Source: Odiellus spinosus (lineage: Eukaryota; Arthropoda; Arachnida; Opiliones; Phalangiidae). Taken from it: a stretch of 64,000 bases of DNA. The notes beneath the pieces are model-generated. The model saw only the letters and a list, made by a program, of their open reading frames with translations, searched no databases and was not told the DNA's origin. Both the position numbers and the translations under genes were made by a program. Within the stretch, counting starts at the first letter, position 1. Each line of letters starts with the position of its first letter. Below are positions 1 through 64,000 of the stretch, in pieces. Location: NCBI GenBank assembly GCA_963920705.1, contig OY987238.1, positions 989,606 through 1,053,605 on the forward strand. Reading direction: 5' to 3'.

Positions 1-690
1 GAATCTATATTTGGGAAATTTGGGAATCTATACTTGGAAAATTTGTGAATCTATACTTGGGAAATAGGTGGATCTATACTTGGGAAATTTGTGAATCTAT
101 ACTTGGGAAATTTGTGAATCTATACGTGGGAAATTTGTGAATCTCTACTTGGGAAATTTGTGAATCTATACTTGGAAAATTTGTGAATCTATGCTTGGGA
201 AATTTGTGAATCTATACTTGGAAAATTTGTGAATCTATACTTCGGAAATTTGTGAATCTATACTTGGGAAATTTGTGAATCTATACTTGGGAAATATGTG
301 AATCTATACTTGGGAAATTGGTGGATCTATACTTGAGAAATTGGTGGATCTATGCTTGGGAAATTTGTGAATCTATACTTGGGAAATTTGTGAATCTATA
401 CTTGGAAAATTTGTGAATCTATACTTGGAAAATTTGTGAATCTATACTTGGAAAATTTGTGAATCTATACTTGGGAAATTTGTGAATCTATACTTGGGAA
501 ATTTGTGAATCTATACTTGGGAAATTTGTGAATCTATACTTGGAAAATTTGTGAATCTATTCTTGGAAAATTTGTGAATCTATACTTGGAAAATTTGTGA
601 ATCTATACTTGGAAAATTTGTGAATCTATACTTGGAAAATTTTTGAATATATACTTGGAAAATTTGTGAATCTATACTTGGGAAATTGGT

Positions 691-711
691 GGATATACTT
701 GGGAAATTGGT
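691..711 (+). repeat. 21-bp monomer (GGATATAC form), first of 24
   Basis: CT is missing from GGATCTATAC. I count this form at 691, 3,495, 4,827, 7,102, 9,906, 11,238, 12,754, 15,328, 19,993, 26,661, 28,430, 29,900, 31,669, 33,139, 36,932, 38,701, 40,171, 48,629, 52,446, 55,182, 55,939, 60,145, 61,017, and as GGATAAAC at 63,820. Except for the five chimeric copies, the neighbouring monomers are the same, so all appear to descend from one 2-bp deletion. None occurs at 19,994-26,660 or 40,172-48,628. Confidence 0.9.
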
Positions 712-1731
712 GGATCTATACTTGGGAAATTTGTGAATCTATATTTGGAAAATTTGTGAATCTATACTTGAAAAATTTGTGAATCTATACTTGGAAAATT
801 TTTGAATCTATACTTGGAAAATTTGTGAATCTATACTTGGAAAATTTGTGAATCTATACTTGGGAAATTTGTGAATCTATACTTGGGAAATTTGTGAATC
901 TATACTTGGGAAATTTGTGAATCTATACTTGGAAAATTTGTGAATCTATACTTGGAAAATTTGTGAATCTATACTTGAAAAATTTGTGAATCTATACTTG
1001 GAAAATTTGTGAATCTATACTTGGGAAATTTGTGGATCTATACTTGGGAAATTTGTGAATCTATACTTCGGAAATCTGTGAATCTTTACTTGGGAAATTT
1101 GTGAATCTATACTTGGAAAATTTGTGAATCTATATTTGTGAAATTTGTGAATCTATACTTGGAAAATTTGTGAATCTATACTTGGGAAATTGGTGGATCT
1201 ATACTTGGAAAATTTCTGAATCTATACTTGGGAAATTGGTGGATCTATACTTGGGAAATTGGTGGATCTATACTTGGAAAATTTGTGAATCTATACTTGG
1301 GAAATTGGTGGATCTATACTTGGAAAATTTGTGAATCTATGCTTGGGAAATTTGTGAATCTATACTTGGGAAATTTGTGAATCTCTACTTGGGAAATTTG
1401 TGAATCTATACTTGGAAAATTTGTGAATCTATGCTTGGGAAATTTGTGAATCTATACTTGGAAAATTTGTGAATCTATACTTGGGAAATTTGTGAATCTA
1501 TACTTGGAACATTTGTGAATCTATACTTGGGAAATTTGTCAGTCTATACTTAGGAAATTTGTGGATCTATACTTGGGAAATTTGTGAATCTATACTTCGG
1601 AAATTTGTAAATCTATACTTGGAAAATTTGTGAATCTATTTTTGGGAAATTTGTGAATCTATACTTGGAAAATTTGTGAATCTATACTTGGGAAATTGGT
1701 GGATCTATACTTGGGAAATTTGTGAATCTAT

Positions 1732-2421
1732 ACGTGGGAAATTTATGAATCTCTACTTTTGAAATTTGTGAATCTATACTTGGAAAATTTGTGAATCTAT
1801 GCTTGGGAAATTTGTGAATCTATACTTGGAAAATTTGTGAATCTATACTTGGAAAATTTGTCAATCTATACTTCGGAAATTTGTGAATCTGTACTTGGGA
1901 AATTTGTGAATCTATACTTGGGAAATATGTGAATCTATACTTGGGAAATTGGTGGATCTATACTTGGGAAATTGGTGGATCTATACTTGGGAAATTTGTG
2001 AATCTATACTTGGGAAATTTGTGAATCTATACTTGGAAAATTTGTGAATCTATACTTGGAAAATTTGTGAATCTATACTTGAAAAATTTGTGAATCTATA
2101 CTTGGAAAATTTGTGAATCTATACTTGGGAAATTTGTGAATCTATACTTGGAACATTTGTGAATCTATACTTGGGAAATTTGTCAATCTATACTTGGGAA
2201 ATTTGTGGATCTATACTTGGGAAATTTGTGAATCTATACTTCGGAAATTTGTGAATCTATACTTGGGAAATTTGTGAATCTATACTTGGAAAATTTGTGA
2301 ATCTATATTTGGGAAATTTGTGAATCTATACTTGGAAAATTTGTGAATCTATACTTGGGAAATTGGTGGATCTATACTTGGGAAATTTGTGAATCTATAC
2401 TTGGGAAATTTGTGAATCTAT
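1732..2421 (+). repeat. Representative 690-bp (30-monomer) higher-order block
   Basis: The block runs from one TACGTGGG monomer to the next. Its order of marker monomers is: ACGTGGG, CTCTAC, CTATGC, TTCGG, GGAAATATG, two GGTGGATC monomers, TTGAAAAA, TTGGAACATTTG, GTCAATC, GTGGATC, TTCGG, CTATATTTGGG, GGTGGATC, then ACGTGGG again. The same spacing or its double recurs: 1,732 to 2,422 (690), 4,283 to about 5,663 (1,380), 21,862 to 22,552 (690). It is the most frequent higher-order unit I can see, although the window is a mosaic of several block lengths rather than a clean series. The ACGTGGG marker has two forms: followed by TTTGTGAATCTCTACTTGGG, or by TTTATG and CTCTACTTTTG. Confidence 0.8.
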
Positions 2422-2944
2422 ACGTGGGAAATTTGTGAATCTCTACTTGGGAAATTTGTGAATCTATACTTGGAAAATTTGTGAATCTATGCTTGGGAAA
2501 TTTGTGAATCTATACTTGGAAAATTTGTGAATCTATACTTGGAAAATTTGTGAATCTATACTTCGGAAATTTGTGAATCTATACTTGGGAAATTTGTGAA
2601 TCTATACTTGGGAAATATGTGAATCTATACTTGGGAAATTGGTGGATCTATACTTGAGAAATTGGTGGATCTATACTTGGGAAATTTGTGAATCTATACT
2701 TGGGAAATTTGTGAATCTATACTTGGAAAATTTGATAATCTATACTTGGAAAATTTGTGAATCTATACTTGGAAAATTTGTGAATCTATACTTGGGAAAT
2801 TTGTGAATCTATACTTGGGAAATTTATGAATCTATACTTGGAAAATTTGTGAATCTATACTTGGAAAATTTGTGAATCTATACTTGGAAAATTTGTGAAT
2901 CTATACTTGGAAAATTTTTGAATATATACTTGGAAAATTTGTGA

Positions 2945-3833
2945 ATCTATACGTGGGAAATTTGTGAATCTCTACTTGGGAAATTTGTGAATCTATACTT
3001 GGAAAATTTGTGAATCTATGCTTGGGAAATTTGTGAATCTATACTTGGAAAATTTGTGAATCTATACTTGGAAAATTTGTGAATCTATACTTCGGAAATT
3101 TGTGAATCTATACTTGGGAAATTTGTGAATCTATACTTGGGAAATATGTGAATCTATACTTGGGAAATTGGTGGATCTATACTTGAGAAATTGGTGGATC
3201 TATACTTGGGAAATTTGTGAATCTATACTTGGGAAATTTGTGAATCTATACTTGGAAAATTTGTGAATCTATACTTGGAAAATTTGTGAATCTATACTTG
3301 GAAAATTTGTGAATCTATACTTGGGAAATTTGTGAATCTATACTTGGGAAATTTGTGAATCTATACTTGGAAAATTTGTGAATCTATACTTGGAAAATTT
3401 GTGAATCTATACTTGGAAAATTTGTGAATCTATACTTGGAAAATTTTTGAATATATACTTGGAAAATTTGTGAATCTATACTTGGGAAATTGGTGGATAT
3501 ACTTGGGAAATTGGTGGATCTATACTTGGGAAATTTGTGAATCTATATTTGGAAAATTTGTGAATCTATACTTGAAAAATTTGTGAATCTATACTTGGAA
3601 AATTTGTGAATCTATACTTGGAAAATTTGTGAATCTATACTTGGAAAATTTGTGAATCTATACTTGGAAAATTTGTGAATCTATACTTGGGAAATTTGTG
3701 AATCTATACTTGGGAAATTTGTGAATCTATACTTGGAAAATTTGTGAATCTATACTTGGAAAATTTGTGAATCTATACTTGAAAAATTTGTGAATCTATA
3801 CTTGGAAAATTTGTGAATCTATACTTGGGAAAT
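2945..3833 (+). repeat. 1,332-bp-offset repeat, copy 1
   Basis: This matches 4,277-5,165 at an offset of 1,332 bp (58 monomers minus one 2-bp deletion). Matching markers are ACGTGGG (2,951/4,283), AATATATAC (3,450/4,782) and the 21-bp monomer (3,495/4,827). The match ends at 3,833/5,165, the same place where the 6,411-bp duplication ends, so 5,165 is a shared breakpoint. Confidence 0.8.
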
Positions 3834-4276
3834 TTGTGGATCTATACTTGGGAAATTTGTGAATCTATACTTGGGAAATTTGTGAATCTATACTTGGAAA
3901 ATTTGTGAATCTATACTTGGAAAATTTGTGAATCTATACTTGAAAAATTTGTGAATCTATACTTGGAAAATTTGTGAATCTATACTTGGGAAATTTGTGA
4001 ATCTATACTTGGAACATTTGTGAATCTATACTTGGGAAATTTGTCAATCTATACTTGGGAAATTTGTGGATCTATACTTGGGAAATTTGTGAATCTATAC
4101 TTCGGAAATTTGTGAATCTATACTTGGGAAATTTGTGAATCTATACTTGGAAAATTTGTGAATCTATATTTGGGAAATTTGTGAATCTATACTTGGAAAA
4201 TTTGTGAATCTATACTTGGGAAATTGGTGAATCTATACTAGGGAAATTTGTGAATCTATACTTGGGAAATTTGTGA

Positions 4277-5165
4277 ATCTATACGTGGGAAATTTGTGAA
4301 TCTCTACTTGGGAAATTTGTGAATCTATACTTGGAAAATTTGTGAATCTATGCTTGGGAAATTTGTGAATCTATACTTGGAAAATTTGTGAATCTATACT
4401 TGGAAAATTTGTGAATCTATACTTCGGAAATTTGTGAATCTATACTTGGGAAATTTGTGAATCTATACTTGGGAAATATGTGAATCTATACTTGGGAAAT
4501 TGGTGGATCTATACTTGAGAAATTGGTGGATCTATACTTGGGAAATTTGTGAATCTATACTTGGGAAATTTGTGAATCTATACTTGGAAAATTTGTGAAT
4601 CTATACTTGGAAAATTTGTGAATCTATACTTGGAAAATTTGTGAATCTATACTTGGGAAATTTGTGAATCTATACTTGGGAAATTTGTGAATCTATACTT
4701 GGAAAATTTGTGAATCTATACTTGGAAAATTTGTGAATCTATACTTGGAAAATTTGTGAATCTATACTTGGAAAATTTTTGAATATATACTTGGAAAATT
4801 TGTGAATCTATACTTGGGAAATTGGTGGATATACTTGGGAAATTGGTGGATCTATACTTGGGAAATTTGTGAATCTATATTTGGAAAATTTGTGAATCTA
4901 TACTTGAAAAATTTGTGAATCTATACTTGGAAAATTTGTGAATCTATACTTGGAAAATTTGTGAATCTATACTTGGAAAATTTGTGAATCCATACTTGGA
5001 AAATTTGTGAATCTATACTTGGGAAATTTGTGAATCTATACTTGGGAAATTTGTGAATCTATACTTGGAAAATTTGTGAATCTATACTTGGAAAATTTGT
5101 GAATCTATACTTGAAAAATTTGTGAATCTATACTTGGAAAATTTGTGAATCTATACTTGGGAAAT
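4277..5165 (+). repeat. 1,332-bp-offset repeat, copy 2
   Basis: This is the second copy of 2,945-3,833. It carries CTAGGG at 4,240 just upstream and a CCATAC substitution at 4,991 that copy 1 lacks. Both private marks reappear in the larger copies near 10.65/11.40 kb and 12.17/12.92 kb, so they act as tracers of later duplications. Confidence 0.78.
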
Positions 5166-8100
5166 ATGTGAATCTATACTTGGGAAATTGGTGGATCTAT
5201 ACTTGGGAAATTGGTGGATCTATACTTGGGAAATTTGTGAATCTATACTTGGGAAATTTGTGAATCTATACTTGGAAAATTTGTGAATCTATACTTGGAA
5301 AATTTGTGAATCTATACTTGAAAAATTTGTGAATCTATACTTGGAAAATTTGTGAATCTATACTTGGGAAATTTGTGAATCTATACTTGGAACATTTTTG
5401 AATCTATACTTGGGAAATTTGTCAATCTATACTTGGGAAATTTGTGGATCTATACTTGGGAAATTTGTGAATCTATACTTCGGAAATTTGTGAATCTATA
5501 CTTGGGAAATTTGTGAATCTATACTTGGAAAATTTGTGAATCTATATTTGGGAAATTTGTGAATCTATACTTGGAAAATTTGTGAATCTATACTTGGGAA
5601 ATTGGTGGATCTATACTTGGGAAATTTGTGAATCTATACTTGGGAAATTTGTGAATCTATACGTGGGAAATTTGTGAATCTCTACTTGGAAAATTTGTGA
5701 ATCTATGCTTGGGAAATTTGTGAATCTATACTTGGAAAATTTGTGAATCTATACTTGGAAAATTTGTGAATCTATACTTCGGAAATTTGTGAATCTATAC
5801 TTGGAAAATTTGTGAATCTATGCTTGGGAAATTTGTGAATCTATACTTGGAAAATTTGTGAATCTATACTTCGGAAATTTGTGAATCTATACTTGGGAAA
5901 TTTGTGAATCTATACTTGGGAAATATGTGAATCTATACTTGGGAAATTGGTGGATCTATACTTGGGAAATTGGTGGATCTATACTTGGGAAATTTGTGAA
6001 TCTATACTTGGGAAATTTGTGAATCTATACTTGGAAAATTTGTGAATCTATACTTGGAAAATTTGTGAATCTATACTTGAAAAATTTGTGAATCTATACT
6101 TGGGAAATTGGTGGATCTATACTTGGGAAATTTGTGAATCTCTACTTTTGAAATTTGTGAATCTATACTTGGAAAATTTGTGAATCTATACTTGAAAAAT
6201 TTGTGAATCTATACTTGGAAAATTTGTGAATCTATACTTGGGAAATTTGTGAATCTATACTTGGAACATTTGTGAATCTATACTTGGGAAATTTGTCAAT
6301 CTATACTTGGGAAATTTGTGGATCTATACTTGGGAAATTTGTGAATCTATACTTCGGAAATTTGTGAATCTATACTTGGGAAATTTGTGAATCTATACTT
6401 GGAAGATTTGTGAATCTATATTTGGGAAATTTGGGAATCTATACTTGGAAAATTTGTGAATCTATACTTGGGAAATAGGTGGATCTATACTTGGGAAATT
6501 TGTGAATCTATACTTGGGAAATTTGTGAATCTATACGTGGGAAATTTGTGAATCTCTACTTGGGAAATTTGTGAATCTATACTTGGAAAATTTGTGAATC
6601 TATGCTTGGGAAATTTGTGAATCTATACTTGGAAAATTTGTGAATCTATACTTCGGAAATTTGTGAATCTATACTTGGGAAATTTGTGAATCTATACTTG
6701 GGAAATATGTGAATCTATACTTGGGAAATTGGTGGATCTATACTTGAGAAATTGGTGGATCTATGCTTGGGAAATTTGTGAATCTATACTTGGGAAATTT
6801 GTGAATCTATACTTGGAAAATTTGTGAATCTATACTTGGAAAATTTGTGAATCTATACTTGGAAAATTTGTGAATCTATACTTGGGAAATTTATGAATCT
6901 ATACTTGGGAAATTTGTGAATCTATACTTGGGAAATTTGTGAATCTATACTTGGAAAATTTGTGAATCTATTCTTGGAAAATTTGTGAATCTATACTTGG
7001 AAAATTTGTGAATCTATACTTGGAAAATTTGTGAATCTATACTTGGAAAATTTTTGAATATATACTTGGAAAATTTGTGAATCTATACTTGGGAAATTGG
7101 TGGATATACTTGGGAAATTGGTGGATCTATACTTGGGAAATTTGTGAATCTATATTTGGAAAATTTGTGAATCTATACTTGAAAAATTTGTGAATCTATA
7201 CTTGGAAAATTTTTGAATCTATACTTGGAAAATTTGTGAATCTATACTTGGAAAATTTGTGAATCTATACTTGGGAAATTTGTGAATCTATACTTGGGAA
7301 ATTTGTGAATCTATACTTGGGAAATTTGTGAATCTATACTTGGAAAATTTGTGAATCTATACTTGGAAAATTTGTGAATCTATACTTGAAAAATTTGTGA
7401 ATCTATACTTGGAAAATTTGTGAATCTATACTTGGGAAATTTGTGGATCTATACTTGGGAAATTTGTGAATCTATACTTCGGAAATCTGTGAATCTTTAC
7501 TTGGGAAATTTGTGAATCTATACTTGGAAAATTTGTGAATCTATATTTGTGAAATTTGTGAATCTATACTTGGAAAATTTGTGAATCTATACTTGGGAAA
7601 TTGGTGGATCTATACTTGGAAAATTTCTGAATCTATACTTGGGAAATTGGTGGATCTATACTTGGGAAATTGGTGGATCTATACTTGGAAAATTTGTGAA
7701 TCTATACTTGGGAAATTGGTGGATCTATACTTGGAAAATTTGTGAATCTATGCTTGGGAAATTTGTGAATCTATACTTGGGAAATTTGTGAATCTCTACT
7801 TGGGAAATTTGTGAATCTATACTTGGAAAATTTGTGAATCTATGCTTGGGAAATTTGTGAATCTATACTTGGAAAATTTGTGAATCTATACTTGGGAAAT
7901 TTGTGAATCTATACTTGGAACATTTGTGAATCTATACTTGGGAAATTTGTCAGTCTATACTTAGGAAATTTGTGGATCTATACTTGGGAAATTTGTGAAT
8001 CTATACTTCGGAAATTTGTAAATCTATACTTGGAAAATTTGTGAATCTATTTTTGGGAAATTTGTGAATCTATACTTGGAAAATTTGTGAATCTATACTT

Positions 8101-11100
8101 GGGAAATTGGTGGATCTATACTTGGGAAATTTGTGAATCTATACGTGGGAAATTTATGAATCTCTACTTTTGAAATTTGTGAATCTATACTTGGAAAATT
8201 TGTGAATCTATGCTTGGGAAATTTGTGAATCTATACTTGGAAAATTTGTGAATCTATACTTGGAAAATTTGTCAATCTATACTTCGGAAATTTGTGAATC
8301 TGTACTTGGGAAATTTGTGAATCTATACTTGGGAAATATGTGAATCTATACTTGGGAAATTGGTGGATCTATACTTGGGAAATTGGTGGATCTATACTTG
8401 GGAAATTTGTGAATCTATACTTGGGAAATTTGTGAATCTATACTTGGAAAATTTGTGAATCTATACTTGGAAAATTTGTGAATCTATACTTGAAAAATTT
8501 GTGAATCTATACTTGGAAAATTTGTGAATCTATACTTGGGAAATTTGTGAATCTATACTTGGAACATTTGTGAATCTATACTTGGGAAATTTGTCAATCT
8601 ATACTTGGGAAATTTGTGGATCTATACTTGGGAAATTTGTGAATCTATACTTCGGAAATTTGTGAATCTATACTTGGGAAATTTGTGAATCTATACTTGG
8701 AAAATTTGTGAATCTATATTTGGGAAATTTGTGAATCTATACTTGGAAAATTTGTGAATCTATACTTGGGAAATTGGTGGATCTATACTTGGGAAATTTG
8801 TGAATCTATACTTGGGAAATTTGTGAATCTATACGTGGGAAATTTGTGAATCTCTACTTGGGAAATTTGTGAATCTATACTTGGAAAATTTGTGAATCTA
8901 TGCTTGGGAAATTTGTGAATCTATACTTGGAAAATTTGTGAATCTATACTTGGAAAATTTGTGAATCTATACTTCGGAAATTTGTGAATCTATACTTGGG
9001 AAATTTGTGAATCTATACTTGGGAAATATGTGAATCTATACTTGGGAAATTGGTGGATCTATACTTGAGAAATTGGTGGATCTATACTTGGGAAATTTGT
9101 GAATCTATACTTGGGAAATTTGTGAATCTATACTTGGAAAATTTGATAATCTATACTTGGAAAATTTGTGAATCTATACTTGGAAAATTTGTGAATCTAT
9201 ACTTGGGAAATTTGTGAATCTATACTTGGGAAGTTTATGAATCTATACTTGGAAAATTTGTGAATCTATACTTGGAAAATTTGTGAATCTATACTTGGAA
9301 AATTTGTGAATCTATACTTGGAAAATTTTTGAATATATACTTGGAAAATTTGTGAATCTATACGTGGGAAATTTGTGAATCTCTACTTGGGAAATTTGTG
9401 AATCTATACTTGGAAAATTTGTGAATCTATGCTTGGGAAATTTGTGAATCTATACTTGGAAAATTTGTGAATCTATACTTGGAAAATTTGTGAATCTATA
9501 CTTCGGAAATTTGTGAATCTATACTTGGGAAATTTGTGAATCTATACTTGGGAAATATGTGAATCTATACTTGGGAAATTGGTGGATCTATACTTGAGAA
9601 ATTGGTGGATCTATACTTGGGAAATTTGTGAATCTATACTTGGGAAATTTGTGAATCTATACTTGGAAAATTTGTGAATCTATACTTGGAAAATTTGTGA
9701 ATCTATACTTGGAAAATTTGTGAATCTATACTTGGGAAATTTGTGAATCTATACTTGGGAAATTTGTGAATCTATACTTGGAAAATTTGTGAATCTATAC
9801 TTGGAAAATTTGTGAATCTATACTTGGAAAATTTGTGAATCTATACTTGGAAAATTTTTGAATATATACTTGGAAAATTTGTGAATCTATACTTGGGAAA
9901 TTGGTGGATATACTTGGGAAATTGGTGGATCTATACTTGGGAAATTTGTGAATCTATATTTGGAAAATTTGTGAATCTATACTTGAAAAATTTGTGAATC
10001 TATACTTGGAAAATTTGTGAATCTATACTTGGAAAATTTGTGAATCTATACTTGGAAAATTTGTGAATCTATACTTGGAAAATTTGTGAATCTATACTTG
10101 GGAAATTTGTGAATCTATACTTGGGAAATTTGTGAATCTATACTTGGAAAATTTGTGAATCTATACTTGGAAAATTTGTGAATCTATACTTGAAAAATTT
10201 GTGAATCTATACTTGGAAAATTTGTGAATCTATACTTGGGAAATTTGTGGATCTATACTTGGGAAATTTGTGAATCTATACTTGGGAAATTTGTGAATCT
10301 ATACTTGGAAAATTTGTGAATCTATACTTGGAAAATTTGTGAATCTATACTTGAAAAATTTGTGAATCTATACTTGGAAAATTTGTGAATCTATACTTGG
10401 GAAATTTGTGAATCTATACTTGGAACATTTGTGAATCTATACTTGGGAAATTTGTCAATCTATACTTGGGAAATTTGTGGATCTATACTTGGGAAATTTG
10501 TGAATCTATACTTCGGAAATTTGTGAATCTATACTTGGGAAATTTGTGAATCTATACTTGGAAAATTTGTGAATCTATATTTGGGAAATTTGTGAATCTA
10601 TACTTGGAAAATTTGTGAATCTATACTTGGGAAATTGGTGAATCTATACTAGGGAAATTTGTGAATCTATACTTGGGAAATTTGTGAATCTATACGTGGG
10701 AAATTTGTGAATCTCTACTTGGGAAATTTGTGAATCTATACTTGGAAAATTTGTGAATCTATGCTTGGGAAATTTGTGAATCTATACTTGGAAAATTTGT
10801 GAATCTATACTTGGAAAATTTGTGAATCTATACTTCGGAAATTTGTGAATCTATACTTGGGAAATTTGTGAATCTATACTTGGGAAATATGTGAATCTAT
10901 ACTTGGGAAATTGGTGGATCTATACTTGAGAAATTGGTGGATCTATACTTGGGAAATTTGTGAATCTATACTTGGGAAATTTGTGAATCTATACTTGGAA
11001 AATTTGTGAATCTATACTTGGAAAATTTGTGAATCTATACTTGGAAAATTTGTGAATCTATACTTGGGAAATTTGTGAATCTATACTTGGGAAATTTGTG

Positions 11101-11576
11101 AATCTATACTTGGAAAATTTGTGAATCTATACTTGGAAAATTTGTGAATCTATACTTGGAAAATTTGTGAATCTATACTTGGAAAATTTTTGAATATATA
11201 CTTGGAAAATTTGTGAATCTATACTTGGGAAATTGGTGGATATACTTGGGAAATTGGTGGATCTATACTTGGGAAATTTGTGAATCTATATTTGGAAAAT
11301 TTGTGAATCTATACTTGAAAAATTTGTGAATCTATACTTGGAAAATTTGTGAATCTATACTTGGAAAATTTGTGAATCTATACTTGGAAAATTTGTGAAT
11401 CCATACTTGGAAAATTTGTGAATCTATACTTGGGAAATTTGTGAATCTATACTTGGGAAATTTGTGAATCTATACTTGGAAAATTTGTGAATCTATACTT
11501 GGAAAATTTGTGAATCTATACTTGAAAAATTTGTGAATCTATACTTGGAAAATTTGTGAATCTATACTTGGGAAAT
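5166..11576 (+). repeat. 6,411-bp duplication, copy 2 (279 monomers)
   Basis: Positions 6,412-11,576 match 1-5,165 with very few differences; I noticed G to A at about 6,893 and A to G at 9,233. The 6,411 bp equal 279 monomers of 23 bp minus 6, accounted for by three 21-bp monomers per copy (7,102, 9,906, 11,238). Under a tandem model, 5,166-6,411 is the left part of copy 2, whose counterpart lies outside the window; that part is inferred. Confidence 0.85.
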
Positions 11577-11636
11577 TTGTGGATCTATACTTGGGAAATT
11601 TGTGAATCTATACTTCGGAAATCTGTGAATATTTAC
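10120..11636 (+). repeat. 1,516-bp tandem duplication, copy 1 (66 monomers)
   Basis: This is directly followed by a second copy at 11,637-13,152. Marker pairs at exactly +1,516 are CTAGGG (10,651/12,167), ACGTGGG (10,694/12,210), the 21-bp monomer (11,238/12,754), CCATAC (11,402/12,918) and the AATATTTAC monomer (11,631/13,147). The length is 66 x 23 minus 2, explained by one 21-bp monomer. The equivalent place in the other 6,411-bp copy (about 3.7-5.2 kb) is single, so this event is probably later than or independent of the 6,411-bp duplication. Confidence 0.9.
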
Positions 11637-13152
11637 TTGGGAAATTTGTGAATCTATACTTGGAAAATTTGTGAATCTATACTTGGGAAATTTGTGAATC
11701 TATACTTGAAAAATTTGTGAATCTATACTTGGAAAATTTGTGAATCTATACTTGGGAAATTTGTGGATCTATACTTGGGAAATTTGTGAATCTATACTTG
11801 GGAAATTTGTGAATCTATACTTGGAAAATTTGTGAATCTATACTTGGAAAATTTGTGAATCTATACTTGAAAAATTTGTGAATCTATACTTGGAAAATTT
11901 GTGAATCTATACTTGGGAAATTTGTGAATCTATACTTGGAACATTTGTGAATCTATACTTGGGAAATTTGTCAATCTATACTTGGGAAATTTGTGGATCT
12001 ATACTTGGGAAATTTGTGAATCTATACTTCGGAAATTTGTGAATCTATACTTGGGAAATTTGTGAATCTATACTTGGAAAATTTGTGAATCTATATTTGG
12101 GAAATTTGTGAATCTATACTTGGAAAATTTGTGAATCTATACTTGGGAAATTGGTGAATCTATACTAGGGAAATTTGTGAATCTATACTTGGGAAATTTG
12201 TGAATCTATACGTGGGAAATTTGTGAATCTCTACTTGGGAAATTTGTGAATCTATACTTGGAAAATTTGTGAATCTATGCTTGGGAAATTTGTGAATCTA
12301 TACTTGGAAAATTTGTGAATCTATACTTGGAAAATTTGTGAATCTATACTTCGGAAATTTGTGAATCTATACTTGGGAAATTTGTGAATCTATACTTGGG
12401 AAATATGTGAATCTATACTTGGGAAATTGGTGGATCTATACTTGAGAAATTGGTGGATCTATACTTGGGAAATTTGTGAATCTATACTTGGGAAATTTGT
12501 GAATCTATACTTGGAAAATTTGTGAATCTATACTTGGAAAATTTGTGAATCTATACTTGGAAAATTTGTGAATCTATACTTGGGAAATTTGTGAATCTAT
12601 ACTTGGGAAATTTGTGAATCTATACTTGGAAAATTTGTGAATCTATACTTGGAAAATTTGTGAATCTATACTTGGAAAATTTGTGAATCTATACTTGGAA
12701 AATTTTTGAATATATACTTGGAAAATTTGTGAATCTATACTTGGGAAATTGGTGGATATACTTGGGAAATTGGTGGATCTATACTTGGGAAATTTGTGAA
12801 TCTATATTTGGAAAATTTGTGAATCTATACTTGAAAAATTTGTGAATCTATACTTGGAAAATTTGTGAATCTATACTTGGAAAATTTGTGAATCTATACT
12901 TGGAAAATTTGTGAATCCATACTTGGAAAATTTGTGAATCTATACTTGGGAAATTTGTGAATCTATACTTGGGAAATTTGTGAATCTATACTTGGAAAAT
13001 TTGTGAATCTATACTTGGAAAATTTGTGAATCTATACTTGAAAAATTTGTGAATCTATACTTGGAAAATTTGTGAATCTATACTTGGGAAATTTGTGGAT
13101 CTATACTTGGGAAATTTGTGAATCTATACTTCGGAAATCTGTGAATATTTAC
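11637..13152 (+). repeat. 1,516-bp tandem duplication, copy 2
   Basis: This is a head-to-tail copy of 10,120-11,636. One substitution seen is GGAAAATTTG in copy 1 against GGGAAATTTG in copy 2 at about 11,687. The sequence diverges after about 13,157, where copy 2 continues into a CTATATTTGGG monomer. Confidence 0.9.
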
Positions 13153-14300
13153 TTGGGAAATTTGTGAATCTATACTTGGAAAATTTGTGAATCTATATTT
13201 GGGAAATTTGTGAATCTATACTTGGAAAATTTGTGAATCTATACTTGGGAAATTGGTGGATCTATACTTGGAAAATTTCTGAATCTATACTTGGGAAATT
13301 GGTGGATCTATACTTGGGAAATTGGTGGATCTATACTTGGAAAATTTGTGAATCTATACTTGGGAAATTGGTGGATCTATACTTGGAAAATTTGTGAATC
13401 TATGCTTGGGAAATTTGTGAATCTATACTTAGGAAATTTGTGAATCTCTACTTGGGAAATTTGTGAATCTATACTTGGAAAATTTGTGAATCTATGCTTG
13501 GGAAATTTGTGAATCTATACTTGGAAAATTTGTGAATCTATACTTGGGAAATTTGTGAATCTATACTTGGAACATTTGTGAATCTATACTTGGGAAATTT
13601 GTCAGTCTATACTTAGGAAATTTGTGGATCTATACTTGGGAAATTTGTGAATCTATACTTCGGAAATTTGTGAATCTATACTTGGAAAATTTGTGAATCT
13701 ATTTTTGGGAAATTTGTGAATCTATACTTGGAAAATTTGTGAATCTATACTTGGGAAATTGGTGGATCTATACTTGGGAAATTTGTGAATCTATACTTGG
13801 GAAATTTGTGAATCTATACGTGGGAAATTTATGAATCTCTACTTTTGAAATTTGTGAATCTATACTTGGAAAATTTGTGAATCTATGCTTGGGAAATTTG
13901 TGAATCTATACTTGGAAAATTTGTGAATCTATACTTGGAAAATTTGTCAATCTATACTTCGGAAATTTGTGAATCTGTACTTGGGAAATTTGTGAATCTA
14001 TACTTGGGAAATATGTGAATCTATACTTGGGAAATTGGTGGATCTATACTTGGGAAATTGGTGGATCTATACTTGGGAAATTTGTGAATCTATACTTGAG
14101 AAATTTGTGAATCTATACTTGGAAAATTTGTGAATCTATACTTGGAAAATTTGTGAATCTATACTTGAAAAATTTGTGAATCTATACTTGGAAAATTTGT
14201 GAATCTATACTTGGGAAATTTGTGAATCTATACTTGGAACATTTGTGAATCTATACTTGGGAAATTTGTCAATCTATACTTGGGAAATTTGTGGATCTAT
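12754..14300 (+). repeat. 2,574-bp-offset repeat, copy 1 (looser)
   Basis: Markers recur at +2,574 (112 monomers minus 2): the 21-bp monomer (12,754/15,328) and ACGTGGG (13,818/16,392). Near the right end the offset falls to 2,551, exactly one monomer less (TGCTTGGG 14,300/16,851), so one copy has lost or gained a single monomer. The copies also differ by internal block changes around 15.7-16.1 kb. Confidence 0.65.
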
Positions 14301-15327
14301 GCTTGGGAAATTTGTGAATCTATACTTGGAAAATTTGTGAATCTATACTTGGGAAATTTGTGAATCTATACTTGGAACATTTGTGAATCTATACTTGGGA
14401 AATTTGTCAGTCTATACTTAGGAAATTTGTGGATCTATACTTGGGAAATTTGTAAATCTATACTTCGGAAATTTGTGAATCTATACTTGGAAAATTTGTG
14501 AATCTATTTTTGGGAAATTTGTGAATCTATACTTGGAAAATTTGTGAATCTATACTTGGGAAATTGGTGGATCTATACTTGGGAAATTTGTGAATCTATA
14601 CTTGGGAAATTTGTGAATCTATACGTGGGAAATTTATGAATCTCTACTTTTGAAATTTGTGAGTCTATACTTGGAAAATTTGTGAATCTATGCTTGGGAA
14701 ATTTGTGAATCTATGCTTGGGAAATTTGTGAATCTATACTTGGAAAATTTGTGAATCTATACTTGGAAAATTTGTGAATCTATACTTGGGAAATTTGTGG
14801 ATCTATACTTGGGAAATTTGTGAATCTATACTTGGAAAATTTGTGAATCTATGCTTGGGAAATTTGTGAATCTATACTTGGAAAATTTGTGAATCTATAC
14901 TTGGAAAATTTGTGAATCTATACTTCGGAAATTTGTGAATCTATACTTGGGAAATTTGTGAATCTATACTTGGGAAATATGTGAATCTATACTTGGGAAA
15001 TTGGTGGATCTATACTTGAGAAATTGGTGGATCTATACTTGGGAAATTTGTGAATCTATACTTGGGAAATTTGTGAATCTATACTTGGAAAATTTGTGAA
15101 TCTATACTTGGAAAATTTGTGAATCTATACTTGGAAAATTTGTGAATCTATACTTGGGAAATTTGTGAATCTATACTTGGGAAATTTGTGAATCTATACT
15201 TGGAAAATTTGTGAATCTATACTTGGAAAATTTGTGAATCTATACTTGGAAAATTTGTGAATCTATACTTGGAAAATTTTTGAATATATACTTGGAAAAT
15301 TTGTGAATCTATACTTGGGAAATTGGT

Positions 15328-16851
15328 GGATATACTTGGGAAATTGGTGGATCTATACTTGGGAAATTTGTGAATCTATATTTGGAAAATTTGTGAATCT
15401 ATACTTGAAAAATTTGTGAATCTATACTTGGAAAATTTGTGAATCTATACTTGGAAAATTTGTGAATCTATACTTGGAAAATTTGTGAATCTATACTTGG
15501 AAAATTTGTGAATCTATACTTGGGAAATTTGTGAAACTATACTTGGGAAATTTGTGAATCTATACTTGGAAAATTTGTGAATCTATACTTGGAAAATTTG
15601 TGAATCTATACTTGAAAAATTTGTGAATCTATACTTGGAAAATTTGTGAATCTATACTTGGGAAATTTGTGGATCTATACTTGGGAAATTGGTGGATCTA
15701 TACTTGAGAAATTGGTGGATCTATACTTGGGAAATTTGTGAATCCATACTTGGGAAATTTGTGAGTCTATGCTTGGAAAATTTGTGAATCTATACTTGGG
15801 AAATTTGTCAATCTATACTTGGGAAATTTGTGGATCTATACTTGGGAAATTTGTGAATCTATACTTCGGAAAATTGTGAATCTATACTTGGGAAATCTGT
15901 GAATCTTTACTTGGGAAATTTGTGAATCTATACTAGGAAAATTTGTGAATCTATATTTGGGAAATTTGTGAATCTATACTTGGAAAATTTGTGAATCTAT
16001 ACTTGGGAAATTGGTGGATCTATACTTGGAAAATTTCTGAATCTATACTTGGGAAATTGGTGGATCTATACTTGGGAAATTTGTGAATCTATACTTGGAA
16101 AATTTGTGAATCTATACTTGGGAAATTTGTGAATCTATACTTGGAACATTTGTGAATCTATACTTGGGAAATTTGTCAGTCTATACTTATTAAATTTGTG
16201 GATCTATACTTGGGAAATTTGTGAATCTATACTTCGGAAATTTGTGAATCTATACTTGGAAAATTTGTGAATCTATTTTTGGGAAATTTGTGAATCTATA
16301 CTTGGAAAATTTGTGAATCTATACTTGGGAAATTGGTGGATCTATACTTGGGAAATTTGTGAATCTATACTTGGGAAATTTGTGAATCTATACGTGGGAA
16401 ATTTATGAATCTCTACTTTTGAAATTTGTGAATCTATACTTGGAAAATTTGTGAATCTATGCTTGGGAAATTTGTGAATCTATACTTGGAAAATTTGTGA
16501 ATCTATACTTGGAAAATTTGTCAATCTATACTTCGGAAATTTGTGAATCTGTACTTGGGAAATTTGTGAATCTATACTTGGGAAATATGTGAATCTATAC
16601 TTGGGAAATTGGTGGATCTATACTTGGGAAATTGGTGGATCTATACTTGGGAAATTTGTGAATCTATACTTGAGAAATTTGTGAATCTATACTTGGAAAA
16701 TTTGTGAATCTATACTTGGAAAATTTGTGAATCTATACTTGAAAAATTTGTGAATCTATACTTGGAAAATTTGTGAATCTATACTTGGAACATTTGTGAA
16801 TCTATACTTGGGAAATTTGTCAATCTATACTTGGGAAATTTGTGGATCTAT
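15328..16851 (+). repeat. 2,574-bp-offset repeat, copy 2 (diverged)
   Basis: This is the partner of 12,754-14,300. It contains private differences: a CTTCGGAAAATTG monomer near 15,870, a TACTAGGAAAA monomer near 15,932, and TACTTATTAAATTTG near 16,184 where most copies have TACTTAGGAAATTTG. Extra changes of this kind suggest an older duplicate than the near-identical blocks on either side. Confidence 0.6.
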
Positions 16852-18099
16852 GCTTGGGAAATTTGTGAATCTATACTTGGAAAATTTGTGAATCTATACT
16901 TGGGAAATTTGTGAATCTATACTTGGAACATTTGTGAATCTATACTTGGGAAATTTGTCAGTCTATACTTGGGAAATTTGTCAGTCTATACTTAGGAAAT
17001 TTGTGGATCTATACTTGGGAAATTTGTAAATCTATACTTCGGAAATTTGTGAATCTATACTTGGAAAATTTGTGAATCTATTTTTGGGAAATTTGTGAAT
17101 CTATACTTGGAAAATTTGTGAATCTATACTTGGGAAATTGGTGGATCTATACTTGGGAAATTTGTGAATCTATACTTGGGAAATTTGTGAATCTATACGT
17201 GGGAAATTTATGAATCTCTACTTTTGAAATTTGTGAGTCTATACTTGGAAAATTTGTGAATCTATGCTTGGGAAATTTGTGAATCTATACTTGGAAAATT
17301 TGTGAATCTATACTTGGAAAATTTGTCAATCTATACTTCGGAAATTTGTGAATCTGTACTTGGGAAATTTGTGAATCTATACTTGGGAAATATGTGAATC
17401 TATACTTGGGAAATTGGTGGATCTATACTTGGGAAATTTTTGGATCTATACTTGGGAAATTTGTGAATCTATACTTGGGAAATTTGTGAATCTATACTTG
17501 GAAAATTTGTGAATCTATACTTGGAAAATTTGTGAATCTATACTTGAAAAATTTGTGAATCTTACTTGAAAAATTTGTGAATCTATACTTGGGAAATTTG
17601 TGAATCTATACTTGGAACATTTGTGAATCTATACTTGGGAAATTTGTCAATCTATACTTGGGAAATTTGTGGATCTATACTTGGGAAATTTGTGAATCTA
17701 TACTTCGGAAATTTGTGAATCTATACTTGGGAAATTTGTGAATCTATACTTGGAAAATTTGTGAATCTATATTTGGGAAATTTGTGAATCTATACTTGGA
17801 AAATTTGTGAATCTATACTTGGGAAATTGGTGAATCTATACTTGGGAAATTTGTGAATCTATACTTGGGAAATTTGTGAATCTATACGTGGGAAATTTGT
17901 GAATCTCTACTTGGGAAATTTGTGAATCTATACTTGGAAAATTTGTGAATCTATGCTTGGGAAATTTGTGAATCTATACTTGGAAAATTTGTGAATCTAT
18001 ACTTGGAAAATTTGTGAATCTATACTTCGGAAATTTGTGAATCTATACTTGGGAAATTTGTGAATCTATACTTGGGAAATATGTGAATCTATACTTGGG
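16537..18099 (+). repeat. 1,563-bp tandem duplication, copy 1 (68 monomers)
   Basis: The next copy starts at about 18,100. Marker pairs at +1,563 are CTGTACTTGGG (16,551/18,114), ACGTGGG (17,197/18,760 and 17,886/19,449) and a 22-bp GAATCTTAC monomer (17,557/19,120). The length is 68 x 23 minus 1, explained by that 22-bp monomer. Inside copy 1 one monomer is missing near 16,790 and one GTCAGTC monomer is doubled near 16,970, so the two indels cancel. Confidence 0.88.
17557..17578 (+). repeat. 22-bp monomer (GAATCTTAC form)
   Basis: A single A is missing from GAATCTATAC. The same deletion occurs only once more, at 19,120-19,141, exactly 1,563 bp away, so it tags the 1,563-bp duplication as one event. 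Confidence 0.93.
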
Positions 18100-19663
18100 A
18101 AATTTGTGAATCTGTACTTGGGAAATTTGTGAATCTATACTTGGGAAATATGTGAATCTATACTTGGGAAATTGGTGGATCTATACTTGGGAAATTGGTG
18201 GATCTATACTTGGGAAATTTGTGAATCTATACTTGAGAAATTTGTGAATCTATACTTGGAAAATTTGTGAATCTATACTTGGAAAATTTGTGAATCTATA
18301 CTTGAAAAATTTGTGAATCTATACTTGGAAAATTTGTGAATCTATACTTGGGAAATTTGTGAATCTATACTTGGAACATTTGTGAATCTATACTTGGGAA
18401 ATTTGTCAATCTATACTTGGGAAATTTGTGGATCTATGCTTGGGAAATTTGTGAATCTATACTTGGAAAATTTGTGAATCTATACTTGGGAAATTTGTGA
18501 ATCTATACTTGGAACATTTGTGAATCTATACTTGGGAAATTTGTCAGTCTATACTTAGGAAATTTGTGGATCTATACTTGGGAAATTTGTAAATCTATAC
18601 TTCGGAAATTTGTGAATCTATACTTGGAAAATTTGTGAATCTATTTTTGGGAAATTTGTGAATCTATACTTGGAAAATTTGTGAATCTATACTTGGGAAA
18701 TTGGTGGATCTATACTTGGGAAATTTGTGAATCTATACTTGGGAAATTTGTGAATCTATACGTGGGAAATTTATGAATCTCTACTTTTGAAATTTGTGAG
18801 TCTATACTTGGAAAATTTGTGAATCTATGCTTGGGAAATTTGTGAATCTATACTTGGAAAATTTGTGAATCTATACTTGGAAAATTTGTCAATCTATACT
18901 TCGGAAATTTGTGAATCTGTACTTGGGAAATTTGTGAATCTATACTTGGGAAATATGTGAATCTATACTTGGGAAATTGGTGGATCTATACTTGGGAAAT
19001 TGGTGGATCTATACTTGGGAAATTTGTGAATCTATACTTGGGAAATTTGTGAATCTATACTTGGAAAATTTGTGAATCTATACTTGGAAAATTTGTGAAT
19101 CTATACTTGAAAAATTTGTGAATCTTACTTGGAAAATTTGTGAATCTATACTTGGGAAATTTGTGAATCTATACTTGGAACATTTGTGAATCTATACTTG
19201 GGAAATTTGTCAATCTATACTTGGGAAATTTGTGGATCTATACTTGGGAAATTTGTGAATCTATACTTCGGAAATTTGTGAATCTATACTTGGGAAATTT
19301 GTGAATCTATACTTGGAAAATTTGTGAATCTATATTTGGGAAATTTGTGAATCTATACTTGGAAAATTTGTGAATCTATACTTGGGAAATTGGTGAATCT
19401 ATACTTGGGAAATTTGTGAATCTATACTTGGGAAATTTGTGAATCTATACGTGGGAAATTTGTGAATCTCTACTTGGGAAATTTGTGAATCTATACTTGG
19501 AAAATTTGTGAATCTATGCTTGGGAAATTTGTGAATCTATACTTGGAAAATTTGTGAATCTATACTTGGAAAATTTGTGAATCTATACTTCGGAAATTTG
19601 TGAATCTATACTTGGGAAATTTGTGAATCTATACTTGGGAAATATGTGAATCTATACTTGGGA
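18100..19663 (+). repeat. 1,563-bp tandem duplication, copy 2
   Basis: This is a head-to-tail copy of 16,537-18,099. The junction near 18,100 joins a GGAAATATGTG monomer to a run leading into CTGTACTTGGG, whereas the usual continuation after GGAAATATGTG is GGTGGATC. The match ends near 19,663. Confidence 0.88.
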
Positions 19664-21056
19664 AATTGGTGGATCTATACTTGAGAAATTGGTGGATCTA
19701 TACTTGGGAAATTTGTGAATCTATACTTGGGAAATTTGTGAATCTATACTTGGAAAATTTGTGAATCTATACTTGGAAAATTTGTGAATCTATACTTGGA
19801 AAATTTGTGAATCTATACTTGGGAAATTTGTGAATCTATACTTGGGAAATTTGTGAATCTATACTTGGAAAATTTGTGAATCTATACTTGGAAAATTTGT
19901 GAATCTATACTTGGAAAATTTGTGAATCTATACTTGGAAAATTTTTGAATATATACTTGGAAAATTTGTGAATCTATACTTGGGAAATTGGTGGATATAC
20001 TTGGGAAATTGGTGGATCTATACTTGGGAAATTTGTGAATCTATATTTGGAAAATTTGTGAATCTATACTTGAAAAATTTGTGAATCTATACTTGGAAAA
20101 TTTGTGAATCTATACTTGGAAAATTTGTGAATCTATACTTGGAAAATTTGTGAATCTATACTTGGAAAATTTGTGAATCTATACTTGGGAAATTTGTGAA
20201 TCTATTCTTGGGAAATTTGTGAATCTATACTTGGAAAATTTGTGAATCTATACTTGGAAAATTTGTGAATCTATACTTGAAAAATTTGTGAATCTATACT
20301 TGGAAAATTTGTGAATCTATACTTGGGAAATTTGTGGATCTATACTTGGGAAATTTGTGAATCTATACTTCGGAAATCTGTGAATATTTACTTGGGAAAT
20401 TTGTGAATCTATACTTGGAAAATTTGTGAATCTATATTTGGGAAATTTGTGAATCTATACTTGGAAAATTTGTGAATCTATACTTGGGAAATTGGTGGAT
20501 TTATACTTGGAAAATTTCTGAATCTATACTTGGGAAATTGGTGGATCTATACTTGGGAAATTGGTGGATCTATACTTGGAAAATTTGTGAATCTATACTT
20601 GGGAAATTGGTGGATCTATACTTGGAAAATTTGTGAATCTATGCTTGGGAAATTTGTGAATCTATACTTGGGAAATTTGTGAATCTCTACTTGGGAAATT
20701 TGTGAATCTATACTTGGAAAATTTGTGAATCTATGCTTGGGAAATTTGTGAATCTATACTTGGAAAATTTGTGAATCTATACTTGGGAAATTTTTGAATC
20801 TATACTTGGAACATTTGTGAATCTATACTTGGGAAATTTGTCAGTCTATACTTAGGAAATTTGTGGATCTATACTTGGGAAATTTGTGAATCTATACTTC
20901 GGAAATTTGTGAATCTATACTTGGAAAATTTGTGAATCTATTTTTGGGAAATTTGTGAATCTATACTTGGAAAATTTGTGAATCTATACTTGGGAAATTG
21001 GTGGATCTATACTTGGGAAATTTGTGAATCTATACTTGGGAAATTTGTGAATCTAT

Positions 21057-24000
21057 ACGTGGGAAATTTATGAATCTCTACTTTTGAAATTTGTGAATCT
21101 ATACTTGGAAAATTTGTGAATCTATGCTTGGGAAATTTGTGAATCTATACTTGGAAAATTTGTGAATCTATACTTGGAAAATTTGTCAATCTATACTTCG
21201 GAAATTTGTGAATCTGTACTTGGGAAATTTGTGAATCTATACTTGGGAAAAATGTGAATCTATACTTGGGAAATTGGTGGATCTATACTTGGGAAATTGG
21301 TGGATCTATACTTGGGAAATTTGTGAATCTATACTTGAGAAATTTGTGAATCTATACTTGGAAAATTTGTGAATCTATACTTGGAAAATTTGTGAATCTA
21401 TACTTGAAAAATTTGTGAATCTATACTTGGAAAATTTGTGAATCTATACTTGGGAAATTTGTGAATCTATACTTGGAACATTTGTGAATCTATACTTGGG
21501 AAATTTGTCAATCTATACTTGGGAAATTTGTGGATCTATGCTTGGGAAATTTGTGAATCTATACTTGGAAAATTTGTGAATCTATACTTGGGAAATTTGT
21601 GAATCTATACTTGGAACATTTGTGAATCTATACTTGGGAAATTTGTCAGTCTATACTTAGGAAATTTGTGGATCTATACTTGGGAAATTTGTAAATCTAT
21701 ACTTCGGAAATTTGTGAATCTATACTTGGAAAATTTGTGAATCTATTTTTGGGAAATTTGTGAATCTATGCTTGGAAAATTTGTGAATCTATACTTGGGA
21801 AATTGGTGGATCTATACTTGGGAAATTTGTGAATCTATACTTGGGAAATTTGTGAATCTATACGTGGGAAATTTATGAATCTCTACTTTTGAAATTTGTG
21901 AGTCTATACTTGGAAAATTTGTGAATCTATGCTTGGGAAATTTGTGAATCTATACTTGGAAAATTTGTGAATCTATACTTGGAAAATTTGTCAATCTATA
22001 CTTCGGAAATTTGTGAATCTGTACTTGGGAAATTTGTGAATCTATACTTGGGAAATATGTGAATCTATACTTGGGAAATTGGTGGATCTATACTTGGGAA
22101 ATTGGTGGATCTATACTTGGGAAATTTGTGAATCTATACTTGAGAAATTTGTGAATCTATACTTGGAAAATTTTTGAATCTATACTTGGAAAATTTGTGA
22201 ATCTATACTTGAAAAATTTGTGAATCTATACTTGGAAAATTTGTGAATCTATACTTGGGAAATTTGTGAATCTATACTTGGAACATTTGTGAATCTATAC
22301 TTGGGAAATTTGTCAATCTATACTTGGGAAATTTGTGGATCTATACTTGGGAAATTTGTGAATCTATACTTCGGAAATTTGTGAATCTATACTTGGGAAA
22401 TTTGTGAATCTATACTTGGAAAATTTGTGAATCTATATTTGGGAAATTTGTGAATCTATACTTGGAAAATTTGTGAATCTATACTTGGGAAATTGGTGGA
22501 TCTATACTTGGGAAATTTGTGAATCTATACTTGGGAAATTTGTGAATCTATACGTGGGAAATTTGTGAATCTCTACTTGGGAAATTTGTGAATCTATACT
22601 TGGAAAATTTGTGAATCTATGCTTGGGAAATTTGTGAATCTATACTTGGAAAATTTGTGAATCTATACTTGGAAAGTTTGTGAATCTATACTTCGGAAAT
22701 TTGTGAATCTGTACTTGGGAAATTTGTGAATCTATACTTGGGAAATATGTGAATCTATACTTGGGAAATTGGTGGATCTATACTTGGGAAATTGGTGGAT
22801 CTATACTTGGGAAATTTGTGAATCTATACTTGAGAAATTTGTGAATCTATACTTGGAAAATTTGTGAATCTATACTTGGAAAATTTGTGAATCTATACTT
22901 GAAAAATTTGTGAATCTATACTTGGAAAATTTGTGAATCTATACTTGGGAAATTTGTGAATCTATACTTGGAACATTTGTGAATCTATACTTGGGAAATT
23001 TGTCAATCTATACTTGGGAAATTTGTGGATCTATGCTTGGGAAATTTGTGAATCTATACTTGGAAAATTTGTGAATCTATACTTGGGAAATTTGTGAATC
23101 TATACTTGGAACATTTGTGAATCTATACTTGGGAAATTTGTCAGTCTATACTTAGGAAATTTGTGGATCTATACTTGGGAAATTTGTGAATCTATACTTC
23201 GGAAATTTGTGAATCTATACTTGGAAAATTTGTGAATCTATTTTTGGGAAATTTGTGAATCTATACTTGGAAAATTTGTGAATCTATACTTGGGAAATTG
23301 GTGGATCTATACTTGGGAAATTTGTGAATCTATACTTGGGAAATTTGTGAATCTATACGTGGGAAATTTATGAATCTCTACTTTTGAAATTTGTGAATCT
23401 ATACTTGGAAAATTTGTGAATCTATGCTTGGGAAATTTGTGAATCTATACTTGGAAAATTTGTGAATCTATACTTGGAAAATTTGTCAATCTATACTTCG
23501 GAAATTTGTGAATCTGTACTTGGGAAATTTGTGAATCTATACTTGGGAAATATGTGAATCTATACTTGGGAAATTGGTGGATCTATACTTGGGAAATTGG
23601 TGGATCTATACTTGGGAAATTTGTGAATCTATACTTGAGAAATTTGTGAATGTATACTTGGAAAATTTGTGAATCTATACTTGGAAAATTTGTGAATCTA
23701 TACTTGAAAAATTTGTGAATCTATACTTGGAAAATTTGTGAATCTATACTTGGGAAATTTGTGAATCTATACTTGGGAAATTTGTGGATCTATACTTGGG
23801 AAATTTGTGAATCTATACTTCGGAAATTTGTGAATCTATACTTGGGAAATTTGTGAATCTATACTTGGAAAATTTGTGAATCTATATTTGGGAAATTTGT
23901 GAATCTATACTTGGAAAATTTGTGAATCTATACTTGGGAAATTGGTGGATCTATACTTGGGAAATTTGTGAATCTATACTTGGGAAATTTGTGAATCTAT
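21057..24000 (+). repeat. Run of 805/690/805/644-bp higher-order blocks
   Basis: ACGTGGG monomers lie at 21,057, 21,862, 22,552, 23,357 and 24,001. The spacings of 805, 690, 805 and 644 bp equal 35, 30, 35 and 28 monomers exactly. The 805-bp blocks begin with the TTTATG/CTCTACTTTTG form of the marker and the 690-bp blocks differ by internal loss or gain of whole monomers. This is the clearest stretch showing the 30- to 35-monomer organisation. Confidence 0.85.
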
Positions 24001-24039
24001 ACGTGGGAAATTTGTGAATCTCTACTTGGGAAATTTGTG

Positions 24040-24706
24040 AATCTTTACTTGGAAAATTTGTGAATCTATGCTTGGGAAATTTGTGAATCTATACTTGGAA
24101 AATTTGTGAATCTATACTTGGAAAATTTGTGAATCTATACTTCGGAAATTTGTGAATCTATACTTGGGAAATTTGTGAATCTATACTTGGGAAATATGTG
24201 AATCTATACTTGGGAAATTGGTGGATCTATACTTGAGAAATTGGTGGATCTATACTTGGGAAATTTGTGAATCTATACTTGGGAAATTTGTGAATCTATA
24301 CTTGGAAAATTTGTGAATCTATACTTGGAAAATTTGTGAATCTATACTTGGAATATTTGTGAATCTATACTTGGGAAATTTGTGAATCTATACTTGGGAA
24401 ATTTGTGAATCTATACTTGGAAAATTTGTGAATCTATACTTGGAAAATTTGTGAATCTATACTTGGAAGATTTTTGAATATATACTAGGAAAATTTGTGA
24501 ATCTATACTTGGAAAATTTGTGAATCTATACTTGGAACATTTGTGAATCTATACTTGGGAAATTTGTCAATCTATACTTGGGAAATTTGTGGATCTATGC
24601 TTGGGAAATTTGTGAATCTATACTTGGAAAATTTGTGAATCTCTACTTGGGAAATTTGTGAATCTTTACTTGGAAAATTTGTGAATCTATGCTTGGGAAA
24701 TTTGTG
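24040..24706 (+). repeat. 667-bp (exactly 29 monomers) duplication, copy 1
   Basis: Two rare variants recur at +667: TTGGAATATTTG (24,351/25,018) and TTGGAAGATTTTTG (24,466/25,133). The offset is exactly 29 x 23. Copy 1 also has a CTTTACTTGG monomer near 24,044 that recurs near 24,665 at the join. Confidence 0.85.
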
Positions 24707-25370
24707 AATCTATACTTGGAAAATTTGTGAATCTATGCTTGGGAAATTTGTGAATCTATACTTGGAAAATTTGTGAATCTATACTTGGAAAATTTGTGAA
24801 TCTATACTTCGGAAATTTGTGAATCTATACTTGGGAAATTTGTGAATCTATACTTGGGAAATATGTGAATCTATACTTGGGAAATTGGTGGATCTATACT
24901 TGAGAAATTGGTGGATCTATACTTGGGAAATTTGTGAATCTATACTTGGGAAATTTGTGAATCTATACTTGGAAAATTTGTGAATCTATACTTGGAAAAT
25001 TTGTGAATCTATACTTGGAATATTTGTGAATCTATACTTGGGAAATTTGTGAATCTATACTTGGGAAATTTGTGAATCTATACTTGGAAAATTTGTGAAT
25101 CTATACTTGGAAAATTTGTGAATCTATACTTGGAAGATTTTTGAATATATACTTGGAAAATTTGTGAATCTATACTTGGAAAATTTGTGAATCTATACTT
25201 GGAACATTTGTGAATCTATACTTGGGAAATTTGTCAATCTATACTTGGGAAATTTGTGGATCTATGCTTGGGAAATTTGTGAATCTATACTTGGAAAATT
25301 TGTGAATCTATACTTGGGAAATTTGTGAATCTATACTTGGAACATTTGTGAATCTATACTTGGGAAATTT
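24707..25370 (+). repeat. 667-bp duplication, copy 2
   Basis: This is the second copy of the 29-monomer unit. The combination of TTGGAATATTTG and TTGGAAGATTTTTG reappears only around 46.8-46.9 kb (the GAAGATTTTTG variant also near 48.57 kb), which links this copy to a dispersed block 21.8 kb downstream. Confidence 0.83.
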
Positions 25371-25820
25371 GTCAGTCTATACTTAGGAAATTTGTGGATC
25401 TATACTTGGGAAATTTGTGAATCTATACTTCGGAAATTTGTGAATCTATACTTGGAAAATTTGTGAATCTATTTTTGGGAATTTTGTGAATCTATACTTG
25501 GAAAATTTGTGAATCTATACTTGGGAAATTGGTGGATCTATACTTGGGAAATTTGTGAATCTATACTTGGGAAATTTGTGAATCTATACGTGGGAAATTT
25601 ATGAATCTCTACTTTTGAAATTTGTGAATCTATACTTGGAAAATTTGTGAATCTATGCTTGGGAAATTTGTGAATCTATACTTGGAAAATTTGTGAATCT
25701 ATACTTGGAAAATTTGTCAATCTATACTTCGGAAATTTGTGAATCTGTACTTGGGAAATTTGTGAATCTATACTTGGGAAATATGTGAATCTATACTTGG
25801 GAAATTGGTGGATCTATACT
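24840..25820 (+). repeat. Dispersed segmental copy, related to about 46.6-47.6 kb
   Basis: Rare variants recur about 21.8 kb downstream: GAATATTTG at 25,018/46,802 (offset 21,784), then GAAGATTTTTG at 25,133/46,940 and GGGAATTTTG at 25,477/47,284 (both offset 21,807). The change from 21,784 to 21,807 is exactly one monomer. The relationship skips the whole 25.8-43 kb nested region, so it is either a long-range duplicate or a pair separated by later expansion between them. Confidence 0.75.
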
Positions 25821-28800
25821 TGGAAAATTTGTGAATCTATGCTTGGGAAATTTGTGAATCTATACTTGGGAAATTTGTGAATCTCTACTTGGGAAATTTG
25901 TGAATCTATACTTGGAAAATTTGTGAATCTATGCTTGGGAAATTTGTGAATCTATACTTGGAAAATTTGTGAATCTATACTTGGGAAATTTGTGAATCTA
26001 TACTTGGAACATTTGTGAATCTATACTTGGGAAATTTGTCAGTCTATACTTAGGAAATTTGTGGATCTATACTTGGGAAATTTGTGAATCTATACTTCGG
26101 AAATTTGTGAATCTATACTTGGAAAATTTGTGAATCTATTTTTGGGAAATTTGTGAATCTATACTTGGAAAATTTGTGAATCTATACTTGGGAAATTGGT
26201 GGATCTATACTTGGGAAATTTGTGAATCTATACTTGGGAAATTTGTGAATCTATACGTGGGAAATTTATGAATCTCTACTTTTGAAATTTGTGAATCTAT
26301 ACTTGGAAAATTTGTGAATCTATGCTTGGGAAATTGGTGGATCTATACTTGAGAAATTGGTGGATCTATACTTGGGAAATTTGTGAATCTATACTTGGGA
26401 AATTTGTGAATCTATACTTGGAAAATTTGTGAATCTATACTTGGAAAATTTGTGAATCTATACTTGGAAAATTTGTGAATCTATACTTGGGAAATTTGTG
26501 AATCTATACTTGGGAAATTTGTGAATCTATACTTGGAAAATTTGTGAATCTATACTTGGAAAATTTGTGAATCTATACTTGGAAAATTTGTGAATCTATA
26601 CTTGGAAAATTTTTGAATATATACTTGGAAAATTTGTGAATCTATACTTGGGAAATTGGTGGATATACTTGGGAAATTGGTGGATCTATACTTGGGAAAT
26701 TTGTGAATCTATATTTGGAAAATTTGTGAATCTATACTTGAAAAATTTGTGAATCTATACTTGGAAAATTTGTGAATCTATACTTGGAAAATTTGTGAAT
26801 CTATACTTGGAAAATTTGTGAATCTATACTTGGAAAATTTGTGAATCTATACTTGGGAAATTTGTGAATCTATTCTTGGGAAATTTGTGAATCTATACTT
26901 GGAAAATTTGTGAATCTATACTTGGAAAATTTGTGAATCTATACTTGAAAAATTTGTGAATCTATACTTGGAAAATTTGTGAATCTATACTTGGGAAATT
27001 TGTGGATCTATACTTGGGAAATTTGTGAATCTATACTTCGGAAATCTGTGAATATTTACTTGGGAAATTTGTGAATCTATACTTGGAAAATTTGTGAATC
27101 TATATTTGGGAAATTTGTGAATCTATACTTGGAAAATTTGTGAATCTATACTTGGGAAATTGGTGGATTTATACTTGGAAAATTTCTGAATCTATACTTG
27201 GGAAAATAGTGGATCTATACTTGGGAAATTGGTGGATCTATACTTGGAAAATTTGTGAATCTATACTTGGGAAATTGGTGGATCTATACTTGGAAAATTT
27301 GTGAATCTATGCTTGGGAAATTTGTGAATCTATACTTGGGAAATTTGTGAATCTCTACTTGGGAAATTTGTGAATCTATACTTGGAAAATTTGTGAATCT
27401 ATGCTTGGGAAATTTGTGAATCTATACTTGGAAAATTTGTGAATCTATACTTGGGAAATTTGTGAATCTATACTTGGAACATTTGTGAATCTATACTTGG
27501 GAAATTTGTCAGTCTATACTTAGGAAATTTGTGGATCTATACTTGGGAAATTTGTGAATCTATACTTCGGAAATTTGTGAATCTATACTTGGAAAATTTG
27601 TGAATCTATTTTTGGGAAATTTGTGAATCTATACTTGGAAAATTTGTGAATCTATACTTGGGAAATTGGTGGATCTATACTTGGGAAATTTGTGAATCTA
27701 TACTTGGGAAATTTGTGAATCTATACGTGGGAAATTTATGAATCTCTACTTTTGAAATTTGTGAATCTATACTTGGAAAATTTGTGAATCTATGCTTGGG
27801 AAATTTGTGAATCTATACTTGGAAAATTTGTGAATCTATACTTGGAAAATTTGTCAATCTATACTTCGGAAATTTGTGAATCTGTACTTGGGAAATTTGT
27901 GAATCTATACTTGGGAAATATGTGAATCTATACTTGGGAAATTGGTGGATCTATACTTGGGAAATTGGTGGATCTATACTTGGGAAATTTGTGAATCTAT
28001 ACTTGAGAAATTTGTGAATCTATACTTGGAAAATTTGTGAATCTATACTTGGAAAATTTGTGAATCTATACTTGAAAAATTTGTGAATCTATACTTGGAA
28101 AATTTGTGAATCTATACTTGGGAAATTTGTGAATCTATACTTGGAACATTTGTGAATCTATACTTGGGAAATTTGTCAATCTATACTTGGGAAATTTGTG
28201 GATCTATGCTTGGGAAATTTGTGAATCTATACTTGGAAAATTTGTGAATCTATACTTGGGAAATTTGTGAATCTATACTTGGAACATTTGTGAATCTATA
28301 CTTGGGAAATTTGTCAGTCTATACTTAGGAAATTTGTGGATCTATACTTGGGAAATTTGTAAATCTATACTTCGGAAATTTGTGAATCTATACTTGGAAA
28401 ATTTGTGAATCTATTTTTGGGAAATTTGTGGATATACTTGGGAAATTGGTGGATCTATACTTGGGAAATTTGTGAATCTATATTTGGAAAATTTGTGAAT
28501 CTATACTTGAAAAATTTGTGAATCTATACTTGGAAAATTTGTGAATCTATACTTGGAAAATTTGTGAATCTATACTTGGAAAATTTGTGAATCTATACTT
28601 GGAAAATTTGTGAATCTATACTTGGGAAATTTGTGAATCTATTCTTGGGAAATTTGTGAATCTATACTTGGAAAATTTGTGAATCTATACTTGGAAAATT
28701 TGTGAATCTATACTTGAAAAATTTGTGAATCTATACTTGGAAAATTTGTGAATCTATACTTGGGAAATTTGTGGATCTATACTTGGGAAATTTGTGAATC

Positions 28801-29024
28801 TATACTTCGGAAATCTGTAAATATTTACTTGGGAAATTTGTGAATCTATACTTGGAAAATTTGTGAATCTATATTTGGGAAATTTGTGAATCTATACTTG
28901 GAAAATTTGTGAATCTATACTTGGGAAATTGGTGGATTTATACTTGGAAAATTTCTGAATCTATACTTGGGAAAATAGTGGATCTATACTTGGGAAATTG
29001 GTGGATCTATACTTGGAAAATTTG
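25786..29024 (+). repeat. 3,239-bp duplication, copy 1 (141 monomers)
   Basis: Markers recur at +3,239: the CTATGCTTGGGAAATTGGTGG junction (26,323/29,562), the 21-bp monomer (26,661/29,900), GGAAAATAGTGG (27,201/30,440 and 28,970/32,209) and the chimeric 21-bp monomer (28,430/31,669). The length is 141 x 23 minus 4, explained by two 21-bp monomers. The left edge is a junction joining GGAAATATG...GGTGGATCTATAC to TTGGAAAATTTG...CTATGC. The match continues about 550 bp past one unit, to about 29,573/32,812. Confidence 0.9.
28430..28450 (+). repeat. Chimeric 21-bp monomer (first of five)
   Basis: Elsewhere the 21-bp monomer GGATATAC is preceded by TTGGGAAATTGGT. Here it follows CTATTTTTGGGAAATTTGT, a combination that must come from an exchange between two different positions. 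It is found only at 28,430, 31,669, 33,139, 38,701 and 40,171, all inside the 3,239/1,470/7,032-bp nested region, so it tags one founding event. Confidence 0.88.
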
Positions 29025-31342
29025 TGAATCTATACTTGGGAAATTGGTGGATCTATACTTGGAAAATTTGTGAATCTATGCTTGGGAAATTTGTGAATCT
29101 ATACTTGGGAAATTTGTGAATCTCTACTTGGGAAATTTGTGAATCTATACTTGGAAAATTTGTGAATCTATGCTTGGGAAATTTGTGAATCTATACTTGG
29201 AAAATTTGTGAATCTATACTTGGGAAATTTGTGAATCTATACTTGGAACATTTGTGAATCTATACTTGGGAAATTTGTCAGTCTATACTTAGGAAATTTG
29301 TGGATCTATACTTGGGAAATTTGTGAATCTATACTTCGGAAATTTGTGAATCTATACTTGGAAAATTTGTGAATCTATTTTTGGGAAATTTGTGAATCTA
29401 TACTTGGAAAATTTGTGAATCTATACTTGGGAAATTGGTGGATCTATACTTGGGAAATTTGTGAATCTATACTTGGGAAATTTGTGAATCTATACGTGGG
29501 AAATTTATGAATCTCTACTTTTGAAATTTGTGAATCTATACTTGGAAAATTTGTGAATCTATGCTTGGGAAATTGGTGGATCTATACTTGAGAAATTGGT
29601 GGATCTATACTTGGGAAATTTGTGAATCTATACTTGGGAAATTTGTGAATCTATACTTGGAAAATTTGTGAATCTATACTTGGAAAATTTGTGAATCTAT
29701 ACTTGGAAAATTTGTGAATCTATACTTGGGAAATTTGTGAATCTATACTTGGGAAATTTGTGAATCTATACTTGGAAAATTTGTGAATCTATACTTGGAA
29801 AATTTGTGAATCTATACTTGGAAAATTTGTGAATCTATACTTGGAAAATTTTTGAATATATACTTGGAAAATTTGTGAATCTATACTTGGGAAATTGGTG
29901 GATATACTTGGGAAATTGGTGGATCTATACTTGGGAAATTTGTGAATCTATATTTGGAAAATTTGTGAATCTATACTTGAAAAATTTGTGAATCTATACT
30001 TGGAAAATTTGTGAATCTATACTTGGAAAATTTGTGAATCTATACTTGGAAAATTTGTGAATCTATACTTGGAAAATTTGTGAATCTATACTTGGGAAAT
30101 TTGTGAATCTATTCTTGGGAAATTTGTGAATCTATACTTGGAAAATTTGTGAATCTATACTTGGAAAATTTGTGAATCTATACTTGAAAAATTTGTGAAT
30201 CTATACTTGGAAAATTTGTGAATCTATACTTGGGAAATTTGTGGATCTATACTTGGGAAATTTGTGAATCTATACTTCGGAAATCTGTGAATATTTACTT
30301 GGGAAATTTGTGAATCTATACTTGGAAAATTTGTGAATCTATATTTGGGAAATTTGTGAATCTATACTTGGAAAATTTGTGAATCTATACTTGGGAAATT
30401 GGTGGATTTATACTTGGAAAATTTCTGAATCTATACTTGGGAAAATAGTGGATCTATACTTGGGAAATTGGTGGATCTATACTTGGAAAATTTGTGAATC
30501 TATACTTGGGAAATTGGTGGATCTATACTTGGAAAATTTGTGAATCTATGCTTGGGAAATTTGTGAATCTATACTTGGGAAATTTGTGAATCTCTACTTG
30601 GGAAATTTGTGAATCTATACTTGGAAAATTTGTGAATCTATGCTTGGGAAATTTGTGAATCTATACTTGGAAAATTTGTGAATCTATACTTGGGAAATTT
30701 GTGAATCTATACTTGGAACATTTGTGAATCTATACTTGGGAAATTTGTCAGTCTATACTTAGGAAATTTGTGGATCTATACTTGGGAAATTTGTGAATCT
30801 ATACTTCGGAAATTTGTGAATCTATACTTGGAAAATTTGTGAATCTATTTTTGGGAAATTTGTGAATCTATACTTGGAAAATTTGTGAATCTATACTTGG
30901 GAAATTGGTGGATCTATACTTGGGAAATTTGTGAATCTATACTTGGGAAATTTGTGAATCTATACGTGGGAAATTTATGAATCTCTACTTTTGAAATTTG
31001 TGAATCTATACTTGGAAAATTTGTGAATCTATGCTTGGGAAATTTGTGAATCTATACTTGGAAAATTTGTGAATCTATACTTGGAAAATTTGTCAATCTA
31101 TACTTCGGAAATTTGTGAATCTGTACTTGGGAAATTTGTGAATCTATACTTGGGAAATATGTGAATCTATACTTGGGAAATTGGTGGATCTATACTTGGG
31201 AAATTGGTGGATCTATACTTGGGAAATTTGTGAATCTATACTTGAGAAATTTGTGAATCTATACTTGGAAAATTTGTGAATCTATACTTGGAAAATTTGT
31301 GAATCTATACTTGAAAAATTTGTGAATCTATACTTGGAAAAT

Positions 31343-32812
31343 TTGTGAATCTATACTTGGGAAATTTGTGAATCTATACTTGGAACATTTGTGAATCTAT
31401 ACTTGGGAAATTTGTCAATCTATACTTGGGAAATTTGTGGATCTATGCTTGGGAAATTTGTGAATCTATACTTGGAAAATTTGTGAATCTATACTTGGGA
31501 AATTTGTGAATCTATACTTGGAACATTTGTGAATCTATACTTGGGAAATTTGTCAGTCTATACTTAGGAAATTTGTGGATCTATACTTGGGAAATTTGTA
31601 AATCTATACTTCGGAAATTTGTGAATCTATACTTGGAAAATTTGTGAATCTATTTTTGGGAAATTTGTGGATATACTTGGGAAATTGGTGGATCTATACT
31701 TGGGAAATTTGTGAATCTATATTTGGAAAATTTGTGAATCTATACTTGAAAAATTTGTGAATCTATACTTGGAAAATTTGTGAATCTATACTTGGAAAAT
31801 TTGTGAATCTATACTTGGAAAATTTGTGAATCTATACTTGGAAAATTTGTGAATCTATACTTGGGAAATTTGTGAATCTATTCTTGGGAAATTTGTGAAT
31901 CTATACTTGGAAAATTTGTGAATCTATACTTGGAAAATTTGTGAATCTATACTTGAAAAATTTGTGAATCTATACTTGGAAAATTTGTGAATCTATACTT
32001 GGGAAATTTGTGGATCTATACTTGGGAAATTTGTGAATCTATACTTCGGAAATCTGTAAATATTTACTTGGGAAATTTGTGAATCTATACTTGGAAAATT
32101 TGTGAATCTATATTTGGGAAATTTGTGAATCTATACTTGGAAAATTTGTGAATCTATACTTGGGAAATTGGTGGATTTATACTTGGAAAATTTCTGAATC
32201 TATACTTGGGAAAATAGTGGATCTATACTTGGGAAATTGGTGGATCTATACTTGGAAAATTTGTGAATCTATACTTGGGAAATTGGTGGATCTATACTTG
32301 GAAAATTTGTGAATCTATGCTTGGGAAATTTGTGAATCTATACTTGGGAAATTTGTGAATCTCTACTTGGGAAATTTGTGAATCTATACTTGGAAAATTT
32401 GTGAATCTATGCTTGGGAAATTTGTGAATCTATACTTGGAAAATTTGTGAATCTATACTTGGGAAATTTGTGAATCTATACTTGGAACATTTGTGAATCT
32501 ATACTTGGGAAATTTGTCAGTCTATACTTAGGAAATTTGTGGATCTATACTTGGGAAATTTGTGAATCTATACTTCGGAAATTTGTGAATCTATACTTGG
32601 AAAATTTGTGAATCTATTTTTGGGAAATTTGTGAATCTATACTTGGAAAATTTGTGAATCTATACTTGGGAAATTGGTGGATCTATACTTGGGAAATTTG
32701 TGAATCTATACTTGGGAAATTTGTGAATCTATACGTGGGAAATTTATGAATCTCTACTTTTGAAATTTGTGAATCTATACTTGGAAAATTTGTGAATCTA
32801 TGCTTGGGAAAT
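31343..32812 (+). repeat. 1,470-bp tandem duplication, copy A1 (64 monomers)
   Basis: This is directly followed by A2. Marker pairs at +1,470 are the chimeric 21-bp monomer (31,669/33,139) and GGAAAATAGTGG (32,209/33,679). The length is 64 x 23 minus 2. The exchange point is confined to about 20 bp around 32,809-32,831, where both possible parents read the same. Confidence 0.92.
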
Positions 32813-34282
32813 TTGTGAATCTATACTTGGGAAATTTGTGAATCTATACTTGGAACATTTGTGAATCTATACTTGGGAAATTTGTCAATCTATACTTGGG
32901 AAATTTGTGGATCTATGCTTGGGAAATTTGTGAATCTATACTTGGAAAATTTGTGAATCTATACTTGGGAAATTTGTGAATCTATACTTGGAACATTTGT
33001 GAATCTATACTTGGGAAATTTGTCAGTCTATACTTAGGAAATTTGTGGATCTATACTTGGGAAATTTGTAAATCTATACTTCGGAAATTTGTGAATCTAT
33101 ACTTGGAAAATTTGTGAATCTATTTTTGGGAAATTTGTGGATATACTTGGGAAATTGGTGGATCTATACTTGGGAAATTTGTGAATCTATATTTGGAAAA
33201 TTTGTGAATCTATACTTGAAAAATTTGTGAATCTATACTTGGAAAATTTGTGAATCTATACTTGGAAAATTTGTGAATCTATACTTGGAAAATTTGTGAA
33301 TCTATACTTGGAAAATTTGTGAATCTATACTTGGGAAATTTGTGAATCTATTCTTGGGAAATTTGTGAATCTATACTTGGAAAATTTGTGAATCTATACT
33401 TGGAAAATTTGTGAATCTATACTTGAAAAATTTGTGAATCTATACTTGGAAAATTTGTGAATCTATACTTGGGAAATTTGTGGATCTATACTTGGGAAAT
33501 TTGTGAATCTATACTTCGGAAATCTGTAAATATTTACTTGGGAAATTTGTGAATCTATACTTGGAAAATTTGTGAATCTATATTTGGGAAATTTGTGAAT
33601 CTATACTTGGAAAATTTGTGAATCTATACTTGGGAAATTGGTGGATTTATACTTGGAAAATTTCTGAATCTATACTTGGGAAAATAGTGGATCTATACTT
33701 GGGAAATTGGTGGATCTATACTTGGAAAATTTGTGAATCTATACTTGGGAAATTGGTGGATCTATACTTGGAAAATTTGTGAATCTATGCTTGGGAAATT
33801 TGTGAATCTATACTTGGGAAATTTGTGAATCTCTACTTGGGAAATTTGTGAATCTATACTTGGAAAATTTGTGAATCTATGCTTGGGAAATTTGTGAATC
33901 TATACTTGGAAAATTTGTGAATCTATACTTGGGAAATTTGTGAATCTATACTTGGAACATTTGTGAATCTATACTTGGGAAATTTGTCAGTCTATACTTA
34001 GGAAATTTGTGGATCTATACTTGGGAAATTTGTGAATCTATACTTCGGAAATTTGTGAATCTATACTTGGAAAATTTGTGAATCTATTTTTGGGAAATTT
34101 GTGAATCTATACTTGGAAAATTTGTGAATCTATACTTGGGAAATTGGTGGATCTATACTTGGGAAATTTGTGAATCTATACTTGGGAAATTTGTGAATCT
34201 ATACGTGGGAAATTTATGAATCTCTACTTTTGAAATTTGTGAATCTATACTTGGAAAATTTGTGAATCTATGCTTGGGAAAT
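32813..34282 (+). repeat. 1,470-bp tandem duplication, copy A2
   Basis: This is a head-to-tail copy of 31,343-32,812. After about 34,300 it diverges (TTGGAAAATTTG instead of TTGGGAAATTTG followed by TTGGAACATTTG). Confidence 0.92.
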
Positions 34283-37200
34283 TTGTGAATCTATACTTGG
34301 AAAATTTGTGAATCTATACTTGGAAAATTTGTCAATCTATACTTCGGAAATTTGTGAATCTGTACTTGGGAAATTTGTGAATCTATACTTGGGAAATATG
34401 TGAATCTATACTTGGGAAATTGGTGGATCTATACTTGGGAAATTGGTGGATCTATACTTGGGAAATTTGTGAATCTATACTTGAGAAATTTGTGAATCTA
34501 TACTTGGAAAATTTGTGAATCTATACTTGGAAAATTTGTGAATCTATACTTGAAAAATTTGTGAATCTATACTTGGAAAATTTGTGAATCTATACTTGGG
34601 AAATTTGTGAATCTATACTTGGAACATTTGTGAATCTATACTTGGGAAATTTGTCAGTCTATACTTAGGAAATTTGTGAATCTCTACTTGGGAAATTTGT
34701 GAATCTATACTTGGAAAATTTGTGAATCTATGCTTGGGAAATTTGTGAATCTATACTTGGAAAATTTGTGAATCTATACTTGGGAAATTTGTGAATCTAT
34801 ACTTGGAACATTTGTGAATCTATACTTGGGAAATTTGTCAGTCTATACTTAGGAAATTTGTGGATCTATACTTGGGAAATTTGTGAATCTATACTTCGGA
34901 AATTTGTGAATCTATACTTGGAAAATTTGTGAATCTATTTTTGGGAAATTTGTGAATCTATACTTGGAAAATTTGTGAATCTATACTTGGGAAATTGGTG
35001 GATCTATACTTGGGAAATTTGTGAATCTATACTTGGGAAATTTGTGAATCTATACGTGGGAAATTTATGAATCTCTACTTTTGAAATTTGTGAATCTATA
35101 CTTGGAAAATTTGTGAATCTATGCTTGGGAAATTTGTGAATCTATACTTGGAAAATTTGTGAATCTATACTTGGAAAATTTGTCAATCTATACTTCGGAA
35201 ATTTGTGAATCTGTACTTGGGAAATTTGTGAATCTATACTTGGGAAATATGTGAATCTATACTTGGGAAATTGGTGGATCTATACTTGGGAAATTGGTGG
35301 ATCTATACTTGGGAAATTTGTGAATCTATACTTGAGAAATTTGTGAATCTATACTTGGAAAATTTGTGAATCTATACTTGGAAAATTTGTGAATCTATAC
35401 TTGAAAAATTTGTGAATCTATACTTGGAAAATTTGTGAATCTATACTTGGGAAATTTGTGAATCTATACTTGGAACATTTGTGAATCTATACTTGGGAAA
35501 TTTGTCAATCTATACTTGGGAAATTTGTGGATCTATGCTTGGGAAATTTGTGAATCTATACTTGGAAAATTTGTGAATCTATACTTGGGAAATTTGTGAA
35601 TCTATACTTGGAACATTTGTGAATCTATACTTGGGAAATTTGTCAGTCTATACTTAGGAAATTTGTGGATCTATACTTGGGAAATTTGTAAATCTATACT
35701 TCGGAAATTTGTGAATCTATACTTGGAAAATTTGTGAATCTATTTTTGGGAAATTTGTGAATCTATGCTTGGAAAATTTGTGAATCTATACTTGGGAAAT
35801 TGGTGGATCTATACTTGGGAAATTTGTGAATCTATACTTGGGAAATTTGTGAATCTATACGTGGGAAATTTATGAATCTCTACTTTTGAAATTTGTGAGT
35901 CTATACTTGGAAAATTTGTGAATCTATGCTTGGGAAATTTGTGAATCTATACTTGGAAAATTTGTGAATCTATACTTGGAAAATTTGTCAATCTATACTT
36001 CGGAAATTTGTGAATCTGTACTTGGGAAATTTGTGAATCTATACTTGGGAAATATGTGAATCTATACTTGGGAAATTGGTGGATCTATACTTGGAAAATT
36101 TGTGAATCTATGCTTGGGAAATTTGTGAATCTATACTTGGGAAATTTGTGAATCTCTACTTGGGAAATTTGTGAATCTATACTTGGAAAATTTGTGAATC
36201 TATGCTTGGGAAATTTGTGAATCTATACTTGGAAAATTTGTGAATCTATACTTGGGAAATTTGTGAATCTATACTTGGAACATTTGTGAATCTATACTTG
36301 GGAAATTTGTCAGTCTATACTTAGGAAATTTGTGGATCTATACTTGGGAAATTTGTGAATCTATACTTCGGAAATTTGTGAATCTATACTTGGAAAATTT
36401 GTGAATCTATTTTTGGGAAATTTGTGAATCTATACTTGGAAAATTTGTGAATCTATACTTGGGAAATTGGTGGATCTATACTTGGGAAATTTGTGAATCT
36501 ATACTTGGGAAATTTGTGAATCTATACGTGGGAAATTTATGAATCTCTACTTTTGAAATTTGTGAATCTATACTTGGAAAATTTGTGAATCTATGCTTGG
36601 GAAATTGGTGGATCTATACTTGAGAAATTGGTGGATCTATACTTGGGAAATTTGTGAATCTATACTTGGGAAATTTGTGAATCTATACTTGGAAAATTTG
36701 TGAATCTATACTTGGAAAATTTGTGAATCTATACTTGGAAAATTTGTGAATCTATACTTGGGAAATTTGTGAATCTATACTTGGGAAATTTGTGAATCTA
36801 TACTTGGAAAATTTGTGAATCTATACTTGGAAAATTTGTGAATCTATACTTGGAAAATTTGTGAATCTATACTTGGAAAATTTTTGAATATATACTTGGA
36901 AAATTTGTGAATCTATACTTGGGAAATTGGTGGATATACTTGGGAAATTGGTGGATCTATACTTGGGAAATTTGTGAATCTATATTTGGAAAATTTGTGA
37001 ATCTATACTTGAAAAATTTGTGAATCTATACTTGGAAAATTTGTGAATCTATACTTGGAAAATTTGTGAATCTATACTTGGAAAATTTGTGAATCTATAC
37101 TTGGAAAATTTGTGAATCTATACTTGGGAAATTTGTGAATCTATTCTTGGGAAATTTGTGAATCTATACTTGGAAAATTTGTGAATCTATACTTGGAAAA

Positions 37201-38374
37201 TTTGTGAATCTATACTTGAAAAATTTGTGAATCTATACTTGGAAAATTTGTGAATCTATACTTGGGAAATTTGTGGATCTATACTTGGGAAATTTGTGAA
37301 TCTATACTTCGGAAATCTGTGAATATTTACTTGGGAAATTTGTGAATCTATACTTGGAAAATTTGTGAATCTATATTTGGGAAATTTGTGAATCTATACT
37401 TGGAAAATTTGTGAATCTATACTTGGGAAATTGGTGGATTTATACTTGGAAAATTTCTGAATCTATACTTGGGAAAATAGTGGATCTATACTTGGGAAAT
37501 TGGTGGATCTATACTTGGAAAATTTGTGAATCTATACTTGGGAAATTGGTGGATCTATACTTGGAAAATTTGTGAATCTATGCTTGGGAAATTTGTGAAT
37601 CTATACTTGGGAAATTTGTGAATCTCTACTTGGGAAATTTGTGAATCTATACTTGGAAAATTTGTGAATCTATGCTTGGGAAATTTGTGAATCTATACTT
37701 GGAAAATTTGTGAATCTATACTTGGGAAATTTGTGAATCTATACTTGGAACATTTGTGAATCTATACTTGGGAAATTTGTCAGTCTATACTTAGGAAATT
37801 TGTGGATCTATACTTGGGAAATTTGTGAATCTATACTTCGGAAATTTGTGAATCTATACTTGGAAAATTTGTGAATCTATTTTTGGGAAATTTGTGAATC
37901 TATACTTGGAAAATTTGTGAATCTATACTTGGGAAATTGGTGGATCTATACTTGGGAAATTTGTGAATCTATACTTGGGAAATTTGTGAATCTATACGTG
38001 GGAAATTTATGAATCTCTACTTTTGAAATTTGTGAATCTATACTTGGAAAATTTGTGAATCTATGCTTGGGAAATTTGTGAATCTATACTTGGAAAATTT
38101 GTGAATCTATACTTGGAAAATTTGTCAATCTATACTTCGGAAATTTGTGAATCTGTACTTGGGAAATTTGTGAATCTATACTTGGGAAATATGTGAATCT
38201 ATACTTGGGAAATTGGTGGATCTATACTTGGGAAATTGGTGGATCTATACTTGGGAAATTTGTGAATCTATACTTGAGAAATTTGTGAATCTATACTTGG
38301 AAAATTTGTGAATCTATACTTGGAAAATTTGTGAATCTATACTTGAAAAATTTGTGAATCTATACTTGGAAAAT

Positions 38375-39844
38375 TTGTGAATCTATACTTGGGAAATTTG
38401 TGAATCTATACTTGGAACATTTGTGAATCTATACTTGGGAAATTTGTCAATCTATACTTGGGAAATTTGTGGATCTATGCTTGGGAAATTTGTGAATCTA
38501 TACTTGGAAAATTTGTGAATCTATACTTGGGAAATTTGTGAATCTATACTTGGAACATTTGTGAATCTATACTTGGGAAATTTGTCAGTCTATACTTAGG
38601 AAATTTGTGGATCTATACTTGGGAAATTTGTAAATCTATACTTCGGAAATTTGTGAATCTATACTTGGAAAATTTGTGAATCTATTTTTGGGAAATTTGT
38701 GGATATACTTGGGAAATTGGTGGATCTATACTTGGGAAATTTGTGAATCTATATTTGGAAAATTTGTGAATCTATACTTGAAAAATTTGTGAATCTATAC
38801 TTGGAAAATTTGTGAATCTATACTTGGAAAATTTGTGAATCTATACTTGGAAAATTTGTGAATCTATACTTGGAAAATTTGTGAATCTATACTTGGGAAA
38901 TTTGTGAATCTATTCTTGGGAAATTTGTGAATCTATACTTGGAAAATTTGTGAATCTATACTTGGAAAATTTGTGAATCTATACTTGAAAAATTTGTGAA
39001 TCTATACTTGGAAAATTTGTGAATCTATACTTGGGAAATTTGTGGATCTATACTTGGGAAATTTGTGAATCTATACTTCGGAAATCTGTAAATATTTACT
39101 TGGGAAATTTGTGAATCTATACTTGGAAAATTTGTGAATCTATATTTGGGAAATTTGTGAATCTATACTTGGAAAATTTGTGAATCTATACTTGGGAAAT
39201 TGGTGGATTTATACTTGGAAAATTTCTGAATCTATACTTGGGAAAATAGTGGATCTATACTTGGGAAATTGGTGGATCTATACTTGGAAAATTTGTGAAT
39301 CTATACTTGGGAAATTGGTGGATCTATACTTGGAAAATTTGTGAATCTATGCTTGGGAAATTTGTGAATCTATACTTGGGAAATTTGTGAATCTCTACTT
39401 GGGAAATTTGTGAATCTATACTTGGAAAATTTGTGAATCTATGCTTGGGAAATTTGTGAATCTATACTTGGAAAATTTGTGAATCTATACTTGGGAAATT
39501 TGTGAATCTATACTTGTAACATTTGTGAATCTATACTTGGGAAATTTGTCAGTCTATACTTAGGAAATTTGTGGATCTATACTTGGGAAATTTGTGAATC
39601 TATACTTCGGAAATTTGTGAATCTATACTTGGAAAATTTGTGAATCTATTTTTGGGAAATTTGTGAATCTATACTTGGAAAATTTGTGAATCTATACTTG
39701 GGAAATTGGTGGATCTATACTTGGGAAATTTGTGAATCTATACTTGGGAAATTTGTGAATCTATACGTGGGAAATTTATGAATCTCTACTTTTGAAATTT
39801 GTGAATCTATACTTGGAAAATTTGTGAATCTATGCTTGGGAAAT
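38375..39844 (+). repeat. 1,470-bp unit, copy B1 (carried by the 7,032-bp copy B)
   Basis: This is A1 shifted by 7,032 bp, with the chimeric 21-bp monomer at 38,701 and GGAAAATAGTGG at 39,241. It contains the T at 39,517 that separates it from its counterpart. Confidence 0.9.
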
Positions 39845-41314
39845 TTGTGAATCTATACTTGGGAAATTTGTGAATCTATACTTGGAACATTTGTGAATCT
39901 ATACTTGGGAAATTTGTCAATCTATACTTGGGAAATTTGTGGATCTATGCTTGGGAAATTTGTGAATCTATACTTGGAAAATTTGTGAATCTATACTTGG
40001 GAAATTTGTGAATCTATACTTGGAACATTTGTGAATCTATACTTGGGAAATTTGTCAGTCTATACTTAGGAAATTTGTGGATCTATACTTGGGAAATTTG
40101 TAAATCTATACTTCGGAAATTTGTGAATCTATACTTGGAAAATTTGTGAATCTATTTTTGGGAAATTTGTGGATATACTTGGGAAATTGGTGGATCTATA
40201 CTTGGGAAATTTGTGAATCTATATTTGGAAAATTTGTGAATCTATACTTGAAAAATTTGTGAATCTATACTTGGAAAATTTGTGAATCTATACTTGGAAA
40301 ATTTGTGAATCTATACTTGGAAAATTTGTGAATCTATACTTGGAAAATTTGTGAATCTATACTTGGGAAATTTGTGAATCTATTCTTGGGAAATTTGTGA
40401 ATCTATACTTGGAAAATTTGTGAATCTATACTTGGAAAATTTGTGAATCTATACTTGAAAAATTTGTGAATCTATACTTGGAAAATTTGTGAATCTATAC
40501 TTGGGAAATTTGTGGATCTATACTTGGGAAATTTGTGAATCTATACTTCGGAAATCTGTAAATATTTACTTGGGAAATTTGTGAATCTATACTTGGAAAA
40601 TTTGTGAATCTATATTTGGGAAATTTGTGAATCTATACTTGGAAAATTTGTGAATCTATACTTGGGAAATTGGTGGATTTATACTTGGAAAATTTCTGAA
40701 TCTATACTTGGGAAAATAGTGGATCTATACTTGGGAAATTGGTGGATCTATACTTGGAAAATTTGTGAATCTATACTTGGGAAATTGGTGGATCTATACT
40801 TGGAAAATTTGTGAATCTATGCTTGGGAAATTTGTGAATCTATACTTGGGAAATTTGTGAATCTCTACTTGGGAAATTTGTGAATCTATACTTGGAAAAT
40901 TTGTGAATCTATGCTTGGGAAATTTGTGAATCTATACTTGGAAAATTTGTGAATCTATACTTGGGAAATTTGTGAATCTATACTTGGAACATTTGTGAAT
41001 CTATACTTGGGAAATTTGTCAGTCTATACTTAGGAAATTTGTGGATCTATACTTGGGAAATTTGTGAATCTATACTTCGGAAATTTGTGAATCTATACTT
41101 GGAAAATTTGTGAATCTATTTTTGGGAAATTTGTGAATCTATACTTGGAAAATTTGTGAATCTATACTTGGGAAATTGGTGGATCTATACTTGGGAAATT
41201 TGTGAATCTATACTTGGGAAATTTGTGAATCTATACGTGGGAAATTTATGAATCTCTACTTTTGAAATTTGTGAATCTATACTTGGAAAATTTGTGAATC
41301 TATGCTTGGGAAAT
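39845..41314 (+). repeat. 1,470-bp unit, copy B2
   Basis: This is A2 shifted by 7,032 bp, with the chimeric 21-bp monomer at 40,171 and GGAAAATAGTGG at 40,711. Its presence shows that the 1,470-bp duplication happened before the 7,032-bp one. Confidence 0.9.
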
Positions 41315-42316
41315 TTGTGAATCTATACTTGGAAAATTTGTGAATCTATACTTGGAAAATTTGTCAATCTATACTTCGGAAATTTGTGAATCTGTACTTG
41401 GGAAATTTGTGAATCTATACTTGGGAAATATGTGAATCTATACTTGGGAAATTGGTGGATCTATACTTGGGAAATTGGTGGATCTATACTTGGGAAATTT
41501 GTGAATCTATACTTGAGAAATTTGTGAATCTATACTTGGAAAATTTGTGAATCTATACTTGGAAAATTTGTGAATCTATACTTGAAAAATTTGTGAATCT
41601 ATACTTGGAAAATTTGTGAATCTATACTTGGGAAATTTGTGAATCTATACTTGGAACATTTGTGAATCTATACTTGGGAAATTTGTCAGTCTATACTTAG
41701 GAAATTTGTGAATCTCTACTTGGGAAATTTGTGAATCTATACTTGGAAAATTTGTGAATCTATGCTTGGGAAATTTGTGAATCTATACTTGGAAAATTTG
41801 TGAATCTATACTTGGGAAATTTGTGAATCTATACTTGGAACATTTGTGAATCTATACTTGGGAAATTTGTCAGTCTATACTTAGGAAATTTGTGGATCTA
41901 TACTTGGGAAATTTGTGAATCTATACTTCGGAAATTTGTGAATCTATACTTGGAAAATTTGTGAATCTATTTTTGGGAAATTTGTGAATCTATACTTGGA
42001 AAATTTGTGAATCTATACTTGGGAAATTGGTGGATCTATACTTGGGAAATTTGTGAATCTATACTTGGGAAATTTGTGAATCTATACGTGGGAAATTTAT
42101 GAATCTCTACTTTTGAAATTTGTGAATCTATACTTGGAAAATTTGTGAATCTATGCTTGGGAAATTTGTGAATCTATACTTGGAAAATTTGTGAATCTAT
42201 ACTTGGAAAATTTGTCAATCTATACTTCGGAAATTTGTGAATCTGTACTTGGGAAATTTGTGAATCTATACTTGGGAAATATGTGAATCTATACTTGGGA
42301 AATTGGTGGATCTATA

Positions 42317-43212
42317 CTTGGGAAATTGGTGGATCTATACTTGGGAAATTTGTGAATCTATACTTGAGAAATTTGTGAATCTATACTTGGAAAATTTGTG
42401 AATCTATACTTGGAAAATTTGTGAATCTATACTTGAAAAATTTGTGAATCTATACTTGGAAAATTTGTGAATCTATACTTGGGAAATTTGTGAATCTATA
42501 CTTGGAACATTTGTGAATCTATACTTGGGAAATTTGTCAATCTATACTTGGGAAATTTGTGGATCTATGCTTGGGAAATTTGTGAATCTATACTTGGAAA
42601 ATTTGTGAATCTATACTTGGGAAATTTGTGAATCTATACTTGGAACATTTGTGAATCTATACTTGGGAAATTTGTCAGTCTATACTTAGGAAATTTGTGG
42701 ATCTATACTTGGGAAATTTGTAAATCTATACTTCGGAAATTTGTGAATCTATACTTGGAAAATTTGTGAATCTATTTTTGGGAAATTTGTGAATCTATGC
42801 TTGGAAAATTTGTGAATCTATACTTGGGAAATTGGTGGATCTATACTTGGGAAATTTGTGAATCTATACTTGGGAAATTTGTGAATCTATACGTGGGAAA
42901 TTTATGAATCTCTACTTTTGAAATTTGTGAGTCTATACTTGGAAAATTTGTGAATCTATGCTTGGGAAATTTGTGAATCTATACTTGGAAAATTTGTGAA
43001 TCTATACTTGGAAAATTTGTCAATCTATACTTCGGAAATTTGTGAATCTGTACTTGGGAAATTTGTGAATCTATACTTGGGAAATATGTGAATCTATACT
43101 TGGGAAATTGGTGGATCTATACTTGGGAAATTGGTGGATCTATACTTGGGAAATTTGTGAATCTATACTTGAGAAATTTGTGAATCTATACTTGGAAAAT
43201 TTGTGAATCTAT
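42317..43212 (+). repeat. 1,058-bp (exactly 46 monomers) offset repeat, copy 1
   Basis: This recurs at +1,058 as 43,375-44,270. A rare CTATGCTTGGAAAA monomer lies at 42,793 and 43,851, and the TTGAGAAATTTG run near 42,360 recurs near 43,420. It overlaps the end of the 7,032-bp copy B. Between the copies, 43,213-43,374 lacks several monomers (the TTGAAAAA group) compared with the usual order. Confidence 0.83.
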
Positions 43213-43374
43213 ACTTGGGAAATTTGTGAATCTATACTTGGAACATTTGTGAATCTATACTTGGGAAATTTGTCAATCTATACTTGGGAAATTTGTGGAT
43301 CTATACTTGGGAAATTTGTGAATCTATACTTCGGAAATTTGTGAATCTATACTTGGGAAATTTGTGAATCTATA

Positions 43375-44270
43375 CTTGGGAAATTGGTGGATCTATACTT
43401 GGGAAATTTGTGAATCTATACTTGAGAAATTTGTGAATCTATACTTGGAAAATTTGTGAATCTATACTTGGAAAATTTGTGAATCTATACTTGAAAAATT
43501 TGTGAATCTATACTTGGAAAATTTGTGAATCTATACTTGGGAAATTTGTGAATCTATACTTGGAACATTTGTGAATCTATACTTGGGAAATTTGTCAATC
43601 TATACTTGGGAAATTTGTGGATCTATGCTTGGGAAATTTGTGAATCTATACTTGGAAAATTTGTGAATCTATACTTGGGAAATTTGTGAATCTATACTTG
43701 GAACATTTGTGAATCTATACTTGGGAAATTTGTCAGTCTATACTTAGGAAATTTGTGGATCTATACTTGGGAAATTTGTAAATCTATACTTCGGAAATTT
43801 GTGAATCTATACTTGGAAAATTTGTGAATCTATTTTTGGGAAATTTGTGAATCTATGCTTGGAAAATTTGTGAATCTATACTTGGGAAATTGGTGGATCT
43901 ATACTTGGGAAATTTGTGAATCTATACTTGGGAAATTTGTGAATCTATACGTGGGAAATTTATGAATCTCTACTTTTGAAATTTGTGAGTCTATACTTGG
44001 AAAATTTGTGAATCTATGCTTGGGAAATTTGTGAATCTATACTTGGAAAATTTGTGAATCTATACTTGGAAAATTTGTCAATCTATACTTCGGAAATTTG
44101 TGAATCTGTACTTGGGAAATTTGTGAATCTATACTTGGGAAATATGTGAATCTATACTTGGGAAATTGGTGGATCTATACTTGGGAAATTGGTGGATCTA
44201 TACTTGGGAAATTTGTGAATCTATACTTGAGAAATTTGTGAATCTATACTTGGAAAATTTGTGAATCTAT
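43375..44270 (+). repeat. 1,058-bp offset repeat, copy 2
   Basis: This is the second copy of 42,317-43,212. It continues into the normal order (TTGAAAAA, TTGGAACA, GTCAATC, GTGGATC, TTCGG), which copy 1 has in shortened form. Confidence 0.82.
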
Positions 44271-44699
44271 ACTTGGAAAATTTGTGAATCTATACTTGAA
44301 AAATTTGTGAATCTATACTTGGAAAATTTGTGAATCTATACTTGGGAAATTTGTGAATCTATACTTGGAACATTTGTGAATCTATACTTGGGAAATTTGT
44401 CAATCTATACTTGGGAAATTTGTGGATCTATACTTGGGAAATTTGTGAATCTATACTTCGGAAATTTGTGAATCTATACTTGGGAAATTTGTGAATCTAT
44501 ACTTGGAAAATTTGTGAATCTATATTTGGGAAATTTGTGAATCTATACTTGGAAAATTTGTGAATCTATACTTGGGAAATTGGTGGATCTATACTTGGGA
44601 AATTTGTGAATCTATACTTGGGAAATTTGTGAATCTATACGTGGGAAATTTGTGAATCTCTACTTGGGAAATTTGTGAATCTATACTTGGAAAATTTGT

Positions 44700-44720
44700 G
44701 AATCTGCTTGGGAAATTTGT
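44700..44720 (+). repeat. 21-bp monomer (GAATCTGC form)
   Basis: Two bases are missing from GAATCTATGC. A related short monomer, GAATCTTC, lies at 45,066-45,086, exactly 366 bp (16 x 23 minus 2) downstream. CTGTACTTGGG also recurs at +366 (44,795/45,161). This marks a 16-monomer tandem duplication spanning about 44,700-45,430. Confidence 0.85.
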
Positions 44721-45065
44721 GAATCTATACTTGGAAAATTTGTGAATCTATACTTGGAAAATTTGTGAATCTATACTTCGGAAATTTGTGAATCTGTACT
44801 TGGGAAATTTGTGAATCTATACTTGGGAAATATGTGAATCTATACTTGGGAAATTGGTGGATCTATACTTGGGAAATTGGTGGATCTATACTTGGGAAAT
44901 TTGTGAATCTATACTTGAGAAATTTGTGAATCTATACTTGGAAAATTTGTGAATCTATACTTGGAAAATTTGTGAATCTATACTTGAAAAATTTGTGAAT
45001 CTATACTTGGAAAATTTGTGAATCTATACTTGGGAAATTTGTGAATCTATACTTGGAAAATTTGT
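44700..45065 (+). repeat. 366-bp tandem duplication, copy 1 (16 monomers)
   Basis: Copy 2 is 45,066-45,431. Each copy starts at a shortened monomer and contains TTCGG, CTGTAC, GGAAATATG, two GGTGGATC monomers, TTGAGAAA and TTGAAAAA in the same order. The first monomer differs (GAATCTGC against GAATCTTC). Confidence 0.83.
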
Positions 45066-45431
45066 GAATCTTCTTGGGAAATTTGTGAATCTATACTTGG
45101 AAAATTTGTGAATCTATACTTGGAAAATTTGTGAATCTATACTTCGGAAATTTGTGAATCTGTACTTGGGAAATTTGTGAATCTATACTTGGGAAATATG
45201 TGAATCTATACTTGGGAAATTGGTGGATCTATACTTGGGAAATTGGTGGATCTATACTTGGGAAATTTGTGAATCTATACTTGAGAAATTTGTGAATCTA
45301 TACTTGGAAAATTTGTGAATCTATACTTGGAAAATTTGTGAATCTATACTTGAAAAATTTGTGAATCTATACTTGGAAAATTTGTGAATCTATACTTGGG
45401 AAATTTGTGAATCTATACTTGGAACATTTGT
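45066..45431 (+). repeat. 366-bp tandem duplication, copy 2
   Basis: This is a head-to-tail copy of 44,700-45,065, followed by the usual TTGGAACATTTG monomer at about 45,420. Confidence 0.82.
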
Positions 45432-46619
45432 GAATCTATACTTGGGAAATTTGTCAATCTATACTTGGGAAATTTGTGGATCTATGCTTGGGAAATTTGT
45501 GAATCTATACTTGGAAAATTTGTGAATCTATACTTGGGAAATTTGTGAATCTATACTTGGAACATTTGTGAATCTATACTTGGGAAATTTGTCAGTCTAT
45601 ACTTAGGAAATTTGTGGATCTATACTTGGGAAATTTGTGAATCTATACTTCGGAAATTTGTGAATCTATACTTGGAAAATTTGTGAATCTATTTTTGGGA
45701 AATTTGTGAATCTATACTTGGAAAATTCGTGAATCTATACTTGGGAAATTGGTGGATCTATACTTGGGAAATTTGTGAATCTATACTTGGGAAATTTGTG
45801 AATCTATACGTGGGAAATTTATGAATCTCTACTTTTGAAATTTGTGAATCTATACTTGGAAAATTTGTGAATCTATGCTTGGGAAATTTGTGAATCTATA
45901 CTTGGAAAATTTGTGAATCTATACTTGGAAAATTTGTCAATCTATACTTCGGAAATTTGTGAATCTGTACTTGGGAAATTTGTGAATCTATACTTGGGAA
46001 ATATGTGAATCTATACTTGGGAAATTGGTGGATCTATACTTGGGAAATTTGTGGATCTATACTTGGGAAATTTGTGAATCTATACTTGGAAAATTTGTGA
46101 ATCTATACTTGAAAAATTTGTGAATCTATACTTGGAAAATTTGTGAATCTATACTTGGGAAATTTGTGAATCTATACTTGGAACATTTGTGAATCTATAC
46201 TTGGGAAATTTGTCAATCTATACTTGGGAAATTTGTGGATCTATACTTGGGAAATTTGTGAATCTATACTTCGGAAATTTGTGAATCTATACTTGGGAAA
46301 TTTGTGAATCTATACTTGGAAAATTTGTGAATCTATATTTGGGAAATTTGTGAATCTATACTTGGAAAATTTGTGAATCTATACTTGGGAAATTGGTGGA
46401 TCTATACTTGGGAAATTTGTGAATCTATACTTGGGAAATTTGTGAATCTATACGTGGGAAATTTGTGAATCTCTACTTGGGAAATTTGTGAATCTATACT
46501 TGGAAAATTTGTGAATCTATGCTTGGGAAATTTGTGAATCTATACTTGGAAAATTTGTGAATCTATACTTGGAAAATTTGTGAATCTATACTTCGGAAAT
46601 TTGTGAATCTATACTTGGG

Positions 46620-47630
46620 AAATTTGTGAATCTATACTTGGGAAATATGTGAATCTATACTTGGGAAATTGGTGGATCTATACTTGAGAAATTGGTGGAT
46701 CTATACTTGGGAAATTTGTGAATCTATACTTGGGAAATTTGTGAATCTATACTTGGAAAATTTGTGAATCTATACTTGGAAAATTTGTGAATCTATACTT
46801 GGAATATTTGTGAATCTATACTTGGGAAATTTGTGAATCTATACTTGGGAAATTTGTGAATCTATACTTGGAAAATTTGTGAATCTATACTTGGAAAATT
46901 TGTGAATCTATACTTGGAAAATTTGTGAATCTATACTTGGAAGATTTTTGAATATATACTTGGAAAATTTGTGAATCTATACTTGGAAAATTTGTGAATC
47001 TATACTTGGAACATTTGTGAATCTATACTTGGGAAATTTGTCAATCTATACTTGGGAAATTTGTGGATCTATGCTTGGGAAATTTGTGAATCTATACTTG
47101 GAAAATTTGTGAATCTATACTTGGGAAATTTGTGAATCTATACTTGGAACATTTGTGAATCTATACTTGGGAAATTTGTCAGTCTATACTTAGGAAATTT
47201 GTGGATCTATACTTGGGAAATTTGTGAATCTATACTTCGGAAATTTGTGAATCTATACTTGGAAAATTTGTGAATCTATTTTTGGGAATTTTGTGAATCT
47301 ATACTTGGAAAATTTGTGAATCTATACTTGGGAAATTGGTGGATCTATACTTGGGAAATTTGTGAATCTATACTTGGGAAATTTGTGAATCTATACGTGG
47401 GAAATTTATGAATCTCTACTTTTGAAATTTGTGAATCTATACTTGGAAAATTTGTGAATCTATGCTTGGGAAATTTGTGAATCTATACTTGGAAAATTTG
47501 TGAATCTATACTTGGAAAATTTGTCAATCTATACTTCGGAAATTTGTGAATCTGTACTTGGGAAATTTGTGAATCTATACTTGGGAAATATGTGAATCTA
47601 TACTTGGGAAATTGGTGGATCTATACTTGG
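46620..47630 (+). repeat. Dispersed segmental copy, partner of about 24.8-25.8 kb
   Basis: This carries the same trio of rare variants as 25,018-25,487 in the same order. It has one more monomer between the first and second marker. After about 47,600 it continues with two GGTGGATC monomers, whereas the 25.8-kb partner switches to the breakpoint junction described there. Confidence 0.75.
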
Positions 47631-48930
47631 GAAATTGGTGGATCTATACTTGGGAAATTTGTGAATCTATACTTGAGAAATTTGTGAATCTATACTTGGA
47701 AAATTTGTGAATCTATACTTGGAAAATTTGTGAATCTATACTTGAAAAATTTGTGAATCTATACTTGGAAAATTTGTGAATCTATACTTGGGAAATTTGT
47801 GAATCTATACTTGGAACATTTGTGAATCTATACTTGGGAAATTTGTCAATCTATACTTGGGAAATTTGTGGATCTATACTTGGGAAATTTGTGAATCTAT
47901 ACTTCGGAAATTTGTGAATCTATACTTGGGAAATTTGTGAATCTATACTTGGAAAATTTGTGAATCTATATTTGGGAAATTTGTGAATCTATACTTGGAA
48001 AATTTGTGAATCTATACTTGGGAAATTGGTGGATCTATACTTGGGAAATTTGTGAATCTATACTTGGGAAATTTGTGAATCTATACGTGGGAAATTTGTG
48101 AATCTCTACTTGGGAAATTTGTGAATCTATACTTGGAAAATTTGTGAATCTATGCTTGGGAAATTTGTGAATCTATACTTGGAAAATTTGTGAATCTATA
48201 CTTGGAAAATTTGTGAATCTATACTTCGGAAATTTGTGAATCTATACTTGGGAAATTTGTGAATCTATACTTGGGAAATATGTGAATCTATACTTGGGAA
48301 ATTGGTGGATCTATACTTGAGAAATTGGTGGATCTATACTTGGGAAATTTGTGAATCTATACTTGGGAAATTTGTGAATCTATACTTGGAAAATTTGTGA
48401 ATCTATACTTGGAAAATTTGTGAATCTATACTTGGAAAATTTGTGAATCTATACTTGGGAAATTTGTGAATCTATACTTGGGAAATTTGTGAATCTATAC
48501 TTGGAAAATTTGTGAATCTATACTTGGAAAATTTGTGAATCTATACTTGGAAAATTTGTGAATCTATACTTGGAAGATTTTTGAATATATACTTGGAAAA
48601 TTTGTGAATCTATACTTGGGAAATTGGTGGATATACTTGGGAAATTGGTGGATCTATACTTGGGAAATTTGTGAATCTATACTTGGGAAATTTGTGAATC
48701 TATACTTGGGAAATTTGTGAATCTATACTTGGAAAATTTGTGAATCTATACTTGGAAAATTTGTGAATCTATACTTGAAAAATTTGTGAATCTATACTTG
48801 GAAAATTTGTGAATCTATACTTGGGAAATTTGTGGATCTATACTTGGGAAATTTGTGAATCTATACTTCGGAAATCTGTGAATCTTTACTTGGGAAATTT
48901 GTGAATCTATACTTGGAAAATTTGTGAATC

Positions 48931-50540
48931 TATATTTGGGAAATTGGTGGATCTATACTTGGAAAATTTCTGAATCTATACTTGGGAAATTGGTAGATCT
49001 ATACTTGGGAAATTGGTGGATCTATACTTGGAAAATTTGTGAATCTATGCTTGGGAAATTTGTGAATCTATACTTGGAAAATTTGTGAATCTATGCTTGG
49101 GAAATTTGTGAATCTATACTTGGAAAATTTGTGAATCTATACTTGGGAAATTTGTGAATCTATACTTGGAACATTTGTGAATCTATACTTGGGAAATTTG
49201 TCAGTCTATACTTAGGAAATTTGTGGATCTATACTTGGGAAATTTGTGAATCTATACTTCGGAAATTTGTGAATCTATACTTGGAAAATTTGTGAATCTA
49301 TTTTTGGGAAATTTGTGAATCTATACTTGGAAAATTTGTGAATCTATACTTGGGAAATTGGTGGATCTATACTTGGGAAATTTGTGAATCTATACTTGGG
49401 AAATTTGTGAATCTATACGTGGGAAATTTATGAATCTCTACTTTTGAAATTTGTGAATCTATACTTGGAAAATTTGTGAATCTATGCTTGGGAAATTTGT
49501 GAATCTATACTTGGAAAATTTGTGAATCTATACTTGGAAAATTTGTCAATCTATACTTCGGAAATTTGTGAATCTGTACTTGGGAAATTTGTGATTCTAT
49601 ACTTGGGAAATATGTGAATCTATACTTGGGAAATTGGTGGATCTATACTTGGGAAATTGGTGGATCTATACTTGGGAAATTTGTGAATCTATACTTGGGA
49701 AATTTGTGAATCTATACTTGGAAAATTTGTGAATCTATACTTGGAAAATTTGTGAATCTATACTTGAAAAATTTGTGAATCTATACTTGGAAAATTTGTG
49801 AATCTATACTTGGGATATTTGTGAATCTATACTTGGAACATTTGTGAATCTATACTTGGGAAATTTGTCAATCTATACTTGGAAAATTTGTGGATCTATA
49901 CTTGGGAAATTTGTGAATCTATACTTCGGAAATTTGTGAATCTATACTTGGGAAATTTGTGAATCTATACTTGGAAAATTTGTGAATCTATATTTGGGAA
50001 ATTTGTGAATCTATACTTGGAAAATTTGTGAATCTATACTTGGGAAATTGGTGGATCTATACTTGGGAAATTTGTGAATCTATACTTGGGAAATTTGTGA
50101 ATCTATACGTGGGAAATTTGTGAATCTCTACTTGGGAAATTTGTGAATCTATACTTGGAAAATTTGTGAATCTATGCTTGGGAAATTTGTGAATCTATAC
50201 TTGGAAAATTTGTGAATCTATACTTGGAAAATTTGTGAATCTATACTTCGGAAATTTGTGAATCTATACTTGGGAAATTTGTGAATCTATACTTGGGAAA
50301 TATGTGAATCTATACTTGGGAAATTGGTGGATCTATACTTGAGAAATTGGTGGATCTATACTTGGGAAATTTGTGAATCTATACTTGGGAAATTTGTGAA
50401 TCTATACTTGGAAAATTTGTGAATCTATACTTGGAAAATTTGTGAATCTATACTTGGAAAATTTGTGAATCTATACTTGGGAAATTTGTGAATCTATACT
50501 TGGGAAATTTGTGAATCTATACTTGGAAAATTTGTGAATC
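48931..50540 (+). repeat. 1,610/1,703-bp-offset repeat, copy 1
   Basis: The CTATATTTGGGAAATTGGTGG junction lies at 48,931 and 50,541 (offset 1,610). Further right, GTGATTCTATAC (49,591/51,294) and GGGATATTTG (49,812/51,515) are offset by 1,703. The difference of 93 bp is four monomers plus one base, and the extra base is the 24-bp monomer at 50,605. GTGATTC and GGGATATTTG occur only in this pair. CTATAGATC-type substitution GGTAGATC near 48,991 is private to copy 1. Confidence 0.83.
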
Positions 50541-51280
50541 TATATTTGGGAAATTGGTGGATCTATACTTGGAAAATTTCTGAATCTATACTTGGGAAAT
50601 TGGTGGATCTATACTTGGGAAATTTGATGGATCTATACTTGGAAAATTTGTGAATCTATACTTGGGAAATTGGTGGATCTATACTTGGAAAATTTGTGAA
50701 TCTATGCTTGGGAAATTTGTGAATCTATACTTGGGAAATTTGTGAATCTCTACTTGGGAAATTTGTGAATCTATACTTGGAAAATTTGTGAATCTATGCT
50801 TGGGAAATTTGTGAATCTATACTTGGAAAATTTGTGAATCTATACTTGGGAAATTTGTGAATCTATACTTGGAACATTTGTGAATCTATACTTGGGAAAT
50901 TTGTCAGTCTATACTTAGGAAATTTGTGGATCTATACTTGGGAAATTTGTGAATCTATACTTCGGAAATTTGTGAATCTATACTTGAAAAATTTGTGAAT
51001 CTATTTTTGGGAAATTTGTGAATCTATACTTGGAAAATTTTTGAATCTATACTTGGGAAATTGGTGGATCTATACTTGGGAAATTTGTGAATCTATACTT
51101 GGGAAATTTGTGAATCTATACGTGGGAAATTTATGAATCTCTACTTTTGAAATTTGTGAATCTATACTTGGAAAATTTGTGAATCTATGCTTGGGAAATT
51201 TGTGAATCTATACTTGGACAATTTGTGAATCTATACTTGGAAAATTTGTCAATCTATACTTCGGAAATTTGTGAATCTGT
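50280..51280 (+). repeat. 2,506-bp-offset repeat, copy 1
   Basis: Markers at +2,506 are GGAAATATGTG (about 50,301/52,807), the CTATATTTGGGAAATTGG junction (50,541/53,047) and the 24-bp monomer (50,605/53,111). The offset is 109 x 23 minus 1, explained by one 24-bp and one 21-bp monomer. Only about 1 kb of the 2.5-kb period matches. Confidence 0.8.
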
Positions 51281-52250
51281 ACTTGGGAAATTTGTGATTC
51301 TATACTTGGGAAATATGTGAATCTATACTTGGGAAATTGGTGGATCTATACTTGGGAAATTGGTGGATCTATACTTGGGAAATTTGTGAATCTATACTTG
51401 GGAAATTTGTGAATCTATACTTGGAAAATTTGTGAATCTATACTTGGAAAATTTGTGAATCTATACTTGAAAAATTTGTGAATCTATACTTGGAAAATTT
51501 GTGAATCTATACTTGGGATATTTGTGAATCTATACTTGGAACATTTGTGAATCTATACTTGGGAAATTTGTCAATCTATACTTGGGAAATTTGTGGATCT
51601 ATACTTGGGAAATTTGTGAATCTATACTTCGGAAATTTGTGAATCTATACTTGGGAAATTTGTGAATCTATACTTGGAAAATTTGTGAATCTATATTTGG
51701 GAAATTTGTGAATCTATACTTGGAAAATTTGTGAATCTATTCTTGGGAAATTGGTGGATCTATACTTGGGAAATTTGTGAATCTATATTTGGGAAATTTG
51801 TGAATCTATACGTGGGAAATTTGTGAATCTCTACTTGGGAAATTTGTGAATCTATACTTGGAAAATTTGTGAATCTATGCTTGGGAAATTTGTGAATCTA
51901 TACTTGGAAAATTTGTGAATCTATACTTGGAAAATTTGTGAATCTATACTTCGGAAATTTGTGAATCTATACTTGGGAAATTTGTGAATCTATACTTGGG
52001 AAATATGTGAATCTATACTTGGGAAATTGGTGGATCTATACTTGAGAAATTGGTGGATCTATACTTGGGAAATTTGTGAATCTATACTTGGGAAATTTGT
52101 GAATCTATACTTGGAAAATTTGTGAATCTATACTTGGAAAATTTGTGAATCTATACTTGGAAAATTTGTGAATCTATACTTGGGAAATTTGTGAATCTAT
52201 ACTTGGGAAATTTGTGAATCTATACTTGGGAAATTTGTGAATCTATACTT
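50541..52250 (+). repeat. 1,610/1,703-bp-offset repeat, copy 2
   Basis: This is the second copy of 48,931-50,540, with about four extra monomers near 50.63-50.72 kb and the 24-bp monomer at 50,605-50,628. TTGGACAATTTG near 51,216 and a CTATATTTGGG monomer near 51,787 are private to this copy. Confidence 0.8.
50605..50628 (+). repeat. 24-bp monomer (TTTGATGG form)
   Basis: One base is inserted: TTTGATGGATC where other monomers have TTTGTGGATC. The same insertion recurs once, at 53,111-53,134, exactly 2,506 bp away, and tags the 2,506-bp repeat. Confidence 0.92.
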
Positions 52251-52785
52251 GGAAAATTTGTGAATCTATACTTGGAAAATTTGTGAATCTATACTTGGGA
52301 AATTTGTGAATCTATACTTGGAAAATTTGTGAATCCATACTTGGAAAATTTGTGAATCTATACTTGGAAAATTTGTGAATCTATACTTGGAAAATTTGTG
52401 AATCTATACTTGGAAAATTTATGAATCTATACTTGGGAAATTGGTGGATATACTTGGGAAATTGGTGGATCTATACTTGGGAAATTTGTGAATCTATATT
52501 TGGAAAATTTGTGAATCTATACTTGAAAAATTTGTGAATCTATACTTGGAAAATTTGTGAATCTATACTTGGAAAATTTGTGAATCTATACTTGGGAAAT
52601 TTGTGAATCTATACTTGGGAAATTTGTGAATCTATACTTGGGAAATTTGTGAATCTATACTTGCAAAATTTGTGAATCTATACTTGGAAAATTTGTGAAT
52701 CTATACTTGAAAAATTTAAGAATCTATACTTGGAAAATTTGTGAATCTATACATGGGAAATTTGTGGATCTATACTTGGGAAATT

Positions 52786-53786
52786 TGTGAATCTATACTT
52801 GGGAAATATGTGAATCTATACTTGGGAAATTGGTGGATCTATACTTGAGAAATTGGTGGATCTATACTTGGGAAATTTGTGAATCTATACTTGGGAAATT
52901 TGTGAATCTATACTTGGAAAATTTGTGAATCTATACTTGGAAAATTTGTGAATCTATACTTGGAAAATTTGTGAATCTATACTTGGGAAATTTGTGAATC
53001 TATACTTGGGAAATTTGTGAATCTATACTTGGAAAATTTGTGAATCTATATTTGGGAAATTGGTGGATCTATACTTGGAAAATTTCTGAATCTATACTTG
53101 GGAAATTGGTGGATCTATACTTGGGAAATTTGATGGATCTATACTTGGAAAATTTGTGAATCTATACTTGGGAAATTGGTGGATCTATACTTGGAAAATT
53201 TGTGAATCTATGCTTGGGAAATTTGTGAATCTATACTTGGGAAATTTGTGAATCTCTACTTGGGAAATTTGTGAATCTATACTTGGAAAATTTGTGAATC
53301 TATGCTTGGGAAATTTGTGAATCTATACTTGGAAAATTTGTGAATCTATACTTGGGAAATTTGTGAATCTATACTTGGAACATTTGTGAATCTATACTTG
53401 GGAAATTTGTCAGTCTATACTTAGGAAATTTGTGGATCTATACTTGGGAAATTTGTGAATCTATACTTCGGAAATTTGTGAATCTATACTTGAAAAATTT
53501 GTGAATCTATTTTTGGGAAATTTGTGAATCTATACTTGGAAAATTTTTGAATCTATACTTGGGAAATTGGTGGATCTATACTTGGGAAATTTGTGAATCT
53601 ATACTTGGGAAATTTGTGAATCTATACGTGGGAAATTTATGAATCTCTACTTTTGAAATTTGTGAATCTATACTTGGAAAATTTGTGAATCTATGCTTGG
53701 GAAATTTGTGAATCTATACTTGGAAAATTTGTGAATCTATACTTGGAAAATTTGTCAATCTATACTTCGGAAATTTGTGAATCTAT
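52786..53786 (+). repeat. 2,506-bp-offset repeat, copy 2
   Basis: This is the partner of 50,280-51,280. Its right end near 53,770 has two consecutive TTCGG monomers and a CTTTAC monomer, an order not seen elsewhere, which marks a breakpoint into the right-hand sub-family. Confidence 0.78.
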
Positions 53787-56700
53787 ACTTCGGAAATTTG
53801 TGAATCTTTACTTGGGAAATTTGTGAATCTATACTTGGAAAATTTGTCAATCTATATTTGGGAAATTTGTGAATCTATACTTGGAAAATTTGTGAATCTA
53901 TACTTGGGAAATTGGTGGATCTATACTTGGGAAATTTGTGAATCTATACTTGGGAAATTTGTGAATCTGTACGTGGGAAATTTGTGAATCTCTACTTGGG
54001 AAATTTGTGAATCTATACTTGGAAAATTTGTGAATCTATGCTTGGGAAATTTGTGAATCTATACTTGTAAAATTTGTGAATCTATACTTGGAAAATTTGT
54101 GAATCTATACTTGGAAAATTTGTGAGTCTATACTACGGAAATTTGTGAATCTATACTTGGGAAATATGTGAATCTATACTTGTGAAATTGGTGGATCTAT
54201 ACTTGGGAAATTTGTGAATCTATACTTGGGAAATTTGTGAATCTATACTTGGAAAATTTGTGAATCTATACTTGGAAAATTTGTGAATCTATACTTGGAA
54301 AATTTGTGAATCTATACTTTTAAAATTTGTGAATCTATGCTTGGGAAATTTGTGAATCTATACTTGGAACATTTGTGAATCTATACTTGAGAAATTTGTC
54401 AATCTATACTTGGGAAATTTGTGGATCTATACTTGGGAAATTTGTGAATATATACTTCGGAAATTTGTGAATCTATACTTGGGAAATTTGTGAATCTATA
54501 CTTGGAAAATTTGTGAATCTATATTTGGGAAATTTGTGAATCTATACTTGGAAAATTTGTGAATCTATACTTGGGAAATTGGTGGATCTATACTTGGGAA
54601 ATTTGTGAATCTATACTTGGGAAATTTGTGAATCTATACGTGGGAAATTTGTGAATCTCTACTTGGGAAATTTTTGAATCTATACTTGGAAAATTTGTGA
54701 ATCTATGCTTGGGAAATTTGTGAATCTATACTTGGAAAATTTGTGAATCTATACTTGGAAATTTTGTGAATCTATACTTCGGAAATTTGTGAATCTATAC
54801 TTGGGAAATTTGTGAATCTATACTTGGGAAATATATGAATCTATACTTGGGAAATTGGTGGATCTATACTTGAGAAATTGGTGGATCTATACTTGGGAAA
54901 TTTGTGAATCTATACTTGGGAAATTTGTGAATCTATACTTGGAAAATTTGTGAATCTATACTTGGAAAATTTGTGAATCTATACTTGGAAAATTTGTGAA
55001 TCTATACTCTGGAAATTTGTGAATCTATACTTGGGAAATTTGTGAATCTATACTTGGGAAATTTGTGAATCTATACTTGGAAAATTTGTGAATCTATACT
55101 TGGAAAATTTGTGAATCTATACTTGGAAAATTTGTGTATCTATACTTGGAAAATTTGTGAATCTATACTTGGGAAATTGGTGGATATACTTGGGAAATTG
55201 GTGGATCTATACTTGGGAAATTTGTGAATCTATATTTGGAAAATTTGTGAATCTATACTTGAAAAATTTGTGAATCTATACTTGGAAAATTTGTGAATCT
55301 ATACTTGGAAAATTTGTGAATCTATACTTGGGAAATTGGTGGATCTATACTTGGGAAATTTGTGAATCTATACTTGGGAAATTTGAGAATCTATACTTGG
55401 GAAATTTGTGAATCTGTACGTGGGAAATTTGTGAATCTCTACTTGGGAAATTTGTGAATCTATACTTGGAAAATTTGTGAATCTATGCTTGGGAAATTTG
55501 TGAATCTATACTTGTAAAATTTGTGAATCTATACTTGGAAAATTTGTGAATCTATACTACGGAAATTTGTGAATCTATACTTGGGAAATTTGTGAATCTA
55601 TACTTGGGAAATATGTGAATCTATACTTGTGAAATTGGTGTATCTATACTTGGGAAATTGGTGGATCTATACTTGGGAAATTTGTGAATCTATACTTGGG
55701 AAATTTGTGAATCTATACTTGGAAAATTTGTGAATCTATACTTGGAAAGTTTGTGAATCTATACTTGGAAAATTTGTGAATCTATACTTGGGAAATTTGT
55801 GAATCTATACTTGGAAAATTTGTGAATCTAAACTTGGAAAATTTGTGAATCTATACTTGGAAAATTTGTGAATCTATACTTGGAAAATTTGTGAATCTAT
55901 ACTTGGAAAATTTGTGAATCTATACTTGGGAAATTGGTGGATATACTTGGGAAATTGGTGGATCTATACTTGGGAAATTTGTGAATCTATATTTGGAAAA
56001 TTTGTGAATCTATACTTGAAAAATTTGTGAATCTATACTTGGGAAATTGGTGGATCTATACTTGGGAAATTTGTGAATCTATACTTGGGAAATTTGTGAA
56101 TCTATACTTGGGAAATTTGTGAATCTGTACGTGGGAAATTTGTGAATCTCTACTTGGGAAATTTGTGAATCTATACTTGGAAAATTTGTGAATCTATGCT
56201 TGGGAAATTTGTGAATCTATACTTGGAAAATTTGTGAATCTATACTTGGAAAATTTGTGAATCTATACTACGGAAATTTGTGAATCTATACTTGGGAAAT
56301 TTGTGAATCTATACTTGGGAAATTTTTGAATCTATACGTGGGAAATTTATGAATCTCTACTTTTGAAATTTGTGAATCTATACTTGGAAAATTTGTGAAT
56401 CTATGCTTGGGAAATTTGTGAATCTATACTTGGAAAATTTGTCAATCTATACTTCGGAAATTTGTGAATCTATACTTGGGAAATTTGTGAATCTATACTT
56501 GGGAAATATGTGAATCTATACTTGGGAAATTGGTGGATCTATACTTGGGAAATTGGTGGATCTATACTTGGGAAATTTGTGAATCTATACTTGGGAAATT
56601 TGTGAATCTATACTTGGAAAATTTGTGAATCTATACTTGGAAAATTTGTGAATCTATACTTGAAAAATTTGTGAATCTATACTTGGGAAATTTGTGAATC

Positions 56701-57305
56701 TATACTTGGGAAATTGGTGGATCTATACTTGGGAAATTGGTGGATCTATACTTGGGAAATTTGTGAATCTATACTTGGAAAATTTGTGAATCTATATTTG
56801 GGAAATTTGTGAATCTATACTTGGAAAATTTATGAATCTATACTTGGGAAATTGGTGGATCTATACTTGGGAAATTTGTGAATCTATACTTGGGAAATTT
56901 GTGAATCTATACTTGGAAAATTTGTGAATCTATACTTGGAAAATTTGTGAATCTATACTTGGAAAATTTGTGAATCTATACTTGGGAAATTTGTGAATCT
57001 ATACTTGGGAAATTGGTGGATCTATACTTGGGAAATTGGTGGATCTATACTTGGGAAATTTGTGAATCTATAGTTGGGAAATTTGTGAATCTATACTTGG
57101 AAAATTTGTGAATCTATACTTGGAAAATTTGTGAATCTATACTTGAAAAATTTTTGAATCTATACTTGGAAAATTTGTGAATCTATACTTGGGAAATTTG
57201 TGAATCTATACTTGGAACATTTGTGAATCTATACTTGGGAAATTTGTCAATCTATACTTGGGAAATTTGTGGATCTATACTTGGGAAATTTGTGAATCTA
57301 TACTT

Positions 57306-58179
57306 CAGAAATTTGTGAATCTATACTTGGGAAATTTGTGAATCTATACTTGGAAAATTTGTGAATCTATATTTGGGAAATTTGTGAATCTATACTTGGA
57401 AAATTTATGAATCTATACTTGGGAAATTGGTGGATCTATACTTGGGAAATTTGTGAATCTATACTTGGGAAATTTGTGAATCTATACTTGGAAAATTTGT
57501 GAATCTATACTTGGAAAATTTGTGAATCTATACTTGGAAAATTTGTGAATCTATACTTGGGAAATTTGTGAATCTATACTTGGAAAATTTGTGAATCTAT
57601 ACTTGGGAAATTTGTGAATCTATACTTGGAACATTTGTGAATCTATACTTGGGAAATTTGTCAATCTATACTTGGGAAATTTGTGGATCTATACTTGGGA
57701 AATTTGTGAATCTATACTTCAGAAATTTGTGAATCTATACTTGGGAAATTTGTGAATCTATACTTGGAAAATTTGTGAATCTATACTTGGGAAATTTGTG
57801 AATCTATACTTGGAAAATTTGTGAATCTATATTTGGGAAATTTGTGAATCTATACTTGGAAAATTTATGAATCTATACTTGGGAAATTGGTGGATCTATA
57901 CTTGGGAAATTTGTGAATCTATACTTGGGAAATTTGTGAATCTATACTTGGAAAATTTGTGAATCTATACTTGGAAAATTTGTGAATCTATACTTGGAAA
58001 ATTTGTGAATCTATACTTGGGAAATTTGTGAATCTATACTTGGAAAATTTGTGAATCTATACTTGGGAAATTTGTGAATCTATACTTGGAACATTTGTGA
58101 ATCTATACTTGGGAAATTTGTCAATCTATACTTGGGAAATTTGTGGATCTATACTTGGGAAATTTGTGAATCTATACTT
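57306..58179 (+). repeat. 414- and 460-bp blocks (18 and 20 monomers)
   Basis: TTCAGAAATTTG lies at 57,306, 57,720 and 58,180, giving spacings of 414 and 460 bp, exactly 18 and 20 monomers. The 460-bp block has an extra TTGGAAAA/TTGGGAAA pair near 57,780. The 414-bp spacing recurs at 62,039/62,453. Confidence 0.85.
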
Positions 58180-58374
58180 CAGAAATTTGTGAATCTATAC
58201 TTGGGAAATTTGTGAATCTATACTTGGAAAATTTGTGAATCTATATTTGGGAAATTTGTGAATCTATACTTGGAAAATTTGTGAATCTATACTTGGGAAA
58301 TTGGTGGATCTATACTTGGGAAATTTGTGAATCTATACTTGGGAAATTTGTGAATCTATACGTGGGAAATTTGT

Positions 58375-58396
58375 GAATCTCTACTTGGGAAATTTT
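58375..58396 (+). repeat. 22-bp monomer (GGGAAATTTTGAATC form)
   Basis: One base is missing between AAATTT and GAATC. The same deletion recurs once, at 62,648-62,669, 4,273 bp downstream. Net indels between them (two 21-bp and one 22-bp monomer) account for the difference from 186 x 23. Confidence 0.9.
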
Positions 58397-58933
58397 GAAT
58401 CTATACTTGGAAAATTTGTGAATCTATGCTTGGGAAATTTGTGAATCTATACTTGGAAAATTTGTGAATCTATACTTGAAAAATTTGTGAATCTATACTT
58501 CGGAAATTTGTGAATCTATACTTGGGAAATTTGTGAATCTATACTTGGGAAATATGTGAATCTATACTTGGGAAATTGGTGGATCTATACTTGAGAAATT
58601 GGTGGATCTATACTTGGGAAATTTGTGAATCTATACTTGGAAAATTTGTGAATCTATACTTGGAAAATTTGTGAATCTATACTTGGAAAATTTGTGAATC
58701 TATACTTGGAAAATTTGTGAATCTATACTTGGAAAATTTGTGAATCTATTCTTGAGAAATTTGTGAATCTATACTTGGGAAATTTGTGAATCTATACTTG
58801 GAAAATTTGTGAATCTATACTTGGAAAATTTGTGAATCTATACTTGGAAAATTTGTGAATCTATACTTGGGAAATTGGTGGATCTATACTTGGGAAATTT
58901 GTGAATCTATACTTGGGAAATTTGTGAATCTAT

Positions 58934-59130
58934 ACGTGGGAAATTTGTGAATCTCTACTTGGGAAATTTGTGAATCTATACTTGGAAAATTTGTGAATCT
59001 ATGCTTATGAAATTTGTGAATCTATACTTGGAAAATTTGTGAATCTATACTTGGAAAATTTGTGAATCTATAGTTCGGAAATTTGTGAATCTATACTTGG
59101 GAAATTTGTGAATCTATACTTGGGAAATAT
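58934..59130 (+). repeat. 782-bp-offset short repeat, copy 1
   Basis: ACGTGGG (58,934/59,716), GCTTATG (59,004/59,786) and TAGTTCGG recur at +782 bp, exactly 34 monomers. The match ends near 59,130/59,912, where one copy goes to GGTGGATC and the other to TTGGAAAATTTG. Confidence 0.75.
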
Positions 59131-62100
59131 GTGAATCTATACTTGGGAAATTGGTGGATCTATACTTGAGAAATTGGTGGATCTATACTTGGGAAATTTG
59201 TGAATCTATACTTGGGAAATATGTGAATCTATACTTGGGAAATTGGTGGATCTATACTTGGGAAATTGGTGGATCTATACTTGGGAAATTTGTGAATCTA
59301 TACTTGGGAAATTTGTGAATCTATACTTGGAAAATTTGTGAATCTATACTATGAAAATTTGTGAATCTATACTTGAAAAATTTGTGAATCTATACTTGGA
59401 AAATTTGTGAATCTATACTTGGGAAATTTGTGAATCTATACTTGGAACATTTGTGAATCTATACTTGGGAAATTTGTCAATCTATACTTGGGAAATTTGT
59501 GGATCTATACTTGGGAAATTTGTGAATCTATACTTCAGAAATTTGTGAATCTATACTTGGGAAATTTGTGAATCTATACTTGGAAAATTTGTGAATCTAT
59601 ATTTGGGAAATTTGTGAATCTATACTTGGAAAATTTATGAATCTATACTTGGGAAATTGGTGGATCTATACTTGGGAAATTTGTGAATCTATACTTGGGA
59701 AATTTGTGAATCTATACGTGGGAAATTTGTGAATCTCTACTTGGGAAATTTGTGAATCTATACTTGGAAAATTTGTGAATCTATGCTTATGAAATTTGTG
59801 AATCTATACTTGGAAAATTTGTGAATCTATACTTGGAAAATTTGTGAATCTATAGTTCGGAAATTTGTGAATCTATACTTGGGAAATTTGTGAATCTATA
59901 CTTGGGAAATATGTGAATCTATACTTGGAAAATTTGTGAATCTATACTTGGAAATTTTGTGAATCTATACTTCGGAAATTTGTGAATCTATACTTGGGAA
60001 ATTTGTGAATCTATACTTGGGAAATTTGTGAATCTATACTTGGAAAATTTGTGAATCTATACTTGGAAAATTTGTGAATCTATACTTGGAAAATTTGTGA
60101 ATCTATACTTGGAAAATTTGTGAATCTATACTTGGGAAATTGGTGGATATACTTGGGAAATTGGTGGATCTATACTTGGGAAATTTGTGAATCTATATTT
60201 GGAAAATTTGTGAATCTATACTTGAAAAAATTGTGAATCTATACTTGGAAAATTTGTGAATCTATACTTGGGATATTGGTGGATCTATACTTGGGAAATT
60301 TGTGAATCTATACTTGGGAAATTTGTGAATCTATACTTGGGAAATTTGTGAATCTGTACGTGGGAAATTTGTGAATCTCTACTTGGGAAATTTGTGAATC
60401 TATACTTGGAAAATTTGTGAATCTATGCTTGGGAAATTTGTGAATCTATACTTGTAAAATTTGTGAATCTATACTTGGAAAATTTGTGAATCTATACTAC
60501 GGAAATTTGTGAATCTATACTTGGAAAATTTGTGAATCTATACTTGGGAAATTTGTGAATCTATACTTGGAAAATTTGTGAATCTATACTTGGGAAATTT
60601 GTGAATCTATACTTGGAACATTTGTGAATCTATACTTGGGAAATTTGTCAATCTATACTTGGGAAATTTGTGGATCTATACTTGGGAAATTTGTGAATCT
60701 ATACTTCAGAAATTTGTGAATCTATACTTGGGAAATTTGTGAATCTATACTTGGAAAATTTGTGAATCTATATTTGGGAAATTTGTGAATCTATACTTGG
60801 AAAATTTGTGAATCTATACTTGGGAAATTGGTGGATCTATACTTGGGAAATTTGTGAATCTATACTTGGGAAATTTGTGAATCTATACGTGGGAAATTTG
60901 TGAATCTAAACTTGGAAAATTTGTGAATCTATACTTGGAAAATTTGTGAATCTATACTTGGAAAATTTGTGAATCTATACTTGGAAAATTTGTGAATCTA
61001 TACTTGGGAAATTGGTGGATATACTTGGGAAATTGGTGGATCTATACTTGGGAAATTTGTGAATCTATATTTGGAAAATTTGTGAATCTATACTTGAAAA
61101 ATTTGTGAATCTATACTTGGGAAATTGGTGGATCTATACTTGGGAAATTTGTGAATCTATACTTGGAAAATTTGTGAATCTATACTTGGAAAATTTGTGA
61201 ATCTATACTTGGAAAATTTGTGAATCTATACTTGGAAAATTTGTGAATCTATACTTGGAAAATTTGTGAATCTATACTTGGAAAATTTGTGAATCTATTC
61301 TTGAGAAATTTGTGAATCTATACTTGGGAAATTTGTGAATCTATACTTGGAAAATTTGTGAATCTATACTTGGAAAATTTGTGAATCTATACTTGGAAAA
61401 TTTGTGAATCTATACTTGGGAAATTGGTGGATCTATACTTGGGAAATTTGTGAATCTATACTTGGGAAATTTGTGAATCTATACGTGGGAAATTTGTGAA
61501 TCTCTACTTGGGAAATTTGTGAATCTATACTTGGAAAATTTGTGAATCTATGCTTATGAAATTTGTGAATCTATACTTGGAAAATTTGTGAATCTATACT
61601 TGGAAAATTTGTGAATCTATAGTTCGGAAATTTGTGAATCTATACTTGGGAAATTTGTGAATCTATACTTGGGAAATATGTGAATCTATACTTGGGAAAT
61701 TGGTGGATCTATACTTGAGAAATTGGTGGATCTATACTTGGGAAATTTGTGAATCTATACTTGGGAAATATGTGAATCTATACTTGGGAAATTGGTGGAT
61801 CTATACTTGGGAAATTTGTGAATCTATACTTGGGAAATTTGTGAATCTATACTTGGAAAATTTGTGAATCTATACTTGGAAAATTTGTGAATCTATACTT
61901 GGAAAATTTGTGAATCTATACTTGGGAAATTTGTGAATCTATACTTGGAACATTTGTGAATCTATACTTGGGAAATTTGTCAATCTATACTTGGGAAATT
62001 TGTGGATCTATACTTGGGAAATTTGTGAATCTATACTTCAGAAATTTGTGAATCTATACTTGGGAAATTTGTGAATCTATACTTGGAAAATTTGTGAATC

Positions 62101-62469
62101 TATATTTGGGAAATTTGTGAATCTATACTTGGAAAATTTATGAATCTATACTTGGGAAATTGGTGGATCTATACTTGGGAAATTTGTGAATCTATACTTG
62201 GGAAATTTGTGAATCTATACTTGGAAAATTTGTGAATCTATACTTGGAAAATTTGTGAATCTATACTTGGAAAATTTGTGAATCTATACTTGGGAAATTT
62301 GTGAATCTATACTTGGAAAATTTGTGAATCTATACTTGGGAAATTTGTGAATCTATACTTGGAACATTTGTGAATCTATACTTGGGAAATTTGTCAATCT
62401 ATACTTGGGAAATTTGTGGATCTATACTTGGGAAATTTGTGAATCTATACTTCAGAAATTTGTGAATCT

Positions 62470-63490
62470 ATACTTGGGAAATTTGTGAATCTATACTTGG
62501 AAAATTTGTGAATCTATATTTGGGAAATTTGTGAATCTATACTTGGAAAATTTGTGAATCTATACTTGGGAAATTGGTGGATCTATACTTGGGAAATTTG
62601 TGAATCTATACTTGGGAAATTTGTGAATCTATACGTGGGAAATTTGTGAATCTCTACTTGGGAAATTTTGAATCTATACTTGGAAAATTTGTGAATCTAT
62701 GCTTGGGAAATTTGTGAATCTATACTTGGAAAATTTGTGAATCTATACTTGAAAAATTTGTGAATCTATACTTCGGAAATTTGTGAATCTATACTTGGGA
62801 AATTTGTGAATCTATACTTGGGAAATATGTGAATCTATACTTGGGAAATTGGTGGATCTATACTTGAGAAATTGGTGGATCTATACTTGGGAAATTTGTG
62901 AATCTATACTTGGAAAATTTGTGAATCTATACTTGGAAAATTTGTGAATCTATACTTGGAAAATTTGTGAATCTATACTTGGAAAATTTGTGAATCTATA
63001 CTTGGAAAATTTGTGAATCTATTCTTGAGAAATTTGTGAATCTATACTTGGGAAATTTGTGAATCTATACTTGGAAAATTTGTGAATCTATACTTGGAAA
63101 ATTTGTGAATCTATACTTGGAAAATTTGTGAATCTATACTTGGAAAATTTGTGAATCTATACTTGGGAAATTGGTGGATCTATACTTGGGAAATTTGTGA
63201 ATCTATACTTGGGAAATTTGTGAATCTATACGTGGGAAATTTGTGAATCTCTACTTGGGAAATTTGTGAATCTATACTTGGAAAATTTGTGAATCTATGC
63301 TTATGAAATTTGTGAATCTATACTTGGAAAATTTGTGAATCTATACTTGGAAAATTTGTGAATCTATAGTTCGGAAATTTGTGAATCTATACTTGGGAAA
63401 TTTGTGAATCTATACTTGGGAAATATGTGAATCTATACTTGGGAAATTGGTGGATCTATACTTGAGAAATTGGTGGATCTATACTTGGGA
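62470..63490 (+). repeat. 4,273/4,296-bp-offset repeat, copy 2
   Basis: This is the partner of 58,200-59,190, with one extra TTGGAAAA monomer between the CTATTCTTGAG and GCTTATG markers. A third version of the same order, with a 254-bp spacing like copy 1, lies at 61,299-61,553. Confidence 0.82.
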
Positions 63491-63779
63491 AATTTGTGAA
63501 TCTATACTTGGGAAATTTGTGAATCTATACTTGGAAAATTTGTGAATCTATACTTGGAAAATTTGTGAATCTATACTTGGAAAATTTGTGAATCTATACT
63601 TGGGAAATTTGTGAATCTATACTTGGGAAATTTGTGAATCTATACTTGGAAAATTTGTGAATCTATACTTGGAAAATTTGTGAATCTATACTTGGAAAAT
63701 TTGTGAATCTATACTTGGAAAATTTGTGAATCTATACTTGGAAAATTTGAGAATCTATACTTGGAAAATTTGTGAATCT

Positions 63780-64000
63780 ATACTTGGAAAATTTATGAAT
63801 CTATACTTGGGAAATTGGTGGATAAACTTGGGAAATTGGTGGATCTATACTTGGGAAATTTGTGAATCTATACTTGCAAAATTTGTGAATCTATACTTGG
63901 AAAATTTGTGAATCTATACTTGAAAAATTTGTGAATCTATACTTGGAAAATTTGTGAATCTATACATGGGAAATTTGTGGATCTATACTTGGGAAATTTG
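63780..64000 (+). repeat. Start of a second copy of the 52.4-52.8 kb segment
   Basis: TTGCAAAATTTG (52,661/63,874) and TACATGGG (52,751/63,964) are shared only by these two places, at an offset of 11,213 bp. TTTATG, then GGTGGATATAC or GGTGGATAAAC, precedes both, there with exactly seven monomers fewer in the right copy. The segment continues past the window edge. Confidence 0.78.

Follow-up and report, generated by a model that had tools for sequence, protein, structure and literature searches.

The systems closest to the locus described here come from human centromeric DNA. For the alpha-satellite D1Z5 (BAC BX248407), the source describes domains and subdomains that arose from accumulated unequal crossovers, with monomers of 171 bp that form a 1,866-bp higher-order repeat present in 55 copies (PMC2853522). 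Human centromeric higher-order repeats are reported to be products of saltatory amplification that is megabase-scale and extends across haplotypes of estimated age (PMC11062924). In an experiment with human cells, break-induced replication is reported to expand alpha-satellite arrays in dependence on RAD52 and PIF1, and tandem blocks are rapidly gained or lost by homologous repair (PMC11034957).

The cluster of nested duplications in Odiellus spinosus resembles D1Z5 in its adjacent near-identical repeats attributable to unequal exchange, its nested domains and the local nature of the exchange (PMC2853522), but its monomers have only 23 bp and its units are irregular and mostly present in two copies. 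Like the saltatory human repeats, it consists of young similar blocks within an older array (PMC11062924); here, however, the events are kilobase-scale and seen in one assembly. Break-induced replication could leave the product found in the cluster, but in contrast to the experimental case the cluster is known from its sequence alone, in which replication-based repair and crossover look alike.

Results

The 23-bp satellite array

The window, i.e. the whole 64-kb stretch of DNA that was analysed, is a single array of a 23-bp satellite from end to end:

1..64,000, forward strand, 23-bp satellite array with consensus monomer GAATCTATACTTGGGAAATTTGT, found by TRF and monomer decomposition

TRF counted 2785 copies with 91% matches over the window, and the decomposition gave 2,785 monomers, 2752 of which are 23 bp long. 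Open reading frames of at least 150 amino acids with both ends inside the 64-kb window were not found. Being long, arranged head to tail and built from a short, non-coding monomer, the array is satellite DNA. It is part of a megabase-scale satellite region on a 15.9-Mb contig of the 443-Mb assembly: the 23-bp satellite was present in 12 of 12 contig samples taken between base 1 and 1.8 Mb, and the samples at 2 and 3 Mb contained a more diverged form of it. The mitochondrial COX1 has no stop when translated with the invertebrate code, which points to an invertebrate source, probably an arthropod. There were no publications on this satellite among the matches listed in a literature search that was only partly specific to 23-bp repeats.

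A scan of 264 kb of contiguous array (offsets 200-20,000, ungapped, runs of at least 400 bp) yielded 60 tandem duplications with many and varied periods. Just two of them exceed 2.3 copies, one with a period of 667 bp (4.8 copies) and one with 782 bp (3.0 copies), and the array does not have the regular higher-order-repeat organization of the alpha-satellite type.

Blocks and junctions of the cluster

The duplicated cluster reads as the block string F A A B C A B C Y:

25,629..25,783, forward strand, left flank F (X-end), the same sequence as 42,932-43,086, with which block C2 ends
25,784..29,022, forward strand, block A1, 3,239 bp = 141 monomers, 0 differences to A2 and A3
29,023..32,261, forward strand, block A2, 3,239 bp, 0 differences to A1 and A3
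32,262..33,731, forward strand, block B1, 1,470 bp = 64 monomers, 1 difference to B2
33,732..36,054, forward strand, block C1, 2,323 bp, 0 differences to C2
36,055..39,293, forward strand, block A3, 3,239 bp, opens the second 7,032-bp copy (306 monomers)
39,294..40,763, forward strand, block B2, 1,470 bp, private substitution at 39,517
40,764..43,086, forward strand, block C2, 2,323 bp, closes the second 7,032-bp copy
43,087..43,126, forward strand, 40 bp matching the first 40 bp of A, at the right-hand edge of the 7,032 run

Exact runs were found at offset 3,239 (25,784-29,574 versus 29,023-32,813) and at offset 1,470 (31,339-32,830 versus 32,809-34,300), and the run at offset 7,032 (29,023-36,094 versus 36,055-43,126) is interrupted by a single mismatch at 32,485/39,517. 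The nested duplications are real, with coordinates that the preliminary description gave correctly to a few bases, and the runs bear out its statement that the 1,470-bp pair is carried intact inside both 7,032-bp copies. The four longest exact matches in the 264 kb are one each at offsets 3,239 and 10,271 (= 3,239 + 7,032) plus two at 7,032. With 1,492 bp, the match at offset 1,470 is the joint 21st longest, so pairs like this one are common. Since the exact matches of random in-register pairs (3,745 of 4,000 kept after dropping those below 70% identity) have a median length of 19 bp and a 99th percentile of 116, the long runs are not due to chance alone. Together with the next 40 bp, F forms a 195-bp exact homology (25,629-25,823 versus 42,932-43,126), which belongs to a recurrent family and has 21 exact copies in the 264 kb.

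Divergence had been expected to be lowest between the 7,032-bp copies and highest between the 3,239-bp copies. We counted 0/3,239, 0/1,470 and 1/7,032 differences, with overlapping 95% limits of 0-0.114% (3,239), 0-0.251% (1,470) and 0.0004-0.079% (7,032). Taken literally, this is the very outcome named as speaking against the proposed order, as only the 7,032 pair has a difference; a single substitution, however, carries no weight. The substitution at 39,517 in B2 is unique among the seven copies of the 552-bp segment e. Because the compared copies of A, B and C are identical at every other site, divergence has no dating power here, and dating by it was rejected. Nor can the 3,239 step be dated directly, since no substitution separates A1, A2 and A3.

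The cluster is marked by four junctions:

28,430..28,450, forward strand, 21-bp monomer at the chimeric junction u/c, located by a 138-bp exact search of the assembly; the other copies of the junction start at 31,669, 33,139, 38,701 and 40,171
26,335..26,336, forward strand, private junction c/v (= e/v, e/W), also before 29,575 and 36,607
32,813..32,814, forward strand, private junction c/u (= e/q, e/u) from the 1,470 event, recurring before 39,846
36,054..36,055, forward strand, private junction F/e of the 7,032 event, recurring before 25,784

Segment e is the tail of c, hence the alternative names of c/v and c/u. As 138-bp sequences, F/e, u/c and c/u occur exactly 2, 5 and 2 times in the 443-Mb assembly, all inside the cluster. 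Tested at 60-230 bp in the 264 kb, u/c gave the same five copies and c/v three copies only; at 92 bp, c/u has a third copy at position 149,182 relative to the window. Elsewhere in the window, 7 more exact copies of block v have 16-17 mismatches each in the 200 bp to their left, and the natural flanks of v and u are unlike those in the cluster.

The 21-bp monomer, which reads as a common monomer minus 2 bp, was rejected as a chimeric marker: it occurs 23 times in the window, 89 times in the 264 kb and 8 times in the region. Its left context was kept. The chimeric junction described earlier is thus real and present in five copies, with the left context, not the 21-bp monomer, as its private part. 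All five A and B blocks contain it, and it is therefore old, in line with the early place it had been given.

Order of the duplications

The order chimeric junction, then 3,239, then 1,470, then 7,032 had been put forward as the simplest one. It turned out to be one of three equally short duplication-only histories, which differ only in the place of 3,239. The 3,239 addition could come before or after 7,032 because the extra copy fronts only one of the two 7,032-bp copies. Histories with six events were listed in a restricted, not exhaustive enumeration (assumed ancestor, only junctions of the final string, at most 44 tokens, duplications alone in the last two/three steps), which returned 32. 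The 1,470 event precedes the 7,032 event in all of these and in all three shortest histories; given that each duplication is a single event, this part of the order follows. With it and the old junction, two elements of the proposed order are supported, whereas the place of 3,239 before 1,470 and that of 7,032 at the end are not.

Each private junction is formed once in 10 of the 32 histories, all of which end with 3,239; the remaining 22 end with 7,032, and all of them form F/e twice. Indeed, a final 7,032 event must make F/e twice, because this junction also lies at 25,784 and nowhere else in the assembly. The first enumeration, which was confined to limited paths per state and first-visit states, limits lifted in the one above, had given 85 labelled six-event histories with four de novo junctions in 40, five in 40 and six in 5. 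Altogether, the claim that the order of the duplications can be read is only partly supported. The 3,239 event is moderately favoured as the last one, and the newest surviving event is thus probably not the largest.

Length and recency

Copy length had also been said to increase with recency. Across all 60 tandem duplications, length and divergence were indeed negatively correlated (rho -0.52, p = 2e-5), where all p values are nominal because the rows include repeats of one event, such as both 1,470 pairs. The negative trend stems from periods below 700 bp. For duplications of at least 700 bp across the 264 kb, length and divergence were not significantly related (rho +0.24, n = 35, p = 0.17), and rho was +0.14 (n = 28, p = 0.49) for periods of at least 1,000 bp and -0.31 (n = 20, p = 0.18) for those of at least 1,400 bp.

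Arrays simulated without an age trend, in a model that was unfitted and fits the array poorly, gave a mean rho of -0.26 (range -0.70 to +0.49) for 12 small arrays and of -0.22 (range -0.39 to 0.00) for 12 larger ones, 9 of which outgrew 300 kb. The observed -0.52 lies below all 12 larger arrays (lowest -0.39) and below 8 of the 12 small ones, the other four being at -0.521, -0.534, -0.600 and -0.696. At periods of at least 700 bp, the simulated rho was negative in 12 of 12 arrays, with a mean of -0.31, so that the model fails to reproduce the observed +0.24 as well. A size trend is thus possible without any age rule, because long old duplications in the simulation vanish from view sooner. As a rule, "longer is newer" was rejected, given the +0.24 at 700 bp and above and a trend confined to shorter periods; what stands is an overall trend stronger than in most simulations, which speaks for the preliminary description.

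Discussion

The nested blocks exist and are fresh, as is ordinary for satellite DNA. With whole-monomer lengths and homologous breakpoints, they have the marks of unequal homologous exchange. Junctional homology had a median of 56 bp in 18 fresh tandem duplications versus 22 bp in 2,834 random in-register pairs (of 3,000, those below 70% identity being dropped; Mann-Whitney p = 0.0005); the 18 are what is left of the 60 when divergence of at least 0.3%, runs shorter than the period and more than 2.25 copies are excluded and equal pairs merged. Unequal in-register exchange, as in ordinary satellite turnover, is the likely mechanism; the product might equally come from break-induced replication, gene conversion or another repair route.

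We lean, with slightly better than even confidence, to the view that the cluster is a recent local turnover patch in the megabase-scale 23-bp satellite array with the following history. Sister or homologous strands would have exchanged unequally with the 23-bp monomers in register, which is why the three named duplications comprise whole monomers (64, 141 and 306), and the exchange points would lie in identical stretches longer than random. A 1,769-bp event may have made u/c, a further event c/v, a loss on the left side F/e and the 1,470 event c/u. The 7,032-bp duplication would then have arisen by homologous exchange between two copies of F and, last, an extra 3,239-bp A would have been added in the first 7,032 copy via the 552-bp homology e.

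A 7,032 duplication at the very end, either in the order of the preliminary description or in a variant with 1,470 before 3,239, is a serious but rather unlikely alternative. It takes as many duplication steps as the other histories, and 22 of the 32 six-event histories close in this way. As a last step it would act through 40 bp of identity (29,023 versus 43,087), which lies inside the normal range of the array and is not in itself odd, since junctional identity is at most 43 bp in 8 of the 18 fresh duplications. Against it speaks the double origin of F/e in 22 of 22 such histories: random in-register draws recreated an existing 230-bp joint in only 0.13-0.36% of cases (39/29,002 with a local pool and 99/27,917 with a whole-array pool). 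Shorter joints were recreated in 2.1% (92 bp) and 0.31% (138 bp) of the draws from the local pool and in 16.6% and 2.9%, respectively, of those from the whole array. Divergence lends this order no support. A 7,032 event before the extra A, in turn, could have used the 195-bp exact homology that was already there, or about 640 bp if a few mismatches are allowed. A 195-bp homologous exchange is rare under a random-break model (0.56%), and the odds for 3,239 as last event are about 2-4 to 1 under a purely random-break model; they rise to about 16-41 to 1 with the array's own share of long homology, which is 1/18 fresh duplications, that one being the cluster's own 3,239 event.

The same 195-bp homology would serve a duplication via F that spanned A A B C (10,271 bp); the second copy would then have lost one A, with 7,032 as the remainder. 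Contraction between identical 3,239-bp copies should be easy, and this course is found among the seven-event histories with four de novo junctions. It needs one event beyond the shortest histories, however, and the lost A left no trace, and we consider it improbable. Assemblers err where identity between copies extends over 2-3 kb or more, as it does between the block copies, and the copy number of the near-identical blocks might therefore be misassembled. This appears very unlikely: the substitution at 39,517 distinguishes the two 7,032 copies, and 60 tandem duplications, many of them more diverged, lie along the same 264 kb.

Returning to the history with 3,239 last, we see about an even chance that private junctions act here as markers of unique events which order unequal exchanges without substitutions and place a 3,239 re-duplication after the larger 7,032 event. 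The cluster is also a warning: nesting alone yields neither a full order nor a size trend, and with losses and homologous re-duplication in play, several histories are equally short. At the same time it is a clean, small example of satellite growth via local unequal exchange; its junctions can be traced through later copies, and three of the four are confined to the cluster in the whole assembly.

Structure of the duplicated cluster

Maximal exact matches of at least 250 bp were listed for the window and of at least 400 bp for the surrounding 264 kb. The four longest in the 264 kb have offsets of 3,239, 7,032 and the two added together; by length, the match at 1,470 shares 21st place. The region reads F A A B C A B C Y, where F is the left flank and Y what follows the last block:

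25784..29022, block A1
29023..32261, block A2
32262..33731, block B1
33732..36054, block C1
36055..39293, block A3
39294..40763, block B2
40764..43086, block C2

A is 3,239 bp, B 1,470 bp and C 2,323 bp long, and A+B+C makes 7,032. The three A copies are identical, as are the two C copies, and B1 and B2 differ at a single site (39,517), where the base is unlike that in all six remaining copies of the 552-bp segment around it. The duplications of 3,239, 1,470 and 7,032 bp comprise 141, 64 and 306 whole monomers, 21-bp monomers included. The nested structure reported in the preliminary description is real and was well described. A further large fresh pair occupies window 1-11,576 (offset 6,411, with 2 mismatches in 6,300; its start lies roughly 1.1 kb beyond the left edge of the window), and a 1,516-bp pair at 10,118-13,224 overlaps its right end.

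A finer subdivision uses blocks v, c, t, u and Z; the final 552 bp of c are called e, and F forms the end of Z. Four junctions, compared over 138 bp, are private: within the 264 kb they occur in the cluster only.

Private junctions (138 bp; whole-assembly counts from exact searches, all copies in the cluster)
u|c: 5 copies in 264 kb, 5 in the whole assembly; the chimeric junction of the preliminary description, present in each A and each B block
c|v: 3 copies in 264 kb
c|u: 2 copies in 264 kb, 2 in the whole assembly
F|e: 2 copies in 264 kb, 2 in the whole assembly

Block v has seven more exact copies in the window, the left side of each with 16-17 mismatches per 200 bp. Block u has six more beyond the A and B blocks, whose right flanks match the cluster's at 177-178 of 200 positions in a gap-aware comparison; two natural right flanks of u, compared together, show 3 differences in about 200. 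Because the flanks of these other copies differ from the cluster's, c|v and u|c are derived.

The array and its surroundings

The window is a 23-bp satellite throughout (2,785 monomers, 2,752 exactly 23 bp; monomer decomposition, TRF) and has no ORF of at least 150 aa. It lies at 989,606-1,053,605 of a 15.87-Mb contig, C16, in an assembly of 443 Mb and 286 contigs. In 20 samples of about 3 kb along C16, the satellite was reverse-oriented in 6/6 between base 1 and 803 kb and forward in 6/6 at 1.2-1.8 Mb. It was diverged in the samples at 2 Mb and 3 Mb, and virtually missing from 6/6 at 5 Mb and beyond. Its strand switches outside the window, between C16 848,000 and 889,606 (reverse at 845,001-848,000, forward from 889,606).

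The 264 kb are all satellite except for a single insert of some 4 kb and a single short stretch that is inverted within the forward array (C16 ~1,071,878-1,072,051, in piece L020). The insert (piece L023, ~5,806-10,000; ~C16:1,099,400-1,103,750) holds an open 912-aa frame with endonuclease and reverse transcriptase domains above the Pfam cut-off; a 250-aa frame upstream had no Pfam match above its cut-off. We read the element as a non-LTR-type retrotransposon inserted into the satellite. A search for mitochondrial COX1 placed 9 of 13 match rows on a single long contig, C17, in several places; these are probably nuclear copies.

Order of the duplications

Tandem-square collapsing gave three shortest duplication-only histories; longer ones also exist.

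Shortest histories
1: 1,470, then 7,032, then 3,239
2: 1,470, then 3,239, then 7,032
3: 3,239, then 1,470, then 7,032

A second, restricted search, which took a presumed natural order of the blocks as its ancestor and permitted losses, found 32 six-event histories and none shorter; c|u is older than the 7,032 event in all 32. Ten make every private junction once, and all ten end with 3,239, whereas 22 end with 7,032 and make F|e twice. This split arises because the partners of the 7,032 exchange differ: before the extra A, two F copies are identical over 195 bases (some 640 bp if a few mismatches are allowed); as the last event, C|Y meets the A1/A2 boundary with 40 bp identical.

Of 29,002 random in-register joints drawn from the local pool, 39 reproduced a 230-bp joint already present; for the whole-array pool the count was 99 of 27,917. 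Shorter joints were recreated more often, and a 195-bp exact tract occurs in 0.56% of random pairs. Random joints and tracts alone give odds of about 2-4 to 1 for 3,239 as the last event; by our arithmetic these become about 16-41 to 1 when the frequency of long-homology events in the array itself is used, 1/18, the one being this cluster's 3,239 event. Because of these odds we favour the 3,239 duplication as the last event, with slightly better than even confidence. That the 7,032 duplication came last, as in the 22 histories that make F|e twice, is a rather unlikely alternative; a duplication of 10,271 bp with a later loss is less likely still, and error takes the small remaining share. The order proposed in the preliminary description (chimeric junction, 3,239, 1,470, 7,032) stands in part only: it survives among the shortest histories, and its final step is not the one we favour.

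That description also had copy length rising with recency. Across 60 tandem duplications in the 264 kb (period 391-7,032), length correlates with divergence at -0.52; among the 35 that reach 700 bp or more, the value is +0.24 (p = 0.17). Simulating 24 arrays with lengths independent of age gave mean correlations of -0.26 (12 small arrays) and -0.22 (12 larger ones). In the larger simulations median divergence was 0.455 and 0.478% for the two short classes and 0.202 and 0.103% for the two long ones, a contrast that we read as survivorship. The fit is poor in both directions: 20 of 24 simulations gave a less negative correlation than the one observed overall, and the observed value for at least 700 bp exceeds 12 of 12 larger ones. 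We conjecture that older short-period patches supply the excess negative correlation.

Mechanism and precedent

Junctional identity has a median of 56 bp (n=18) versus 22 bp for random in-register pairs (n=2,834; p = 0.0005). With lengths in whole monomers and junctional identity longer than random, the cluster fits unequal homologous exchange. Break-induced replication could yield the same product; text in PMC11034957 reports that it requires RAD52 and PIF1 for extensive change in human arrays. The closest precedent is the alpha-satellite domains that a passage of PMC2853522 ascribes to accumulated unequal crossovers, and the cluster is ordinary biology.
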